NCBI RefSeq assembly: GCF_002252705.1 | Contig: NZ_NQLA01000003.1 | Coordinates: 62,001-126,000, forward strand | DNA from: Vulcanococcus limneticus LL | GTDB lineage: Bacteria; Cyanobacteriota; Cyanobacteriia; PCC-6307; Cyanobiaceae | DNA: 64,000 nucleotides | Direction: 5' to 3' | Part shown: positions 1 through 64,000 of the stretch, piece after piece | How the letters are laid out: each line of letters begins with the position of its first letter | Numbering within the stretch: the first letter of the stretch is position 1 | Notes under the pieces: generated by a model | Told to the model about the DNA's origin: nothing | Databases searched by the model: none | The model's input: the letters and a program-made list of their open reading frames with translations, nothing else | Program-made: the position numbers and the translations under genes

Positions 1-923
1 ATGCCCTCGAGCTTCTTGTCGTTCACCAGCTCGGCGATGCGCTCAATCAGCGCCGCCTTGTTGGTCTGGTAGGGCAGTTCGGTGATGATCACCGCATCGC
101 GGTCGGGCCGGCCCTTGGCTTCGATCGTCTCGATCGAGGCGACGCCGCGCATGGTCACCGAGCCGCGGCCCGTGGTGTACATCTCGCGAATGCCGCGGCG
201 GCCCAGGATCTGGCCGCCGGTGGGGAAGTCGGGGCCAGGGATCAGCGACGTCAGCACGCGATCGTCGACGTCCGGATCGGCGATCAGGGCCAGCAGACCG
301 TCGATCAGCTCGGTGAGGTTGTGGGGCGGGATGTTGGTCGCCATCCCCACGGCGATGCCGGTGGAGCCGTTGAGCAGCAGCTGGGGGATGCGCGCCGGCA
401 TCACCGTGGGCTCCTGCTGGGAACCGTCGAAGTTGTCGATGAAATCGACGGTCTCGGCTTCGATGTCCTCGAGCAGGCTGTCGGTGGTGAGGGCCTGCAG
501 CCGCGATTCGGTGTAGCGCATGGCGGCCGGCGGATCATTGTCCACCGAGCCGAAGTTGCCGTGGCCGTCGATCAGCGGCATGCGCATGGAGAAGTCCTGC
601 GCCATCCGCACCAGCGCGTCGTACACCGCCGTGTCGCCATGGGGGTGGTACTTACCCAGCACCTCGCCCACCACGCGGGCGCACTTGCGGTAGGGCCGGT
701 CGCTGGTGAGGCCCAGCTCGTACATCGCGTAGAGGATGCGGCGATGCACCGGCTTGAGGCCATCGCGGGCGTCGGGCAGGGCCCGGCCCACGATCACGCT
801 CATCGCATACTCCAGGTAGGAGCGCGACATCTCGTTGCGGAGGTCGGCCTGGATGATCCGGGAATCCCCGTTGTTGCCGGATTCGCCGGGACCTGTGGGA
901 CCGGTCCCTACTGGATCCGCCAT
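1..923 (-). CDS. gyrA: DNA gyrase subunit A, N-terminal part (runs off the window)
   Basis: This is the breakage-reunion subunit of DNA gyrase, which introduces negative supercoils. About 307 residues are visible, from the ATG at 923 to the window edge. The stretches [20 protein letters not shown] and [14 protein letters not shown] are diagnostic of GyrA. The quinolone-region motif [17 protein letters not shown] follows, with Thr where E. coli has Ser83. The active-site tyrosine lies in AMRYTE (about residue 137). A 23-residue Gly-rich lead precedes the conserved core. ParC is the main alternative, but cyanobacteria usually carry one GyrA-type protein. The 3' end is missing. Transcription is divergent from the gene at 968. 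Confidence 0.97.
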
Positions 924-967
924 CGATGACCGCCTGAGTTGACGCCATTTTATCGAGTGTTGCGGCC

Positions 968-2137
968 ATGACCCCCCAGCCCCGGCTCCTGGAGCCCCGC
1001 AGCGAGGCGGAGCTGCGGGAACGGCAGCGCCGCGGAGAGCTCCGGGTGTGCACCGGGGCCGCCTTTCGGGAACAGGTGGAGGCCGAGGGGCTGGAGACCG
1101 CCTACGCCGCCATCGACGTGGTGGTGGCCGCCAATGCCGAGTTCACCGACCAGGCCTCGCTGCTACTGGGCCTGGGCCCGAGCGATCCGCCGATCCGGGT
1201 GCGCGAGTTCCGGCTGGGGGGCGTGGCGGGCCTGGGCGGCAGCGGCGCCACCGATCTGGTGCTGCCCATCGGCGGCGGCCTGTCGGACCCGAACCACCGC
1301 GGCGGCGCCCAGGTGCTGGCCGACCTGCTGGCGGGAGCTGAGCTGCCGCTGACGGCCAGCGGTGAGGCCACGCCTCTGCACCCCCGCCGCGAACTGGAGA
1401 GCCGCCTCTCCCTGGAGCGCATCGGCAGCGGCCGGCTGCTGCTGCACCGCGGCATCAGCGAGAACGGCGTGGTGGCGGTGAGCAGTGCCGAGGGGCTGAC
1501 CCGCAGTCCCCTGGGCCCCCTGCTGGGCCCCTACACGACGGCCCTGTACAGCTGCGGCGGCAGCGCCAGCATCGGGCTGACCATGCCGGGCCTGTCGCTG
1601 CTGGGGCCGGGCTCGCCGGTGCTGGTGGGTGGAGCCCTGGGCTGGGCCCTGGGCCCCGGCAGCGGCCACAACCCCGCCCCCCGGCGCCTGCCCAGCGGCC
1701 ACGCCCGCGTGCCCGGCGCCGCCTGCGCCCTGGCGGTGGATCTGCAGGGCCTGCGGCCCGCCTGGGTGCGGGCCACCCACTTCGAGGGCCACGGCAGCGG
1801 CCTGCTGGTGGGGGTGGCGGCGCCAGTGCCGCTGCTGGATCTGGCGGTGGCGCGCCAGGCCGCCGCCGGCGACCACGAGCTGGAGGCGCCGGTGCTCGAC
1901 TTCTCGATCCCGCGCCGGATCAAACCGAGCTTCGGCTGTGTCCCCTACAGCCAGCTGCTGGCGGGCGAGATCCAGGTGGACGGCCGCAAGCTGCGCTGCG
2001 CCCCATCCCACAGCCCTCGCATCGCCGCCGAGATCGCCGCCGAACTGGTGGCCCAGCTGCGGGACGGCCGCTTCCCGCTGCGACTGCCCCTGGCGCCCCT
2101 GGGGGAGCGACCCGGCCTGATTCCGCTGGAGGGCTGA
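968..2137 (+). CDS. Homocysteine-biosynthesis (HcyBio/DUF39) family protein
   Basis: The 389-residue protein matches the DUF39/HcyBio family, typified by the methanogen enzyme that makes homocysteine from aspartate semialdehyde and a sulfur donor. Family landmarks seen are the SDPPIR segment (about residue 74), a GGA(Q)VLADLLAG segment, HPRRELE, the glycine-rich [16 protein letters not shown] block, and [10 protein letters not shown] near the C-terminal third. The two cysteines reported as catalytic in the methanogen protein fall, as I recall that alignment, in segments that here read [11 protein letters not shown] and ATPLHPRRE, with no Cys. The remaining cysteines (for example YSCGGS) lie elsewhere. 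The family call is good; the reaction is uncertain. No partner ferredoxin gene is adjacent. Confidence 0.72.
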
Positions 2138-2234
2138 GGCGGCGGCAGGGAGCGGTCAGGGCAGCGACCCCGGGGGAACCCTGCAGACGGGAAACGGCCG
2201 TAAACTCCCCCACCGACCTGCGCGCTCTGGATCC

Positions 2235-2969
2235 ATGGCTGACGCTTTCGCCGCCTCGAACGAAGGCCCCCAGCCGACCGACTCAAGCCCAGACGGCGGG
2301 GCCGGCACCGACCAGGGCGAAGCCCCCCTGGAGCCACCGACCAGCCTGTTCAGGCACACCGAGACAGCACCCGGCACGGGCTTGCCCTTGGCCGCTGAGT
2401 CACCGCTGCCAGCCGATGTGGCCCAGGGCGAACCCACCGGCGAACCGCAGCACTTGGAGCCAACCGAGCCCACAGCCAGTGCCTTCGATGCGCCGGCACC
2501 CGAACCCAGCGAGCCCGCGCCGCCCCCCCAAGTCATCGCGGTCGAACCCACACCGGCGGCCCCGGAAGCCCCAGCCAGTCCCCCGGCACCCACCGCGCCG
2601 GCAGAACCGAGCGTGGCCACCACGATCGAGGTTCCGCCCCTGGAGCCCGGTGAGGGCGGCGAATGGGAGCTGCTGGTGGCCAAGGTGCGGCAGTGGCTTG
2701 CCAGCGGCCAGCTGCGAGAGCTGTTCAACACGGCACGCACGCCGCTCACCCTGCTGGCCTACCTGGTGGCGGCGGTGCTGGTGCTGCAGATCTATGCCGC
2801 CCTGCTGGATGTCCTGGAGGACATCCCCCTGGTGCCCGGCCTGCTGGAGCTCGTGGGCGTGATCACCGTGGTGCGCTTTGCCCTGACGCGGCTGGTGCGC
2901 AGCAGCGACCGCCAGCAGGTGGTCGACGGCCTCAAGAGCCGCTGGAACGCCTTCCGCGGCCAGGGCTGA
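2235..2969 (+). CDS. CAAD-domain thylakoid membrane protein
   Basis: Of 244 residues, the first ~140 are disordered and rich in Pro, Ala and Glu. The last ~100 form a CAAD (cyanobacterial aminoacyl-tRNA synthetase appended domain): an amphipathic helix (KVRQWLASGQLRELF), two hydrophobic helices around LTLLAYLVAAVLVLQIY and IPLVPGLLELVGVITVVRFA, and a basic tail. Stand-alone CAAD proteins are known from cyanobacteria and plant thylakoids, where they are linked to membrane curvature (CURT1-type); here it is not fused to a tRNA synthetase. The call rests on the paired helices and the LLELVG turn. The ATG at 2235 is the only obvious start. Confidence 0.85.
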   Translation: MADAFAASNEGPQPTDSSPDGGAGTDQGEAPLEPPTSLFRHTETAPGTGLPLAAESPLPADVAQGEPTGEPQHLEPTEPTASAFDAPAPEPSEPAPPPQVIAVEPTPAAPEAPASPPAPTAPAEPSVATTIEVPPLEPGEGGEWELLVAKVRQWLASGQLRELFNTARTPLTLLAYLVAAVLVLQIYAALLDVLEDIPLVPGLLELVGVITVVRFALTRLVRSSDRQQVVDGLKSRWNAFRGQG

Positions 2970-3017
2970 GTCCGGCTCCCGCCACCGGGGGGACCCTGGC
3001 GCCATCGGGCCGGTTGA

Positions 3018-3023
3018 TAGCTT
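3018..3023 (+). promoter_or_regulatory. Candidate -10 element for guaB3
   Basis: TAGCTT fits the cyanobacterial TANNNT -10 pattern and lies about 25 nt before the GTG start of guaB3. No good -35 hexamer is visible, which is common in cyanobacteria. Sequence-only prediction. Confidence 0.3.
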
Positions 3024-3047
3024 GGCCCGATTGCGTCAACGTTCCAG

Positions 3048-4211
3048 GTGGACATTCAGCTCGGCCGTTCCCGTACCGTCCGTCGCGCCTACGGCATCGA
3101 CGAGATCGCCCTGGTGCCGGGCGGTCGCACGGTGGATCCAGCCGTCACCGACAGCAGCTGGAGCCTGGGCGGAATCACCCGCGAGATCCCGATCATCGCC
3201 AGCGCCATGGACGGCGTGGTGGATGTGGGCGTGGCGGTGGAACTCACCAAGCTCGGCGCCCTGGGGGTGCTGAACCTGGAGGGGGTGCAGTGCCGCTATG
3301 ACGACCCCAATCCGGTGCTCGATCGCATCGCGGCGGTGGGCAAGGACGCGTTCGTGCCGCTGATGCAGGAGCTCTACAGCCAGCCCGTGCGCGAGGACCT
3401 GATCCGCAAGCGCATCGCCGAGATCAAGGAGCGGGGCGGCATTGCGGCGGTGAGCGCCACCCCCGTGGCGGCCCTGAAGTTCGGCCAGGCCATCGCTGAG
3501 GCCGGCGCTGATCTGTTCTTCGTGCAGGCCACGGTGGTGAGCACCGAGCACATCGGCCCCGAGGGCCAGGAGACCCTGGACCTGGCGACCCTCTGCCGTG
3601 ATTTCGGCGTGCCCGTGGTGATCGGCAACTGCGTCACCTACGACGTGGCTCTGCAGCTGATGCGGGCCGGCGCTGCCGGCGTGATGGTGGGCATCGGCCC
3701 CGGCGCCGCCTGCACCAGCCGCGGCGTGCTGGGCATCGGCATCCCCCAGGCCACCTCCGTGGCCGACTGCGCCGCCGCCCGCGACGACTACTTCGCCGAG
3801 AGCGGCCGCTACGTGCCGATCGTGGCCGACGGCGGCATCGTCACCGGCGGTGACATCTGCAAATGCCTGGCCTGCGGCGCCGACGCCGTGATGATCGGCT
3901 CACCGATCGCCCGCGCCGCCGAGGCCCCCGGCCGCGGCTTCCACTGGGGCATGGCCACCCCCAGCCCGGTGCTGCCCCGCGGCACCCGCATCAAGGTGGG
4001 CACCACCGGCAGCCTGGAGAAGATCCTGCGCGGCCCCGCCGGCCTCGACGACGGCACCCAGAACCTTCTGGGCTGCATCAGGACATCGATGGGTACCCTC
4101 GGCGCCCGCACCCTCAAGGAGATGCAGCAGGTGGAGGTGGTGGTGGCTCCCTCGCTGCTGACCGAAGGCAAGGTGTACCAGAAGGCCCAGCAGCTGGGCA
4201 TGGGCAAGTAA
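3048..4211 (+). CDS. guaB3: GuaB3-family IMP dehydrogenase
   Basis: The 387-residue protein is of the GuaB3 class, a short IMP dehydrogenase lacking the CBS pair of GuaB, which converts IMP to XMP in guanine nucleotide synthesis. It begins at GTG (MDIQLGRSRTVRRAYGIDEI), which is typical of the class. The IMPDH loop GPGAACTSRG carries the catalytic cysteine at about residue 222. VADGGIVTGGDI and the phosphate-binding GADAVMIGSPIARAAEAPG follow. There is a conserved C-terminal RTSMGTLGARTLKEMQQVEVVVAPS segment. It is followed by Yfr1 and trxA, an order conserved in marine picocyanobacteria. Confidence 0.95.
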   Translation: MDIQLGRSRTVRRAYGIDEIALVPGGRTVDPAVTDSSWSLGGITREIPIIASAMDGVVDVGVAVELTKLGALGVLNLEGVQCRYDDPNPVLDRIAAVGKDAFVPLMQELYSQPVREDLIRKRIAEIKERGGIAAVSATPVAALKFGQAIAEAGADLFFVQATVVSTEHIGPEGQETLDLATLCRDFGVPVVIGNCVTYDVALQLMRAGAAGVMVGIGPGAACTSRGVLGIGIPQATSVADCAAARDDYFAESGRYVPIVADGGIVTGGDICKCLACGADAVMIGSPIARAAEAPGRGFHWGMATPSPVLPRGTRIKVGTTGSLEKILRGPAGLDDGTQNLLGCIRTSMGTLGARTLKEMQQVEVVVAPSLLTEGKVYQKAQQLGMGK

Positions 4212-4257
4212 GGATCCCCGCCACGGACCGGCGGCGCCCCGCTCCAGGCGCAGGCTC

Positions 4258-4263
4258 TAGTCT
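4258..4263 (+). promoter_or_regulatory. Candidate -10 element for Yfr1
   Basis: TAGTCT (TANNNT type) sits about 7-10 nt before the base of the first Yfr1 hairpin, where a -10 box should lie if transcription starts near 4268. Inferred from position and pattern only. Confidence 0.45.
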
Positions 4264-4266
4264 CAG

Positions 4267-4330
4267 GGTGTGCGGGCTTAGGCCCACACACTCCTCACAC
4301 CCCCAAGCCCGGCGCGTCCGGGCCTTTTGT
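4267..4330 (+). ncRNA. yfr1: Yfr1 small regulatory RNA
   Basis: A 60-65 nt RNA lies between guaB3 and trxA. It has a 5' hairpin (4268-4277 pairing with 4282-4291, one C-A mismatch, TTAG loop). A single-stranded centre holds ACTCCTCACAC at 4290-4300, the ultraconserved Yfr1 motif. A terminator hairpin ends in TTTT. Length, two-stem layout, motif and locus (guaB-trxA) all match the known cyanobacterial Yfr1, a trans-acting antisense RNA reported to target outer-membrane porin mRNAs. The exact 5' end is inferred from the -10 element. Confidence 0.93.
4306..4328 (+). terminator. Rho-independent terminator of Yfr1/guaB3
   Basis: GCCCGG (4307-4312) pairs perfectly with CCGGGC (4318-4323) across a 5-nt CGCGT loop, followed by CTTTTG. 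It forms the 3' stem of Yfr1. Confidence 0.85.
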
Positions 4331-4379
4331 CTTCATTACGAGCCCGCTGCGCCACCGGAGAAAGCCCAGGTGGCGTTGC

Positions 4380-4385
4380 TAGATT
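4380..4385 (+). promoter_or_regulatory. Candidate -10 element for trxA
   Basis: TAGATT (TANNNT) lies 25 nt upstream of the trxA ATG and downstream of the Yfr1 terminator, so trxA probably has its own promoter. No -35 box is evident. Confidence 0.35.
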
Positions 4386-4409
4386 CCGGGCATCCTGATT
4401 CCCCTACGG

Positions 4410-4733
4410 ATGTCCAGCGCAGCTGCCGTCACCGACGCGTCCTTCGAGCAAGACGTGCTCAAGAGCGAGGTGCCCGTGCTGGTGGACTTCTGGGCTCCCT
4501 GGTGTGGCCCCTGCCGCATGGTGGCCCCGATCGTCGATGAGATCGCCAAGGAGTTCGAAGGCAAGATCAAGGTGTTCAAGCTCAACACTGACGAAAACCC
4601 CAACGTCGCCAGCCAGTACGGCATCCGCAGCATCCCCACCCTGATGGTGTTCAAGGGCGGTCAGAAAGTGGACACGGTGGTGGGTGCCGTTCCCAAGACC
4701 ACCCTCTCGGGCACCATCTCCAAGTACCTCTGA
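4410..4733 (+). CDS. trxA: Thioredoxin
   Basis: This is a 107-residue m-type thioredoxin, a dithiol-disulfide oxidoreductase reduced by thioredoxin reductases and donating electrons to Calvin-cycle and other targets. The active site WCGPC has Cys32 and Cys35. Other family marks are [11 protein letters not shown] context, the buried Asp in [14 protein letters not shown], and the cis-proline loop RSIPTLM with FKGGQ. Length is normal. The start ATG is preceded by its own -10-like element. The next gene's ATG (4684) lies inside the trxA 3' end. Confidence 0.97.
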
Positions 4734-5820
4734 CTCTCACGTTCTGAGTTCCGCCTTCTCGCCCGCCTACTCCACAGGCCAGAGTCCGCTGGATGCCCTG
4801 GGGTCCCTGTTGCGGGGCCACCCCCAGCGCCGCGAGATCGAACGGACCATCGTCAGTCTGCTGGAGATCAGCCGCAGCAGCACCGACGCCAACGAGTGGC
4901 GCCTCATCCGTGGCGCCCTGGCCGACATCCGCGACGGCTTGGCTGTGTTCGGCCCGCGGCGCCAGACCCGCAAGGTGACCGTGTTCGGCTCGGCGCGCAC
5001 CGCCACCGACGACCCGGCCTACAAACTCGCCGAGCAGCTGGCCGCCGAGGCGGTGGCCCAGGGCTTCGATGTGATGACCGGGGCCGGCGGCGGCATCATG
5101 GAGGCGGCGAACCGTGGCGCCGGCTGTGAGAACAGCATCGGCCTCAACGTGGATCTGCCCTTCGAGCAGCACGCCAACCGCTACGTGAGCGGCTGTGACG
5201 GTCGCCTCCTGCACTTCCGCTACTTCTTCACCCGCAAGCTGTTCTTCCTGCGCGAGAGCGATGCGCTCGTGGTGCTGCCTGGCGGCTACGGCACCTTCGA
5301 TGAACTGTTCGAATCCCTGACCCTGATCCAGACCGGCCGCACCCCGCCGATCCCGCTGGTGATGCTGGCGCCCCCCGGGGACGACTTCTGGCCCACCTTG
5401 ATGCGCGATGTCCAGGCTGGTCTGGCCGCCCGGGGCCTGATCTCGGCCGAGGACACGGCCCTGCTCAAGCAGGCCACCACCGCCGCCGAGGCGATGGAGC
5501 ACATCTGCACCTTCTACCGCGTGTTCCACGCCGCCCAGCTCGGTGAGGACCGGATGGAGCTGCTGCTGCACGTACCGATCCCACCCGAGCTGCTGCCGGA
5601 TCTGAACCGGGAGTTCGCCGATGTGGTGAGCGAGGGCACGATCAGCGCCGGCGAGGGCTCCGATGAGGAGGGGATGCTGCGGCCCTGCCTGCGTTTCCAG
5701 CTGGATCGGCGGCGGATGGGTCGGCTCTATCAGCTGATCGATCGGATCAACGCCATCCCCCTGCCGGCCTCGCCGGCCCTGGAGCAGCCAGGCCAGCGGC
5801 TCGGTGTCAGCGCCACCTGA
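4684..5820 (+). CDS. LOG-family protein (cytokinin riboside phosphoribohydrolase-like)
   Basis: The ORF has 378 residues. A Rossmann-like LOG/lysine-decarboxylase-like domain occupies about 100-290: [41 protein letters not shown] and GTFDELFE (PGGxGTxxE, the nucleotide-binding signature). LOG enzymes cleave nucleoside 5'-monophosphates to base and ribose 5-phosphate. An N-terminal helical extension and a C-terminal ~80 residues ([21 protein letters not shown]) go beyond the usual ~200-aa LOG. The ATG at 4684 overlaps trxA by 50 nt; the real start may lie just after 4733, but no ATG or GTG is there in frame. The substrate is unknown. Confidence 0.85.
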
Positions 5821-5822
5821 GG

Positions 5823-6503
5823 ATGGGTACCCCGCCTGTGACCGGCTTGACCATGGCCAGCCCGACACCGCTCCGCATCGGCCTGATCGACTACGGCATG
5901 GGCAATCTGCACTCGGTGCAGCGGGCCTTCGAACGCCTCGGCGCTGAGGTGGTGGCCGTCCACGGCGCCGCGGACACCGCCGGCTGCCGGGCCCTGGTGC
6001 TGCCGGGGGTGGGGGCCTTCGATCCGGCGATGGAGCGGCTGCACCGCTCGCTCCTGGTGCCGGTGATCGAGGCCTGGTGCGGCGCCGGCCAGCCCCTGCT
6101 TGGCATCTGCCTGGGCCTGCAGCTGCTGTTCGAGGCCAGCGACGAGGGCCAGGCGGCCGGCCTGGGCCTGCTCAAGGGCCGGGTGCGGGCCCTGCCCCGC
6201 AGCCCCGGCCATCCGGTGCCCCACATGGGCTGGGCACCGCTGCTGCCGGCCGAGCCCAGCCCGCTGCTGCCGGCGGAAACCCCGGCGAGCTGGGTGTACT
6301 TCGTGCACTCCTATGCAGCCGAGCCCAGTGATCCGGCCTGTACCACCGCCCAGGTCGACTTCGCCGGCACCCCCGTGACCGCTGCGGTGTGGCAGGGGAG
6401 CATCGCCGCCTGCCAGTTTCACCCGGAGAAATCGAGCGGCACGGGCGAGGCGATGCTGCGGCGCTGGCTGGACTGGCTGGCGGCTGGGCGCCCCAGCCCA
6501 TGA
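5823..6503 (+). CDS. hisH: Imidazole glycerol phosphate synthase, glutaminase subunit
   Basis: HisH releases ammonia from glutamine for HisF in histidine synthesis. It is a class-I glutamine amidotransferase: IGLIDYGMGNLHSV at the N-terminus, LPGVGAFDPAM, nucleophile Cys in GICLGLQLLFE, HMGWAP, and the His/Glu pair in CQFHPEKSSGTG. It has 226 residues from 5823; the ATG at 5853 (MASPTPLRIG) gives 216 and fits the family better. It overlaps rsmD by 4 nt (ATGA), so the two are probably translationally coupled. No hisF is in the window. Confidence 0.95.
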   Translation: MGTPPVTGLTMASPTPLRIGLIDYGMGNLHSVQRAFERLGAEVVAVHGAADTAGCRALVLPGVGAFDPAMERLHRSLLVPVIEAWCGAGQPLLGICLGLQLLFEASDEGQAAGLGLLKGRVRALPRSPGHPVPHMGWAPLLPAEPSPLLPAETPASWVYFVHSYAAEPSDPACTTAQVDFAGTPVTAAVWQGSIAACQFHPEKSSGTGEAMLRRWLDWLAAGRPSP

Positions 6504-7102
6504 GCCTGCGGCTGAGCGGCGGTCGCCGGCTGCAGAGCCCACCAGGCGCAACCGCCCGTCCCACCCCCTCGCGGCTGCGGCTTGCGGTGATGAACATGCT
6601 GGCGGCCGAACTGCCGGGGGCCCTGTGGCTGGATCTATTCAGCGGCAGCGGTGTGATGGGTTGCGAGGCGCTGCAGCGCGGCGCGGCCGCCGTGGTGGCC
6701 GTCGATCAGGACCGGCGCATGGCGGCAACCAGCCGCGCCAACCTGGAGGCCGTGGCAGCTGGCCTGGCCGGTCGGACCCAGGAGCTTGGACAGACCCCTG
6801 TGCAGGTCGAGGTGGTGCAGCAGGAGGTGCTGCGTTGGCTGCAGGGTGGAGCAGGTGAACGGGGCCACGGGCGCCCCTGGAGCGGCGGCTTCCAGCTGAT
6901 CTATGCCGACCCGCCCTACGCAGCTGGGCTCTACGGCCCGGTGGCCACGGCCGTAGCAGCAGGGGGCTGGCTGGCTCCTGGGGGGGAGCTTCTCCTGGAG
7001 TGCTCCTCGACTGCCATTCCGAAGCTGCCTGAGGGCTGGCAGCTGTACGACCAGCGCAGCTACGGCAGCAGCACCCTGATGCGGCTCAGGCCTGCGGGCT
7101 GA
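6500..7102 (+). CDS. rsmD: 16S rRNA (guanine-966-N2)-methyltransferase
   Basis: The 200-residue Rossmann methyltransferase is of the RsmD type, modifying G966 of 16S rRNA. It starts MSLRLSGGRRLQSPPG, typical of RsmD (basic R-G-L/R lead). The SAM motif is LDLFSGSGVMGCEALQRGA. The catalytic YADPPY motif (the N/D-PPY of base-N methyltransferases) is near residue 135. The ATG at 6500 overlaps the hisH stop and is preferred over upstream in-frame codons inside hisH. It converges with petG. Confidence 0.92.
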   Translation: MSLRLSGGRRLQSPPGATARPTPSRLRLAVMNMLAAELPGALWLDLFSGSGVMGCEALQRGAAAVVAVDQDRRMAATSRANLEAVAAGLAGRTQELGQTPVQVEVVQQEVLRWLQGGAGERGHGRPWSGGFQLIYADPPYAAGLYGPVATAVAAGGWLAPGGELLLECSSTAIPKLPEGWQLYDQRSYGSSTLMRLRPAG

Positions 7103-7108
7103 GCCGCA

Positions 7109-7222
7109 TCAGCCGCCGAGGGCGCCGCCACGGCGGTACTGGTTCCAGGCGGCCACGAACAGACCAGCCAGGGTCACCGGGATCAGACCGAGCACGATGC
7201 CGCAGAGCAGGGGTTCGATCAT
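7109..7222 (-). CDS. petG: Cytochrome b6f complex subunit V (PetG)
   Basis: This 37-residue single-span membrane protein begins [20 protein letters not shown] and ends [11 protein letters not shown], the classic PetG sequence. It is an essential small subunit at the periphery of the cytochrome b6f dimer in the thylakoid. It is short enough to be missed by ordinary length cut-offs. It is transcribed divergently from the membrane cytochrome gene that follows, and 6 nt separate it from the rsmD stop on the opposite strand. Confidence 0.97.
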
Positions 7223-7297
7223 GGCGCGATTGAACGGGGTGGCGTTGCAGAATTGTCCCATGGCCCTGGCGGCCACCGAGACGCCCATAGAGCAACC

Positions 7298-7801
7298 GTG
7301 ATCGCCGAGCCCAACGCCATTCCGCCGCCAGCGCTTCCGTCCTCGTCGGCGCTCACGCCGGCGCTCTCTGCCGTGCCCTTGGCGACACCCGTCGGCGGAC
7401 TGGACGCCGCCGCGGGCTTGGGCGCAGACCCTTCGGCCGGAGACCAGTTCCGCCGCAGCCTGATCAGCGCCCTGCTGGTGCTGGCGGCCATCGGCTCGAT
7501 CCTGCTGGTGCTGCTGGTGGCCCTGCCGGAGGCCCGCAGTGATCCCTACACCCGCAGCACCCTGCAGCTGGGGGGCTCCGCGGAGCGGGGCGGCCAGCTG
7601 TTCATGATCAACTGCGCCGGCTGCCACGGGATCGCCGCCCAGGGCCTGGTGGGCCCGAACCTGCATGGCGTGGCCAGCCGCAAGAACGACCGGCAGCTGA
7701 TCCAGCAGGTGGTGAGCGGCCGCACGCCGCCCATGCCCCGCTTCCAGCCCGAGCCCCAGGCCATGGCCGACCTGCTCGCCTACCTGCACGCGCTGGCGTG
7801 A
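7298..7801 (+). CDS. cytM: Membrane-anchored c-type cytochrome (CytM-like)
   Basis: The protein has 167 residues from GTG 7298; an in-frame TTG at 7253 would add 15 residues but lies very close to divergent petG. An Ala/Pro-rich lead is followed by one transmembrane segment ([23 protein letters not shown]), then a class-I cytochrome c fold: heme site CAGCH (about residue 105), [13 protein letters not shown] and a Met-containing PPMPRF that supplies the sixth ligand. One TM helix plus a short heme domain next to petG fits cytochrome cM, a low-abundance cytochrome implicated in regulating electron flow in cyanobacteria. The subtype is inferred. It overlaps the next gene by 4 nt. Confidence 0.8.
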
Positions 7802-8637
7802 GCGACCTAGCGGCGCGGCAGTCCGCCCCGATCGTGGTGGTGCTGGTCGAGCCGGCAGGCCCGCTCAATGTGGGCGGCGTGGCCCGGCTCTGCGCCAACT
7901 TCGCCATCGCCGAGCTGCGGCTGGTGGCCCCCCGCTGCGACCACCTCGGCGAGGAGGCCATGCGCATGGCGGTGCACGGCGGCGCGCTGCTGCAGCGGGC
8001 CCGCCTGTTCCCCGACCTGGCCGCGGCCCTGGCCGACTGCAGGCGGGTGGTGGCCAGCTGCGGTCAGGTGGCGCGCGACAGCCTGCCCCTGCAAAGCCCC
8101 GCCAGCGCCCTCGGCTGGCTGCTGGCGGGGGCCGCCCTGCCGACCGGGGAGCCGCCACCACCATCGGCGCTGGTGTTCGGACGCGAGGACCGGGGGCTGA
8201 GCACCGATGAACTGCTGCAGGCCGGCCAGGTGCTGCGCATTGCCACCGGCGAGGCCTACGCCTCCTTGAACCTCGCCCAGGCCGCCGCCATCTGCCTGCA
8301 CGAACTCCACCAGGCGCGGCTGCGGCAGGCCCAATCCGAAGAGCCGGGCCCGCCCGCCCCCCTGCCAGTGCCGACCACGGTGGCGGCGCCAAAGGGCGGC
8401 GAAACCCGAGCCGATCTCCTCGAGGAGCCGGCATGCCGCGGAGCCGTCGAGGCCATGCTTCAGGACGCGGAGGACCTGCTGCTGGCGGTGGGCTTCCTCT
8501 ACCCCCACACGGCCCATGCCCGCATGGCCAAGCTGCGGGGCCTGCTGCAGCGCGCCCAGATCCGCGACGGGGAGGTGGCCCTGGTGCGGGGCATGGTCCG
8601 GCAGCTGCGCTGGGCATCACAGCGGCGAAGCCCCTAA
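7798..8637 (+). CDS. TrmH/SpoU-family RNA 2'-O-methyltransferase (TrmJ-like)
   Basis: The 279-residue SPOUT methyltransferase shows the TrmJ/TrmH subgroup motifs: [20 protein letters not shown] (motif 1, N-x-G-x-x-A-R), [16 protein letters not shown] (motif 2) and [22 protein letters not shown] (motif 3, S-L-N). These form the trefoil-knot SAM site. The target is probably a tRNA or rRNA ribose; position 32 of tRNA would be the TrmJ assignment but is not provable here. GTG start in a GTGA overlap with the cytochrome stop. A ~60-residue C-terminal helical extension is TrmJ-like. Confidence 0.88.
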
Positions 8638-8666
8638 GGTCTGCCCCTGCCCGGATCCGCCCGCCC

Positions 8667-9854
8667 GTGAGTTCCCCTCGCCCCGCCCGCTCCGGCTCCG
8701 GCACCTGGGGGCCATTGCGCCTGCTGCTACGGCTGCTGGTCATGGGCATCGGCCTGGGGCTGATCAGCGGCACGGCCCTGAAGCTGCTGGCGCCGCGCCT
8801 GGCCCAGGGCTCGATCAACGCCCCCCGCGTCACCGGCAGCCCGGCCAGCCAGCCGCTCCAGGCCCTGCCGCGGGGCATCCCCCTGGGCCGCTTCGAGCCC
8901 CACCAGGAGCTCACGGGTCTGAGCAAGAAATGGGCGGCCCTGGCCGCAGTCCACAAGGATCTCAAGGCCAGCGCCTACCTGCTGGTGCTCGATGACGGTC
9001 GCTTTGCCCAGCTGCAGAGCGAGCTGCCCCTGCCGGCCGCCAGCTCGATCAAGACACCGATCCTGCTGGCGGCCATGGAGGACCTCGACGCCGGCCGCCT
9101 GCGCTGGGACCAGCCGCTGACCATGACCAAGGAGGTGGTGGGGGCCGGCGCCGGCTGGATGGCAAACAAGCCGGTGGGTACGCGCTTCCCGTTCCACGAG
9201 GCAGCCACCGAGATGATCCGCGTGAGCGACAACACCGCCACCAACCTGTTGATCAAGCGGCTCGGTGGCAAGACGGCCCTCAACACCCGCTTCCAGGCCC
9301 TGGGACTGCCGGGCACGGTGATCAACAACTGGCTTCCGGATCTGGAGGGCACCAACACCACCAGCGCCCACGACCTGGCCCGGAGCATCGCCCTGGTGGA
9401 CACCGGCGAAAAGCTCAGCCCCCGGGCCCGGGACCTGTTCCGCCAGGTGATGGGCAGCTCGCGCACCAACACCCTGATTCCCCTGGGCCTGCTGCAGGGC
9501 CTCGGCGGCGACTCGGCCGATCCCGATGCCGACCTGATGGCCTACGGCGTGACCGTGCTCAACAAGACCGGCGACATCGGCATCGCCTATGCCGATGGTG
9601 GCCTGATCGAGCTGCCCAACGGCCAGCGGGCCGTGGCCGCTTTCATGGTGAAGGGCCCCTTCAACGACCCCCGCTCCACCGACCTGATCCGTGCCATGGC
9701 CGCCGAGGTGGCCAAGCTGCTGGTGCCCCGCGGCTCCGCGGCCTCCCAGCCCGGCACCCAGCCCACCACGACGCCCTCCTCCACCGCGGCCCCCGCCGCG
9801 ACACCGTCCACCACGGCACCGTCCACCGCGACACCGTCCCCTGCCCGCCGCTGA
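8667..9854 (+). CDS. Class A beta-lactamase-fold serine hydrolase
   Basis: The protein has 395 residues from the GTG at 8667. An N-terminal signal anchor (LLRLLVMGIGLGLISGTALKLL) places the enzyme in the periplasm. All three penicillin-interactive motifs are present: SSIK (nucleophile Ser, about 127), SDN (about 186) and KTG (about 299). No clear Glu166 omega-loop motif is seen, so a DD-peptidase or other peptidoglycan role is at least as likely as true beta-lactamase activity. The last ~45 residues are a Pro/Thr/Ala tail with a 15-bp periodicity (ATPST/TAPST/ATPSP). The next gene starts at its stop codon. Confidence 0.85.
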   Translation: MSSPRPARSGSGTWGPLRLLLRLLVMGIGLGLISGTALKLLAPRLAQGSINAPRVTGSPASQPLQALPRGIPLGRFEPHQELTGLSKKWAALAAVHKDLKASAYLLVLDDGRFAQLQSELPLPAASSIKTPILLAAMEDLDAGRLRWDQPLTMTKEVVGAGAGWMANKPVGTRFPFHEAATEMIRVSDNTATNLLIKRLGGKTALNTRFQALGLPGTVINNWLPDLEGTNTTSAHDLARSIALVDTGEKLSPRARDLFRQVMGSSRTNTLIPLGLLQGLGGDSADPDADLMAYGVTVLNKTGDIGIAYADGGLIELPNGQRAVAAFMVKGPFNDPRSTDLIRAMAAEVAKLLVPRGSAASQPGTQPTTTPSSTAAPAATPSTTAPSTATPSPARR

Positions 9855-11275
9855 TGCTGTCCGTCCTGCTGGCCGCCGCCCTGCCGGCCCCCGGGGTCGC
9901 CCCCGCCCCGGCGCCGGCCCCCGCACCGCCCTCCACCCTGCTGCGCCCCCAGACCGTGGCCCCCCTGCCGGGCGGCCTGGACAGGGTGCTGCTGGTGAAC
10001 GACAACAACCCGGAGCTGATCACGGCGGCGGGGATCCTGCTCTCCACCTTCGCCAGGCAGGGCCGGGGCGCGCCGGAGGCCCACCTGGATCTGCCGCTGA
10101 GCGGTCGCTTCGACCTGTTCAGCCACCACGTGTATGCCGGGCGGCCCGAGAGCCTCGATTCCACCCTCTGGCTGGCGGTGCTGGCCCAGCCACGGGGCCC
10201 ACAGCCGGTGACCCTGCAGCTCCTGGCAGGCTCCACCGCCCTGTCCCAGGCCACCGACGCGGTGCAGCCCTCGGCCCCCTTCCTGCCCCTGCCGGAGCTG
10301 CTGCCCCAGGACGGCACGGTCTTCTCCGGCCCCGGCAGCCGCGTGGCCACCGAACTGCTGGAGCGCCATCGCAGCCCGCTGCTGCCGGGCAGCTGGACCC
10401 TGCAGCCCGGAGCGCCCACCACCCTGGTGGTGCTGCCGCTGCCGGTGAAGGGACTCGATCCGCTGCTCAACGGCCGCAACCTGCAGCTGCGGCTGCAGAG
10501 CAGTGGCCCCGTGAGCCTGGCCACCCTGGCGGCCTTCGGCACAGGCAATCAGCCGCCGCCGCCCCAGGGCTGGGCAGCGCTGCTGGATGGGCCCTTGAGC
10601 CCCAAGGAGCACCAGCCCACCCCCCGCGGCAGCAAGGGCAAGCTGATCTACTCGCGGGTGAGCGGGGTGCAGATCGGCAGTGTGTGGCGCACGACCCTCA
10701 CGGACCAGGGCCAGCGTTGGCTCAGTGCCAGCCGCGCCCCGATCTCCTGGCCGATCAGCTCCCTGGAGCGCGGCAGCCTCGGCACCGGCCAGGTGCAGAC
10801 CGCCGAACTGCAGGTCCTCTACCCCGGCACCGCCTGGGCCGCCCACGGCAACTACGGCGTGGAGTACGACCTGGCCATCCCCCTGCGCAACGACACCAAG
10901 GCACCGCTGCAGCTGCAGCTGGCCCTGGAATCGCCGCTCAAAACCGATGCGCCCCTCGGGGGCCTGCGCTTCAACACCAGCCCGGCACGGGCCGTGATGT
11001 TCCGCGGCAGCGTGGAGGTGAGCGGCCTCGATGATGACGCCGGCAGGGCCACCGGCCGCCGCCGATTCCACCTGATTCAGCGGGCGGGCCAGCAGGGCCC
11101 GGCCCTGGGCACGGTGAGCCTGGCCCCCGGCAGCCAGCGGCAGCTGCGGGTGCGGCTGATCTACCCGGCCGATGCCACGCCGCCCCAGGTGCTCAGCCTG
11201 CTGCCCGTGGCCGGCCCGGCGGCTCAACCGGCTGTGAAACAATCGCCTGCTCCCCCAGCCAGCAGCCAACCGTGA
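9854..11275 (+). CDS. DUF3370 family protein, exported
   Basis: This 473-residue cyanobacterial protein is of the DUF3370 type, function unknown. A short signal peptide (MLSVLLAAALPAPGVAPAPA) precedes a Pro/Ala linker and a large beta-rich body. Family-like segments are LVNDNNPELITAAGILLSTFARQG, FDLFSHHVYAG, GSRVATELLE and NYGVEYDLAIPLRNDT. Expected location is periplasm or outer surface. The ATG overlaps the preceding stop (TGATG), suggesting co-transcription with the serine hydrolase. The 3' end overlaps the GTG of chlI by 4 nt. Confidence 0.8.
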   Translation: MLSVLLAAALPAPGVAPAPAPAPAPPSTLLRPQTVAPLPGGLDRVLLVNDNNPELITAAGILLSTFARQGRGAPEAHLDLPLSGRFDLFSHHVYAGRPESLDSTLWLAVLAQPRGPQPVTLQLLAGSTALSQATDAVQPSAPFLPLPELLPQDGTVFSGPGSRVATELLERHRSPLLPGSWTLQPGAPTTLVVLPLPVKGLDPLLNGRNLQLRLQSSGPVSLATLAAFGTGNQPPPPQGWAALLDGPLSPKEHQPTPRGSKGKLIYSRVSGVQIGSVWRTTLTDQGQRWLSASRAPISWPISSLERGSLGTGQVQTAELQVLYPGTAWAAHGNYGVEYDLAIPLRNDTKAPLQLQLALESPLKTDAPLGGLRFNTSPARAVMFRGSVEVSGLDDDAGRATGRRRFHLIQRAGQQGPALGTVSLAPGSQRQLRVRLIYPADATPPQVLSLLPVAGPAAQPAVKQSPAPPASSQP

Positions 11276-12360
11276 CGCAAGCCCGCAAGCGCCGGGTCTT
11301 CCCCTTCACCGCCATCGTGGGTCAGGAGGAGATGAAGCTGGCCCTGCTGCTGAACGTGATCGATCCGCGCATCGGCGGCGTGATGATCATGGGCGACCGG
11401 GGCACGGGCAAGAGCACCACGATCCGGGCCCTGGCCGACCTGCTGCCCGAGATCGACGTGGTGGCGGGCGATCCCTACAACAGCTCCCCCAGCGATCCGG
11501 ATCTGCAGAGTGCCGAGGTGCGCCTGCGGGCCGAGCATGGCGAGCAGCTGCCGATTGAGCAGCGTCAGGTGCCGATGGTGGACCTGCCCCTGGGCGCCAC
11601 GGAAGATCGCCTCTGCGGCACGATCGACATCGAGAAGGCCCTCAGCGAGGGTGTGCGGGCATTTGAGCCGGGCCTGCTGGCCAAGGCCAACCGCGGCCTG
11701 CTCTACGTGGATGAGGTGAACCTGCTCGACGACCACCTGGTGGACGTGCTGCTGGATTCGGCCGCCTCCGGCTGGAACACGGTGGAGCGCGAGGGCGTGA
11801 GCGTGCGCCACCCGGCCCGCTTCGTGCTGATCGGCTCTGGCAACCCCGAGGAGGGCGAACTGCGGCCCCAGCTTCTGGATCGCTTCGGGATGAGCGTGGA
11901 AGTGCGCACCGTGCGCGATCCCGAGCTGCGGGTGCAGGTGGTGGACCAGCGCACCAGCTTCGACAACGACCCTGACCGCTTCAACGACGGGGTGCAGGCC
12001 ACCCAGGACGCCCTGCAGGCGCGGGTGGTGGAGGCCCAGAACCGCCTGCCCCAGGTGGCCATCGACGACGACCTGCGCATCCGCATCAGCGCCATCTGTG
12101 GCGAGCTGGATGTGGACGGCCTGCGCGGCGACATCGTGACCAACCGCGCCGCCCGCGCCCTGGCCGCCTTCGAGGGCCGCACCGAAGTGACGGAAGACGA
12201 CGTGGCCCGCGTGGCCGCCTGTTGTCTGCGTCACCGCCTGCGCAAAGATCCGCTCGAGCAGATCGACTCGGGCGATCGGGTGGTGAAGGTGTTCTGCAAG
12301 GTGTTCGAACGGCCTGAGGCAACCGACCGCCGCGCCTTCGAGCTGGCCCTGGCAGCCTGA
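11272..12360 (+). CDS. chlI: Magnesium chelatase ATPase subunit I
   Basis: The 362-residue AAA+ ATPase inserts Mg2+ into protoporphyrin IX with ChlD and ChlH, the first committed chlorophyll step. The N-terminus [19 protein letters not shown] is diagnostic. Walker [10 protein letters not shown] is near residue 41-49, Walker [17 protein letters not shown] near 144, sensor-1 [20 protein letters not shown], then the C-terminal helical lid. The conserved cysteines that make plastid ChlI redox-sensitive occur in the C-terminal part ([17 protein letters not shown]). GTG start, coupled to the DUF3370 gene. chlD and chlH are not in the window. Confidence 0.96.
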
Positions 12361-12413
12361 GCGGCGGCCGGCCCGAGCCAGCTCCTGCACACTGGGCCGA
12401 ACGCCGCCTGCCC

Positions 12414-12878
12414 ATGCGCATCATCGGCCTCGATCCGGGCCTGGCCCGCGTCGGCTACGGCGTGATCGACACCGGCGGCGGCCAGCAGCGCCTGCTGGAC
12501 TGCGGCATCATCCGCACCGACCCCGGCCGCAGCGAGGGCGAACGGATGGTGGAGATCGCCCGGGATCTGCGCCAGCTGATCCGGGCCTGGCGGCCGGAGC
12601 TGGCGGCTGTGGAGAAGTTCTTCTTCTACCGCTCCAGCACCACGATCGCCGTGGTGCAGGCCCGCGGCGTGCTGATGATGACCCTGGCCCGCTTCGCCAT
12701 CCCAGTGGTGGAGTTCCCGCCGATGCAGATCAAACTGGCCGTGGCCGGCCACGGCCACGCCGGCAAGGACGACGTGCTGACGGCCGTGATGCGCGAGCTG
12801 AACCTTGAGGTGCCACCACGGCCGGATGACGCCGCCGACGCCCTGGCCGTGGCCCTGACCGGCTGGTTCCAGCGCTGA
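12414..12878 (+). CDS. ruvC: Holliday junction resolvase RuvC
   Basis: The 154-residue endodeoxyribonuclease cleaves Holliday junctions in the RuvABC pathway. The catalytic acidic residues are all visible: Asp in [17 protein letters not shown], Glu in LAAVEKFFF, and the Asp pair in [13 protein letters not shown]. The [20 protein letters not shown] stretch matches the family loop. Length is normal. A perfect 10-bp inverted repeat spans its stop codon (see the separate entry). Confidence 0.95.
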
Positions 12879-12895
12879 GCCAGAACTGGAACCAG
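12863..12895. terminator. 10-bp perfect inverted repeat spanning the ruvC stop codon
   Basis: CTGGTTCCAG at 12863-12872 is mirrored by CTGGAACCAG at 12886-12895, with a 13-nt loop containing the ruvC TGA. No T-tract follows, so it may act as an mRNA 3'-end stabiliser or a weak terminator. A second 7-bp hairpin (AGCGGGC/GCCCGCT, 12944-12962) follows before the ssu operon, also without Ts. Confidence 0.4.
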
Positions 12896-13032
12896 AGCAG
12901 GCCCGGCCTCCGCCGGAGCGGATGCAGAGGCCCTGTCAAGCCAAGCGGGCACAGAGCCCGCTGGCGCCACCCACACCGGCCCACCCGGCCCGGGACAGAG
13001 GGTGGTGGGGTCAGCTGGAGTTCCTGCGCCCA

Positions 13033-14055
13033 ATGCCCGTCTCCCCACGTCCCACCGGCCCCCTGCGCACCAGCCGTCGCCGGGTACTGCTGAGCACGGC
13101 ACTCGTGCTGGCCGGAGGACTGGCCAGCTCGATCACGGCCCTGGCACCGAGCAGCTCGATGGCGGCGGCGGCCGGCGACAAGAGCGTGCGTGTCGGCTAC
13201 CAGAAGTATGGCACCCTCAGCATCCTCAAATCACGCGGGAGCCTGGAGCGGGCCTTCGCCGCGAAGGGCGTGAAGGTGGACTGGCTGCTGTTCCCTGCCG
13301 GCCCCGCCCTGCTGGAGGCCCTGAACACCGGCAGCATCGACCTGGGCAGCGTCGGTGAGGCGCCGCCGATCTTTGCCCAGGCCGCCAACAATCCCTTCGT
13401 CTACGTGGCCTCCAGCACCCCCAATCCCCGCGGCGAGGGGATCCTGGTGCCAAAGAACTCTCCCTTGCGCAGCGTCAAGGATCTCAAGGGCAAGAAGGTG
13501 GCCCTGAATAAGGGCTCCAACGTGCATTACCTGCTGGTCAAGCTGCTCGAGAAGAACGGCCTCAAATACAGCGACGTCAACGTGGTGTTCCTGCCTCCGG
13601 CTGACGCCCGGGCCGCCTATGAGGCCGGCTCGGTGGATGCCTGGGTGATCTGGGATCCCTTCTTCACCCAGGCCAAGCGGGCCACCAACTCGCGGGTGCT
13701 GGCCGATGGCGAGGGCGTGGTGGCCAACCGGGAGTTCTTCCTCTTCAGCCGCGACTTCGCCAAGGGCCGCAGCAAGGATGCCAAGACCATCCTGAGTGAG
13801 CTGGAAAAGACCGACAGCTGGGCCAAGAAGAACGTGAGCGCCGTGGCCAACCAGCTCTCACCGGAGCTCAAGATCGACGCCCCCACCCTGGTGGAAGTGC
13901 TGAACCGACGCCCCAGCGGCATCGTGCCGATCAGCCCGGCGATCATCAGCTATCAGCAGAACGTGGCCGACACCTTCAAGGAGTTGAAGCTGATTCCCGT
14001 CAAGATCAACGTCAAGGAGAAGGTGTACAGCGATCCGGTGTTCAAGACCAAGTGA
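13033..14055 (+). CDS. ssuA: Aliphatic sulfonate ABC transporter, substrate-binding protein (first copy)
   Basis: This 340-residue SsuA-type periplasmic binding protein delivers alkanesulfonates to the SsuBC importer. The start at ATG 13033 gives a twin-arginine-like [17 protein letters not shown] signal peptide ending near SSSMAAAAG. Mature-protein landmarks are [92 protein letters not shown] and [12 protein letters not shown]. It is the first gene of ssuA-ssuD-ssuC-ssuB. A longer in-frame ORF from 12922 lacks a signal-like start. Confidence 0.95.
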
Positions 14056-14107
14056 CACGCCGCTGACTGACCAGACCATTCCACCCACTCCCCCCACAGG
14101 ATCCCCG

Positions 14108-15253
14108 ATGCAGCTGTTCTGGTTCATTCCCCTGCATGGCGATGGCCAGTACCTGGGCACCTCGACAGGCGGCCGGCAGATCACCCTGCCCTATCTGCAG
14201 GTGATCGCCCGCGCCGCCGACCACCTGGGCTACACCGGGGTGCTGCTGCCCACCGGTCGCTCCTGCCACGACGCCTGGGTGGCCGCCTCGATGCTGGCGG
14301 CCACCACCGAGCGGCTCAAGTTCCTGGTGGCGGTCAGGCCAGGTCTGATGTCACCGGGGGTGGCGGCGCGGATGGCCGCCAGCTTCGATCGCCTCAGCAA
14401 TGGCCGCCTGCTGATCAACGTCGTCACCGGCGGCGATCCGGTGGAGAACGCCGGCGACGGCCTCCACCTCAGCCATGACGATCGCTACAGGCTGACCGAT
14501 GAGTTCCTGACCGTCTGGCGCGCGATGCTGCGGGGCGAGCGCACCGACTTCCAGGGCGACTTCCTCGACATCCGCGATGGCAGCGTGATCCATCGGGGTG
14601 TACAGCAGCCCCACCCACCGCTGTGGTTCGGCGGCTCGTCGGAGGCCGGTCAGGATGTGGCGGCCCGCCACGTGGACACCTATCTCACCTGGGGCGAACC
14701 GCCCGAGCTGGTGAAGCAGAAGGTCGAGGCGGTGCGGGAGCGCGCCCGGCGTCAGGGGCGCGAGCTGGAGTTCGGCATCCGTCTGCACATCATCGTTCGC
14801 GAGACCAACCAGCAGGCCTGGGATGCGGCCGACGACCTGATCCGCTATGTGGACGACGCCACCATCGCCGAGGCCCAGAAGGTCTACAGCCGCATGGATT
14901 CAGTCGGCCAGAGCCGCATGACCCAGCTCCACGCCGGTAGCCGCAACGCCCTGGAGGTGAGCCCGAACCTCTGGAGCGGCGTGGGCCTGGTGCGCGGCGG
15001 CGCCGGCACGGCCCTGGTGGGCGATGCCGACACGGTGGCCCGGCGCCTGGAGGAGTACGCCGAGCTGGGAATCCAGCACTTCATCCTCTCGGGCTATCCC
15101 CATTTGGAGGAGGCCTACCGGGTGGCGGAACACCTGTTCCCGCGGTTGCCGCTGGAGCTGCCCCCCGCCCCCGAAGGTCAGCTTGTGCTGGCGCCCTTCG
15201 GCGAGATCATCGCCAACGCCAAGGTTCCGGCCGCAGCGAAGGTGCAGGGCTGA
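14108..15253 (+). CDS. ssuD: FMNH2-dependent alkanesulfonate monooxygenase
   Basis: The 381-residue luciferase-like (TIM-barrel) monooxygenase splits alkanesulfonates into sulfite and an aldehyde using FMNH2 and O2. SsuD landmarks are [80 protein letters not shown] and [14 protein letters not shown]. The C-terminal [34 protein letters not shown] is also typical. Length is normal. No ssuE flavin reductase lies nearby, so FMNH2 must come from an unlinked reductase. It overlaps ssuC by 1 nt (TGATG). Confidence 0.97.
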
Positions 15254-16080
15254 TGGCGCGCTTCCAACCCTTCCAGCTGAACCCTCGGCTCAAGCGCAGC
15301 CTGATTCCCTGGCTGGTGCCCTTGCTGCTGCTGGTGCTCTGGCAGCTGCTCGCCAGCCGGGGCGTGATCCCCACCCGCATCCTGCCTGCTCCCTCTGCCA
15401 TCGCCCTGGCGGCCATCAATATGGGCCGCTCCGGCGAGCTCTGGGGCCACCTGTCGATCAGCGCCGGTCGGGCCGGCGTGGGCTTCTTGATCGGAGCTTC
15501 GTTAGGGCTGCTGTTCGGCCTCATCAATGGCCTGATGCCGCGGGCGGAACTGCTGCTGGATTCGTCCTTCCAGATGCTCCGCAATATTCCACCGCTGGCG
15601 ATGATCCCGCTGGTGATCCTCTGGTTTGGGATCGGCGAGGAGGCTCGAGTCTTCCTGGTTTCTGTAGGTGTGTTCTTCCCGGTGTACCTGAACACCTTCC
15701 ATGGCATCCGCTCGATCGATCCAGGCCTGATCGAGATGGGCAAGGTCTACGGCCTGAGCCCCTGGCAGATCGTGACCAATATCGTGCTGCCGGGGGCCAC
15801 CCCATCCATCTTGGTGGGCGTGCGCTTCTCCCTTGGGATTGCCTGGATCATCCTGATCGTGGGCGAGCAGATCGCCGCCAATAGCGGCATCGGTTACATG
15901 GCCATGAATGCCCGTGAGTTCATGCAGACGGACATCATCGTCTTCAGCATCATTCTCTACGCCCTCCTTGGCAAGCTTTCCGACAGCATGGCCCGCGGCC
16001 TTGAGCACAGGCTATTGCCGTGGCATCCCAATTTCCAGCGCACCGCCAAGGCCGTGCCCAGCAAGCCCGCGATTTCCTGA
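15253..16080 (+). CDS. ssuC: Aliphatic sulfonate ABC transporter, permease (first copy)
   Basis: The 275-residue inner-membrane permease of the sulfonate importer has six or so hydrophobic segments, beginning with LIPWLVPLLLLVLWQLLASRG. The cytoplasmic EAA-type loop that contacts the ATPase reads EMGKVYGLSPWQIVTNIVLPGATPSILVGV. The PTRILPAPSAIA N-terminal segment and the FGIGEEARVFLVSVGVFFPVYLN motif are typical of SsuC/TauC. It is translationally coupled to ssuD and followed 6 nt later by ssuB, whose start is preceded by GAGGAG. Confidence 0.95.
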   Translation: MARFQPFQLNPRLKRSLIPWLVPLLLLVLWQLLASRGVIPTRILPAPSAIALAAINMGRSGELWGHLSISAGRAGVGFLIGASLGLLFGLINGLMPRAELLLDSSFQMLRNIPPLAMIPLVILWFGIGEEARVFLVSVGVFFPVYLNTFHGIRSIDPGLIEMGKVYGLSPWQIVTNIVLPGATPSILVGVRFSLGIAWIILIVGEQIAANSGIGYMAMNAREFMQTDIIVFSIILYALLGKLSDSMARGLEHRLLPWHPNFQRTAKAVPSKPAIS

Positions 16081-16086
16081 GGAGCC

Positions 16087-16989
16087 ATGAGCACAACCAC
16101 CCCTGGCACCAGCCTGCAACTGGTCGAACTGACCAAGACCTACGCAGGTCGTCCCGTACTCAGCGCCATTGATTTGGCCGTTGACGGCGGTCATTTCGTG
16201 GCCATCGTGGGCCGCAGTGGCTGCGGTAAATCCACGCTGCTGCGACTGCTGAGCGGCCTGGAAGCTCCCTGCGACGGGGGCGTGCTGGTGAACGGCGAGC
16301 CCCTGCGCAGCGTGAACCTGCACGCTCGGATCATGTTCCAGGACGGCCGCCTGCTCCCCTGGAAGAGCGTGCTCGACAACGTGGGCCTGGGACTGCGCGG
16401 CGACTGGCGCTCCCGTGGCCTCGAGGTGCTGCGCCACGTGGGCCTGCACGAGCGGGCCGGCGACTGGATCGCCCGGCTCTCCGGCGGCCAGCGCCAGCGG
16501 GTGGCCCTGGCCAAGGCTCTGATCACCCAGCCGCGGCTGATGCTGCTGGATGAGCCCCTCGGTGCCCTTGACGCGCTCACCCGCATCGAGATGCAGCAGC
16601 TGATCGAGAACCTCTGGCTTGAGGAGGGCTTCACCTCGATTCTGGTCACCCACGATGTGGAGGAGGCCGTCACCCTGGCGGACCGGATTCTGGTATTGGA
16701 GGAGGGCCGCATTGCCCGCGATTTCCGCAACGACCTGCAGCGCCCGCGTCGCCGCGGCGATCCGGGATTCTCCCAGCTCACGGCCGAAATCCTCGACACG
16801 ATCCTCACCCAGGGCGGCCAGGGATCGGCGCCGCAAAAGACAGCGGACCACGCGACAGAGGCCGTAACGCCAGAGCATGGCCACAGCCCCCGGCCCACAG
16901 GCCAGCCCGCCGGTGCGCGCGGCTCAGAACGCTCCGACTCCCCCCCCATCGGCGAGCCCTCTGGGGCCCTCACGGCCCAGCTGCAATAG
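16087..16989 (+). CDS. ssuB: Aliphatic sulfonate ABC transporter, ATP-binding protein (first copy)
   Basis: The ABC ATPase (300 residues) powers SsuC. Walker A is GRSGCGKST (about residue 40), Q-loop [11 protein letters not shown], signature [16 protein letters not shown], Walker [14 protein letters not shown], and switch His in [17 protein letters not shown] after the Q-loop is characteristic of the SsuB/TauB class. The last ~60 residues (from about 240) are a low-complexity Pro/Ser/Thr tail absent from most SsuB proteins; it is probably disordered. GAGGAG precedes the ATG. End of the first operon. Confidence 0.95.
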
Positions 16990-17151
16990 CCCCCCAGACA
17001 GCTCCGCACAGATCCGCATAGACAGGTCACTGTCCAGTTCTCTGACTACAAGCGGGAGTGGAAGCTGCCACACAAGATGGGAACACCATCCCACACACTT
17101 CCTGAATGGATCGGTGCCAACCCGGCGCCACCTTTGACCATCACAACAGCC

Positions 17152-18174
17152 ATGGCTTTTCGCGCTCCGACAACATCCCGCCGCTCCGTATTCCGTCTCG
17201 CGCTGGCGACCGGCCTGGCACTGGCGGGAACCCTGGGGCTTTCCTCTTCCAGCAGCGCCCTGGCCCAGGCCAAGCCAGCGAGCACCGTGCGCCTGGACTA
17301 CGCCTACTACAACCCGGTGAGCCTGGTGCTCAAGGACCGCGGCATCCTGGAGAAGGAGCTGAAGAAGAAGAACATCAAGGTGGAATGGGTGCTCAGCCAG
17401 GGCAGCAACAAGGCCCTGGAATTCCTGGGGGCCCGCAGCCTGGACTTCGGCTCGACCGCCGGTGCAGCGGCCTTCATCGGCAAGGCCAATGGCAACCCGA
17501 TCAAGGCCATCTACGTCTACTCCAAACCCGAGTGGGCGTCTCTGGTGGTCCCGAACGGCTCCAAGATCAAATCCGTGAAGGATCTCAAAGGCAAGAAAGT
17601 GGCCGCCAACCGCGGCACTGATCCCTACATCTTCCTGCTGCGCACCCTCGATCGCAATGGCCTGGCCCCCCGCGACGTGGAGATTGTGCAGCTGGCCCAC
17701 GCCGACGGCAAAACGGCCCTGGAGAAGGGCGATGTTGATGCCTGGGCGGGCCTGGATCCGCTGACTGCCAAGTCGGAGATCGAAGCCAAATCGAAGCTGC
17801 TTTATCGCAACCCCGATTTCAACACCTTCGGGGTTCTGAACGTGCGTGAGGAGTTTGCCAAGCAGAATCCCGATACGGTGCTGAGCGTGCTGCGAGCCTA
17901 TGAACAGGCCCGCCAATGGGCTCTGAAGAATCCCCAGGAACTCAAGAAGGTGCTGATCACGGATTCGAAGCTCACCGATGCGGTCGCGACCCGTCAGCTG
18001 GAGCGCACCGACCTGCGCAACTCCAGCATCGGCGCCCCACAGAAGACCTCGATCCTGGCCGCTGCGGATGTGCTCAAGAAGGCCGGTGTTATCCCGCCCT
18101 CCACCAACACCAAGGCGGTGGTCGACAGCCTGATCGATCCCAGCTACGTCAACAAGCTCAAGACCGGCAAGTGA
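17152..18174 (+). CDS. SsuA-like ABC substrate-binding protein (second copy)
   Basis: The 340-residue periplasmic SBP is of the sulfonate/nitrate/taurine class, paralogous to the first SsuA. The ATG at 17152 gives a clear signal peptide (TSRRSVFRLALATGLALAGTLGL, cleavage near ALAQA). Mature segments are [68 protein letters not shown] and GDVDAWAGLDPLT. The ligand-contact segments differ from copy one (AGLDPLT in place of VIWDPFF), suggesting another sulfur compound. Its stop overlaps the permease GTG by 4 nt. It starts the second operon, 162 nt after ssuB. Confidence 0.92.
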   Translation: MAFRAPTTSRRSVFRLALATGLALAGTLGLSSSSSALAQAKPASTVRLDYAYYNPVSLVLKDRGILEKELKKKNIKVEWVLSQGSNKALEFLGARSLDFGSTAGAAAFIGKANGNPIKAIYVYSKPEWASLVVPNGSKIKSVKDLKGKKVAANRGTDPYIFLLRTLDRNGLAPRDVEIVQLAHADGKTALEKGDVDAWAGLDPLTAKSEIEAKSKLLYRNPDFNTFGVLNVREEFAKQNPDTVLSVLRAYEQARQWALKNPQELKKVLITDSKLTDAVATRQLERTDLRNSSIGAPQKTSILAAADVLKKAGVIPPSTNTKAVVDSLIDPSYVNKLKTGK

Positions 18175-19001
18175 CCACCCTCACGAACGTCGTCACGGAC
18201 AGGGCACCGCGCCGGCGGCTTCGGGGCCGGTTGCGTGCCTTCCGCGGCGCCCGCGCCCTGGCGCTGCCCCTGCTGATCCTGCTCATCTGGCAGGTGGTGC
18301 AGGCCCGCGCGGTGGTGCCGACCAACCTGCTGCCCACACCCTCCAGCGTGCTGGAGACAATCGGCACCCTGGCCTCCACCGGCGAGCTGGCCGAGCACAT
18401 CGCCATCACAAGCTGGCGGGTTCTGCAGGGATTCCTGCTGGGGGCGGTGGCCGCCACCGTGCTGGGCTCGATCACCGGCGTCTCCCGCACAGCGAGGGAA
18501 CTGATCGATCCGCTGCTGCAGTCGCTGCGCAGCATTCCCTCCCTGGCCTGGGTGCCCCTGTTCATCCTCTGGCTCGGCATCTACGAGCCATCCAAGGTGG
18601 CCCTGATTGCGGTGGGGGCCTTCTTCCCCGTCTACCTGAGCCTCACCCAGGGCCTGCTGGATGTGGACCGCAAGCTGGTGGAGGTGGGCCGGATGGTGGG
18701 ATTCAACCGGCTGGATCTGGTGCGTTGCATCCTGATCCCTGCCGCCCTGCCGGCCTACGTGACCGGCCTGCGGGGCGGCCTGGGCCTGGCCTGGATGTTC
18801 GTCGTGGCGGCCGAGGTGATGGGCGCCAGCAAGGGCCTGGGCTTCCTCCTGGTGGACGGCCAACAGACGGGGCGGGCGTCCCTGATCCTGGCCAGCATCC
18901 TGCTGTTCGCCCTACTCGGCAAGCTCACTGACGGACTGCTCAGCTTGCTCTCCCAGCGCCTCCTGCAGTGGCAGGACTCCCATTCGCTCCAGGCCGCCTG
19001 A
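18171..19001 (+). CDS. SsuC-like ABC permease (second copy)
   Basis: The 276-residue permease starts at GTG 18171 inside a GTGA overlap with the preceding SBP stop. Hydrophobic spans start at ALALPLLILLIWQVVQAR. VVPTNLLPTPSSVLETI and WLGIYEPSKVALIAVGAFFPVYLS match the SsuC/TauC family. The EAA loop is EVGRMVGFNRLDLVRCILIPAALPAYVTGL. It is about as long as the first SsuC but clearly diverged from it. The ATPase gene begins 1 nt after its stop. Confidence 0.93.
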   Translation: MTTLTNVVTDRAPRRRLRGRLRAFRGARALALPLLILLIWQVVQARAVVPTNLLPTPSSVLETIGTLASTGELAEHIAITSWRVLQGFLLGAVAATVLGSITGVSRTARELIDPLLQSLRSIPSLAWVPLFILWLGIYEPSKVALIAVGAFFPVYLSLTQGLLDVDRKLVEVGRMVGFNRLDLVRCILIPAALPAYVTGLRGGLGLAWMFVVAAEVMGASKGLGFLLVDGQQTGRASLILASILLFALLGKLTDGLLSLLSQRLLQWQDSHSLQAA

Positions 19002-19002
19002 G

Positions 19003-19791
19003 ATGCTCCAGCTCGAAACGGTCAGCAAGACCTACCGCAACGGCTTCACCGCCCTCGAACCGATCGATCTGCGGATCGAGGCCGGTGAGCGGGTGGCGAT
19101 CGTGGGCAGCAGCGGCTGCGGCAAATCGACCCTGCTGCGGCTGGCTGCGGGGCTGTGCCCCCCCAGCACCGGCCGGGTGCTGCTGCACGGCAGACCCGTG
19201 ATCAAGCCGGAGCCCAGCGTGGGCTTCATCTTCCAGGAGCCGCGACTGATGCCCTGGCTCACCGTGGAGCAGAACGTGGCCTTCGGCCTGCGGGGTCCGG
19301 CCCGCCACCGCCACGCCAGCGTGAGCTCGGCCCTGCTGCGGGTGGGCCTCACGGCCTACGGCCACTACTACCCGAAGCAACTCTCCGGCGGCATGGCCCA
19401 GCGGGTGGCCATCGCCCGGGCCCTGGCCAGTGCGCCGCAGCTGATTCTGCTGGATGAACCCTTCAGTGCCCTCGATGCCATCAAGCGGGCCGAGCTGCAG
19501 GAGCACTTTCTGCAGCTGTGGGAATCGGAGCAGCTCTCCACCCTGATCGTGACCCACGATGTGGAGGAGGCGATCGTGCTGGCCGACCGCATCCTGGTGA
19601 TGCAACCCCACCCCGGCCGCATCACCGAGGAGCTGCGCCTGGATCTGCCCCTGGACAACTGCCGCGAGGCGCCCGGCTTTGAGGCCCTCAAGAAGCAACT
19701 GATCCAGAGCCTGCGCCCGCCCAGCGTTGGCGCGGGCCAGACCGGCGCCGACCCAGTACCCTTCGCCGTCGCCCACGCCATCCATGGCTGA
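19003..19791 (+). CDS. SsuB-like ABC ATP-binding protein (second copy)
   Basis: This 262-residue ABC ATPase serves the second importer. Walker A is GSSGCGKST, Q-loop FIFQEPRLMPWLTVEQN, signature LSGGMAQRVAIARALA, Walker B LILLDEPFSALDAI, and H-loop [16 protein letters not shown]. It lacks the long tail of the first SsuB. Its 3' end overlaps the start of the flavin monooxygenase gene by 8 nt, tying that enzyme to this transporter in one transcript. Confidence 0.94.
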   Translation: MLQLETVSKTYRNGFTALEPIDLRIEAGERVAIVGSSGCGKSTLLRLAAGLCPPSTGRVLLHGRPVIKPEPSVGFIFQEPRLMPWLTVEQNVAFGLRGPARHRHASVSSALLRVGLTAYGHYYPKQLSGGMAQRVAIARALASAPQLILLDEPFSALDAIKRAELQEHFLQLWESEQLSTLIVTHDVEEAIVLADRILVMQPHPGRITEELRLDLPLDNCREAPGFEALKKQLIQSLRPPSVGAGQTGADPVPFAVAHAIHG

Positions 19792-20995
19792 GCAGCTGAT
19801 CACGCCCCTGCAGGACCTCGCCGCCCGCCCCCGGGAACGGCTGACGCCGCAACAGGCCGTGGACGCCCTCTGCCAGGACCTGGTCCGTGACGCTGTCGCC
19901 CGCGACCGCGTCGGAGGCGTGCCGCTGGCGGCCCGACAGTGGATTCGCGACACGGGGCTGCTGGGCCTGAGCGTCCCGACACCCTGGGGCGGCACCGGCT
20001 GGAGCTGGTCGGCGATCTCGCCCCTCGTACGGCAGGTCGCCCGGGTCGACAGCTCGGTGGCCCACCTGCTCTCGTACCACTACCTCGGACTGACAATCCC
20101 GCTGATCTTCGGCGATGCGGCCGGGGCCGAGGCCCTGCTGCGCCGCACCGCGAGCAAGCAGCTGTTCTGGTGCAACGCCCTCAACCCCCGCGATCGGCGC
20201 TCCCACCTGCGGGCCGAGGGCCCGGCCTATCGCCTCGATGGCCTGAAGAGCTTCTGCTCCGGCAGCCACGACTCCGACGTGATCCCCACCACCGCCGTGC
20301 TGGAGAGCACGGGCGAGCTGGTGATCGTGATCCTGCCCACCCGCACGCCAGGAGTGGACCTCCTGGACGACTGGGACGCCATCGGCCAGCGCCAGACCAG
20401 CAGCGGCACGGTGCGGTTCGAGCAGGTGGCTGTACAGCCCGAGCAGATCTTCTACCCCAGCCGGCAGGGGAGCAGCGCCTTCTCCTCCGCGCGCACGCTG
20501 CTGGCCCAGCTGAACCTGGCCAACATCTATCTGGGCCTGGCCGAAGGGGCCCTGCAGGCGGCCGTGGATCAGGTGCGCGAGCGCCAGGCCGCCGCGCCCG
20601 ATCAGCCGAAGGACCCCACCCAGGCGGTGCTGGCCCGGGATCGCTTTGCCCAGCTCTGGGTGCAGCTGCAAGGGGCCAGTGCCCACTATGAGCTCGCCCT
20701 GACGGAGCTCGAGACCGCCTGGCAGCAGGGCCGGGCCCTCACCGCCGAGCAGCGCGGCAGCACCGCAATCACGATCGCCACCACCAAGGTGCTGGCCACC
20801 GAAGTCGCCCTGGCAATCAGCTCGGCCATCTTCGATCGGCTCGGCGCCCGATCCACCGGCGCCAGCCACGGCCTGGATCGCTATTGGCGCAACATCCGAA
20901 CCCTCAGCCTGCACGATCCAGTCGAAGCCAAGCTGCAGGAGATCGGTGCCTTCGTGATCGAGGGGAGCGCTCCAACTCCCGGGTTCTACAGCTAG
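19784..20995 (+). CDS. SfnB/DszC-like flavin-dependent monooxygenase (acyl-CoA dehydrogenase fold)
   Basis: The 403-residue protein has the acyl-CoA dehydrogenase fold but belongs to the sulfur-acquisition branch (SfnB, DszC). Branch marks are WCNALNPRD, LDGLKSFCSGSHDSD, DDWDAIGQRQTSSGTVRF, QLNLANIYLGLAEGALQAA and the C-terminal FDRLGARST-GLDRYWRN(I)RTLSLHDP. DszC oxidises thioether sulfur with FMNH2; SfnB is encoded in the dimethyl sulfone operon of Pseudomonas. Here it is the last gene of an SsuACB-type operon, so it probably oxidises the imported organosulfur compound. Substrate unknown; no dedicated flavin reductase is present. ATG 19784 is preferred. Confidence 0.85.
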   Translation: MAEQLITPLQDLAARPRERLTPQQAVDALCQDLVRDAVARDRVGGVPLAARQWIRDTGLLGLSVPTPWGGTGWSWSAISPLVRQVARVDSSVAHLLSYHYLGLTIPLIFGDAAGAEALLRRTASKQLFWCNALNPRDRRSHLRAEGPAYRLDGLKSFCSGSHDSDVIPTTAVLESTGELVIVILPTRTPGVDLLDDWDAIGQRQTSSGTVRFEQVAVQPEQIFYPSRQGSSAFSSARTLLAQLNLANIYLGLAEGALQAAVDQVRERQAAAPDQPKDPTQAVLARDRFAQLWVQLQGASAHYELALTELETAWQQGRALTAEQRGSTAITIATTKVLATEVALAISSAIFDRLGARSTGASHGLDRYWRNIRTLSLHDPVEAKLQEIGAFVIEGSAPTPGFYS

Positions 20996-21002
20996 AACGC
21001 AA

Positions 21003-21944
21003 TCAGTGGGGCTTGCGGGCTGTGGCCAGTAGCAGATAGCGCTCCAGGCGAATGCCCTCCACCTCCCGGAAGGGTTCGAGACGCCGCTCGGCTTCGGCGC
21101 GCAGGCCGACATTCTCGGGCCTGGACAGTTCATCGCTGAAGTTGCCGAAAAAGGAGCTGGCATTCCAGAGCAGCAGGTGATCGAGATCGGAGAAGTGATC
21201 CACAAAGGTGACTAGCTCCAGCTGGCCTTCAACCAGATCGAGATCGGCTAACCACTGCCGCACCTGTGGCTCGGTGACGACATGGGGCGGCACCAGCAGT
21301 CCCGATCCCGGGCGATCCGCCAGCAGCGGTTCGAGGATCGCCACCTGCTGGTGCAGGCGATCGGGGCGGGCCGCACTGAACCCAATCTGCCCGCCGGGCT
21401 TGAGCAGCCGCCGAACATCGGCGATCAGCTGCCGCTGATCCGCCACCCAGTGCAGCACGCTGTTCAGAAAAACCACATCAAACTGGGCGGGGCGATAGTG
21501 ATGCAGGTCCGCTGATCCACCTCGCTCAAAGCGCAGCCCCGGGACATCGCCACTGCTCTGCTGCGCCAGGGCAACCCGCTCCGGCAGAGGCTCCAGGGCC
21601 AGCAGCGAGCCGGCCGGCCCCACCAGGGCGGCCGCCTCTCGGGCCAGTTCGCACGTGCCAGTGCCGATGTCGAGCACCGACTCCCCCGCCTGCAGCGCCA
21701 GCCGCTCGAGCAACAGGCGGCCGTGACGCAGCTGGGGGCCATTGGAGCGGGCGTAGCCGCGGGCCAGGGCATCACTGTCGTTGTCGAAGCCGACGGGAGC
21801 GGGCTGGGCTTTGGCGAGGGCGCTCCTACCGGGGGAATCGAGGTGCTGGGAAGCAGGCAAAACGGGCTGGCCAGGCCGCGTCCTCCTATGCGGAAAGCGC
21901 CTACCGGCGGTGTAGTGGCGACAACGCGGCACAGGCAGGATCAC
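21003..21944 (-). CDS. SAM-dependent methyltransferase, class I
   Basis: This is a 313-residue Rossmann methyltransferase. Motif I is VLDIGTGTCELAREAA (about residue 90), motif II LLALEPLPERVALAQ, and motif IV FDVVFLNSVLHWVADQRQLIADVRRLLKPGGQIGFS. The C-terminal half is an all-helical cap-like region. It resembles UbiE/BioC-type small-molecule methyltransferases. It lies inside the sulfur island in opposite orientation, converging with the monooxygenase (7 nt apart) and diverging from the third SBP. The first ~40 residues look non-conserved; a TTG at 21860 is an alternative start. Substrate unknown. Confidence 0.8.
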   Translation of the reverse strand: MILPVPRCRHYTAGRRFPHRRTRPGQPVLPASQHLDSPGRSALAKAQPAPVGFDNDSDALARGYARSNGPQLRHGRLLLERLALQAGESVLDIGTGTCELAREAAALVGPAGSLLALEPLPERVALAQQSSGDVPGLRFERGGSADLHHYRPAQFDVVFLNSVLHWVADQRQLIADVRRLLKPGGQIGFSAARPDRLHQQVAILEPLLADRPGSGLLVPPHVVTEPQVRQWLADLDLVEGQLELVTFVDHFSDLDHLLLWNASSFFGNFSDELSRPENVGLRAEAERRLEPFREVEGIRLERYLLLATARKPH

Positions 21945-22011
21945 TGCAAGGATTATGGGGAAAGATGCCGGTTCAACGCATCAGCGGCTGGCATTGATTC
22001 GTACTGCTCCG

Positions 22012-23034
22012 ATGCCAGCCAACCCCGCCATGCCGCACCTGAAAGCCGCCACCAGAATCGTGCCCGTACTGGGGCTCGGCGTGCTGGGCGCTGCGGTACT
22101 CCTGCCGGGCAGCGTTCCCCTCGGCCTCGAGCTGGGCAGCAGCGCCCGGGCTGCGGCCAAGCCCGTGGTGCTGCGCATCGGCCACCAGAAGTTCGACCCC
22201 CTCACCCTGGTGAAGTTCCGGGGGGATCTGGAGGCCAAGCTCAAGCCACTCGGGGTCACCGAAGTGAAGTGGGTGGAGTTCCCCTCCGGTCCGCCGATCC
22301 TGGAGGCCCTGAGCGTGGGCAGCATTGACATCGGCCGCACCGGCGACACACCGCCAGTGGTAGCCCAGGCGGCCGGGGTGCCGTTCGTCTATGTGGGCAC
22401 CAGTGAGCCGAAGGCCAGGAGTTCGGCGATCCTGGTGAAGAAGAATTCGCCGATCCGCAGCCTCGCCGATCTCAAGGGCAAGAAGATCGCCTTCGGCAAG
22501 AGCACGAGCGCCCACTACTTCACGATCAAGGCGCTGCAATCGGCGGGCCTGTCCCTCAAGGATGTGGAGCCGGTCTACCTGGCCCCGGCAGATGCCCGCT
22601 CCGCCTTCAATCAGGGCTCTATCGATGCCTGGGCCATCTGGGATCCCTTCAACGCCTCCACCGCCGCCCAGAGCGACGTCCGGGTGCTGATCACCAGCGA
22701 GGGTCTGGTCACCAACCGCGACTTCTACCTGGCCACCAAGTCGTTCGCCCAGGAGAACCCCGACGTGATCAGGGGGCTACGCAGGGAAACCCAGGCAGTG
22801 TCCCGCTGGGCCAACCGCAACGACGACAAGGTGGTGGCGTTCTTCTCGCCGCTGATCAAACTCGATCCGTCGGTGCTCCAGGTGGTCGTGAAACGGCGCG
22901 ACTTCTCCTTCGTGCCCTTCACCCCCAAGGTGGTGGCCGAGCAGCAGGAGATTGCCGACAGCTTCGCCAAGCTGAAGCTGATCCCCAGACCCATCAAGGT
23001 GCAGAGCGCCGTGGATCCCGCCTTCCTCAAGTAG
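22012..23034 (+). CDS. SsuA-like ABC substrate-binding protein (third, orphan copy)
   Basis: This is a third 340-residue sulfonate-class SBP. The ATG at 22012 gives a signal region (RIVPVLGLGVLGAAVLLPG, cleavage near ARAAA). LRIGHQKFDPLTLVKFRGDLE, LEALSVGSIDIGRTGDTPPVVAQAA, LADLKGKKIAFGKSTSAHYF and FNQGSIDAWAIWDPF place it closer to the first SsuA than to the second. No permease or ATPase follows, so it probably docks on one of the two upstream importers. It is divergent from the methyltransferase, with 67 nt between starts. Confidence 0.93.
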   Translation: MPANPAMPHLKAATRIVPVLGLGVLGAAVLLPGSVPLGLELGSSARAAAKPVVLRIGHQKFDPLTLVKFRGDLEAKLKPLGVTEVKWVEFPSGPPILEALSVGSIDIGRTGDTPPVVAQAAGVPFVYVGTSEPKARSSAILVKKNSPIRSLADLKGKKIAFGKSTSAHYFTIKALQSAGLSLKDVEPVYLAPADARSAFNQGSIDAWAIWDPFNASTAAQSDVRVLITSEGLVTNRDFYLATKSFAQENPDVIRGLRRETQAVSRWANRNDDKVVAFFSPLIKLDPSVLQVVVKRRDFSFVPFTPKVVAEQQEIADSFAKLKLIPRPIKVQSAVDPAFLK

Positions 23035-23098
23035 GCGCCAGCCCCCAGGGATCCCGCCACCCGGCAGACTCGCCCCACTCCTCAGCCCCGCCGCACCC

Positions 23099-23677
23099 CT
23101 GGGTTCCGCGACCAAGCCCGACCTGCGCCGGCGGTTCCGGCAACGCCGTCTCGAGGTCCTGCCGGACGTGGAGGCGGCGATCCTGGCCAGCGCCCACCAT
23201 CACTTGCCGGCGCTGGTACCGGAGGCCAGATTCCTGGGGCTCTACTGGCCCTTGGCCGGCGAAGCGGATCTGCGCAGCCTCAGCGGTTCAATGGCCGGCC
23301 GGCTGGCCCTGCCGGCCATTGAAGGCGGTTCGCCCGATCAGGCGGGGATGGTCTACCGCCCCTGGCGGGCCGACGGGCCCCTGCGGCCGGACGCCTGCGG
23401 CATCCCCGCGCCGGAGCCCGGCGATGGCAACGCGCCGCCGCTTGGGCCGGAGCGCATGGCGCTGCTGCTGGCCCCATCCCTGGCCTGCGATGCCGCCGGC
23501 ATCCGCCTGGGCTACGGCGGCGGCTGGTTCGACCGCCTGCGCTCCGAGCCGGCCTGGGCCGCCGTGCCGACCCTGGCGGTGCTGCCCTCGGTCTGCCGGC
23601 TGCCGGCCCTGCCCAGGGACCCCTGGGACATCCCGCTGCAGGGCTGGCTGGATGAGACAGGCCTCCATTGGTTCTGA
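23099..23677 (+). CDS. 5-formyltetrahydrofolate cyclo-ligase (start codon unusual)
   Basis: The enzyme converts 5-formyl-THF to 5,10-methenyl-THF with ATP. It shows the family's N-terminal basic helix (KPDLRRRFRQRRLEV), the middle GLYWPLAGEADLR, and the C-terminal signature LLAPSLACDAAGIRLGYGGGWFDR (normally G-x-R-L-G-Y/x-GGG-Y/W-D-R). The basic helix is in frame but upstream of the first ordinary start (GTG 23168), and no ATG, GTG or TTG precedes it back to the previous gene. CTG at 23099 would give 192 residues, normal for the family; starting at 23168 gives 169 and loses the substrate-binding helix. Confidence 0.85.
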   Translation: MGSATKPDLRRRFRQRRLEVLPDVEAAILASAHHHLPALVPEARFLGLYWPLAGEADLRSLSGSMAGRLALPAIEGGSPDQAGMVYRPWRADGPLRPDACGIPAPEPGDGNAPPLGPERMALLLAPSLACDAAGIRLGYGGGWFDRLRSEPAWAAVPTLAVLPSVCRLPALPRDPWDIPLQGWLDETGLHWF

Positions 23678-23784
23678 GCCGGGGCGGCCCTGGGGCCTTA
23701 TTGCAAGCTGTGTCGCGCTGCGGCCGGGCCACGCGCCGCCGCGGGCTGTTTGGCAGGATCGGGACGTTGCTCCCCCGAGACGCA

Positions 23785-24057
23785 GTGGATCCCCAGGCCG
23801 ATTCCTCGCACCTCTTCCGCGGCACCCCCTTCAGCAACCCAGCTTTCAGTCACTCCAGCGCCAACGGCGGCGCGCCGATCGCCAGCCCCGCCAGCCGCCA
23901 CCACAGCGCCAGCACTGGCTCCGCCGTGCACCATGTGATCGCCTCGGAGCTGAAGCACCGCAACCAGCCCAGCGATGCCCTGGCGATGATGGTCAACTCG
24001 ATGGTGTCGATGGTGCAGGCCGGCAAGGCCAGCCGCAGCCGCTGGTCCGCCTCCTGA
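23785..24057 (+). CDS. Small conserved-looking hypothetical protein
   Basis: This 90-residue reading frame from GTG 23785 has typical codon usage for the window, especially in the C-terminal half: VHHVIASELKHRNQ, then PSDALAMMVNSMVSMVQAGK. The first half is Ser/Ala/Asn-rich. I recognise no domain. The methionine-rich helix and basic C-terminus look structured. It fills most of a 490-nt interval that otherwise has no gene. Function unknown; the reading frame is supported only by composition. Confidence 0.5.
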   Translation: MDPQADSSHLFRGTPFSNPAFSHSSANGGAPIASPASRHHSASTGSAVHHVIASELKHRNQPSDALAMMVNSMVSMVQAGKASRSRWSAS

Positions 24058-24135
24058 GCCTTCCTGCTGTACGACGCCCGTTCAGTTGACGGGGTCTGGC
24101 CTACGGCGTTCTGGCCGTCCCTTGACCTGACTCGA

Positions 24136-24141
24136 TAGCCT
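24136..24141 (+). promoter_or_regulatory. Candidate -10 element for the NikL-like gene
   Basis: TAGCCT (TANNNT) lies 29 nt before the ATG at 24170. TTGACC at 24123 is too close to serve as its -35. Weak prediction. Confidence 0.3.
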
Positions 24142-24169
24142 CCCTGCAACGGTTGGTCCCACCGCTGCC

Positions 24170-24700
24170 ATGGCGCGTTCCCTTCCCCTTGTTCTGATCA
24201 CGGCCGCGCTGGCACTGGCCCCCAGCGGCGTCCGGGCCCACGGGATCGAAACCAGCCTCAGCCGCCTGCCCTCCCTGAGCGAGGGTCTGCTGCTGCAGAG
24301 CCAGTTCTCCAGCGGCGAGCCCACCCGCGATGCCGTGGTGCGACTGGTGCCCCCCGGCGGCGCCCCGATTGAAATCGGCCGCACCGATGCCAGCGGCCAG
24401 CTGAGCTTCGCCCTGCCCAAGGGCGCCAGCGGCGACTGGGAACTGCAGATCGATGGCGGACCCGGCCACCGCGACTTCCTGGAGATGCCCGTGACCCAGG
24501 GCCGCCCCCAGCTCGATCGCCTCAGCGAGAGCCACCACCACGGGCTCCGCGGCCTGCTCGCTGAGGCCGGGCTGACGCAGGATCGCCTGCTGCTCGGGGC
24601 CGTCGCAGGGCTGGCGGGCCTCGGCGGCGCCGGCCTGCTGCTGCGCCGATCCCGCCGGCCCCTGCGGGGCCCCTCCTCCAGCGAGGGCACCCACTCCTGA
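24170..24700 (+). CDS. NikL/CbiL-like exported, membrane-anchored protein
   Basis: The 176-residue protein has a signal peptide (LPLVLITAALALAPSGVRAHG) whose cleavage would expose a His-Gly-Ile N-terminus. A beta-sandwich domain follows (VRLVPPGGAPIEIGRTDASGQLSFALP), then a His-rich spot (ESHHHGLRG) and one C-terminal membrane span (LLGAVAGLAGLGGAGLLL) with a basic cytoplasmic tail. This layout resembles NikL/CbiL accessory proteins of nickel or cobalt ECF transporters. The metal link is an inference; no transporter genes are adjacent. It shares one base with the sufE start (TGATG). Confidence 0.6.
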   Translation: MARSLPLVLITAALALAPSGVRAHGIETSLSRLPSLSEGLLLQSQFSSGEPTRDAVVRLVPPGGAPIEIGRTDASGQLSFALPKGASGDWELQIDGGPGHRDFLEMPVTQGRPQLDRLSESHHHGLRGLLAEAGLTQDRLLLGAVAGLAGLGGAGLLLRRSRRPLRGPSSSEGTHS

Positions 24701-25185
24701 TGGCCACCGGCAGCGAGGCCCTGGATCGGATCGTCGAGCGGCTCAAGGGCACCGCCGATCCAAAGCGCCGCTACGAGTACGTGCTCTGGCTCGCCAAGAA
24801 GCTGGACCCCCTGCCCGGCGAGTTCCGCAACGACGCCTTCAAGGTGAAGGGCTGCGTCTCGCAGGTGTACGTGGTTGGGCAGCTGGTGGGGGGCAGGCTC
24901 CACTGGCAGGGCGATTCCGACGCCGCTATCACCAAGGGCCTGCTGGCGCTGCTGATCCAGGGCCTGGAGGGCCTGGATCCCGCCACCGCCGCGGCCATCG
25001 ATCCGGCTTTCCTGGGCGAGATGGGGCTGCAGGCCAGCCTCACCCCCTCCAGGGCCAACGGCTTCCTCAACATCCTGCGCACGATGCAGGCCCAGGCCCT
25101 GGCCCTGGCGGCCGGGGCCGTCGACCAGGCCCCATCCGCCAACGGAACCGCTGGCGCCAGCAATCCAAACCCCGTCAGTGCCTGA
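24700..25185 (+). CDS. sufE: Cysteine desulfuration protein SufE
   Basis: SufE accepts persulfide sulfur from the cysteine desulfurase SufS and passes it on for Fe-S cluster assembly. It has 161 residues. RRYEYVLWLAKKLDPLP, then VKGCVSQVYV with the sulfur-accepting Cys, DSDAAITKGLLALLI and the LGEMGLQASLTPSRANGFLNIL C-terminus are all family marks. It ends in a short Ala/Asn/Pro tail. It is coupled to the NikL-like gene by a one-base stop/start overlap. Other suf genes are not in the window. Confidence 0.95.
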   Translation: MATGSEALDRIVERLKGTADPKRRYEYVLWLAKKLDPLPGEFRNDAFKVKGCVSQVYVVGQLVGGRLHWQGDSDAAITKGLLALLIQGLEGLDPATAAAIDPAFLGEMGLQASLTPSRANGFLNILRTMQAQALALAAGAVDQAPSANGTAGASNPNPVSA

Positions 25186-25194
25186 GGCCCGCCG

Positions 25195-25213
25195 GCCGAT
25201 TTCTAGGATCGGC
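25195..25213 (+). promoter_or_regulatory. Candidate hom promoter with overlapping inverted repeat
   Basis: TAGGAT (25204-25209, TANNNT) lies 25 nt before the hom ATG. It is embedded in GCCGAT-N7-ATCGGC (25195-25213), a 6-bp inverted repeat that could be an operator or a weak sufE terminator. Confidence 0.35.
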
Positions 25214-25233
25214 GCCATGACGGCAACTCAGGC

Positions 25234-26586
25234 ATGACCATCGGCATCGGCTTGCTCGGGCTCGGCACGGTGGGGGCAGGCGTGGCCGGCATCCTGGCGA
25301 CCCCGGAGGGGCGCCACCCGCTGGTGGGTGAGCTGACCCTGCGGCGCGTGGCCGTGCGCGAGCTGCAGCGGCCCAGACCGGTGGAGCTGCCGGCCGCAAT
25401 CCTCACCACCGACCCCGAGGCCGTGGTGGACGACCCCGCGGTGGACATCGTGGTGGAGGTGATGGGCGGCCTGGAGCCGGCCCGCAGCCTGATTCTGCGC
25501 GCCATCGCCGCCGGCAAGCCGGTGGTGACCGCCAACAAGGCCGTGATCGCCCGCTACGGCGAGGAGATCGCCGCGGCCGCCGCCGAGAACGGGGTGTACG
25601 TGCTGATCGAGGCGGCCGTGGGCGGCGGCATCCCGATCATCGAGCCGCTGAAGCAGTCGCTGGGGGGCAACCGCATCCAGCGGGTGAGCGGCATCATCAA
25701 CGGCACCACCAACTACATCCTCAGCCGCATGGCCGATGAGGGTGCGGCCTACGGGGCGGTGCTGGCCGACGCCCAGCGCCTGGGCTACGCCGAGGCCGAC
25801 CCCGCCGCCGACGTGCAGGGGGGCGACGCCGCCGACAAGATCGCCATCTTGGCGGGCCTGGCCTACGGCGGCCCCGTGCAGCGCAGCGCCATCCCGGCCG
25901 AGGGGATCGATCGGCTCGACTCGCGCGACGTGAGCTACGCCGCCCAGCTGGGCTTCGTGGTGAAGCTGGTGGCCGCGGCCCAGTTCCTCGGCACCGACGC
26001 CGATGGCACCGTGCAGCTGGACGTGCGCGTGAGCCCGACCCTGCTGCCCAAGGAGCATCCCCTGGCCGGGGTGCATGGGGTGAACAACGCAATCCTGGTG
26101 GAGGGCGACCCGGTGGGCAGGGTGATGTTCTATGGCCCTGGCGCCGGAGCGGGCCCCACCGCCTCCGCCGTGGTGGCCGACATCCTCAACATCGCCGGCA
26201 TCCGTCAGGTGGGCGGCAGCCAGGCCGGCCTGGATCCGCTGCTGGCCGCCAGCCGCTGGCGCCAGTGCCGCCTGGTGGATCCCGGCCTCACCCAGCACCG
26301 CAACTACGTGCGGCTGCGCACCAGCGACGAGCCCGGCGTGATCGGCCGCATCGGCACCTGCTTCGGCGATCAGGGGGTGTCGATCCAGTCGATCGTGCAG
26401 TTCGAGGCCAAGGGCGGGGCGGCGGCCGGCGACGGCGCGGCTGACTCGAGCGGCGGCGGGGCCGGCGCCGCCGAAATCGTTGTGATCACCCACGAGGTGG
26501 GCGAGGCCCGCTTCCGCGCCGCCCTGGCCGCGATCGAGGCCCTGCCCGAGGTGGTGAGCGTGGCGGCTTGCCTGCGCACCCTGTAG
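25234..26586 (+). CDS. hom: Homoserine dehydrogenase
   Basis: The enzyme reduces aspartate semialdehyde to homoserine, the branch to threonine and methionine. The 450-residue protein has three parts. An NAD(P)-binding domain (IGIGLLGLGTVGAGVAGIL) comes first. The catalytic domain carries ANKAVIARYG, GGGIPIIEPLKQSLGGNRIQ, GIINGTTNYIL and DVQGGDAADKIAILAGLAY with the catalytic Lys. A C-terminal ACT domain (YVRLRTSDEPGVIGRIGTCFGDQGVSIQSIVQF) normally mediates threonine feedback. The ACT domain contains an Ala/Gly insertion (about 392-410). Monofunctional, not fused to aspartate kinase. Confidence 0.96.
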   Translation: MTIGIGLLGLGTVGAGVAGILATPEGRHPLVGELTLRRVAVRELQRPRPVELPAAILTTDPEAVVDDPAVDIVVEVMGGLEPARSLILRAIAAGKPVVTANKAVIARYGEEIAAAAAENGVYVLIEAAVGGGIPIIEPLKQSLGGNRIQRVSGIINGTTNYILSRMADEGAAYGAVLADAQRLGYAEADPAADVQGGDAADKIAILAGLAYGGPVQRSAIPAEGIDRLDSRDVSYAAQLGFVVKLVAAAQFLGTDADGTVQLDVRVSPTLLPKEHPLAGVHGVNNAILVEGDPVGRVMFYGPGAGAGPTASAVVADILNIAGIRQVGGSQAGLDPLLAASRWRQCRLVDPGLTQHRNYVRLRTSDEPGVIGRIGTCFGDQGVSIQSIVQFEAKGGAAAGDGAADSSGGGAGAAEIVVITHEVGEARFRAALAAIEALPEVVSVAACLRTL

Positions 26587-26988
26587 GGAACACCGACCGA
26601 CGAGCCACGGACGGGGCCGTCCCTGGTGCAAAGTGGAAGCAAATGTGTAGGAGGTCTGAGCGCCGCCCTGGCCAACCCGCGTCCCGGCCATCCCACGTAG
26701 GGATCCCCTGACGCGCCTCTGGCTGCGTATCGCATCGCACCCTGCGCTGGGATAGGACGAAGAAGGCTGGTTCTACCGGCCTTTCCAAGCCATCCCCGGG
26801 CCGGCAATCCAGCCGTTCCGCCCGAACCGCCACCTGGCCTCTTTCAGCGCACCCCCTTGACCGGCGCCGCAGCGCGGCCATAACCGCGCCAGTCCCCCAC
26901 GCCGCACGCCGACACCACTCCTCCACACCCCCGTCCCCGTTCCGCAACAGCGACGGCCTTGCCCCTCGATCCTTCCCCGCCTGAACCG
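26587..26988. other. 402-nt interval without a supported gene
   Basis: Between hom and the small protein at 26989 there is no reading frame with convincing codon usage. A perfect 6-bp hairpin (GGACGG-GG-CCGTCC, 26609-26622) follows the hom stop without a T-tract. The stretch from about 26630 to 26660 is relatively A-rich (AAAGTGGAAGCAAATG). No tRNA or known RNA motif was found. Confidence 0.5.
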
Positions 26989-27192
26989 ATGACTCTCCAT
27001 CAGGGCGACTGCATCCAGCTCACCAGCGACGAACACCTGTACCAGGTGGTTGGCGTGGATGATCGCCACAACCGCTACTGGGTGCGCCGCTGGCCCCTGG
27101 CCCGCCACGGCTGTCCCGTGTTTGAAATTTCCCTGCAGCAGGTGGCCACCCCGGCCCACAGCCACCCACCGCGCCAGCTCCAGAACGCTTGA
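26989..27192 (+). CDS. Small conserved cyanobacterial protein, unknown function
   Basis: The 67-residue protein from ATG 26989 begins MTLHQGDCIQLTSDEHLYQV, continues VGVDDRHNRYWVRRWPL and ends in a His/Pro-rich tail after CPVFEISLQQVA. It resembles a small all-beta protein found in many picocyanobacteria, without a named domain. A TTG at 26959 would add ten Pro-rich residues and is less likely. It overlaps the TTG start of the downstream lipoprotein by 4 nt (TTGA), which suggests translational coupling. Function unknown. Confidence 0.75.
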   Translation: MTLHQGDCIQLTSDEHLYQVVGVDDRHNRYWVRRWPLARHGCPVFEISLQQVATPAHSHPPRQLQNA

Positions 27193-28847
27193 ATGGCGCG
27201 GTCAGTGCCCGTGCCGGACCCATCGCAGCCCTGACCCCACGACCCCAGAGCCTCCGCCCTGGCTGGGCCGCCTTCCGCCCGCTGCTCGGGCTCTGGATCA
27301 TCGGCCTGGCGTCCCTGGCGCTGCAGGCCTGCCAGCCCCGCCACCCCGCCGGCCGCCTGATCGTCGCCACCCGCAGCGGCAGCAGCTTCGACTCAGTGGA
27401 TCCGCTGGACATCACCAGCTTTGCCGGCGCCCAGCTGCTCAGCGCCGTCGGCGATCCCCTGTATGCCAGCGACTCCAAGGGGCGCGTCCAACCCCGGCTC
27501 GCCACCGCCCTGCCGCGGCTGAGCGCCGATGGCCGCACCGCCACCATCCCCCTGCGCCGGGATGTGCGCTTCCACGACGGCAGCCGCTTCGATGCGGCCG
27601 CAATGGTGTTCAGCCTGGAGCGCTACCGGGCCAAGGGCAAGTTCGGCTACCTGCTGGCGGGCCGGGTTGAGGCCATGGCCGCCAGCGGGCCCTACGAGCT
27701 GGTGTTGCGGCTCAAGCGCCCCTACAGCGCCCTGCCGGCCCTGCTGAGCTCGGTGAACCTGATCCCGCTCTCGCCGGTGGCCTACCGGGACCACGCCCGC
27801 AGCTCCCTGCGGCAGCGTCTGGTGAGCACCGGCCCCTACCGGCTGACCAGCTTCAATCCCCAGCAGCAGACCCTCGAGCCCTTTGCCGGCTACTGGGGGC
27901 CGCCACCCGCCAACCGGGGCCTGCACCTGGTGAGCCTCAGCAACTCCACCGCCCTCTACGGCGCCCTGGTGAGCGGCGAAATCGACGTGCTGCTCTCCGA
28001 TGGCCTGGAGACCGACCAGCTGCGCTCGCTACAGCGGCGGGCGGCCCGCGGTGAGTTCGTGGAGGGCACCGGGCCCTCGGTGGAGATCGGCTATCTCACC
28101 CTGCTGGCGGACCGGCCTCCCCTCGACAACGCCCTGCTGCGCCGGGCCGTGGCCCTCAGCCTGGACCGGCGCCTGATCAGTGAGCGGGTGAGCTTCGGGC
28201 TGCGGGATCCGCTGCGCACCCTGGTGCCCGCGCCCCTGCCGGGGTCGTCAACACCCATCTACCCGGGCTACGACCCGGCAGGGGCCAGGGTCCTCTTCCG
28301 CCAGGCGGGCTACTGCAACGGCCGGCGCCTGGCCCTGCCGCTCACCTTCCGCTCCAACGTGCCCGCCGATCGCCTGTTCGCCCTCACCTGGCAGGCCCAG
28401 CTGCGACGCGACCTGGGCGACTGCGTGACCCTGGAGATCAGTGGCGTGGAATCCACCACCGCCTACAACCAGCTCGACAAGGGCGTGTTCCCGATGATCC
28501 TGCTGGAGTGGCGGCCCGACTACCCCGACCCCGACAACTACCTGGTGCCACTGCTGGGCTGTGACCGGGCCAGGGGCACGGTCTGCCTGGAGGGCAACAG
28601 CGCCCTGAGCGGCAGCTTCTGGACCGCCCCCGGCCTGGAGCAGCAGCTGGAGGCCACCGAGACCGCCACGGGTCCGGCCCGCACCCAGCTGTTTGAGGCG
28701 ATCCAGCGCCAGGCCGCCGCCGGGGCCTCCTTCCTGCCCCTGTGGCGGGTGCCGCCCCGGGCCTGGGCCCGGCCTGGCCTGGAGGTGCCCCGCTTCGACG
28801 GCTCGGGCCGGGTGCTGCTGCAGGCCCTGCGCCGGAGCGAGCCATGA
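27189..28847 (+). CDS. Peptide/nickel-type ABC transporter substrate-binding lipoprotein
   Basis: The 552-residue family-5 extracellular solute-binding protein is DppA/OppA-like. The N-terminal hydrophobic stretch (LGLWIIGLASLALQAC) ends in a lipobox, with the lipidated Cys around residue 40. Family signatures are GRVQPRLATALPRLSADGRTATIPLRRDVRFHDG, the RLVSTGPYRLTSF hinge and DNALLRRAVALSLDRR. Two-cysteine spots near the C-terminus (YCNG, GDCVT, GCDRARGTVC) could be disulfides. The 5' end uses TTG overlapping the previous stop. The permease gene follows with a 4-nt overlap. The true substrate is open. Confidence 0.88.
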   Translation: MNGAVSARAGPIAALTPRPQSLRPGWAAFRPLLGLWIIGLASLALQACQPRHPAGRLIVATRSGSSFDSVDPLDITSFAGAQLLSAVGDPLYASDSKGRVQPRLATALPRLSADGRTATIPLRRDVRFHDGSRFDAAAMVFSLERYRAKGKFGYLLAGRVEAMAASGPYELVLRLKRPYSALPALLSSVNLIPLSPVAYRDHARSSLRQRLVSTGPYRLTSFNPQQQTLEPFAGYWGPPPANRGLHLVSLSNSTALYGALVSGEIDVLLSDGLETDQLRSLQRRAARGEFVEGTGPSVEIGYLTLLADRPPLDNALLRRAVALSLDRRLISERVSFGLRDPLRTLVPAPLPGSSTPIYPGYDPAGARVLFRQAGYCNGRRLALPLTFRSNVPADRLFALTWQAQLRRDLGDCVTLEISGVESTTAYNQLDKGVFPMILLEWRPDYPDPDNYLVPLLGCDRARGTVCLEGNSALSGSFWTAPGLEQQLEATETATGPARTQLFEAIQRQAAAGASFLPLWRVPPRAWARPGLEVPRFDGSGRVLLQALRRSEP

Positions 28848-29863
28848 GCCGGCGCCGCGCCCTGCTGGGCTACCTGGCCAGCCGCCTGGCCCTGCTGCCG
28901 CTGATGCTGTGGCTGATCGCCAGCCTCGTGTTCCTGCTGCTGCGGGTGGCCCCCGGCGATCCGATCGACGCCCTGCTGGGCAACCGGGCCCCAGCCGAGG
29001 CCCGTGCCGCCCTGCGCCAGCAGCTGGGGCTGGATCAGCCCCTGTTGACCCAGTACGGCCGCTACCTCGCGGATCTGCTGCACGGCCAGCTGGGCACCTC
29101 CCTCACCAACCAGGAGCCGGTGACCGCCGTGATCGGCCGCAGCCTGCCCGCCAGCCTGGAGCTGGGGGTGGTGGCGCTGCTGATCGCCGCGGTGGTGGGG
29201 CTGGCGGTGGGCTTCAGCGGCATCGCCAGGCCCGAGGGAAAGCTGGATCTGGCCGGCCGGCTGTTCGGGATCGGCACCTACGCCCTGCCGCCCTTCTGGG
29301 CGGCGATGGTGGTCCAGCTGGTGTTCGCCGTGGGGCTGGGCTGGCTGCCGGTGGGGGGGCGCTTCCCGCCCACCCTGGTGCCGCCCTCTGGCAGCGGCTT
29401 CTACCTGCTCGACAGTCTGCTGGCAGGCAACGGCCCTCAGTTCTGGGGCAGCCTGCGCCACCTGGTGCTGCCCGCCTGCACCCTGGGCCTGCTGCTCAGC
29501 GGCATCTTCGCCAACGCCCTGCGGCTCAACCTGCGCCGCGCCCTCGACTCCGACTACGTGGAGGCGGCCCGCAGCCGCGGCCTCAGCGAGCGGCGGGTGG
29601 TGCTGCGCCACGCCCTGCCCAATGCCCTGCTGCCGGTGCTCACCATCGCCGGCATCACGGTGGCCTCGCTGATCGGCGGGGCACTGCTGATCGAGGTCAC
29701 CTACTCCTGGCCCGGCATCGCCGCCCGCCTTCAGGAGGCCATCAGCCAGCGCGACTACCCGGTGGTGCAGGGGATCGTGGTGGTGGTGGCGGCGCTGGTG
29801 GTGGCGGTGAGCGTGGCGGTGGACCTGCTGGTGGCGCTGCTGGACCCACGCATCGAGTTCTGA
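28844..29863 (+). CDS. Peptide/nickel-type ABC transporter permease (DppB-like)
   Basis: The 339-residue inner-membrane permease starts at ATG 28844 in an ATGA overlap with the SBP stop. The DppB pattern is clear: LLPLMLWLIASLVFLLLRVAPGDP at the N-terminus, LGLDQPLLTQYGRYLADLLHG, PPFWAAMVVQLVF, and the EAA loop DSDYVEAARSRGLSERRVVLRHALPNALLPVLTIAG. There is no DppC permease or ATPase in the neighbourhood, so the rest of the transporter must be encoded elsewhere. Confidence 0.93.
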   Translation: MSRRRALLGYLASRLALLPLMLWLIASLVFLLLRVAPGDPIDALLGNRAPAEARAALRQQLGLDQPLLTQYGRYLADLLHGQLGTSLTNQEPVTAVIGRSLPASLELGVVALLIAAVVGLAVGFSGIARPEGKLDLAGRLFGIGTYALPPFWAAMVVQLVFAVGLGWLPVGGRFPPTLVPPSGSGFYLLDSLLAGNGPQFWGSLRHLVLPACTLGLLLSGIFANALRLNLRRALDSDYVEAARSRGLSERRVVLRHALPNALLPVLTIAGITVASLIGGALLIEVTYSWPGIAARLQEAISQRDYPVVQGIVVVVAALVVAVSVAVDLLVALLDPRIEF

Positions 29864-29930
29864 ATCGCCGCCGCCGGGGTGACGCAGCCTGCGGCACTGC
29901 CAGTAACGCGACCAGGGTCCCAGGGCCCGC

Positions 29931-31577
29931 TCAGGGGCGCACCCCATCCCACCAGCGCCGGGCCGCCTCCCGATCGAGCACATAGGCCGTCACCCCATCC
30001 AGCTGCCGGCGCTGCACTGGGATCGCACGCCCCTGGGGCAGGCCCTGCAGGAACTCGCTGCTGAGGCTCAGAAGCAGCGCCTGGACCCGCTCCGGCTGCA
30101 GCCCCACCAACCCGTCGCCGAGGCGGAACAGGGCCTGATCGCCGCCGCGGATCCTCACCGGCGAGAAGTGGCTGCCCCCCTCCACCAGCGCCAGTCGATC
30201 CATCGGCCGGGCCGCCGGCAGGAACAGTTCCAGCTGCTCGCTCAGGGGTGGAGTGACCAGATCGAGGCTGCCGCCAACCAGCAGGGCCGGCACCCCCAGC
30301 CGCCCCAGGCCGCGGTGGGGCCAGAGCAGGCTGCCGAAGCCGTTGAAGCTGACCACTCCGGCCAGGGACTCGTCCAGGGGGCGCGGCGGGGGTAGGGCGA
30401 CCTGGGTGAGCTGGCACTGCAGCAGCCGCGAGAGGTTGGTGAGGGGAATGCCGTCGAGGGCACGCTCACAGCGCCGCGCCAGACCCGGCTCGGGCCGCAG
30501 TCCCGCGGCCAGCAGGGTCGCCAGACCCCCGAGGGAATGGCCCATCAGCACCACCGACTCCCCCAGGGGCGGCAGCCGGCCGTCGTGCTCGGCCGCCACC
30601 ACAGCCTGGATGTCCCGCAGCCGATCCGGCAGGGTCTCGGCACCCGGCGGCGCAGCGCGGCCATCGAGCAGGTCCCGCAGTGCCGCCTCGCCGCTGTCGG
30701 GATGGTCGAGCACCAGCACCGGCCAGCCCCGCTGGGCCAGGGCGCCCGCCAGCCACTCCAGCTGGGCCGGGCTACCCCCCAGCCCCGGCATCAGCAGCAC
30801 CCAGGGCCCTGGTGGGGTAGCCAGCCGCCGGGGCTGCCACAGCTGCAGCCGCAGCGGGGCCGGCCGGTGCGCCACCGTCAACTCCAGCGACCGGGGCGCC
30901 AAGGCGGGTGCCCCCTTGGCCCTGCCGCGCGGGCGGCTGGGGGCAGGGTCGGGGCGCAGGTCCGCGCCATCGGTGAGGGGCAGGAGGGGCCCCCGCTCCG
31001 GCAACTCCAGGCGGCGCAGGGCCCCCAGCCCGCGGCGCTGGCGCTGGATCTGGTGCCGCCAGCCGGCCGCCAGCTCCAGCAGGCCGTCGAGATCGAGGCT
31101 GAGCTGCTGCACCGGCACGGCCCGCAGCAGCTCGATGGTGGTCACGTGGCTCTGGCGCTCCAGCAGCCGCTGCATGGCACCCAGCAGCAGCGGGCCGGTC
31201 TTGCCCGGCTGGCCGGCATCGATCAGGTCCCCCACCTCGTCCAGCACCCGCTGGCCGGCCCAGCTCTGCAGCAGCTGCTGGCCCAGGGAGCGATCCCGCA
31301 CCAGCGGGGCCCGCAGCAGTCGCAGCAGGTCGCGGCGGCTGGAGGGCTCGATCAGATCCACCCAGACCGCCAGATCCCCCGGCGGGCGCTCCGGCTCCCG
31401 GCTCCACTGCTCCAGATCGCGCAGGTCGAGCGGCAGGCGCAGCTGATCGAGGCGCACCTCCAGCTGCTCGGCAGCCCGAGCGGGCCCACTGGCCAGCAGG
31501 GCCAGACCCGGGAAGGAGGCCAGCAGCCCAAGGGCAGCCAGCCGCGGCGCCGCCACCAGCAGACTGGCGGGCACCAC
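29931..31577 (-). CDS. DUF1400 / alpha-beta hydrolase, exported
   Basis: The protein has 548 residues from GTG 31577; an upstream in-frame start at 31649 would overlap the divergent MFS gene. After a signal peptide (AALGLLASFPGLALLASGPARA) comes a DUF1400 domain (about 35-170: LDQLRLPLDLRDLEQW, LRLLRAPLVRD) that cyanobacteria fuse to hydrolases. The alpha/beta-hydrolase part runs from about 260. The oxyanion region is LLMPGLGG, the nucleophile elbow GHSLGG, the acid LVGGSLDLVTPP and the His EGGSHFSP: a complete triad. A periplasmic lipase or esterase acting on bulky lipids or pigments is possible. Substrate unknown. Confidence 0.85.
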   Translation of the reverse strand: MVPASLLVAAPRLAALGLLASFPGLALLASGPARAAEQLEVRLDQLRLPLDLRDLEQWSREPERPPGDLAVWVDLIEPSSRRDLLRLLRAPLVRDRSLGQQLLQSWAGQRVLDEVGDLIDAGQPGKTGPLLLGAMQRLLERQSHVTTIELLRAVPVQQLSLDLDGLLELAAGWRHQIQRQRRGLGALRRLELPERGPLLPLTDGADLRPDPAPSRPRGRAKGAPALAPRSLELTVAHRPAPLRLQLWQPRRLATPPGPWVLLMPGLGGSPAQLEWLAGALAQRGWPVLVLDHPDSGEAALRDLLDGRAAPPGAETLPDRLRDIQAVVAAEHDGRLPPLGESVVLMGHSLGGLATLLAAGLRPEPGLARRCERALDGIPLTNLSRLLQCQLTQVALPPPRPLDESLAGVVSFNGFGSLLWPHRGLGRLGVPALLVGGSLDLVTPPLSEQLELFLPAARPMDRLALVEGGSHFSPVRIRGGDQALFRLGDGLVGLQPERVQALLLSLSSEFLQGLPQGRAIPVQRRQLDGVTAYVLDREAARRWWDGVRP

Positions 31578-31612
31578 GCCGACGCGGCGACCACACCTGG
31601 GGCGACGAGACC

Positions 31613-32971
31613 TTGAACGACCCTGGGGTGGAGCGGCAGCTGGAGACATCGGGCAGCCGCAGCTGGCTCTCCCAGTTTCCCGTGCCGCTGCGTGAGGTGG
31701 CGCTGCTGCGGCTGGTGGGCAGCATCGGCGCCGGTGGGGTGCTCTACCTCACGCCGTTGGTGTTCCACCGGGAGGCCTTCTCCGCCTCGGCGGTGGGCCA
31801 GGGCCTGGCCCTGGCGGCCATCGCCGGCACCGTGGGGCGCTTCGCCAGCGGCACCCTGCTGGACCGGGGCCTGAACTGCTCGGTGCCGGTGCTGCTGGCG
31901 GTGCTGTTCTCGGCCCTGGCGGACAGCCTGCTGCTGGGAGCCCGCAGCTTCGGCGGGTACGCGGCCGGCCAGCTACTGCTGGGCACCGCCATGGGGCTCT
32001 ACTGGCCGGCCATCGAGCTGGCGGTACCCCTGTGCGCTCCGCCGGTGAGTTCGGCCCGGGGCTATGCTCTGGCCCGCAGCGCCGATGCCCTCGGCATCGC
32101 CAGCGGAGCCCTGATCGGGGCGCTGCTGGCGGGGCTGGAGCGACTGCGGGGCATCTACCTGGTGGACATGGCCTGCGTAGCGGTGCTGGCGGTCCTGCTG
32201 CTGCGGCGCCCCCTGCCGGCCGCGCCCCGGGCCCGGCGCACGGGCGGCAGCGACTGGAGGCGCTGGCTGCCGCCACTGCTGCCGATGCTGGCGGTGGCGG
32301 TGCTGGCCACGGCGATCCCGGCCCTGATGCAGAGCGCCCTGCCCCTGGATCTGGTGCGCGGCGGCCTGGCGCGGGGGCCGCTGCCGGAGATCGTGGGCGC
32401 CCTGCTGATCGGCCTGCAGCTGGCCCTGCTGCTGCTGATCCAGTGGCCGGTGGGACGCTTCCTGGCGGAGCGGCCAGTGGCGGTGGGGCTGGGGATCAGC
32501 CTGATCTGCTTTGCCCTGGGCACGGGCCTGCTGGCCCTCTCGGCCCTGAGCAGCGCCGGCGTGCTGCTGGTGGTGCTGGCCCAGATCCCCCTGGCCCTGG
32601 GCGAGGCCGCTTTCCTGCCCACGGCCACCGAGGCGGTGGTGGAGCTGAGCCCCCGCCACCACCAGGGGCTGGCCATGGCCCTGTTCTCCCAGTGCTTCGC
32701 CATCAGCGCCTTCGGCGGGCCGCTGCTGGCCGGCTGGATGCTGGATGGCCAGCGCCATGGCGCGGGGCTGTGGCTGGTGGTGGCGCTGCTATGCCTCCTG
32801 GGCCTGCCGCTGGTGGCCCGGATCGAGCGGGTGCAGCGCCACAACCTGCTGCGGGTGCTGCAGGGAGCGGCGTCCAGGACCGACGACCTCACCGGCGCGG
32901 CCGAGGACGACGATGGGGACGGCGACACCCCCGACATCCTGTACCGCCTCGGCCCGGAGCCAAGGGGCTGA
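31613..32971 (+). CDS. MFS transporter
   Basis: The 452-residue membrane protein has about 12 hydrophobic segments in two bundles. The cytoplasmic loop 2-3 motif reads GRFASGTLLDRG (MFS motif A-like), with LGTAMGLYWPAIELAV in TM4. The central basic loop is RAPRARRTGGSDWRR (approximate), and a second motif A-like site PVGRFLAERP follows. The C-terminus is acidic (DDDGDGDTPDILY). A TTG at 31613 is the first usable start, 36 nt from the divergent hydrolase. Substrate unknown; the fold assignment is secure from membrane pattern and motif A. Confidence 0.85.
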   Translation: MNDPGVERQLETSGSRSWLSQFPVPLREVALLRLVGSIGAGGVLYLTPLVFHREAFSASAVGQGLALAAIAGTVGRFASGTLLDRGLNCSVPVLLAVLFSALADSLLLGARSFGGYAAGQLLLGTAMGLYWPAIELAVPLCAPPVSSARGYALARSADALGIASGALIGALLAGLERLRGIYLVDMACVAVLAVLLLRRPLPAAPRARRTGGSDWRRWLPPLLPMLAVAVLATAIPALMQSALPLDLVRGGLARGPLPEIVGALLIGLQLALLLLIQWPVGRFLAERPVAVGLGISLICFALGTGLLALSALSSAGVLLVVLAQIPLALGEAAFLPTATEAVVELSPRHHQGLAMALFSQCFAISAFGGPLLAGWMLDGQRHGAGLWLVVALLCLLGLPLVARIERVQRHNLLRVLQGAASRTDDLTGAAEDDDGDGDTPDILYRLGPEPRG

Positions 32972-33095
32972 CGCCAGCCCCCTGCGTCCTGGCTCACCGC
33001 GGCGGCTGTCCCCACCTCTGGCCAGGTGGCCCAGGCCACACGGCCCTGTGGCCTGGGGGCCAGTCGGGATCGCACCTGAACCCGAGATTGGGGCC

Positions 33096-34067
33096 ATGGC
33101 CTTGACTGTCTTCGGCACCGCCAACGGTGGGTCCCCTGGCCTTGAGCAACCTCCGTTCGCGGCGGTGGCCGAGGCCCTGGGCCATGTGCGCCGCCAGGCC
33201 GTCGAGCGCGGAGATCCGGCCCATCGGGCCGTGCGGCTGCCTGCGGCGCCACGGCTGGTCCAGGTGGTGGAGGGGCTGCGTACGGCGCTGTATCCCAACC
33301 ACCTGGGACTGGCGGGGGCCAGCATCAGCCAGCTGGAGACCAGCGATGCGGAGATCGACGAGGCGGTGCGCAGCTGCCTGGAGACGAGTCTGAAGGAGCT
33401 GCGCGACCAGGTGGTGGTGGAACTGCGCCCCCGCCGCCCGCAGCAGGACCAGGTGGCGCGTGAGGCCAGCGCGCTCGTGGCGGCCTTCGCCGAGCAGTTG
33501 CCCCGGATTCGCACGCTGCTAGACAGCGATCTCGAGGCCGCCTTCAACGGTGACCCCGCCGCCGACAGCTTCGACGAGGTGATGGCCTGCTACCCGGGGG
33601 TGAAGGCCATCACGTACCACCGCTTCGCCCACGCCCTGCACGGCCTCGGCGTGCCCGTGATCGCGCGGATCATCGCCGATGCGGCCCACAGCGCCACGAG
33701 CATCGACATCCATCCCGGGGCCAGGATCGGCGAGCGCTTCTTCATTGATCACGGCACGGGTGTCGTGGTCGGCGGCACCGCGATCATCGGCAGTGGGGTG
33801 CGGCTTTACCAGGCGGTCACCCTGGGGGCCAAGTCGTTCCCCACCGACTCCGCGGGCCGGCTGGTGAAGGGGCGGCCCCGGCATCCCATCGTCGAGGACG
33901 ACGTGGTGATCTACGCCGGCGCCACCATCCTCGGGCGGGTGACGATCGGTCGCGGCTCAACCATCGGCGGCAACATCTGGCTCACAGAGAGTGTGCCCCC
34001 CGGCAGCACCATCACCCAGGCCCGGGCGCGCCATGAGGTGTTCGGCGAGGGCGGAGGCGGCATCTAG
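33096..34067 (+). CDS. cysE: Serine O-acetyltransferase (EpsC/SrpH type)
   Basis: The enzyme acetylates serine to O-acetylserine, the acceptor for sulfide in cysteine synthesis. The 323-residue protein (ATG 33096) is of the long EpsC/SrpH type, with a helical N-terminal half and a left-handed beta-helix. Hexapeptide-repeat marks are SATSIDIHPGARIGERFFIDHGTGVVVGGTAIIG, LYQAVTLGAKSFPTDSAG, RHPIVEDDVVIYAGATILG and GGNIWLTESVPPGST. The catalytic His/Asp lie in IDIHPGA and FIDHGTG. SrpH homologues in other cyanobacteria respond to sulfur starvation; regulation here is not visible. Confidence 0.93.
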   Translation: MALTVFGTANGGSPGLEQPPFAAVAEALGHVRRQAVERGDPAHRAVRLPAAPRLVQVVEGLRTALYPNHLGLAGASISQLETSDAEIDEAVRSCLETSLKELRDQVVVELRPRRPQQDQVAREASALVAAFAEQLPRIRTLLDSDLEAAFNGDPAADSFDEVMACYPGVKAITYHRFAHALHGLGVPVIARIIADAAHSATSIDIHPGARIGERFFIDHGTGVVVGGTAIIGSGVRLYQAVTLGAKSFPTDSAGRLVKGRPRHPIVEDDVVIYAGATILGRVTIGRGSTIGGNIWLTESVPPGSTITQARARHEVFGEGGGGI

Positions 34068-34299
34068 CGGCTCCGGCCCCACCCCCTAGAGGCATCAAGC
34101 CGGCCAATCAAGCCCCCAGCCCGACAGCAACAGGCGATCAGACCCCTGCATCTGTGCCCGGAGATACCCGAAAGGTGTGGCCGCAGATGGGTTCCTCGTG
34201 GACGCGCTGGTGGCAGGGCTCGAGGCCCTGATCAGTCGGTGATTGGCCTTGCGCTGACCCGAGCGTGACGGCCCGAGCCCGGCGGCCGGGCCGCAGCGC
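34068..34299. other. Intergenic region with a coding-like C-terminal fragment
   Basis: Downstream of cysE, a plus-strand frame ending at TGA 34240-34242 encodes YPKGVAADGFLVDALVAGLE and ALISR with window-typical codons but no start. It looks like the tail of a lost gene. A CATCTG/CAGATG inverted pair flanks a 29-nt loop (about 34150-34190). No known RNA family is recognised. Confidence 0.3.
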
Positions 34300-34533
34300 T
34301 CAAACAGCCGGCGGCTTGCCCTCGGCAGCGCGACGTGCCACCCAGGCCTCGTGGGGCAGGGGCTCGGTGCCGTACTCCCAGTCGTCGTAGTCGGGGTCGT
34401 TGCGGATCTTGCGGTGCAGTTCCTTCTGCACGTCGAAGTCGTGGGGATGGTCGGCCACCACGCCGATCGGATCGGCCTCAGAACCGACCGGGGCGCCGGC
34501 GGCAGGGGAGGAGACGTCCTGGGACTGGCTCAT
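34300..34533 (-). CDS. Small conserved cyanobacterial protein, unknown function
   Basis: The 77-residue hydrophilic protein starts at ATG 34533 (MSQSQDVSSPAAGAP). The C-terminal two thirds look structured and conserved: FDVQKELHRKIRNDPDYDDW, then EYGTEPLPHEAWVARRAAEG. The run of acidic and aromatic residues (NDPDYDDWEYG) is distinctive. No domain is recognised. Upstream in-frame codons to 34650 look non-coding. It stands alone between cysE and the EAL gene. Confidence 0.7.
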   Translation of the reverse strand: MSQSQDVSSPAAGAPVGSEADPIGVVADHPHDFDVQKELHRKIRNDPDYDDWEYGTEPLPHEAWVARRAAEGKPPAV

Positions 34534-34679
34534 GGCGGCCACCACGTGGGCTTTGATTCTCGCTGACGGACGCGGAGCCGTGAAGCGCACCGGGGCTTGT
34601 ACCCCGCAACTGACACCGTTGATACGTGCAACCGGGACGCACCTGAGCATCCTTAGCTGACGCCAGCGGACGCGCCGCC

Positions 34680-35951
34680 TTGACTTGGCTGAACCTCAGC
34701 CCGCTGGAGAGCGTGCTGCGCGGCGGGGCCGTGAGCATCCACTTCCAGCCGATCCTCTGCCTGAAGCAGGGACGCGTGGTGGGCCTGGAGGCCCTGGCCC
34801 GACCTGAGGCCCTGAACATCAGCCAGGCCTTTGCCGAAGCCCGGGCAAGGGGCTGCCAGCTGGAGCTGGATCGACTCTGCCGTCAGCGGGCCCTGGACCT
34901 CTTCGCCGGCCTTGAGCTCCTGGGAACAGGACTCTCCGAGACCAGCCAGCCCGACTGGCGTCCGCTGCTGTTCCTCAACTTTGAGGCCTCCGTCCTCGAT
35001 GCCGGGGTTGGGGGCTCCGGGGCGATTCTTCAGGCCACCCGGGCCGCTGGGCTTGAGCCCAGGGATGTGGTCATCGAGATCAACGAAAGCCGGGTCCATG
35101 ACGACGAGGCCCTGATCCGGATGGTGGAGCAGCACCGCGCCCACGGCTTCCTGATCGCCCTGGATGACCTCGGTGCGGGCGACAGCAAGCTGGCGCGCAT
35201 CGCCCAGCTGCGCCCCCACATCCTCAAGCTGGACCGCAGCCTGATCACGGGCATCGAGCGGGATTTCTTCAAGCAGGAAACCGTCAAGTGCCTGACCAGG
35301 CTGGGCCGCGGCATCGGCGCGCTGGTGCTGGCCGAGGGGGTGGAGACCCTGGAGGAGATGGAGTGCTGCGCCAGCCTCGGCGCCGAGCTGTTCCAGGGCT
35401 ACGTCCTGGGCCGGCCAGCACCGCCGGAACTGCTGGCGATCGGTCGGTCGGCGTCCCTGCTGCAGGGCGTGGCCCAGCGGCTGCGGGAGCATGCCGTGGC
35501 GGGCCTGCGCCAACGGCAGGTCGCCGGCCGGCGGCTGGAGGCCCTGGCCCAGCAGGGCGGCCGCGACCTGATGGCCAGGCCTCCTGAGCAGTTCGATGAC
35601 GTGCTGGCCACCCTGGTCGAGCAGGATTCCGGTGTGGAGGCGGCCTACCTGCTGGACAGCCGGGGGATTCAGGTGGGGGGCACCCAACTGGGCGCCAGCG
35701 GCCGGCAGGTGCCCAACCGCCTGTTCGCCCCCTCGCACCAGGGGGCCGACCACTCCACCAAGGAATACTTCTTCAGCCTGCTGGACACGGGCCTGAAGCG
35801 CTACACCACCGACAGCTACATCAGCATGGCCACAGGCAGGCTGTGCCGCACCATCGCGCTCCTGCTGGAGCACCGCAGCGGCGCCAACTACGTGCTGTGT
35901 CTGGACATCGCCTGTAGCGCAGAAGGCGGCTCCGCTCGGATCAGGCGTTGA
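34680..35951 (+). CDS. EAL-domain cyclic-di-GMP phosphodiesterase with C-terminal sensor domain
   Basis: The 423-residue protein has an N-terminal EAL domain (about 15-260) and a C-terminal PAS/cache-like domain similar to that of Bacillus YkuI. The catalytic set looks complete: Glu37 in GLEALARP, FLNFEAS, the Asn/Glu of VIEINESR, DDLGAGDS, the Lys of ILKLDRSLI, and Glu of VLAEGVET. It should hydrolyse c-di-GMP. The C-terminal part (LVEQDSGVEAAYLLDSRG, STKEYFFSLLDTG) fits a small-molecule-binding sensor. No transmembrane segment, so probably cytoplasmic. TTG start. No GGDEF gene nearby. Confidence 0.88.
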   Translation: MTWLNLSPLESVLRGGAVSIHFQPILCLKQGRVVGLEALARPEALNISQAFAEARARGCQLELDRLCRQRALDLFAGLELLGTGLSETSQPDWRPLLFLNFEASVLDAGVGGSGAILQATRAAGLEPRDVVIEINESRVHDDEALIRMVEQHRAHGFLIALDDLGAGDSKLARIAQLRPHILKLDRSLITGIERDFFKQETVKCLTRLGRGIGALVLAEGVETLEEMECCASLGAELFQGYVLGRPAPPELLAIGRSASLLQGVAQRLREHAVAGLRQRQVAGRRLEALAQQGGRDLMARPPEQFDDVLATLVEQDSGVEAAYLLDSRGIQVGGTQLGASGRQVPNRLFAPSHQGADHSTKEYFFSLLDTGLKRYTTDSYISMATGRLCRTIALLLEHRSGANYVLCLDIACSAEGGSARIRR

Positions 35952-35975
35952 GCCGGAACGCCATCCCATCGCCCT

Positions 35976-37250
35976 TTGCCAGCACCGCCTGCCTGCCAAG
36001 GAGGGCGCCGTTCTCGGACTCGGTGCAGCTCACGACGGCGGCGAGGGCAGGCCAAGCCGGCGCGGAGCTCCCAGCCAGAATGGATCCGAGCACCATCCGC
36101 CGATCGGAGTGAGGAGCTGGGCCGGATCCGGGCGATCGACGATCTGCGCAGCGCCGTGATCATTCTGGTGGTGGCTCACCACGCCGCCCTGGCCTACATC
36201 CCCCACGCCCAGCGCGACCCCCTGGACTACATGCGATCCACGGCGCCGGTGGTGGATCCCCTGCGCTGGTGGCCCCTGGATCTACTGGTGAGCTGGAACG
36301 ACCAGTTCTTCATGGCCCTGTTGTTCCTGCTCTCGGGGCTGTTCGTCATACCGGCGATCCGGCGCAAGGGGATCGGGGGCTTTGTGCGGGAGCGGGTCCA
36401 GCGACTGGGGCTGCCCTTCCTGCTGGCGGCGGGACTGCTCAGCCCCCTTGCCTTCTATCCCTCCTGGCTGCAGGGGCCAAGGCCGCCGGGGCCTGCCTAC
36501 TGGCAGCGCTATTTCGTGCTGGATGGCTGGTCGCCGGGGCCGGCCTGGTTCCTGTGGCTGCTGCTGGCCTACAGCCTGCTGCTAGCCCTGGCCTGCGCCC
36601 TGGCACCTCCGCGCCTGCGCCGCTGGGGCTGGCGGCCCCGCAGCGCCAAGGAGCTCCTGCTCACTTGCCTGTTGGCCAGTGGCCTTGCCAGTGGGGTCAT
36701 GGCCGTGGGGGTGGGGGCCGAGACCTGGTTCACCCTGACGGGCCCCTTCTCGGCGCAGACCTCGCGGCTGCTGCTCTACGGCGCCTGGTTCCTGGTGGGG
36801 GTAGCCCTGGGGGCGGGTGATCTGGAACAGAGCCTGGCGCTGGAGCGGCTACGGCCCTGGCGCCTCTGGGCGCTGCTGGGCCTGCTGGCCTATCTGCTGA
36901 CGCTGGTGCAGCAGGCCCAACCGGCCGGGCTGGCACCCCTGCCGCCCCTGCCACTGCGCCTTGGCCTGGCCCTGAGCAGTGCCGCTGGCGGCACCTTCAC
37001 GATCCTGGCGGCCCTGGGCTGGGCCCGCCACCATCTCGGGGCTCCCAGCCGCCTGGCGGACAGCCTCAGCCGCCACTCCTACGCCATCTTTCTGCTGCAC
37101 TACCCCCTGGTCACCTGGATCCAGTTCGCGCTGCTGGGCTCTCCGCTGCCGGCACCGCTGAAGTTCCTGCTGAGCTTCAGCGGTGCCCTGTCAGGCAGCT
37201 GGCTGCTGGCGATCGCGCTGCGCCGCACCCCTGCCCGCCAGGTGATCTGA
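35976..37250 (+). CDS. Acyltransferase 3 family membrane protein (possible 5' frameshift)
   Basis: The integral-membrane acyltransferase has about ten hydrophobic spans. Family marks are RIRAIDDLRSAVIILVVAHHA (the usual N-terminal R-x-x-x-x-D-x-L-R with HH) and FFMALLFLLSGLFVIPAIRRKG. The family O-acylates sugars or other envelope molecules. The natural N-terminus is puzzling: in frame only a TTG at 35976 is available, giving an Arg-rich, non-conserved lead. The sequence ATG at 36080 in another frame reads MDPSTIRRSE and then hits TGA exactly where the conserved frame resumes. A one-base shift near 36110 would join them. Confidence 0.8.
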   Translation: MPAPPACQGGRRSRTRCSSRRRRGQAKPARSSQPEWIRAPSADRSEELGRIRAIDDLRSAVIILVVAHHAALAYIPHAQRDPLDYMRSTAPVVDPLRWWPLDLLVSWNDQFFMALLFLLSGLFVIPAIRRKGIGGFVRERVQRLGLPFLLAAGLLSPLAFYPSWLQGPRPPGPAYWQRYFVLDGWSPGPAWFLWLLLAYSLLLALACALAPPRLRRWGWRPRSAKELLLTCLLASGLASGVMAVGVGAETWFTLTGPFSAQTSRLLLYGAWFLVGVALGAGDLEQSLALERLRPWRLWALLGLLAYLLTLVQQAQPAGLAPLPPLPLRLGLALSSAAGGTFTILAALGWARHHLGAPSRLADSLSRHSYAIFLLHYPLVTWIQFALLGSPLPAPLKFLLSFSGALSGSWLLAIALRRTPARQVI

Positions 37251-37281
37251 AACCGAGACGGCGGCGCCTCACACCCTGGGC

Positions 37282-38373
37282 TCAGACGTTGAACAGGAAC
37301 TCCATCACGTCGCCCTCTTCCACCACGTACTCCTTGCCCTCAGCCCGCAGCCAGCCCTTGTTGCGGGCCTCCGCCAGCGACCCCGCCTCGATCAGCTGCC
37401 GGTAGCCGACCGTCTGGGCGCGGATGAAACCCCGCTCGAAATCGGTATGAATCACCCCGGCGGCCTGGGGGGCCGTCATGCCGGCCTTGATCGTCCAGGC
37501 GCGGGTTTCCTTTTCGCCGGTGGTGAAGTAAGTGCGCAGGCCCAGCAGGGTGTAGGTGGCGCGGATCAGGCTCTGCAGGCCACCTTCCTCCACGCCCAGG
37601 CCCGCCAGGAATTCGGCCCGATCCTCCTCGGGTAGCTCGATCAGCTCGGCCTCCACCTGGGCCGAGATGCGCACGGTGCCGGCGCCTTCCTGCTCCGCCA
37701 GCCGCTTCACCTCCTCCACGTAGGCGTTGCCGGAGGCCAGATCGTCTTCGCTCACGTTGGTGGCGTAGATGATCGGCTTGGCGGTGAGCAGCCCCAGGGG
37801 CTTGATCAACTGCGCCTCCTCGTCCGTGAGTTCCACGGAGCGGGCGGCGCCCCCCTGTTCCAGCACCGCCTGGATGCGCTCGAGGGCCCCATCTTCCAGC
37901 TGGGCCTCCTTGCTGGTGCGCACCTGCTTCTTGAGGCGCTCGCGCCGCTTCTCCAGCTGGGCCAGATCGGCCAGGCCCAGCTCCAGGTTGATCACCTCGG
38001 CATCACGGGCCGGCCCCACCGAGCCGCTCACGTGGATCACATCGTCGTTCTCGAAGCAGCGCACCACGTGCACGATCGCGTCGACTTCGCGGATGTTGGC
38101 CAGGAACTTGTTGCCCAGACCCTCGCCCTGGCTCGCGCCCTTCACCAGGCCGGCGATGTCCACGAACTCAACCCTGGTGGGGATCAGCTCCTTGGAGCTC
38201 GAGATCGCCGAGAGCTTGGCCAGCCGCTCATCGGGCACCGCCACCACGCCCGAATTGGGTTCGATGGTGCAGAACGGGTAGTTGGCCGCCTCCGCCTGGG
38301 CATTGGCGACGAGGGCGTTGAACAGGGTGGACTTGCCCACATTGGGCAGTCCCACGATTCCGGCTTTGAGCAT
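37282..38373 (-). CDS. ychF: Redox-regulated ATPase YchF (Obg family)
   Basis: This 363-residue universally conserved OBG-type NTPase prefers ATP. Its N-terminus MLKAGIVGLPNVGKSTLFNAL holds the P-loop. G2/G3 features are YPFCTIEPNSG and FVDIAGLVKGASQGEGLGN (the DxxG loop). The altered G4 is YATNVSEDD, as in other YchF proteins. The C-terminal TGS-like part is LRTYFTTGEKETRAWTI with KGWLRAEGKEYVVEEGDVMEFLFNV, which is nearly invariant. It is stress- and ribosome-linked in other bacteria. Start ATG at 38373, divergent from the HlyD gene. Confidence 0.97.
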   Translation of the reverse strand: MLKAGIVGLPNVGKSTLFNALVANAQAEAANYPFCTIEPNSGVVAVPDERLAKLSAISSSKELIPTRVEFVDIAGLVKGASQGEGLGNKFLANIREVDAIVHVVRCFENDDVIHVSGSVGPARDAEVINLELGLADLAQLEKRRERLKKQVRTSKEAQLEDGALERIQAVLEQGGAARSVELTDEEAQLIKPLGLLTAKPIIYATNVSEDDLASGNAYVEEVKRLAEQEGAGTVRISAQVEAELIELPEEDRAEFLAGLGVEEGGLQSLIRATYTLLGLRTYFTTGEKETRAWTIKAGMTAPQAAGVIHTDFERGFIRAQTVGYRQLIEAGSLAEARNKGWLRAEGKEYVVEEGDVMEFLFNV

Positions 38374-38494
38374 CGCCTGAATTTAGGGGGCGCCCGGACG
38401 GAGCCCAGGGGCCGAGTCCAGGCCCGGCAGCCGCCGCGGCCGGAGATCCGCCCCGCCCACCCTTCGCAGCGGGCCGAACCAGCAGAGAGACTGG

Positions 38495-39739
38495 GTGCAG
38501 CGTTGGCCACCTGCCATTTCCCCCGTCAAGCTCCCGAGCGCGCCCCGGGCGGAGGCCACGAGCCCCAGCGCGGACTCATCTTCACCCCAGCGCGCCTCGG
38601 CCCTGGGCGGCAGCCGCCCCACCAGGGCCTGGCTGCGGCGACGCCGCCTCTGGGCTGGTGTGGCCGCGGCCGTGCTGATCCTGGGCGCCGGCAGCCAGCT
38701 GCTGGCCCGGCGCCGCAGCGCCAGCCAGGGCCAGTCCCTGGCCACCTACACCGCAGTCGCCCGCCAGGGAGAACTGCCCGGGGTCGTCACCGCCAGTGGT
38801 GAACTGGGTGCCGTGCGCCGGGTGAACGTGAGCCCAAAGCGCCAGGGGGTGCTGCAGGAGCTCTACGTGGAGGAGGGCGACAGCGTGAAGCAAGGCCAGC
38901 CCCTGGCCCTGATGGACAGCGGCGACCTGCAGGACCGGCTGAGGGAACTACAGGCCCAGCTGGAATCGGCCCAGGCCCAGGCGGCCCGCAGCCGCAGCGA
39001 ACTGCAGCGCAACGAGGCCCTGTTCCGCCAGAACGCCATCAGCCAGAACGACTACAACCGCATCCGCAGCGTCTACCTGGTGGATCAGGCCGCGGTGCAG
39101 GCCGCGCAGCAGCGGCTGGGCCAACGGCGCATTGAGCGCAGCGAGCTGATCGTGCGCGCCCCCTTCAGCGGCGTGATCACCGCCCGCTACGCCGATCCCG
39201 GCGCCTTCGTGACCCCCACCACCTCCGCCAGCGCCTCGGCCGGCGCCACCAGCTCCTCGGTGGTGGAGCTGGCCCAGGGCCTGGAGGCCGTGGCCAAGGT
39301 GCCCGAGAGCGACATCGGCCGGCTCCAACTGGGCCAGGCCGCCAGCGTGCGGGTGGACGCCTTCCCGGATCGCCGCTTCGCCGCCCGGGTGAGGCAGATT
39401 GCGCCGCGGGCCGAGAAGGTCAACAACGTGACCTCCTTCGAGGTGAAGCTGGAGCTGCTCAACCCGCCGCCCGAACTGCGCATCGGAATGACCGCCGACA
39501 TCGACTTCAACACCGGCACCCTGGCGGCCCGCACCCTGGTGCCCACCGTGGCGGTGGTGACCGAGGACGGCAAGCCGGGGGTGCTCCTGGTGGGCAAGGG
39601 CAACCAGCCCACCTTCCAACCCGTGACCCTCGGGGCCAGCAGCGGCCGCGACACCCAGATCCTCAGCGGGCTCAAGCCCGGCACCAAGGTGTTCATCGAT
39701 CTGCCGCCCTGGGCCAAGAAGCAGCGCGACAAGGAGTGA
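38495..39739 (+). CDS. HlyD-family periplasmic adaptor subunit
   Basis: This is the 414-residue membrane-fusion protein of an efflux system. A disordered N-terminus is followed by one transmembrane anchor (AGVAAAVLILGAGSQLLA), then a biotinyl-lipoyl-like half (VLQELYVEEGDSVKQGQPLALMD). An alpha-hairpin coiled coil (about 145-205) returns to the lipoyl half (LIVRAPFSGVITARYADPGAFVTP) and a beta-barrel (LRIGMTADIDFNTGTLAART). It is MacA-like in layout. No ABC or RND partner gene follows; wecB is convergent. GTG start at 38495; the true start may be later. Confidence 0.88.
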   Translation: MQRWPPAISPVKLPSAPRAEATSPSADSSSPQRASALGGSRPTRAWLRRRRLWAGVAAAVLILGAGSQLLARRRSASQGQSLATYTAVARQGELPGVVTASGELGAVRRVNVSPKRQGVLQELYVEEGDSVKQGQPLALMDSGDLQDRLRELQAQLESAQAQAARSRSELQRNEALFRQNAISQNDYNRIRSVYLVDQAAVQAAQQRLGQRRIERSELIVRAPFSGVITARYADPGAFVTPTTSASASAGATSSSVVELAQGLEAVAKVPESDIGRLQLGQAASVRVDAFPDRRFAARVRQIAPRAEKVNNVTSFEVKLELLNPPPELRIGMTADIDFNTGTLAARTLVPTVAVVTEDGKPGVLLVGKGNQPTFQPVTLGASSGRDTQILSGLKPGTKVFIDLPPWAKKQRDKE

Positions 39740-39790
39740 AGCGCGCAGGAGTGGAGCGGGGCAGAGCCGGCCCGCGCTGAGCGGCTGGCC

Positions 39791-40918
39791 TCAGCGGCTC
39801 GCGCGGCGTGCTTCTAGGAAGGTGCGGCTGGCCGCCAGAATCCGGCCACTGGCCTGACCGTCGCCAAAGGGGTTGTGGGCGCGGGCCATGGCCTCGTAGG
39901 CCGCGGGGCTCTCCAGCAGCAGGCTGACCTCCCGCAGGATGTCGTCAGCGTCGGTGCCGATCAGCTTGGCGGTGCCGGCCTCCACGGCCTCAGGGCGCTC
40001 GGTTGTGCGCCGCAGCACCAGCACGGGCTTGCCCAGGGCCGGCGCCTCCTCCTGCAGGCCGCCGGAGTCGGTGAGCAGCAGCGTGGCACCCCGCATCGCC
40101 GCCACCAGCCGGTCGTAGTCGAGCGGCTCGGTGAGGAACACCCGTGGGTGATCCCCCAGCAGGGCCTGCAGCGGCTCGCGCACGGTGGGGTTGCGGTGCA
40201 GGGGCAGCAGCAGGGCCGTGTCCGGGAAGCGCTCCAGCAGCGCCAGGAAGCCGCGACCGATGTCGAGCAGCCGCCCGCCCCAGTTCTCGCGCCGGTGCAC
40301 GGTGGCCAGGATCACCCGCTGACGCACGAAATCAAGGCCCGGCAGCTCGAAGGGCGGGGCCTTCTCGGCCATCAGCAGCAGGGCGTCGATCACCGTGTTG
40401 CCGGTGATGATCGTCTCGCCCACCACGCCCGAGGCCGCCAGGTTGCGGGCACTCACGGCGGTGGGGGCGAAGTGGAGCAGCGCCAGCTGGGAGATCAGGC
40501 GCCGGTTGGCCTCCTCGGGGAAGGGATCGAGGAGGTTGTCGGTGCGCAGCCCCGCCTCGACGTGGCCCACCGGGATCTGCTCATAGAAGGCCGCCAGGGC
40601 CGAGGCGAAGGCCGTGGTCGTGTCGCCCTGAACCAGGACCAGATCGGGGCGGTGCTGCTCGAACTCCTGCTTGAGCCCCTGCAGGGCAGCGCAGGTCACG
40701 TGGGTGAGGGTCTGCTTGGGGGCCATCAGGGCCAGGTCGCGGTCGGCCGTCAGGCCGAACAGCTCCATCACCTGGGCCACCATCTCGCGATGCTGGCCGG
40801 TGAGCACCACGCGGGTGTGGACGTCGGCGGCGGCCTGGAAAGCCTGGATCACCGGCGCCAGCTTGATCGCCTCGGGCCGGGTTCCCAGCACGATCGAGAC
40901 GTTGTGGGGGGTGGTCAA
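39791..40918 (-). CDS. wecB: UDP-N-acetylglucosamine 2-epimerase (non-hydrolysing)
   Basis: The 375-residue enzyme interconverts UDP-GlcNAc and UDP-ManNAc for surface polysaccharide synthesis. Family marks are VSIVLGTRPEAIKLAPVIQAF, VLTGQHREMVAQVMELFG, LVLVQGDTTTAFASALAAFY, VGHVEAGLRT, FPEEANRRLISQLA, TVHRRENWG and LLTDSGGLQEEAPALGKPVLVLR with TERPEAVEAGT. Length is standard. It is monocistronic here. A second ManNAc-related enzyme (nanE) lies 22 kb away on the same strand. Confidence 0.96.
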   Translation of the reverse strand: MTTPHNVSIVLGTRPEAIKLAPVIQAFQAAADVHTRVVLTGQHREMVAQVMELFGLTADRDLALMAPKQTLTHVTCAALQGLKQEFEQHRPDLVLVQGDTTTAFASALAAFYEQIPVGHVEAGLRTDNLLDPFPEEANRRLISQLALLHFAPTAVSARNLAASGVVGETIITGNTVIDALLLMAEKAPPFELPGLDFVRQRVILATVHRRENWGGRLLDIGRGFLALLERFPDTALLLPLHRNPTVREPLQALLGDHPRVFLTEPLDYDRLVAAMRGATLLLTDSGGLQEEAPALGKPVLVLRRTTERPEAVEAGTAKLIGTDADDILREVSLLLESPAAYEAMARAHNPFGDGQASGRILAASRTFLEARRASR

Positions 40919-41003
40919 GGCGCAGCCGCATCCTGGCGGATCCTAAAGATGCCGCGGCAAACCGGCCCACAGCTCGCGTGTCATCGCCCGCGACACGGCC
41001 GCC

Positions 41004-42296
41004 ATGACGCAGGACATGACAAGCAGGCCGTTTGCCGTAAAGCTGATGGCACCCCTGGGCTCTCCGAGGATGACGGACTCGGTCTTTCCTCTCTCCCTGT
41101 TTCCGCCGACCCCAGCGGCGCCACCCCCAGGAAGCCCCGTACCGGCCCCTGAGGCGGCCCTGGGCATCCCGGCCATGGCGACCCCCATCGCCGAGGTGCG
41201 GCCGGCGGGGGCGGCGGGGGCCATCGGTGGCGCCATGCCCGGCAGCCTGGAGGCCATCGTGCGGATCGCCTACGACAACAACTTCTCCGACGTACACGTG
41301 GGCGTGGGTGAGGAGCCCCGCTACCGGGCCCGTGGCGACATGCTCAGGACCGGCTGGCCCGTGACCGACCAGGCCACCTTCCACGGCTGGCTGCGGGAGA
41401 TGCTCAGCCCCAGACAGATCGACACCTTCCTCCAGGACAAGGAGTTCGACGGCTCCCACGCCTTCCCGTTCGCGCGGGTACGGATCAACGTGATGGATTC
41501 GCTGCGGGGCCCGGCCCTGGTGCTGCGCCTGATCCCCCAGAAGATCGCCACCCTTGAGGAGCTGCACCTCCCAGCAGTGCTGGCGGATCTGTGTTCACGG
41601 CCCAAGGGCATGATCCTGGTGACCGGCCCCACCGGCTCCGGCAAGAGCACCACGCTGGCCGCGATGATCGACTGGATCAACACGAACATGGCCCGCCACA
41701 TCCTCACGATCGAGGATCCGGTTGAATTCGTGCATGAGAGTCGCCAGTCGCTGATTCGCCACCGGGAGGTGGGCCAGCACACCAAGCTGTTCCACAACGC
41801 CCTGCGGGCGGCCCTGCGGGAAGACCCGGACGTGATCCTGATCGGTGAAATCCGTGACCAGGAGACGCTGGCTACCGCCCTGGAGGCATCCCAGACCGGT
41901 CACCTGGTGTTCGGCACCCTGCACACCAACTCGGCCGTGCGCACGGTGGAGCGGGTGTTGGGCATGTTCCCGCCGGAGGAGCAGGATCCCGTGCGGCGCG
42001 CCCTCTCGGAATCACTGCTGGCGGTGATCGCCCAGGGCCTGCTCAAGACCAGCGATGGCAAGCGCTGTGCCTACCACGACATCCTGATCAACACCGACGC
42101 CTGCCGCGATTACATCCAGCGCGGTGAACTCGATGAGATCGAGACGATCATGCAGCGCAGCGCCTTCGATGGCATGCAGACCAGCAATCAGGCCCTGCTG
42201 AAGCTAGTGCAGAACGGCAAGGTGAGCGAGGACGACGCCCTGGCCCAGAGCCTCAAGCCCAACGAACTGGCCCAGTTTTTCCGGGGTAAAACATGA
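41004..42296 (+). CDS. pilT: PilT/VirB11-family secretion or pilus ATPase
   Basis: This 430-residue hexameric motor ATPase is of the PilT type (type IV pilus retraction). Walker A GPTGSGKSTT is near residue 208, the Asp box LTIEDPVEFVHES, Walker B REDPDVILIGEIRDQETL, and the His box TGHLVFGTLHTNSAV. The AIRNLIRE-like tail of true PilT is not obvious; the C-terminus is KVSEDDALAQSLKPNELAQFFRG. The first ~85 residues are Pro/Ala-rich and unlike ordinary PilT; the conserved domain begins around LEAIVRIAYDNNFSDVHV. No other pilus genes are adjacent. Confidence 0.88.
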   Translation: MTQDMTSRPFAVKLMAPLGSPRMTDSVFPLSLFPPTPAAPPPGSPVPAPEAALGIPAMATPIAEVRPAGAAGAIGGAMPGSLEAIVRIAYDNNFSDVHVGVGEEPRYRARGDMLRTGWPVTDQATFHGWLREMLSPRQIDTFLQDKEFDGSHAFPFARVRINVMDSLRGPALVLRLIPQKIATLEELHLPAVLADLCSRPKGMILVTGPTGSGKSTTLAAMIDWINTNMARHILTIEDPVEFVHESRQSLIRHREVGQHTKLFHNALRAALREDPDVILIGEIRDQETLATALEASQTGHLVFGTLHTNSAVRTVERVLGMFPPEEQDPVRRALSESLLAVIAQGLLKTSDGKRCAYHDILINTDACRDYIQRGELDEIETIMQRSAFDGMQTSNQALLKLVQNGKVSEDDALAQSLKPNELAQFFRGKT

Positions 42297-42363
42297 GGAA
42301 TTGGCGGGGCCCGTCGAGCCGGTGAGCTGGTCGCACCCGCTTGGCCCGATGGGCCGGTCGGGT

Positions 42364-42612
42364 TCAGTGGGCGCCGCCGATATCGCCGATCAGACGCACC
42401 ACCAGCAGGCAGCCCAGGCCGACCGAGAGGCCCAGCATGGCCATGCGGCCGTTCCAGATCTCGGCCTGAGGCGTGAAGCCCCGCTTCCACTGGTTGATCT
42501 CCTCGCGGCCCACCTCGATCAACACCACCTCAGGACCGGCCAGCTCCGATGCGGCCACGTCAAGGGCCGCGCTCGGGCTGGACTCAGATCCGGGGGTGGG
42601 GGCGGAGGCCAT
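42364..42612 (-). CDS. hli: High-light-inducible protein (chlorophyll a/b-binding-like)
   Basis: The 82-residue single-helix Hlip is a thylakoid photoprotection protein that binds chlorophyll and carotenoid. The signature is GFTPQAEIWNGRMAMLGLSV: Glu, Asn and Arg of ExxNGRxAMxG are the chlorophyll ligands, followed by GLGCLLVVRLIGDI. The N-terminal ~45 residues form a soluble acidic extension. It lies 37 nt downstream of tsaD on the same strand, an arrangement common in picocyanobacteria. Confidence 0.93.
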   Translation of the reverse strand: MASAPTPGSESSPSAALDVAASELAGPEVVLIEVGREEINQWKRGFTPQAEIWNGRMAMLGLSVGLGCLLVVRLIGDIGGAH

Positions 42613-42649
42613 GGCGGCAGCCGTTGGATAGGGTCTCAGCCTAGAAGCA

Positions 42650-43732
42650 TTAGAAGGGCGCCTGCGTGTCGTAGAGCCGCATCGCCTCCTCCAGGGCCAG
42701 CCGCGGCGCCACCGCCAGGCGAATGGCGCTGCGGGCGCCCTGCCGCAGGCGCTGCTCAGCCGCCACGCCGATCATGGCGGCGTTGTCGGTGCAATAGGCC
42801 AGCGGGGCCACGCGCCACTCCAACCCCAGCTCGCGGCAGCGCTGCTCCATGCCTGAGCGCAGGCGGCGGTTGGCGGCCACACCGCCCACCATCACCAGGG
42901 TGCCCAGGCCCTGGTCCCGGGCGCAGCGGGTGGTGCGCTGCACCAGCACGTCGGCCACCACCTGCTCGAAGCTGGCCGCCACATCGGCCAGGGGGAAGGG
43001 GGCGCTGCCACCGGGCCCGCCGCCGGCCTGCTCCTCGGCCCGGAGCTGGGTCACCAGGCGCAGCACCGCCGTCTTGAGGCCGCTGAAGCTGAAGTCGTAG
43101 GGGTGGAAGCCCCCCTTCGGCAGCGACACCCGCCCCTTCGGCAGCGGGAAGCGCCGGGGATCGCCGCCGGCCGCCGCCGCCTGGATCGCCGGGCCGCCCG
43201 GGTAGCCCAACTCCAGCAGCCGGGCCACCTTGTCGAAGGCCTCGCCGGCGGCATCGTCGCGGCTGCGGGCCAGGCGCCCATAGGCGCCTGGCCCATCGAC
43301 GCGGATCATCTCGGTGTGGCCGCCGCTCACCAGCAGCACGAGGTAGGGCCCGGGGGGCAGGGGCTCGCCCAGATGCACCGAGCAGAGGTGCCCCTCCAGG
43401 TGGTGGACCCCGAGGAAGGGCTTGCCGTGCAGCCGCGCCAGGCTGCGGCCCATCACCGAGCCCACCAGGAGTGCCCCCACCAGGCCAGGGGCCGCCGTGG
43501 CCGCGATCGCATCGAGCTCGCCATAGGCCAGCCCGCTCTCGGCCATCACCTGCTCCACCAGGCCCGGCAGGGCCTCCACATGGCGCCGTGAGGCGATCTC
43601 CGGCACCACACCGCCGTAGCGCGCGTGTTCCTCCACCTGGGAGGCCACGGCACTCGCCAACACCCGCTGATCCCGCACCACAGCTGCCGCGGACTCGTCA
43701 CAACTTGTTTCGAGGGCAAGCACCGTGGGCAT
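42650..43732 (-). CDS. tsaD: tRNA N6-adenosine threonylcarbamoyltransferase
   Basis: TsaD transfers threonylcarbamoyl to A37 of ANN-decoding tRNAs, with TsaB, TsaC and TsaE. It has 360 residues. [16 protein letters not shown] is the N-terminal ATPase signature, [20 protein letters not shown] follows, and the metal-binding pair is in [52 protein letters not shown] and [12 protein letters not shown] are all present. It is divergent from psaF; the ~110 nt between starts must hold both promoters. Confidence 0.97.
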
Positions 43733-43843
43733 CGCTTCTGGAGGGCTCCCTTACTGTCCGGACGTGACATCCTGCCGTGCGGCTGACAGGCTGCCTGCAG
43801 GGTTTTTCCAGCACGCCAGCACCGCCCCGAAGCACTGGACCCG

Positions 43844-44323
43844 ATGCGTCGCCTTTTCGCTGTTCTGATTTCCGCCCTGTTGATCTTCGGCTTCGCCCCC
43901 GTGGCCAAAGCCGACGTCGCAGGCCTCACCCCCTGCGCCGAGAGCGCCCGTTTCCAGCAGCGGGCCAGCGCAGCCAAAACCGAGCAGGCCAAGGCCCGCT
44001 TCGAGCGCTACAGCCAGGCCGTCTGCGGCACTGACGGCTTGCCCCACCTGATCGTGGACGGCCGCTGGAGCCACGCCGGTGACTTCATCATCCCCGGCAT
44101 CGCTTTCCTCTACATCGCCGGCACCATCGGCTGGGCCGGTCGGGGCTACCTGCAGGCCATCCGCAACCGCAAGGACGCCACCACCCTGGAAATCCAGATC
44201 GACCTGCCCCTGGCCTTCAAGAGCACCCTGGCCGCAGCCAGCTGGCCCCTGGCCGCCTTTGGCGAATTCACCAGCGGCAAGCTGACCGAAGCCGACAGCA
44301 AGATCACCGTCTCCCCCCGCTGA
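43844..44323 (+). CDS. psaF: Photosystem I subunit III (PsaF)
   Basis: PsaF (159 residues) is a lumen-facing PSI subunit near the P700 donor side. It has a cleavable signal peptide ([22 protein letters not shown], then DVAGLTPC), the PsaF lumenal part [13 protein letters not shown] and [22 protein letters not shown], and the transmembrane segment [22 protein letters not shown]. The two cysteines (CAES, VCG) form the conserved disulfide. It is transcribed with psaJ, 39 nt downstream. Confidence 0.98.
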
Positions 44324-44362
44324 TCCAGCGGACCTCCTTCCATATCCCCAGGGTCTGATTCG

Positions 44363-44479
44363 ATGAAGAAATTCCTCACAACCGCGCCGGTCTTCGCCGC
44401 GATCTGGTTCACGCTCACCGCCGGCATCCTGATCGAGTTCAACCGCTTCTTCCCCGATCTGCTCTTCCACCCCCTTTGA
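44363..44479 (+). CDS. psaJ: Photosystem I subunit IX (PsaJ)
   Basis: This 38-residue single-span PSI subunit begins [20 protein letters not shown] and continues [18 protein letters not shown], an unmistakable PsaJ sequence. It packs against PsaF and binds chlorophyll. The gene is short and easily overlooked. A strong terminator lies 26 nt after the stop. Confidence 0.97.
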
Positions 44480-44505
44480 AGGCAGCTCCGATCTGAAGCC
44501 ATAGA

Positions 44506-44530
44506 AGCGGCCCCAAGGGGCCGCTTTTTT
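44506..44530 (+). terminator. Rho-independent terminator of psaFJ
   Basis: AGCGGCCCC pairs with GGGGCCGCT over nine base pairs with an AA centre, followed at once by a T-tract (TTTTT). It is the clearest intrinsic terminator in the window. Confidence 0.92.
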
Positions 44531-44535
44531 GTGCG

Positions 44536-44660
44536 CATCCAACTCGTGCGCGTCAAATTCGTGAGCTGCAGATTGCTGCGCAGCACATTGCTGAGCAGCA
44601 CATTGCTGAGCAGCACATTGCTGAGCAGCACATTGGTGAGCAGCACATTGGTGAGCAGCC
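44536..44660 (-). repeat. 15-bp tandem array, minus strand reads as pentapeptide repeats
   Basis: There are eight consecutive 15-bp units. The first three are degenerate (44536, 44551, 44566), three identical CAGCACATTGCTGAG copies follow (44581-44625), then two variants with GGTGAG (44626-44655). Because 15 bp equals five codons, the minus strand reads LTNVL x2, LSNVL x3, RSNLQ, LTNLT, RTSWM. The recurring [ST]-N-[LV]-x-x is the pentapeptide-repeat pattern. The frame runs into psaJ antisense and has no obvious start, so it looks like a remnant or a new expansion rather than a working gene. Confidence 0.75.
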
Positions 44661-44730
44661 TTGCCGACTCAGCCGGATGCTGCTGCCGCCATCGCCTCGA
44701 GCCAAGCGCGGCGGCTCGTGCCAGGGCCCC

Positions 44731-45321
44731 TCAGCCGCCGAGCCCCATCAACTGCTCCAGCTCCAGCAGGGCCTGATCCAGGTCGGCGTTCACCAGCACG
44801 GCATCGAACTCGGCCTCCGCCTCCAACTCCACCCGAGCCCGCTCCAGCCGGCGGGCGATGGCCTCCTCACTGTCGGTGCCGCGGCCACGGATGCGCCGCT
44901 CCAGCTCCTCGAACGACGGCGGCTTGACGAAGATCTGGAACCCGGCCGGGAAGCTGCGACGCACCTGACGGGCCCCCTCCAGCTCGATCTCCAGCAGCAC
45001 CGGCCGCCCCTCGGCCAGGTGTTGCTCCACAGGCTGCCGGGGCGTGCCATAGGCATTGCCGGCGAATTCGGCCCACTCCAGCAGGCCGCCGGCGGCCACG
45101 GTGGCGTCGAAGCCCTCACGGCTCAGGAAAAAGTAATGCTGGGCGTCCACCTCGCCGCTGCGGGGCGCGCGGGTGGTGGCCGAAATCGACAGCCAGATCT
45201 GGGGGTGGCGCTGCAGCAAGGCCGCCACCAGGGTGCCCTTGCCGACCCCGCTGGGGCCGGTGATCAGAAAGAGCCTGCCGGCGGGGGCCGCCGCGGAGGT
45301 CGCCATCACTGCGCCAACCAT
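44731..45321 (-). CDS. gmk: Guanylate kinase
   Basis: The enzyme phosphorylates GMP to GDP with ATP. It has 196 residues. P-loop [17 protein letters not shown]-binding [21 protein letters not shown] with the tyrosine/serine contacts, [19 protein letters not shown], and [50 protein letters not shown] is the lid region. The order psaF-psaJ-gmk (convergent) is conserved in picocyanobacteria. It is functionally downstream of GuaB3 in GTP synthesis. Confidence 0.96.
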
Positions 45322-45380
45322 GGGCCTGCAGAGTAGGTGTGGCCTCGCCCCGCCCCATGGCCCCGCCGACCCTCCAGGCC

Positions 45381-47153
45381 ATGGACCTCACTGCCCTGCG
45401 GGCGGTGCTGGCCGAACTGCGGCCCCTGCTGGTGCCCAGTCGGTTTGAGAAGGCCCAGCAGAGCGATGCGCACACCCTGCAGCTGGGCTTCCGCAACATG
45501 GCTGGACGCCCCTGGCTGGAGCTGAGCTGGCTGGCGGAGGCGCCGCGGCTGCTGGCGATCGAGCCCCCCGCCCGCGGCGGCGACGGCAGCACTTTGGCCC
45601 AGCAGCTGCAGCACGGCCTGGCGGGCCTGGCGCTGGTGGAGCTGTGGCAACCCGGCTGGGAGCGGGCGGTGGAGCTGCGCTTCGCGCCCCGGCCCGGGGA
45701 GCCCATCCAGCGGACGCTGGTGGTGGAGCTGATGGGACGCCACAGCAACCTGTTCCTGCTCGATGAGGAGCGCCGGGTGGTGGCCGCCGCCCGCCAGGTG
45801 CGCGAGAGCCAGTCGCGGCTGCGGCCGATCGGCACCGGCGATGCCTACACGCCGCCCCCAGCGGCGGCCGGTCGGCCGCCGAGCCTGGGGGAGAGCTTCG
45901 AGCACTGGCAGGCCCAGCTGCGGCTGCTGCCGCTGAACCTGAAGCGAGCCCTGCTGGACAGCTACCAGGGCGTCAGTCCGGCCCTGGCCCTGCAGCTGGC
46001 CGGTGACCGCCCACCCGAGGCCACAGCGCTGTTGGGGCGTCCGGTGGACAGCCTCACGCCAGACGAGTGGCAGGAGCTCTGGCGGCGCTGGCGGGCCTGG
46101 CTCAGCGCCCTGGAGGCGGAGCAGTTCGCCGTCGCGGCCGGCGGGGCAACGGCCTACCGCTGCTGGTCCGATCCAGACGCGTTAGCCGCACGGCAGCCAG
46201 CCACCGCCGCGCCTGAGCCGCCCCCAGCGCCAGCCCCGACCGCCGCGGGGATCAACGCCTTTCTGGCCGCTTACCACCACCGGCAACTGGGCGGACGCCA
46301 GCGGCGTCAACGGCTGCACAACCTGGGCCAGAAGCTGGGCCAGACCCTGGAGCGGGAACGACAGCAGCGGCAGCAGCAGCAGCACCTGCTGGATCAGGTG
46401 GAGAACAGCGACGCGCTGCAGCAGCAGGCCGATGCCCTGCTCTGCCTGGCGGCCCCGGGCCGGGAGCAGATCGACGAGGCCCAGCGCCTCTACAAGCGCG
46501 CCCGCAAACTGCGGCGCTCGGTGGCGGCGATCACGCCCCGCCTTGAACAGCACGACCAGCGCCTGGCCCAGCTGGAGGCGAGCCTCACCTACCTGGACCA
46601 GCTGGGGGCCGACCTGGCGGCGGATCCAGGCCATAACGGCGCGGAGCTGCAGCGGCAGCTCGATGCCCTGGAAGAGGAGTGCGAGGAGCTGCTGGCGGGG
46701 CGGCGCGGCGGCGGGCGGCGCGAGCGGCGGGCCCAGCGCAGCGGCGGCGAACCCCAGCCCCTGGAGCTGCGCAGCGGCGGTGGCCTGCGGCTGCAGGTGG
46801 GCCGCAACCACCGCCAGAACGAGTGGATCAGCCTGCGCCAGGCCCGCCGCGGCGACCTCTGGTTCCACGCCCAGGAATGCCCCGGCAGCCACGTGGTGCT
46901 GAAGGGCTCCGAGGCCCCCACCGGCGACGCAGACCTGGCGGACGCCGCCGCCCTGGCCGCCCACTTCAGCCGCGCCCGCGGCAACGCCCGGGTGCCCGTG
47001 GTGATGGTGCCCACCGAGGAACTGCAGCGCATCCCCGGCGCTACGGCGGGCACCGTGCGGCACCGGGGCGGCACGGTGCTGTGGGCGGAGCCTGGCCGGG
47101 CCCTGGCGCTGCTGGGGCCAGTCCCTAGCCTCGGGCGGGATCCAGAGCCATGA
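45381..47153 (+). CDS. rqcH: NFACT-family ribosome quality-control protein (RqcH)
   Basis: The protein has 590 residues from ATG 45381 ([20 protein letters not shown]); an upstream GTG at 45339 is less likely. It has an NFACT-N domain, a long coiled coil (about 300-450: [20 protein letters not shown] and the surrounding heptads), and the C-terminal NFACT-R domain ([33 protein letters not shown]). RqcH recruits tRNA-Ala to stalled 50S subunits and adds alanine tails. The stretch ISL-x-x-A-x-x-x-D-L-W-F-H-A is diagnostic. It overlaps tatC by 4 nt. Confidence 0.92.
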
Positions 47154-48004
47154 GCGACACCGACAACCCGCCGACCCCCGAGAACCCGCCGGGCCCGCCC
47201 AGCGCCCCGGCCCCGATCCGGATCCCCCCGCCAGCGGCGGAGCAAGCGCTCCAGCCAGCGGAGCCCCTCGGTCCGGACGACTTTCCGGGCGAGGTGGAGA
47301 TGAGCCTGGTGGAGCACCTGGAGGAGCTGCGGGGCAGGGTGCTGCGCAGCCTGCTGGCGGTGGTGCTCGCGGCGGCGGGCTGCCTGGCCCTGGTGCGGCC
47401 GCTGGTGCGGTTGCTGGAGGTGCCCGCCCATGGCATCCGCTTCCTGCAGCTGGCCCCCGGCGAATTTCTGTTCGTATCGCTGAAAGTGGCGGGCTATGCC
47501 GGCCTCAGCCTGGCCCTGCCCTGGGTGCTCTACGAGGGCCTGGCCTTCGTGCTGCCGGGCCTCACCCGGCGCGAGCGCCGGCTGGTGGCTCCGGCGGTGG
47601 CGGGTTCGGCCGTGCTGTTCGCCGCCGGGCTGGCCTTCGCCTGGTGGGCCCTGGTCCCGGCGGCCCTGCGCTTCCTGGTCAGCTACGGGGCCGATGTGGT
47701 GGAGCCACTGTGGTCGATCGAGCGCTACCTCGACTTCGTGCTGCTGCTGATGGTGGCGACGGCCCTCGCCTTCCAGCTGCCAGTGCTGCAGCTGCTGCTG
47801 GCGGCCCTGGGCGTGGTGAGCGCCCCCACGATGCTGCGGGCCTGGCGCTGGGTGGTGCTGGTCGCCGCCCTCGCGGGGGCCGTGCTCACCCCCTCCACCG
47901 ACCCGGTGACGATGCTGCTGCTCACCGGGGCGATCACCGCGCTCTACCTGGTGGGCGTGGCCCTGGCGGCCCTGGCCGGGGGGCTGCGCCCCGCCCAGGC
48001 CTAG
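47150..48004 (+). CDS. tatC: Sec-independent protein translocase TatC
   Basis: TatC is the twin-arginine receptor subunit of the Tat pathway. The 284-residue protein has a disordered Pro-rich N-terminus, then MSLVEHLEELRGRVLRSLLAVVLA, the family signature. Six hydrophobic spans follow; LQLAPGEFLFVSLKVAGYAGLSLALPWVLYEGLAFVLPGLTRRERR holds the conserved F-x-x-x-x-K and P-x-x-x-Y-E motifs (here PWVLYEGLAFV). ALTPSTDPVTM is near the end (VLTPSTDPVTMLLL). It sits just upstream of petC, whose product is a classic Tat substrate. ATGA overlap with rqcH. Confidence 0.95.
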   Translation: MSDTDNPPTPENPPGPPSAPAPIRIPPPAAEQALQPAEPLGPDDFPGEVEMSLVEHLEELRGRVLRSLLAVVLAAAGCLALVRPLVRLLEVPAHGIRFLQLAPGEFLFVSLKVAGYAGLSLALPWVLYEGLAFVLPGLTRRERRLVAPAVAGSAVLFAAGLAFAWWALVPAALRFLVSYGADVVEPLWSIERYLDFVLLLMVATALAFQLPVLQLLLAALGVVSAPTMLRAWRWVVLVAALAGAVLTPSTDPVTMLLLTGAITALYLVGVALAALAGGLRPAQA

Positions 48005-48360
48005 AGCAGGAATTCCGTGGCCCGGCCCTCGGGCAGCTCCAGGGCCAGGTTCATGGCCTTGCCCAGCCGCGGGCGATCGCTGGTGGTGGAGAGCCACTGC
48101 CGCACCTGGGCCGCCACCCCTAGGCCATTCAGCTGGCCCACCAGCTCCTCCAGCCGCTCGGCGTAGGCCTCAGCGCTCAACGGAAACGACTGCTGCTCCA
48201 GGTAGGCCCACATCACCTGCAGGTAGGGGCGACCGCGGCGCACGATCAGCTGCAGGTCGTAGGAGGCCTGCCAGCGGCTGCGCAGCAGCTCCAGCACCTC
48301 CGTGGCACTGAGGGGAGCGGCGCCGGCGGAGGCGGGATCGGGTTCAGGAGCGAAGAGCAA
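48001..48360 (-). CDS. DUF3067 family protein
   Basis: The protein has 119 residues from TTG 48360; an in-frame frame extends to 48453 without a better start. DUF3067 is a cyanobacterial/plastid family of unknown function. The conserved core is LSATEVLELLRSRWQASYDLQLIVRRGRPYLQVMWAYLEQQSFPLS, then YAERLEELVGQLNGLGVAAQVRQWL, and RPRLGKAMNLALEL. It is soluble. Its stop codon overlaps the tatC stop on the opposite strand (CTAG). It is divergent from petC. Confidence 0.82.
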   Translation of the reverse strand: MLFAPEPDPASAGAAPLSATEVLELLRSRWQASYDLQLIVRRGRPYLQVMWAYLEQQSFPLSAEAYAERLEELVGQLNGLGVAAQVRQWLSTTSDRPRLGKAMNLALELPEGRATEFLL

Positions 48361-48457
48361 GGCTGGCCTCGGGCAATGCGCAAGGGGCTCGCAACAGCAT
48401 GTTGCAGGCTGGCGGCGGAGCCCAGTGGCGCCAGGCCCTGCGGGTATGGGCAAGGTT

Positions 48458-48463
48458 CATAAT
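48458..48463 (+). promoter_or_regulatory. Candidate -10 box of petCA
   Basis: CATAAT matches the TATAAT consensus in five of six positions and lies 38 nt upstream of the petC ATG, in the space shared with the divergent DUF3067 gene. No clear -35. Confidence 0.4.
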
Positions 48464-48501
48464 GGGCGCCACGTTGCAGTGGCCACCCCCAGCCGCCCCG
48501 T

Positions 48502-49050
48502 ATGACCCAGATTCCAGCGTCCTCGTCCAGCGGTGATGTGCCCGGAATGGGTCGTCGGCAGTTCATGAACCTGCTGACCTTTGGGTCGGTCACCGGCGTG
48601 GCGCTGGGTGCCCTGTACCCGGTGGTGAACTATTTCATCCCCCCCAAGGCCGCTGGCGGCGGCGGCGGCACCACCGCCAAGGATGCGTCCGGAAATGCGG
48701 TGACGGCCAGCGGCTGGCTCAGCACCCACAAGGAGGGCGACCGCAGCCTGGTGCAGGGCCTCAAGGGCGACCCCACCTATCTGGTCGTGGAGGGCGCCGA
48801 TGCCATCGGCAGCTACGGCATCAACGCCATCTGCACCCACCTGGGTTGCGTGGTGCCCTGGAACGAGGGCGCCGGCAAGTTCATGTGCCCCTGCCACGGC
48901 TCCCAGTACGACGCCACCGGCAAGGTGGTGCGCGGTCCCGCTCCCCTCTCCCTGGCCCTGGCCCACGTATCCGTCGAGAACGACAACGTGTTCCTCAGCC
49001 AGTGGACCGAAACCGATTTCCGCACCGGCGAGAAGCCCTGGTGGGCCTGA
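48502..49050 (+). CDS. petC: Cytochrome b6f Rieske iron-sulfur subunit
   Basis: PetC (182 residues) carries the 2Fe-2S cluster that oxidises plastoquinol at the Qo site. The N-terminal [23 protein letters not shown] holds the uncleaved twin-arginine signal anchor. A glycine-rich hinge ([11 protein letters not shown]) follows, then the cluster boxes [10 protein letters not shown] and CPCHGSQYD. The C-terminus [10 protein letters not shown] is typical. The nearby tatC fits its Tat-dependent insertion. It is followed 38 nt later by petA. Confidence 0.98.
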
Positions 49051-49088
49051 TCTCCTCCCCCCCGTCCCCGTCTCGCCCCGACCGCCCC

Positions 49089-50021
49089 ATGCGCCGTTCC
49101 CTCCAACTGCTGCTGAGCTCCCTGCTCGTGCTCGGATCCGTCTTCGCAGCTCCCCAGGCCAGCTGGGCCTATCCCTTCTGGGCCCAGCAGAACTACGCCA
49201 CTCCCCGCGAAGCCACCGGCAAGCTGGCCTGCGCCAACTGCCACCTGGCCAAGAAACCAACCCACGTGGAACTGCCCCAGGCCGTGTTCCCCGATGAGGT
49301 GTTCAAGGTGGAGGTGGAGATCCCCTACGACACCAGCGTGCAGCAGGTGGCCGGCGACGGTAGCACCACCGGTCTGAACGTGGGCGCCGTGGTGATGCTG
49401 CCTGACGGCTTCAAGCTGGCCCCCGCCGATCGCCTCAGCGAGGAACTCAAGGAGGAGACCGCCGGCGTCTACGTGACCCAGTGGAGTGACAACGACCCCA
49501 ACATCCTGCTGGTTGGCCCCCTGCCTGGCGACCAGCACCAGAAGATCGTCTTCCCGATCCTCTCGCCTGATCCCGCCACCGACAGCGCCATCCACTTCGG
49601 CAAGTACCAGCTGCACGTGGGCGGCAACCGCGGCCGCGGCCAGGTGTATCCCACCGGCGAGAAGAGCAACAACGGCGTGTTCAACGCCTCTGCCACCGGC
49701 ACCGTCCAGTCCGTGGAAGCGGGTGAGAACGGCGGCTCCGTGGTCGTGATCCAGACCGCCGACGGCAGCAGCGTCAGCGACGCGATCCCCGCCGGCCCCA
49801 GTGTGATCGTCAAGGCGGGCGAGAGCATCAGCGCCGGTTCGGCCCTCACCAATGACCCCAACGTTGGTGGCTTTGGCCAGCTGGATGCCGAGGTGGTGCT
49901 GCAGAACCCCGTCCGCATCTATGGCCTGCTGGCCTTCTTCGCCAGCATCGTCCTGGCCCAGATCCTGCTGGTGCTCAAGAAGCGCCAGGTGGAGAAAGTG
50001 CAGGCCGCCGAAGGCATCTGA
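49089..50021 (+). CDS. petA: Apocytochrome f
   Basis: Cytochrome f (310 residues, ATG 49089) passes electrons from the Rieske protein to plastocyanin or cytochrome c6. The signal peptide ends ASWA, exposing YPFWAQ; this N-terminal Tyr is the axial heme ligand. The heme site is CANCHLAKK. Large lumenal domain landmarks are [46 protein letters not shown] and [20 protein letters not shown]. The C-terminal anchor is [25 protein letters not shown]. It shares one base with the lgt start. Confidence 0.98.
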
Positions 50022-50929
50022 TGCCCCACCCCCTGGCTGCGGTCTCGGCGATTGCCCTGACCTTCACCTCCCCCGGGCCCCTGCTGTTCCAGCTGGGGCC
50101 CTTTTCCCTGCGCTGGTATGGCCTGCTGATCGCGCTGGCGGTGCTGCTCGGGCTGCTGGTGGCCACCCGCCTGGGCCAGCGCCGGGGCATTGAGCCAGCG
50201 GTGATCGCCGACCTGCTGCCCATCCTGGTGCTGGCCGCCGTGGTGGGTGCCCGCCTCTACTACGTGGCCTTCGAATGGCGCCAGTACCAGCTGAACTGGC
50301 TGGATGCCCTGGCGATCTGGCGCGGCGGCATCGCCATCCACGGCGCCCTGATCGGCGGCACCCTGGCCCTGATCCTCTACACCCGCTGGCGGCGGATCCC
50401 CTTCTGGACCCTGCTGGATGTGCTGGTGCCCTCAGTGGCCCTGGGCCAGGCGATCGGCCGCTGGGGCAACTTCTTCAACTCCGAGGCCTTCGGCCTGCCC
50501 ACCGACCTGCCCTGGAAGCTCACCATTCCCTTCGCAAACCGGCCGGTGGAATTCCTCGACCAGAGCGGCTTCCACCCCACCTTCCTCTATGAGTCGCTGT
50601 GGAACCTGGGGGTGTTCGGCCTGCTGCTGCTGCTCTTCCGCCTCGGGCAGCGGGGCAGGATCCAACTGCCGGCTGGCGCCCTCAGCTGCATCTACCTCCT
50701 GAGCTACAGCACCGGTCGGGTGTGGATCGAGGGCCTGCGCATCGATCCGCTCTGCCTGGTGGGGGTGCCCCCCTTCTGTGAGGGCGGGCTGCGCATGGCC
50801 CAGCTGGTGAGCCTGCTGTTGATCGCCGTCGGCGGCCTGGGCCTGTGGTGGCTCTACGGCCAAGGCCGCTCCCTGCCCGATCCGAGCGGCGTGGGCAACT
50901 CCAATCCAAACGGCGGAGCAACACCTTGA
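50021..50929 (+). CDS. lgt: Phosphatidylglycerol-prolipoprotein diacylglyceryl transferase
   Basis: Lgt attaches diacylglycerol to the lipobox cysteine of prolipoproteins at the inner membrane. It has 302 residues and seven spans. The signature is [20 protein letters not shown] (the G-R-x-G-N-F-x-N-x-E box), with [15 protein letters not shown], the essential-arginine/His region [15 protein letters not shown] and [31 protein letters not shown] is typical. It starts at the petA stop and overlaps cobM by 4 nt (TTGA). Confidence 0.96.
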
Positions 50930-51786
50930 GCGACGGCCCGAGCAACACGCACCCCGCCGCCAACGGCCCAGCTGACGGCCCCGCTGAAGAACCGACCGGC
51001 TCACCTGGCCACGGCGTCGTGAGCAGCGGCAAGGTCTGGATCGTGGGGGCCGGCCCCGGAGCCCCTGACCTGATGACCCTGCGGGCCCTGCGGGCCGTCG
51101 AGACGGCCGAGGTGCTGGTCTGGACGGATTCCCTGGTGAATCCCCAGATCGCCGCCCTGGCCCCCGAGGGCTGCGAGCGGCTGCGCACCAGCACCCTCAC
51201 CCTGGAGGAGCTGATGGCCGTGATCATCGACCGGGCCAGAGCCGGCAGGAAGGTCGTGCGGCTCCACGATGGCGACACTGCCCTCTACAGCGCCCTCAAC
51301 GAACAGCTCTGCCGGCTGGTCGATGCGGGGATCGCCGTGGAGGTGGTGCCCGGCCTAAGCGCCTACCAGGCCACCGCCGCCAGCCTCAGCAGCGAGCTGA
51401 CCATTCCAGGCCTGGTCCAGACGATCGTGATCAGCCGGGCCGGCGGTCGCACGGGCGTGCCGGAGCGGGAATCGCTCGCCAATCTGGCCTCCCTGGGGGC
51501 ATCCCTATGCCTTTATCTCAGCGCCCGTCATGTGGAGGAGGTCCAGGCCGAACTGCTGCGCCACTACCCCGCCGACACGCCCGTGGCGATCGGCTACCGG
51601 GTGAGCTGGCCGGACCAGTGGCTGAGCGTGGTGCCCCTCAGCTCCATGGCGGCGGTGAGCCAGGAGCGCCAGCTGATCCGCACCACCCTCTACATCGTCA
51701 GCCCGGCCCTGGCAGCACCAGGGGAGGCGCGCTCGAAGCTGTACTCGGCCAGCCACCACCACCTGTTCCGCGGCGGCGCGACCTAG
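50926..51786 (+). CDS. cobM: Precorrin-4 C11-methyltransferase
   Basis: CobM (CbiF family) methylates C11 of the corrin ring during cobalamin synthesis with SAM. It has 286 residues from TTG 50926, in a TTGA overlap with lgt. The first ~35 residues are a low-complexity lead. The family core is [88 protein letters not shown] and [17 protein letters not shown]. No other cob genes nearby. Confidence 0.94.
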
Positions 51787-51831
51787 AGGAACGCCCCCCA
51801 AGGCTCAGCGGGACCCGGGCCCTCGATGTTC

Positions 51832-51837
51832 TAAAGT
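51832..51837 (+). promoter_or_regulatory. Candidate -10 box of tRNA-Val
   Basis: TAAAGT (TANNNT) sits 10 nt before the mature tRNA 5' end, in a locally AT-richer stretch (GTTCTAAAGTC). Confidence 0.4.
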
Positions 51838-51847
51838 CTGGAGGTGC

Positions 51848-51919
<72 letters not shown>

Positions 51920-51922
51920 TTC

Positions 51923-51956
51923 AAAGCTCCTGCACTGCAGGGGCTTTCATGCTTTT
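51923..51956 (+). terminator. Terminator downstream of tRNA-Val
   Basis: AAAGCTCCTGCA (from 51923) pairs with TGCAGGGGCTTT (to 51947) around a single C, with one T-G wobble, followed by CATGCTTTT. A hairpin this close to the tRNA 3' end is a likely intrinsic terminator. Confidence 0.7.
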
Positions 51957-52051
51957 CAGGGGCGCCATCGGGCCTGCGCGGCCGAGGAAGCTGCACAGTT
52001 CGGCAAATCAAGTGACAATTTGGCAGTTATCAAAACGGCCGCCACCGGGAA

Positions 52052-52975
52052 ATGCCAATGAGTGCAGGCGATCCAGTCTCGCCGAACGCCGAAGCCGTGC
52101 CACCCGCTGCAGGCGCAGAACAGGGAAGCGAACGCCCGCCCGACGGCGACCCCCTGGTTCAGCTCGGTACCAGCCTGCTGGAAGCCCGCCAGGCCCGGGG
52201 ACTCGATCGTGCCACCCTGGCCAGCCAGCTGCACATGGGAGTGGAGCAGCTGGAGGCCCTGGAGACCGCCGACCGTAGTCGTCTGCCGGAACCGGTGTTC
52301 GTTGTGGCCCAGGCTCGCCGGGTCGCCTCCAGCCTGGGCCTGGATGTAGCCCCACTGGTGGAACCGCTGCGGGGCCTGACAGGGCCGCAGCGGGCCGCTC
52401 CCCGGCCGCTGCCGGACCGCGGCAACGAACGCAGCCGCCCTGCCGCCGGACCGCGCCGCTGGGGTCAGCCGCAGCCGCCGGCCCGTCTGCGGACAGGGCA
52501 GGTGCCGGGCCTTGGCCCGTGGCCCCAGCCCTTGGCACTGCTGGCCGGCACCGCCCTGGTCGCAGCCCTAGCAGCCGCCGGCTGGTGGACCCTGAGGGGG
52601 CCTGGAGAGCGTCCAGCCAGCCCCCAGGCCCAGGGCTCCAGCGCCGGCGAGCCAGGCCGCAGGAGTCCGACGGTCTCAGGAGTTCCGATTGCCGGTGCGG
52701 GCGCCGACGGCAGCGCCACAGAGCTGGTGCTGCGCAGCACCGAACCCAGCTGGCTGGCCGTGCGCACGGCCGATGGCGCCAGCCTGTTCGAGGGCACCTT
52801 CCAGGGTCAGCGGGCCTTCCCCCTGGGCCGGGGGCTGCAGGTGCGGGCCGGCCGCCCCGACCTGGTGACAGCCCGCGTGGGGGGCGGACCGGCCCGGGCC
52901 CTGGGGCCCATTGAACAGATCCGCTGGTGGAGCTTCAGGCCCGCCGGGCCGGCAGCGCCGGCTCAGCAACCCTGA
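52052..52975 (+). CDS. RodZ-like helix-turn-helix membrane protein
   Basis: The 307-residue protein has the RodZ layout. A cytoplasmic HTH domain (about 35-105: LGTSLLEARQARGLDRATLASQLHMGVEQLEALE, then VVAQARRVASSLGLD) is followed by a basic/Pro linker, one membrane span (PLALLAGTALVAALAAAGWW), and a periplasmic DUF4115-like domain (TELVLRSTEPSWLAVRTADGASLFEGTFQGQRAFPLG). RodZ links MreB to cell-shape control. Two ATGs (52052, 52058) are possible starts. The 3' end overlaps the convergent ppx gene by 41 nt. Confidence 0.82.
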   Translation: MPMSAGDPVSPNAEAVPPAAGAEQGSERPPDGDPLVQLGTSLLEARQARGLDRATLASQLHMGVEQLEALETADRSRLPEPVFVVAQARRVASSLGLDVAPLVEPLRGLTGPQRAAPRPLPDRGNERSRPAAGPRRWGQPQPPARLRTGQVPGLGPWPQPLALLAGTALVAALAAAGWWTLRGPGERPASPQAQGSSAGEPGRRSPTVSGVPIAGAGADGSATELVLRSTEPSWLAVRTADGASLFEGTFQGQRAFPLGRGLQVRAGRPDLVTARVGGGPARALGPIEQIRWWSFRPAGPAAPAQQP

Positions 52976-54578
52976 GCTCCACCCCCACCGCCTCGCGCAC
53001 CACGGCGGCGCAGGCCTGCAGGCTCCAGCGCTCCAGACTGAGGTCGGCGTCTGCGGTCATCGGCTCCAGGCGGATCAGCAGGCCGTGGTCGCCCTCCGGC
53101 CTCACCTGGATGCCGGCCACGGTGGCCTGGGGCCGGCGATCGAGGGCCACGGCCAGGCGCAGCAACAGCGCCAGCTCCGCCACGGTGCGGCGCTGCTCGC
53201 GGGCCTCGATCAACTGCCAGGCCTCGTGGCGCTTCTTGGGCAGGCTGCGGCGGTGGTAGCGGGCGATGGCGGCCACCATCAGGTGCTCGCTCTCGGCGTA
53301 GCCCAGCAGGTCGCCGTGGCGGATCAGATACCAGCTGTGCTTGTGGTAGGCGCTGAGGTTGATGTGCTGGCCGCAGCTGTGCAGCATCGCCGCGGCCCAG
53401 AGCAGCTGGCGGCCGCTGCCGTCGTCGTGGTGGAGGATCCCGTGGCTCTGGCTGTAGAGGCTGAGGGCGTAGCCGGCCACCCGCTCTGCCCGTGGCAGGT
53501 CCACGCCGTAGCGCTGCACCTGGTGCAGCACCGTGCGCTGCCGGATGCTGCTCTGGAAGGCGAAGCGATCAACGATCAGCCCCTTGCGCAGCATCCAGTC
53601 GACGATCAGCCCCTCGCGCAGGGCCCGCTCGCTGATCACCAGCTCCCGGGCCCCGAGCATGGCCATGGCGGTCTGCAGCACCAGGGCGCCGGGCACGATG
53701 ATCTCCGCCCGACGCTCGTTCAGGGCCGGATGGGCCCGGCGCTGCTCCGGCGTCATCTCCAGCAGGCGCGCCACCAGGCCATCGAGCCGCTCCCGGCTGA
53801 GGCGATAGCCCTGCATCCGCAGCGGCGGCCGCGGGTCCTCGGCCGCCGCCATGGCGGCGATGGCCATGGCCGTGCCACTGGTGCCCACCAGCACCGGGAC
53901 CTCCCCCGGCTCCAGCCGCTCCTTCACCTTGAGCACGGCGGGCTCCAGGGAGCCCTGGATGAAGGCCCGCAGGAACTGGCGTCGCTTGGGCGATAGCGGG
54001 TCCTCGCTGACGAAATCCCGCTGCAGCCGCACGGCCCCCACGCGGGTGCTGGTCAGGGCACGGGCGTCGCGACCGTCCGCCAGGATCAGTTCGGTGGAGC
54101 CGCCGCCGATGTCCAGGATCAGGTGGGGCTGCTCGCCGAAAGCCATGCCCGAGAGGACGCCGAGGTAGATCAGCCGGGCCTCCTCCGGGCCGCTGATCAG
54201 GTCCACCTCCAGGCCCAGCTGCTCCTGCACCGACTGCAGGAACTCGCGGCCGTTGGGCGCCTCACGCACGGCGCTGGTGGCGGCGGTGAGGATGTCGCCG
54301 AGCTCGACGCCATGGCTGGCGGCCAGCTCGCGGCAGTGGCGCAGGGTGATGAAGGCCCGCTCGATCGCCTCAGGGCTGAGGTCGCCGGTGTCGGGATCGC
54401 GCTCCCCCAGGCGAGTGGCCGATTTCTCGGTGAGCACCACTGAGAAACTGCGCAGCCCAGGATCCACCGCCGCCACCAGCAGATGGATTGAGTTGGTGCC
54501 GATGTCGATGGCGGCCACGGGGCGCTGCCCGTTGGCCGGCGCGGCGCTGCTGGGGGTGACGGTCACGCGGCCAACCAC
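52935..54578 (-). CDS. ppx: Exopolyphosphatase / guanosine pentaphosphatase family
   Basis: The 547-residue Ppx/GppA protein degrades polyphosphate or pppGpp. The N-terminal ASKHA motifs are VAAIDIGTNSIHLLVA, ILTAATSAVREAPNG, ISGPEEARLIYLGVL and LILDIGGGSTELIL. The C-terminal half is an HD-like helical domain (LHSCGQHINLSAYHKHSWYLIRHGDLLG) plus a small domain. Length favours long Ppx over GppA, but the two cannot be separated by sequence inspection alone. The first ~20 residues are unconserved; the core begins RPVAAIDIG. Confidence 0.93.
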   Translation of the reverse strand: MVGRVTVTPSSAAPANGQRPVAAIDIGTNSIHLLVAAVDPGLRSFSVVLTEKSATRLGERDPDTGDLSPEAIERAFITLRHCRELAASHGVELGDILTAATSAVREAPNGREFLQSVQEQLGLEVDLISGPEEARLIYLGVLSGMAFGEQPHLILDIGGGSTELILADGRDARALTSTRVGAVRLQRDFVSEDPLSPKRRQFLRAFIQGSLEPAVLKVKERLEPGEVPVLVGTSGTAMAIAAMAAAEDPRPPLRMQGYRLSRERLDGLVARLLEMTPEQRRAHPALNERRAEIIVPGALVLQTAMAMLGARELVISERALREGLIVDWMLRKGLIVDRFAFQSSIRQRTVLHQVQRYGVDLPRAERVAGYALSLYSQSHGILHHDDGSGRQLLWAAAMLHSCGQHINLSAYHKHSWYLIRHGDLLGYAESEHLMVAAIARYHRRSLPKKRHEAWQLIEAREQRRTVAELALLLRLAVALDRRPQATVAGIQVRPEGDHGLLIRLEPMTADADLSLERWSLQACAAVVREAVGVELRVAEPALPARRA

Positions 54579-54711
54579 GCGGCGGTGGCGCCCACTTTGC
54601 CACCGCTGGGTGGTGGCCTCCGCCGCGCAGTGGGCGACCTGACGGGCGTGGGGCTTCGCCCGGGGCCGACCGCCCTAGGGTGCGGCCCACATCGCTTGAG
54701 CCCGCTCGCCC

Positions 54712-55632
54712 GTGGCCTCCGCCCCAGCACCCGCCACCACCGGCCCGGGCCCGGGCGGCCTGCTCCGGTCCTGGCTCGGCCTGCTGCGGTGGGACAAGCC
54801 CAGTGGCCGCCTGATCCTGCTGATTCCGGCCGGCTGGAGCCTGTGGCTCCAGCCCGGCGCCCCGCCGCCGGCGCCCCTGGTGGGCTGGATCGTGCTGGGG
54901 GGGCTGGCGGTCAGCGGCGCCGGCTGCGTGGCTAACGACCTCTGGGACCGGCGCATCGACCCCCAGGTTGAGCGCACCCGCCAGCGTCCCCTGGCCAGCG
55001 GCCGCATCGGCGTGGCCGGGGCCCTGCTACTGCTCGTGCTCTGCCTGATGGCGGCCCTGGCTGTGGTGATCTGGGGCCTGCCGCCCGCCAGCCGGGCCCT
55101 GTCCCTGGCCCTGGCCCTGGCCACCCTGCCGCCCGTGCTGCTCTACCCCTCGGCCAAGCGCTGGTTCGCCTACCCCCAGGCGGTGCTGGCCCTGTGCTGG
55201 GGCTTCGCGGTGCTGATCCCCTGGGCCGCCGCCAGCGGTTCGCTCGCGGGGGGCTGGGCCCTGGCCTGCACCTGGCTGGCCTGCCTGCTCTGGACCTTCG
55301 GCTTCGACACGGTGTACGCCATGAGCGACCGGGAGGACGACCGGCGGCTGGGGGTGCGCAGCAGCGCCCTCAGCCTGGGCGAGCGCGCCCCGGGTGCCGT
55401 GGCCCTCTGCTACGGCGCCACGGCCCTGCTGCTGGCCCTGGCGGCGGCCATTCAGGGGGTTGGCCCCCTGTTCTGGCCCCTGTGGCTACTGGCCGGTGGC
55501 GGCATGCTGCGCGAGGCCCGGCGCCTGCGCCGGCCCGATCTGCCCCGCTCCGCCTACGGCCTGCACTTCCGCCACCAGGTGTGGCTGGGTGGGCTCTTGC
55601 TGCTGGCCCTCGTGGTCAGCCGGATTCCATGA
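54712..55632 (+). CDS. ubiA: UbiA-family prenyltransferase (4-hydroxybenzoate polyprenyltransferase-like)
   Basis: The 306-residue membrane prenyltransferase attaches a polyprenyl chain to 4-hydroxybenzoate in plastoquinone synthesis. LLRWDKPSGRLILLIPAGWSLWL opens the conserved core. The first Asp-rich motif is CVANDLWDRRIDPQVERT (NDxxD) and the second is FDTVYAMSDREDDRRLGVRSSA (DxxxD). Eight or nine hydrophobic spans follow. GTG start. It ends in an ATGA overlap with the S66 peptidase gene. Confidence 0.92.
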   Translation: MASAPAPATTGPGPGGLLRSWLGLLRWDKPSGRLILLIPAGWSLWLQPGAPPPAPLVGWIVLGGLAVSGAGCVANDLWDRRIDPQVERTRQRPLASGRIGVAGALLLLVLCLMAALAVVIWGLPPASRALSLALALATLPPVLLYPSAKRWFAYPQAVLALCWGFAVLIPWAAASGSLAGGWALACTWLACLLWTFGFDTVYAMSDREDDRRLGVRSSALSLGERAPGAVALCYGATALLLALAAAIQGVGPLFWPLWLLAGGGMLREARRLRRPDLPRSAYGLHFRHQVWLGGLLLLALVVSRIP

Positions 55633-56639
55633 CGGGTTCCGGCGGCGCGGCCTGCGCCGAACCCAGCCCCCCCCAGTGCTGGCCGGAGCCGCTGCGCCCC
55701 GGCGATCGGGTGCGGCTGGCGGCCGCCAGCTCGGCCCTCGACGGCACCGAGCGGCTGGAGGCCGGCAGCGCCGTGCTGACGGGCTGGGGCCTGGCGGTGG
55801 AGCCCCACCCCAGCCCGCTGCGGCGCTGGGGCTACCTGGCCGGTGCCGACCCGGAGCGCCGCGCCGACCTCAGCCCGGGGGAGGGGGCGGCCCTCACCGC
55901 CTGCGTGCGCGGAGGCTGGGGCGCGGCCCGGCTGCTGGAACAGCCCCTGGAACAGCCACCCGGCTGGCTGCTGGGCTTCTCGGATGTGACCTCGCTGCTC
56001 TGGGCCCGCTGGGCCCGGGGGCTGACCGGCGGCATCCACGGCCCCCTGCTCACCACCCTGGCGGCGGAGCCGGCCTGGAGCCAGGAGCGGCTGCGGCGCC
56101 TGCTGTTCGGCGAGCCCGTCGAGCCGCTGGCCGGCGAAGTCTGGAGCCGGGGAACGGGCCCCCACGTGGCGGAGGGCCCCCTGCTGGTGGGCAATCTCAC
56201 GGTGGCGACCCATCTGCTGGGCACCGCCCACCTGCCGCAGCTGCGCGGGGCGGTGCTGGTGCTCGAGGACGTGGGCGAGGCCCCCTACCGGATCGAGCGC
56301 ATGCTCACCCACTGGCGCCTGGCTGGCGCCCTGCAGCAGCTGGCGGCGATCGGCTTCGGCAGCTTCAGCGGCTGCGATGACGACGACGAGAGCGACGAGG
56401 CGGGCGCCACAGTGGTGGACAGCGCCGTGGCCAAGGCAGAGGAACGCCGCGAGCAGCGCTTCTCCTGCGAGCAGGTGCTGCGGGAGCGCAGCGCCGACCT
56501 GGGCATTCCCGTGCTGGCGGGCCTGCCGGTGGGTCACCGGCCTGGCAATGCGGCCCTGCCGGTGGGGGCCCGGGCCCGCCTGGATGCCAACCGGGGCCTG
56601 CTCAGCCTCGTGCCGCCAGCACCGCCTCCGCGACCGTGA
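55629..56639 (+). CDS. LD-carboxypeptidase (peptidase S66, MccF/LdcA family)
   Basis: This 336-residue Ser-Glu-His peptidase releases the terminal D-Ala of tetrapeptides in peptidoglycan recycling. [17 protein letters not shown] opens the family core. The nucleophile lies in [13 protein letters not shown] (GFSD), Glu in [19 protein letters not shown], and His in [21 protein letters not shown]. It contains an acidic insertion ([13 protein letters not shown]). The MccF-type role in detoxifying microcin-like compounds is an alternative. The ATG overlaps the ubiA stop. The 3' end overlaps convergent ispD by 38 nt. Confidence 0.92.
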
Positions 56640-57282
56640 GGTCGAAGGGGGTGGTGATCTTGATGTTGGAGGGGGCCGCCTCGATCACCCGCACTGGCCA
56701 GCCCAGCCGCTCGAACAGCGAGGCGTCGTCGGTGACGCTCCAGCCCTCGGCTGCAGCGCGGGCATGGGCAGCCCGCAGCTGCTCCACCGGGAAGCCCTGG
56801 GGCGTCTGGGCACCCCAGAGCAGGGAGCGATCGGGGGTCTCCTGAATCAGGCCGGCGCCATCCACCCGCTTGATCGTGTCGGTCACGGGGGCGGCGGCGA
56901 TCACGGCCTCCCCCGCCGCCGCGGCCTCCGCGCAGCGGGCGATCAGCGCCGGATCCACCAGACAGCGGGCGCCATCGTGGATCAGCACCGCCGCCGCGGC
57001 ATCGGGTAGGGCGGCCAGGCCGTTGCTCACCGAGGTCTGGCGGGTGTCGCCCCCCTCGATCCAGACCACCGGCCGATTCGGCCGGGCCGCCACCACCAGA
57101 GCCTGAATCTCAGCCGCATCCACGGGCTGTCCGACGATGCCGATCCAGTGGATCAGCGGGCAGGCCAGGGCCGCCTCCAGGGTCCAGGCGAGCACGGGCC
57201 TGCCCGCCACCTCGAGCAGAAGCTTGTTGCGCTCGGCTCCCATGCGGCGGCCGCTGCCGGCGGCGGCGATCAGCAAATGCAC
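56602..57282 (-). CDS. ispD: 2-C-methyl-D-erythritol 4-phosphate cytidylyltransferase
   Basis: IspD makes CDP-methylerythritol in the MEP isoprenoid pathway. It has 226 residues from GTG 57282 ([20 protein letters not shown]), normal for the family; a longer in-frame lead to 57339 looks non-coding. The CTP-binding loop is [10 protein letters not shown], then [11 protein letters not shown] (the conserved D-x-A-R), [27 protein letters not shown] and [32 protein letters not shown]. The other MEP genes are not in the window. Confidence 0.95.
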
Positions 57283-57371
57283 AAGTAGTCGGTCTCCAAG
57301 GGGTGATGACGTTGGTGCGTCAGAAGGTGATCCATACAATCAGCCGGCGATCCGCCTGCCCGCCCGCCGCC

Positions 57372-58199
57372 ATGCGCGTTCTGTTCCTGCTCCCGGGCGG
57401 CACCGACTCCCAGCTTCAGGCGATACCGGCGGCGGCCACCGTGGCCGAGCGGCTGGGGGCCCAGGTGCAGGTGGCCTGCTCCCCCGAGGCCGCCCCGGCA
57501 TGGAAGCTGCTGCCGGTGGTGGAGAAGGTGATCCCCTTCGGGTTTGAGGGCGGCCCAAGCCTGGCGGACTGGGCCAACCTGCTGGGCAACGTGCGCGAGC
57601 CCGACTTCCAGGCCTGCATCAGTCTGGCCCGCGGCCGCCAGGTGGATCTGATGCTCTCGATGAGCCACATCCCCACCCGGGTGGCGGCCGGCGGCTTCTC
57701 CGCCACCAGCACCGTGACGCCGGAGGTGGGCTGGCCCCAGCAGACCTTTGCCCCCTACCTGCGGGCCCTGGGCCTGGAGCTGGACGCCGCCGCCTTCCGG
57801 CTCAGCCTGCCCAAGGCGGCCCTGGAGCAGGCCGCCGCGGCCCTGCCGGCCGGCCAGGGTCCGGCCCTGCTGCTGGCTCCGGGAGGCGGCGGCGGCGACT
57901 GGCCCGCCGCCGAGTGGGAGCAGCTCGGCAGCCAGGTGCGCTCCAGGCTGGCCGACGTGCGCCTGCTGCGGGCCGGCGCGAACCAGCTGGTGGAGCGCGC
58001 TGCCCAGGTGGCCAGCAGCGATGTGGTGCTGAGCAGCGATCCGGTCACCACCGAGCTGGCCCTGCTCAGTGGCACGCCCCTGGTGGCCCTGGGCCGGGAT
58101 CCCGCCAGCCTGCCCAGCCGTGAGGGGGTGCAGGGCCTGGGGGGCAGCCTCACGACCCTCGCGGTGGCGGATGTCCTGCGGGCCCTCGGGCTCGGATGA
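57372..58199 (+). CDS. GT9/heptosyltransferase-like protein
   Basis: The 275-residue protein (ATG 57372, MRVLFLLPGGTDSQLQAIPA) has the two-Rossmann GT-B layout of ADP-heptose:LPS heptosyltransferases. The nucleotide-sugar half reads PALLLAPGGGGGDWPAAEWEQLG, VRLLRAGANQLVERAAQVASSDVVLSSDPVTTELALLSGTPLVALGRDP. The usual D-x-x-x-H/first-domain acceptor motif is weak. It is shorter than typical GT9 enzymes (about 340), so the activity is unsure. The 4-nt overlap with the channel gene suggests an operon. Confidence 0.7.
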   Translation: MRVLFLLPGGTDSQLQAIPAAATVAERLGAQVQVACSPEAAPAWKLLPVVEKVIPFGFEGGPSLADWANLLGNVREPDFQACISLARGRQVDLMLSMSHIPTRVAAGGFSATSTVTPEVGWPQQTFAPYLRALGLELDAAAFRLSLPKAALEQAAAALPAGQGPALLLAPGGGGGDWPAAEWEQLGSQVRSRLADVRLLRAGANQLVERAAQVASSDVVLSSDPVTTELALLSGTPLVALGRDPASLPSREGVQGLGGSLTTLAVADVLRALGLG

Positions 58200-59374
58200 G
58201 CCTGGCGCGCCTCAACGGCCAGCAGCGGGACAAGTCCCCCCGGCAGCGCCACCTGCGAGGCCGACGGGCCCAGAAGGGCCGTCGGCCCCTGGGGCGGGGC
58301 TGGGCCCTGCTGCGGGGGCGCCCCTGGGCCGTCCCCCTCCTGGCGCTGACGTCGCTGGTGAACCTCGGCGCCGGCGCCTATCGGATCTCAGAGGGCTGGG
58401 ACTGGGGCGACTGCTACTGGATGGTGCTGATCACCCTCAGCACCCTGGGCTTCAGCGACGAGCGCACCGCCCCGCTCACCACCTCGGGTCGCCTGATCAC
58501 GGCCCTGATGATCGTGGGTGGCCTGGTGGTGGTGCAGCTGACCATCCAGAGCCTGCTGGAATTGGCCAACTCCGGCTACTTTCGCCGCCTGCGGGAGCGC
58601 CGCTACCGCCAGCAGTTGCAGGGCATGCATAACCACGTTATCCTCTGCGGCTACGGCCGCATCGGCAGGGAGATCGCCGAACAGCTCTGCGCCGAGGACG
58701 TGCCCCTGCTGGTGGTGGAGATGTCTCCTGAGCGCGTGGCGGACGCCCAGCAGCGGGGACTCACGGTGCTGCAGGCTGATGCCACCCTCGATGAGACGCT
58801 GCAGGAGTCGGGGATCCACCACTGCCGGGCCCTGGTGGCGGCCTTGCCCAGCAACGCCGCCAACCTGTATGTGATCCTCAGCGCCCGGGGGCTGGCACCC
58901 CGCTGCCGACTGATCGCCCGGGCCGACAGCGCCGAGGCCGAGGGCAAGCTGCGCCTGGCCGGTGCCGACCAGGTGGTGAGCCCCTACGTGGCGGGCGGCC
59001 GCACCATGGCCGCCACGGCGCTGCGGCCCCTGGCGGTGAACTTCATGGAGCTGCTGGCCGGCTCCGACTGCGAGGTGGAGGAGTTCCAGCTCAGCCGCGA
59101 CCAGGCCCGGCTGGGGGCCCTGAACGGCCGCAGCCTGGCGGAGCTGCAGCTGGGTCGCCGCAGCGGAGCCCTGGTGCTGGCGATCCGCACCCCCCACTCG
59201 CTGCTGAGCAATCCCTACAAGACCCATGAGCCGGCCCTCATCGCCAACCCCGGCGGCGACGTACGCCTGGCACCGGGCCAGCTCCTGATCGTTCTGGGCA
59301 GCTCCGACCAGCTGCAGCACTTCGGGGAGCTGCTGGGCGAGGCCCTGGCCGGGGTGGAGAGCATGCAGGCCTGA
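58196..59374 (+). CDS. Two-TM potassium channel with RCK/TrkA-N and TrkA-C domains
   Basis: The 392-residue protein is MthK-like. There is a basic N-terminus and TM1 ([18 protein letters not shown]). The pore helix and filter read [21 protein letters not shown]2 is [22 protein letters not shown]. An RCK domain begins [19 protein letters not shown] (Rossmann GxGxxG), with [38 protein letters not shown] TrkA-C domain is at about 305-385. The filter has TLGFSD where K+ channels normally have TVGYGD; Ser replaces the second Gly. Ion selectivity may therefore be altered. Confidence 0.88.
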
Positions 59375-59457
59375 GGTCTGGGGGGCCGGGCAGGGACCAA
59401 CCGGGCGGCAGCGAGTCGCGGCCTACGCTCGCGGGCGCACGCTCCGCTCCCAGCCCC

Positions 59458-60210
59458 ATGGCCCACGCCGCCCCCCTCGCCGGTCAGGTCGCCCTGGTGA
59501 CCGGCGCCAGCCGGGGCATCGGTGCCGCCATTGCCAGGGAACTGGCCGCTGCCGGCGCCACAGTGGTGGTGAACTACGCCAGCTCCCCCGCCGCCGCCGA
59601 GGCGGTGGTGACCGAGATCCAGGCGGCAGGCGGCCAGGCTTGGGCCCACCAGGCCAACGTGGCCGACGAGACGCAGGTTGAGGCGCTGGTGAAAGCGGTG
59701 CTGGAGAAGGAGGGCCGCCTGGATGTGCTGGTCAACAACGCCGGCATCACCCGCGACGGCCTGCTGATGCGCATGAAGAGCACCGACTGGCAGAGCGTGC
59801 TCGACCTCAATCTCACCGGCGTGTTCCTCTGCACCCGCGCCGTGAGCCGCACCATGCTGAAAGCCCGCAGCGGCCGCATCATCAACATCACGTCGGTGGT
59901 GGGTCTGATGGGCAACCCGGGCCAGGCCAACTACAGCGCCGCCAAGGCCGGCGTGATCGGCCTGACCCGCAGCAGCGCGGCCGAATTCGCCAGCCGCGGC
60001 GTGACCGTGAACGCGGTGGCGCCGGGCTTCATCGAGAGTGACATGACCGCCGAGCTCGACAAGGAGCCGATCCTCAAGGCGATCCCCCTGGGCCGCATGG
60101 GCCAGCCCGCCGAGGTGGCCAGCGCCGTGCGCTTCCTGGCCGCCGATCCCGCCGCCGCCTACATGACCGGCCAGGTCCTGCAGGTGGATGGCGGCATGGT
60201 GATGCGCTGA
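59458..60210 (+). CDS. fabG: 3-oxoacyl-[acyl-carrier-protein] reductase
   Basis: FabG reduces 3-ketoacyl-ACP with NADPH in fatty acid elongation. The 250-residue SDR has the cofactor loop [28 protein letters not shown] (NNAG), [27 protein letters not shown] (catalytic Ser, Tyr, Lys: Y-x-A-A-K), [14 protein letters not shown] and [15 protein letters not shown]. It is a textbook length and motif set. Monocistronic; convergent with the small membrane protein gene. Confidence 0.96.
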
Positions 60211-60221
60211 ACGCCCTGTAA

Positions 60222-62324
<2,103 letters not shown>

Positions 62325-62341
62325 ACCCGAGGGGCCTGTCC

Positions 62342-62677
62342 CTACAGGGACTTCACCAGGCGGGCGTGGATGCGGCAGACGCTCAGCGCCTGCCGCGGCG
62401 GGTCGGCGCAGAGGCGGCCCAGCTCCCGGTTCAGGGCCTGCACCTCGCCCAGCGGCAAGCCCGCAACCGGAAGGCCCGGCAGGGTGGCCACGGGCATCGA
62501 GACCAGCAGCGAACAGAGCACCAGCGGCAGGGCCGCGTGCAGCTGCACGGCGTCCACCGACTTCACGGTGATCGCGTCACCCCAGCTGGCTGCTGCGCCG
62601 CAGGTGGCCCATCGGACTGCAGCTCCACCCAGTCGGGCAGCAGAGCCGGCCAGCCAAGACCTACACAGGGAGACCAT
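62342..62677 (-). CDS. Small exported or membrane protein, unknown function
   Basis: The 111-residue protein has its start at ATG 62677 chosen because GGAGGAGGT lies 5 nt upstream, a strong ribosome-binding site. A hydrophobic middle (LPLVLCSLLVSMPVATLPGLPVAGLP) could be a membrane span or internal signal. The C-terminus LGEVQALNRELGRLC-ADPPRQALSVCRIHARLVKSL looks conserved, with a Cys pair. A GTG at 62557 would place the hydrophobic part at the N-terminus as a normal signal peptide (71 residues). The function is unknown. It is convergent with groEL2. Confidence 0.6.
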   Translation of the reverse strand: MVSLCRSWLAGSAARLGGAAVRWATCGAAASWGDAITVKSVDAVQLHAALPLVLCSLLVSMPVATLPGLPVAGLPLGEVQALNRELGRLCADPPRQALSVCRIHARLVKSL

Positions 62678-62718
62678 CTGCACCTCCTCCCGGGAGCCGG
62701 GGTACAGGGCCAGTCTGG

Positions 62719-62764
62719 CCACTGTCCGAGGAGCCTGGACAGTGGTTCAGAAAGGTTTTATATA
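62719..62764 (-). promoter_or_regulatory. AT-rich promoter and 9-bp palindrome upstream of the small protein gene
   Basis: On the minus strand TATATAAAA (62764-62756) is an excellent -10-like element and the most AT-rich spot in the window. A perfect inverted repeat, CCACTGTCC (62719-62727) and GGACAGTGG (62737-62745), follows in the presumed 5' leader. It could be an operator, a leader hairpin or the nanE terminator (no T-tract on that strand). Confidence 0.5.
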
Positions 62765-62785
62765 GCAATCCGTGCCTGACAGCAC

Positions 62786-63544
62786 TCAGACCCGCTGCGC
62801 CAAAGCCCTGGTGTAGGCGGCCACCTGCAGGTCCACCCCGGTGATCGCGGTGCCGACCACCACCGCATCGGCTCCGCCATCGCGGGCACGGCGGGCCTGG
62901 TCGGCGCTGGCGATGCCGCCCTCGCAGATCAGGGCCACCGACGCCGGCAGCTGGGCCCGTAGCGGGGCCAGCAGGTCCCAGGCTGGCGGATTGAGGGCGC
63001 TGGTGGCCTCGGTATAGCCATAGAGCGTGGTGCCCACCCAGCGGCAGCCCAGGGCGGCAGCCTGCAGGCCGTTGGCCACGGAGTCCACATCCGCCATCAA
63101 GGGAGCCCCCAGCTCGCCGGTGGCCCGGGCGATCAGCACGGCCAGATCCTGGCCGGCCGGCCGCAGGCGCTCGGTGGCATCCAGGGCGATCACGTCGGCA
63201 CCGGCGGCCCACACCGCCTGGATCTCGGCCCAGCCCGGCGTGATGTACACAGGGCTGTCGGCAAAGCTGCGCTTCCACAGGCCCACGATCAGGGCATCGG
63301 GAGAGCGCCGCCGCACCGCGCCGATATGCTCCGGGCTCTCCAGGCGCACGCCGATGGCGCCGTTGCGCAGGCTGGCCTCCGCCATGGCGGCAATCACCTC
63401 GGGCTGGCGCAGGGGCGAGCCCTCCGGAGCCTGCACCGACACGATCAGCCCACCGGCCAGGGCTGAGGGCGCCAACCGCGCGTCGGCCTCAGGCGGCACG
63501 GTCGAACTCCTCGGGGGCGAGAGCGGCGGCGTTGGCATCGGCAT
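62786..63544 (-). CDS. nanE: Putative N-acetylmannosamine-6-phosphate 2-epimerase
   Basis: This 252-residue TIM-barrel NanE converts ManNAc-6-P to GlcNAc-6-P. GGLIVSVQAPEGSPLR, NGAIGVRLES, DALIVGLWKRSFADSPVYITP with the catalytic-type Lys, ADVIALDATERLRP, LMADVDSVANGLQAAALGCRWVGTTLYGYT and LICEGGIASADQARRARDGGADAVVVGTAITG are all NanE marks. No sialic-acid genes are near, so it may serve surface-sugar recycling, perhaps with WecB. Starts at 63544 or 63538 overlap the upstream gene by about 50 nt. Confidence 0.9.
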   Translation of the reverse strand: MPMPTPPLSPPRSSTVPPEADARLAPSALAGGLIVSVQAPEGSPLRQPEVIAAMAEASLRNGAIGVRLESPEHIGAVRRRSPDALIVGLWKRSFADSPVYITPGWAEIQAVWAAGADVIALDATERLRPAGQDLAVLIARATGELGAPLMADVDSVANGLQAAALGCRWVGTTLYGYTEATSALNPPAWDLLAPLRAQLPASVALICEGGIASADQARRARDGGADAVVVGTAITGVDLQVAAYTRALAQRV

Positions 63545-63995
63545 CACCGGCAACCGCTGGCGTGGACAGCCAGGCCCGCAGGCTGGCGAGGCCGGGATGG
63601 GCCGGGGCCGGTGCGGGCCGGCGCCGCGCGGAGGCCTGGGGGAAGGGCAGCACCCTGGCACCGCTCGATGGGGCATCGCTCAGCGCTGCGCCGCTCGGGG
63701 CGGGAGCGACTGAAGCGGCGGGCGCAGCAGCGGGACTTGCCGAACGGTGGGCCGGGGTGGGCTGGGACGGTGCCGAAGGCTCGTGCAGCACTTGGCGCCA
63801 CCACTGCAGGAGCTCGGCGCCGGCCAGCTCCAGCATCAGTGGCTCCAGGGCCGCCACGCCGTGGCGGTGGACCCATTGGGTCGAGAGGCGCTGCACGGCG
63901 CCCCGGTCCCGCTGCGCCAGGGCCAGGGCAAGCTGCCGCCGGAGGGCCTCACGGCGGGCCAGGGGCGAGGGAGTACTGGGAACGGGGGGACGCAC
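63489..63995 (-). CDS. Conserved hypothetical protein (start may lie outside the window)
   Basis: The visible part is 168 residues from GTG 63995, five bases from the window edge, so the true start may be beyond it. The N-terminal helix region (LARREALRRQLALALAQRDRGAVQRLSTQWVHRHGVAALEPLMLELAGAELLQWWRQVL) looks structured; the rest is Pro/Ala-rich and ends PEEFDRAA. No domain recognised. The 3' end overlaps nanE. Confidence 0.6.
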   Translation of the reverse strand: MRPPVPSTPSPLARREALRRQLALALAQRDRGAVQRLSTQWVHRHGVAALEPLMLELAGAELLQWWRQVLHEPSAPSQPTPAHRSASPAAAPAASVAPAPSGAALSDAPSSGARVLPFPQASARRRPAPAPAHPGLASLRAWLSTPAVAGDADANAAALAPEEFDRAA

Positions 63996-64000
63996 GGGGC

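Follow-up and report, generated by a model that had tools for sequence, protein, structure and literature searches.

The window analysed, a 64,000-nt stretch of Vulcanococcus limneticus LL DNA, contains an island of ten genes at nt 13033–23034, and all ten reading frames are open. These genes and the two flanking them are as follows:

12414–12878, plus strand: ruvC (named by eye), left flank of the insertion
13033–14055, plus strand: SBP1, SsuA-type sulfonate-binding protein (SsuA_fam, 242 bits)
14108–15253, plus strand: SsuD, FMNH2-dependent alkanesulfonate monooxygenase (equivalog TIGR03565)
15253–16080, plus strand: SsuC, sulfonate ABC permease (best model PRK11365 SsuC, 323 bits, cut-off of 347 not reached)
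16087–16989, plus strand: SsuB, sulfonate ABC ATPase (best model PRK11247, 348 bits, cut-off of 395 not reached)
17152–18174, plus strand: SBP2, divergent SsuA-family binding protein of the second importer (SsuA_fam, 260 bits)
18171–19001, plus strand: permease of the second importer (BPD_transp_1; 38% identity to SsuC)
19003–19791, plus strand: ATPase of the second importer (ABC_tran; 47% identity to SsuB)
19784–20995, plus strand: group D flavin monooxygenase, MsuC-like (nearest solved relative MsuC, 6u76)
21003–21944, minus strand: class I SAM-dependent methyltransferase (Methyltransf_11, 57 bits; start uncertain)
22012–23034, plus strand: SBP3, SsuA-type sulfonate-binding protein with no permease of its own (SsuA_fam, 233 bits)
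23168–23677, plus strand: 5-formyltetrahydrofolate cyclo-ligase-like gene (named by eye), right flank of the insertion

The original prediction described the order ssuA-ssuD-ssuC-ssuB, then SBP2-permease-ATPase-monooxygenase, then a third binding protein, and all of these orfs were found in that order and on that strand, with the 4-nt overlap, 1-nt gap and 8-nt overlap claimed for the second operon. Its gene list omitted, however, the methyltransferase gene located between those for the monooxygenase and SBP3, which appears to be part of the set. No flavin reductase gene was present within the island, and no word was common to more than three of the six promoter regions compared.

In the profile search, SsuD scored 595 bits, over the TIGR03565 equivalog cut-off of 518, and its nearest solved relatives were MsuD (7jv3, 526 bits) and E. 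coli SsuD (513 bits). It retained C53, W195, R225, H227, R296 and Y330, a set that we take to be the catalytic residues of SsuD. With the cut-off exceeded and the tested active-site residues kept, the protein is predicted to be SsuD, as had been proposed. The Ssu alkanesulfonate system is known from E. coli, Pseudomonas and Bacillus; the island resembles it in carrying genes for the binding protein, SsuD, SsuC and SsuB in one operon, but differs in that the operon contains no ssuE and is followed immediately by a second importer and monooxygenase.

All three binding proteins exceeded the SsuA_fam cut-off of 163.5 bits and, as described previously, are each 340 aa long with the starts chosen and differ in segments of the ligand region (VIWDPFF, AGLDPLT and AIWDPFN). 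Because the longest orfs of the four further SsuA-type binding proteins over the cut-off elsewhere in the genome are 332, 353, 375 and 391 aa, the equal length looks like a coincidence of start choice. The ligand residues tested were Q36, G68, G86, S141 and W185, given as sulfonate-binding residues of X. citri SsuA in the available part of PMC3839906. SBP3 possessed all five and SBP1 four (Q36, G68, G86 and W185, with N at S141), while SBP2 possessed none, having A, S, A, D and L at these positions; the five were likewise absent from 23 of 23 SBP2 orthologues with at least 50% identity, some of them nearly identical to one another. The nearest solved relative of SBP1 was E. coli SsuA (2x26, 231 bits), against which SBP3 gave 229 bits and SBP2 only 81 bits, despite its 260 bits with SsuA_fam. 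The ligand of SBP2 could lie outside sulfur metabolism.

The island monooxygenase scored highest among solved relatives with MsuC (6u76, 288 bits), followed by DszC (233 bits). It had been labelled an SfnB/DszC relative, and it does share family and fold with both, but it fell below both equivalog cut-offs, with 264 bits against 850 for DszC and 229 against 431 for SfnB, and neither identity was retained. Of H92 and H388, presumably the active-site histidines of DszC, the former is kept and the latter is L. The enzyme agrees with DszC at 8 of 12 positions examined (H92, Y96, N129, F161, S163, W205, R370 and H391) and differs at positions 88, 91, 282 (Q for R) and 388; at 88 and 91 it agrees with MsuC. 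In the tree, the partner of MsuC was a sequence from Methylocystis, the pair falling next to the cyanobacterial set but outside it, and the branch of the island enzyme was long. A second copy in the genome, the C19 paralogue, shares 45% identity with it; since the branch is long and the identity only 45%, the two copies may have split functions.

Of 21 genus-mates examined, 20 have the right-flank gene immediately after ruvC, and the remaining one, the closest, keeps SBP2 alone at the site with no adjoining permease or ATPase. The island is an insertion between ruvC and the right-flank gene. Its breadth beside photosynthesis genes had been regarded as notable, but closeness to bchI means little because the bchI-ruvC neighbourhood is common to the genus and the island was placed after ruvC. 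Third-position GC was 0.82–0.91 in nine of the ten island genes, 0.77 in the methyltransferase gene and 0.89–0.95 in four flanking genes, and trees gave the island genes no one common nearest lineage.

Of 388 genomes sampled across the class, 61 had the second monooxygenase, and none of 36 other genomes of the host's family did; the class-wide matches included just one further family member, whose copy of the monooxygenase is interrupted by a stop. In 21 of the 45 cyanobacterial loci examined, including one on a Synechococcus elongatus plasmid, SBP2-permease-ATPase was located no more than 8 kb upstream of the monooxygenase. The system is thus unusual within the family but not class-wide. Because 16 of the 45 loci, some of them cut by contig ends, lack within 10 kb all probes used (SsuD, binding proteins, reductase, NtaA/DmoA-type enzyme, SfnG and MT', a methyltransferase described below), the monooxygenase may also work without an importer.

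Elsewhere in the genome, a second SsuD (586 bits against 518) was detected, and SfnG (611 against 383), SfnB (609 against 431) and SsuE (198 against 164) were encoded together on one separate 10-kb contig, C51; the GC content of these three genes is 60.5–61.7%, lower than the 66.7% of the island. One other SsuA_fam transporter, on contig C148, adjoins glutamine synthetase-like genes (named by eye). SfnG exceeded its cut-off in 10 of 376 genomes, and each of these 10 belongs to the 61 (of 388) that have the monooxygenase; a hypergeometric test, which takes no account of kinship and regards the two samples as a single one, gave 5e-9. Six genomes had sub-cut-off SfnG matches only, and one of these (G239) was in the monooxygenase list. 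As in the Pseudomonas msuEDC/sfnG route, SfnG, an MsuC-like enzyme, SsuD/MsuD-type enzymes and a flavin reductase are all encoded by V. limneticus, although here the genes are scattered over several contigs and the MsuC-like enzyme belongs to an ABC-importer operon. Dimethyl sulfone transporters were uncharacterised as of 2021, according to the available part of PMC8234197.

On balance, we favour a laterally gained organosulfur-scavenging island, in which Ssu desulfonation is combined with a second importer that would supply an S-oxygenase, the oxygenated product then being cleaved by SsuD; the genes with their families, conserved residues, insertion site and recurrence were observed, and from them we infer the substrates, direction of flow, partner of SBP3, role of the methyltransferase and regulation. 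Module 1 (SBP1-SsuD-SsuC-SsuB) would import alkanesulfonates and, using FMNH2 and oxygen, split them into sulfite and aldehyde. Module 2, comprising SBP2-permease-ATPase-monooxygenase along with SBP3 and the methyltransferase, would import a second organosulfur class via a differently built binding protein, and its MsuC-like monooxygenase would oxygenate the substrate sulfur, the sulfonate product passing to SsuD. One of the two permeases probably serves SBP3 as well. With SfnG and SsuE from elsewhere, dimethyl sulfone may be converted by SfnG to methanesulfinate, this by the island monooxygenase or the C19 paralogue to methanesulfonate, and the latter by SsuD to sulfite. Of the organosulfur uptake and oxidation island originally proposed, two complete importers, one extra binding protein, two two-component flavin monooxygenases and a picocyanobacterial host stand, whereas the unusualness for cyanobacteria at large and the DszC/SfnB label do not.

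Alternatively, the monooxygenase could be a sulfide or sulfoxide oxidase of the kind of Acinetobacter Dms1-3 or DszC, acting earlier on thioethers that SBP2 delivers or that enter by diffusion, with the sulfinate left to the C19 paralogue or to no enzyme. The available part of PMC13352529 reports that the group D enzymes Dms1-3 oxidise DMS and DMSO, and the family is promiscuous, Acinetobacter MsuC having also oxidised DMSO, weakly; the long branch, the divergence from the C19 paralogue and the want of a sulfonate site in SBP2 point the same way. We nevertheless think it rather unlikely, given MsuC as best solved match, the replacement of H388 and the presence of the enzyme family in all 10 genomes with SfnG over the cut-off, a co-occurrence that does not separate the paralogues. 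That the second importer carries a non-organosulfur ligand, such as another anion or a nitrogen compound, on which the monooxygenase also acts, would suit the five altered residues of SBP2, and SsuA_fam membership is no proof of sulfonate binding, as the C148 transporter illustrates. This is improbable, however, since SBP2, permease and ATPase adjoin SsuD and an SsuE-like reductase in five other cyanobacteria (G164, G108, G171, G153 and G134), with SsuC and SsuB also near in all but G108. There is a similarly slim chance that the island arrived recently as cargo and has no use, or none any more: the closest genus-mate holds SBP2 alone, the other family member's monooxygenase is interrupted, and the acquired nif genes of the strain have been reported to be untranscribed. 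The open frames, the active-site residues retained (all those tested in SsuD, and the majority in the monooxygenase), and a third-position GC near that of the flanks in every gene except the methyltransferase argue against disuse.

The methyltransferase, the first ~45 aa of which are absent from relatives, belongs to a family found (E ≤ 1e-25) in 1 of 388 class genomes, a count resting on the best first-look candidates per genome; the one is V. limneticus itself, which has two copies, each next to a copy of the monooxygenase. On six of six proteobacterial plasmids examined, from two lineages, its relatives have as neighbours both a flavin monooxygenase of NtaA/DmoA type and an ABC importer whose binding protein is NMT1/SsuA-like. 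The cyanobacterial counterpart, MT', is of a different family; at each of its 15 genome loci, an SsuA-type binding protein, an NtaA/DmoA-type enzyme or the monooxygenase was encoded no more than 1.6 kb away, a count that covers MT' alone among methyltransferases. The enzyme could still be a bystander with no pathway role, as its strand, opposite to that of its neighbours, the difference between the two families, a Planktothrix plasmid relative of MT' adjoining a DMT transporter and three more distant plasmid relatives with no such genes alongside would allow; in view of the repeated linkage, we consider this doubtful, and the monooxygenase probably has a true accessory in this methyltransferase. 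Its guessed function is S-methylation of a thiol-level intermediate, giving an oxidisable thioether or detoxifying it. Thiol methyltransferases described in the available part of PMC12904073 include the UbiG-type MddM1 (210 aa) and MddM2 (204 aa), which, as is MddH, is UbiE-type. More tentatively, and at somewhat less than an even chance, both methyltransferase families may be an unrecognised working part, apparently recruited independently beside SsuA-type importers and MsuC-like and NtaA/DmoA-like two-component flavin monooxygenases to methylate a sulfur intermediate, for instance an imported thiol into an oxidisable thioether, and the V. limneticus module, with its divergent binding protein, may feed SsuD.

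This kind of system is already known in cyanobacteria. A plasmid cluster of Synechococcus elongatus UTEX 3055 (NZ_CP033062, 28877–42271) likewise has SBP-ssuD-permease-ATPase, two more binding proteins, a second permease and ATPase, a methyltransferase and an acyl-CoA dehydrogenase-type monooxygenase, thus holding both importers, both monooxygenases and a methyltransferase together. It differs in being plasmid-borne, in having genes for an arylsulfatase, a sulfatase maturase and one more methyltransferase at its centre, and in that its monooxygenase is accompanied by a methyltransferase of the MT' family (85% to the one in genome G046), not of the island's. In the cyanobacterium Nostoc, too, an SsuD-type enzyme (the alkanesulfonate monooxygenase Npun_F5882) is predicted to share an operon with sulfonate transporters, but its role is in symbiosis, a knockout being unable to colonise moss according to the available part of PMC7784912. 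The claim of a new system is narrowed by the V. limneticus genome paper, which already reports alkanesulfonate monooxygenases and sulfonate transporters. The novel part of the island is the methyltransferase, two different families of which recur beside such monooxygenases and SsuA-type importers; in the literature searched, no methyltransferase was found described as part of organosulfur scavenging systems. A 2026 study of the DMS/dimethyl sulfone route deals mainly with Pseudomonadota, and the stem 'cyanobacteri' is absent from its main text.

The island gene set is thus both plasmid-borne in S. elongatus and a chromosomal insertion in V. limneticus. Picocyanobacteria are usually regarded as living on sulfate; in this genome, every step of a path leading from dimethyl sulfone via methanesulfinate and methanesulfonate to sulfite has a candidate gene, and the SBP2 pocket, unlike that of SsuA and conserved in all 23 orthologues, together with the recurring methyltransferase points to a substrate class not yet identified.

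In the V. limneticus LL assembly (3,548,884 bases in 160 contigs), the ORFs of the window agreed with the coordinates and spacings of the original prediction, and the genes it named were all present, although a methyltransferase gene had been overlooked. The island and two further loci of the same genome were organized as follows.

Features of the island and of two related loci of the V. limneticus LL genome
13033-16989, same strand as module 2: module 1, SBP1-SsuD-SsuC-SsuB
17152-20995, same strand as module 1: module 2, SBP2-permease-ATPase-monooxygenase
21003-21944, minus strand: methyltransferase
22012-23034, plus strand: SBP3
14371-17470 of contig C19 (locus L035), one strand, closely packed: second SBP-monooxygenase-methyltransferase trio
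352-3479 of contig C51 (locus L038), minus strand: SfnG, SsuE and SfnB in a row, all above curated cut-offs

In profile searches, SsuD scored above its curated cut-off and SBP1, SBP2 and SBP3 scored above that of SsuA_fam; by the tests made, module 1 is a predicted Ssu system. The equal length of the three SBPs (340 aa), previously presented as noteworthy, was rejected as meaningful on the basis of the ORF starts and the other SBPs of the genome. Elsewhere in the window, an ORF at 8433-9854 had the look of a serine hydrolase/beta-lactamase fold, with an SxxK-like motif recognized by eye only. That this organism has alkanesulfonate monooxygenases and sulfonate transporters is already in print in the 2018 V. 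limneticus LL genome paper, the available portion of which describes neither the island nor the second monooxygenase or the methyltransferase.

In SsuA of X. citri, Q36, G68, G86 and S141 hold the sulfonate and W185 faces the alkane chain (passages of PMC3839906). Alignment showed that SBP3 kept all five residues and SBP1 four, with N for S141, while SBP2 possessed A, S, A, D and L at these positions. Because of these residues, the island is predicted to encode two sulfonate-type binders and one binder with another, strictly conserved pocket: none of the five residues occurred in any of 23 SBP2 orthologues with 50% identity or more, some of which were nearly identical to one another (4 of 27 SBP2-labelled hits, below 50% identity, were left out). 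The deviating ligand region of SBP2 (AGLDPLT) pointed out earlier was real, with 0/5 SsuA ligand residues, and we read it as the mark of a predicted separate ligand class.

The closest solved structure to the second monooxygenase, a group D flavin monooxygenase (19784-20995), was MsuC (288 bits), followed by DszC (233). Identity with DszC or SfnB was rejected, since the score fell below both cut-offs and residue 388 differed from that of DszC. At 12 aligned DszC positions, the enzyme was identical at 92, 96, 129, 161, 163, 205, 370 and 391 and differed at 88, 91, 282 and 388; position 388 was L in the island enzyme and its paralogue on C19, F in 15 other cyanobacterial rows, and Q in MsuC. Group D enzymes of Acinetobacter oxidize DMS and DMSO (sections of PMC13352529), and the second monooxygenase might likewise act on sulfoxides or thioethers, which is the less likely reading. 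Module 2 is predicted to function in the manner of an MsuC-type S-oxygenase to which a dedicated importer is coupled. MsuC converts methanesulfinate to methanesulfonate, the step between SfnG and MsuD (excerpts of PMC8234197). Of the 388 class genomes sampled, 61, from 39 of 159 genera, encoded the second monooxygenase (E ≤ 1e-40), so the supposition that such a system is unusual in a photosynthetic organism was abandoned. SfnG scored above the cut-off in 10 of 376 genomes, all 10 within these 61, a co-occurrence that is inflated by kinship and is expected if the second monooxygenase performs the MsuC step; six more genomes had a sub-cut-off SfnG match, one of them in the monooxygenase list.

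Three other loci of the genome carried related genes. On contig C120 (4905-9541, minus strand), a second SsuD and an SsuA-type SBP were separated by a gene weakly similar to D-threonate kinase. An SsuA-type SBP and an NtaA/DmoA-family monooxygenase were located on contig C49 (7728-10073, minus strand); this locus, with a GC content of about 55% versus 68% for the genome, was either recently acquired or lies outside the main chromosome. On contig C148 (1136-3878), an SsuA_fam transporter adjoined glutamine synthetase-like genes, as judged by eye, and a similar arrangement was found in genus-mate G016 (locus L045); because of this neighbourhood, membership of SsuA_fam need not mean sulfonate.

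The insertion site was compared in the genus sample of 24 other genomes, 22 of which had a detectable ruvC; 21 were examined (20 plus G016), leaving out G009 (ruvC detected) and G018 and G019 (no ruvC match). In 20 of the 21, ruvC was directly followed by a formyltetrahydrofolate cyclo-ligase-like gene and no island gene was matched there at E ≤ 1e-5. G016, the closest by ruvC (96%), carried at the same place only an SBP2 orthologue (70%), preceded by a short DNA stretch matching the window DNA before SBP2 in 20 of 23 alignment columns. Either SBP2 arrived first, or G016 lost the remaining island genes; the loss was considered because an SBP without a permease has little use. None of the 24 genus-mates had SsuD (E ≤ 1e-60), and none of 36 other family genomes had the second monooxygenase (E ≤ 0.001); in the class-wide sample, one further family member, G415, gave a partial monooxygenase match that is interrupted by a stop. 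At 9531-11313 of its locus L131, this copy adjoins two SBP3-like pieces on the opposite strand. In the trees, SsuD grouped with S. elongatus (100/100), SBP2 with G016 (100/100), and the second monooxygenase, on a long branch, with genome G155 (95/94); the permease had no starred neighbour. Since the trees give no single donor for its genes, the island may be a mosaic. Contamination was rejected as its origin, since genus-conserved genes flank the island on both sides within a contig of 203 kb. No repeats of note were found at the island ends. One simple word search of six upstream regions detected no gapped word in more than three; plain letter shuffles of these regions reached three in 24 of 30 rounds and four in 5.

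Across the class, 45 monooxygenase loci were examined, comprising 44 of the 70 matches outside V. limneticus LL (the 42 best plus those of G050 and G415) and the plasmid of S. elongatus UTEX 3055; hits that contained a stop or spanned under half the probe length were left out before counting. SBP2, permease and ATPase lay within 8 kb upstream of the monooxygenase on the same strand in 21 of the 45, and within 10 kb were SsuD (13/45), an SsuE-like reductase (11/45) and an SsuA-type SBP (25/45); 16 loci had none of the probes counted nearby. In UTEX 3055, the two importers and the two monooxygenases are borne on an 89-kb plasmid together with a methyltransferase. Between its two importer modules (5618-8942 of locus L144) lie genes for an arylsulfatase, another methyltransferase and an anaerobic sulfatase maturase. 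A similar set was present on a 2.7-Mb contig of G046, which is probably the same species because its SsuD is nearly identical. One scan of contigs from public genomes, with the monooxygenase as probe, recovered no more than two loci, both of distant heterotrophs, and no paper joining S. elongatus, sulfonate, sulfur starvation and an ABC transporter was found. In Nostoc punctiforme, moss colonisation needs an alkanesulfonate monooxygenase gene predicted to share an operon with genes for sulfonate transporters (parts of PMC7784912), and with Nostoc muscorum the taurine and choline-O-sulfate of a moss were depleted (a portion of PMC8941135).

The methyltransferase family of the island (E ≤ 1e-25) was confined to 1 of 388 class genomes, V. 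limneticus LL itself, in a search scoring only the best first-look candidates per genome. Each of its two copies adjoins an MsuC-like gene, in the order monooxygenase-methyltransferase-SBP3 in the window and SBP-monooxygenase-methyltransferase on C19. In the plasmid collection (E ≤ 1e-8), 21 records matched, 14 of them in Paraburkholderia and Bradyrhizobium, where the longest matches were found. Six of these 14, from two lineages, were examined. In each of the six, genes close by encode an ABC importer whose SBP is NMT1/SsuA-like and a flavin monooxygenase of the NtaA/DmoA type, the latter being assigned by profile in two and by similarity to the C49 protein in the others, in one of which it matched in two pieces. 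The SBP beside the methyltransferase shared 25-26% identity with SBP2 and had no NCBIfam hit at E ≤ 1e-30 in Bradyrhizobium, and scored 127 bits, below the cut-off, for SsuA_fam in Paraburkholderia. A literature search by title and abstract gave nothing on point for a methyltransferase as part of such clusters.

In S. elongatus and others, the place of the island methyltransferase is occupied by another family, MT' (E ≤ 1e-20; 15 loci, spread over 13 of 388 genomes), which resembled the C19 methyltransferase only weakly, at 30% across 110 residues, and gave no match to that of the island at E ≤ 1e-3. All 15 loci encoded, within 1.6 kb of MT', the monooxygenase, an enzyme of the NtaA/DmoA type or an SsuA-type SBP, a count without matched control. 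Among 40 plasmid records with MT', five were examined: UTEX 3055 fits this linkage, while Planktothrix and three distant ones (32-33% identity) do not. In three cyanobacterial MT' loci, TauD-like ORFs first picked by eye were confirmed by Pfam; these loci (L154, L150 and L149), with their TauD-type dioxygenases, may be additional organosulfur clusters, since L154 and L150 also encode several SsuA-type SBPs, and L154 and L149 enzymes of the NtaA/DmoA type.

The island is less unusual than originally supposed, and the methyltransferase is the one new thread worth testing; the SfnG-SsuE-SfnB row on C51 provides candidate genes for a dimethyl sulfone route in a picocyanobacterium.
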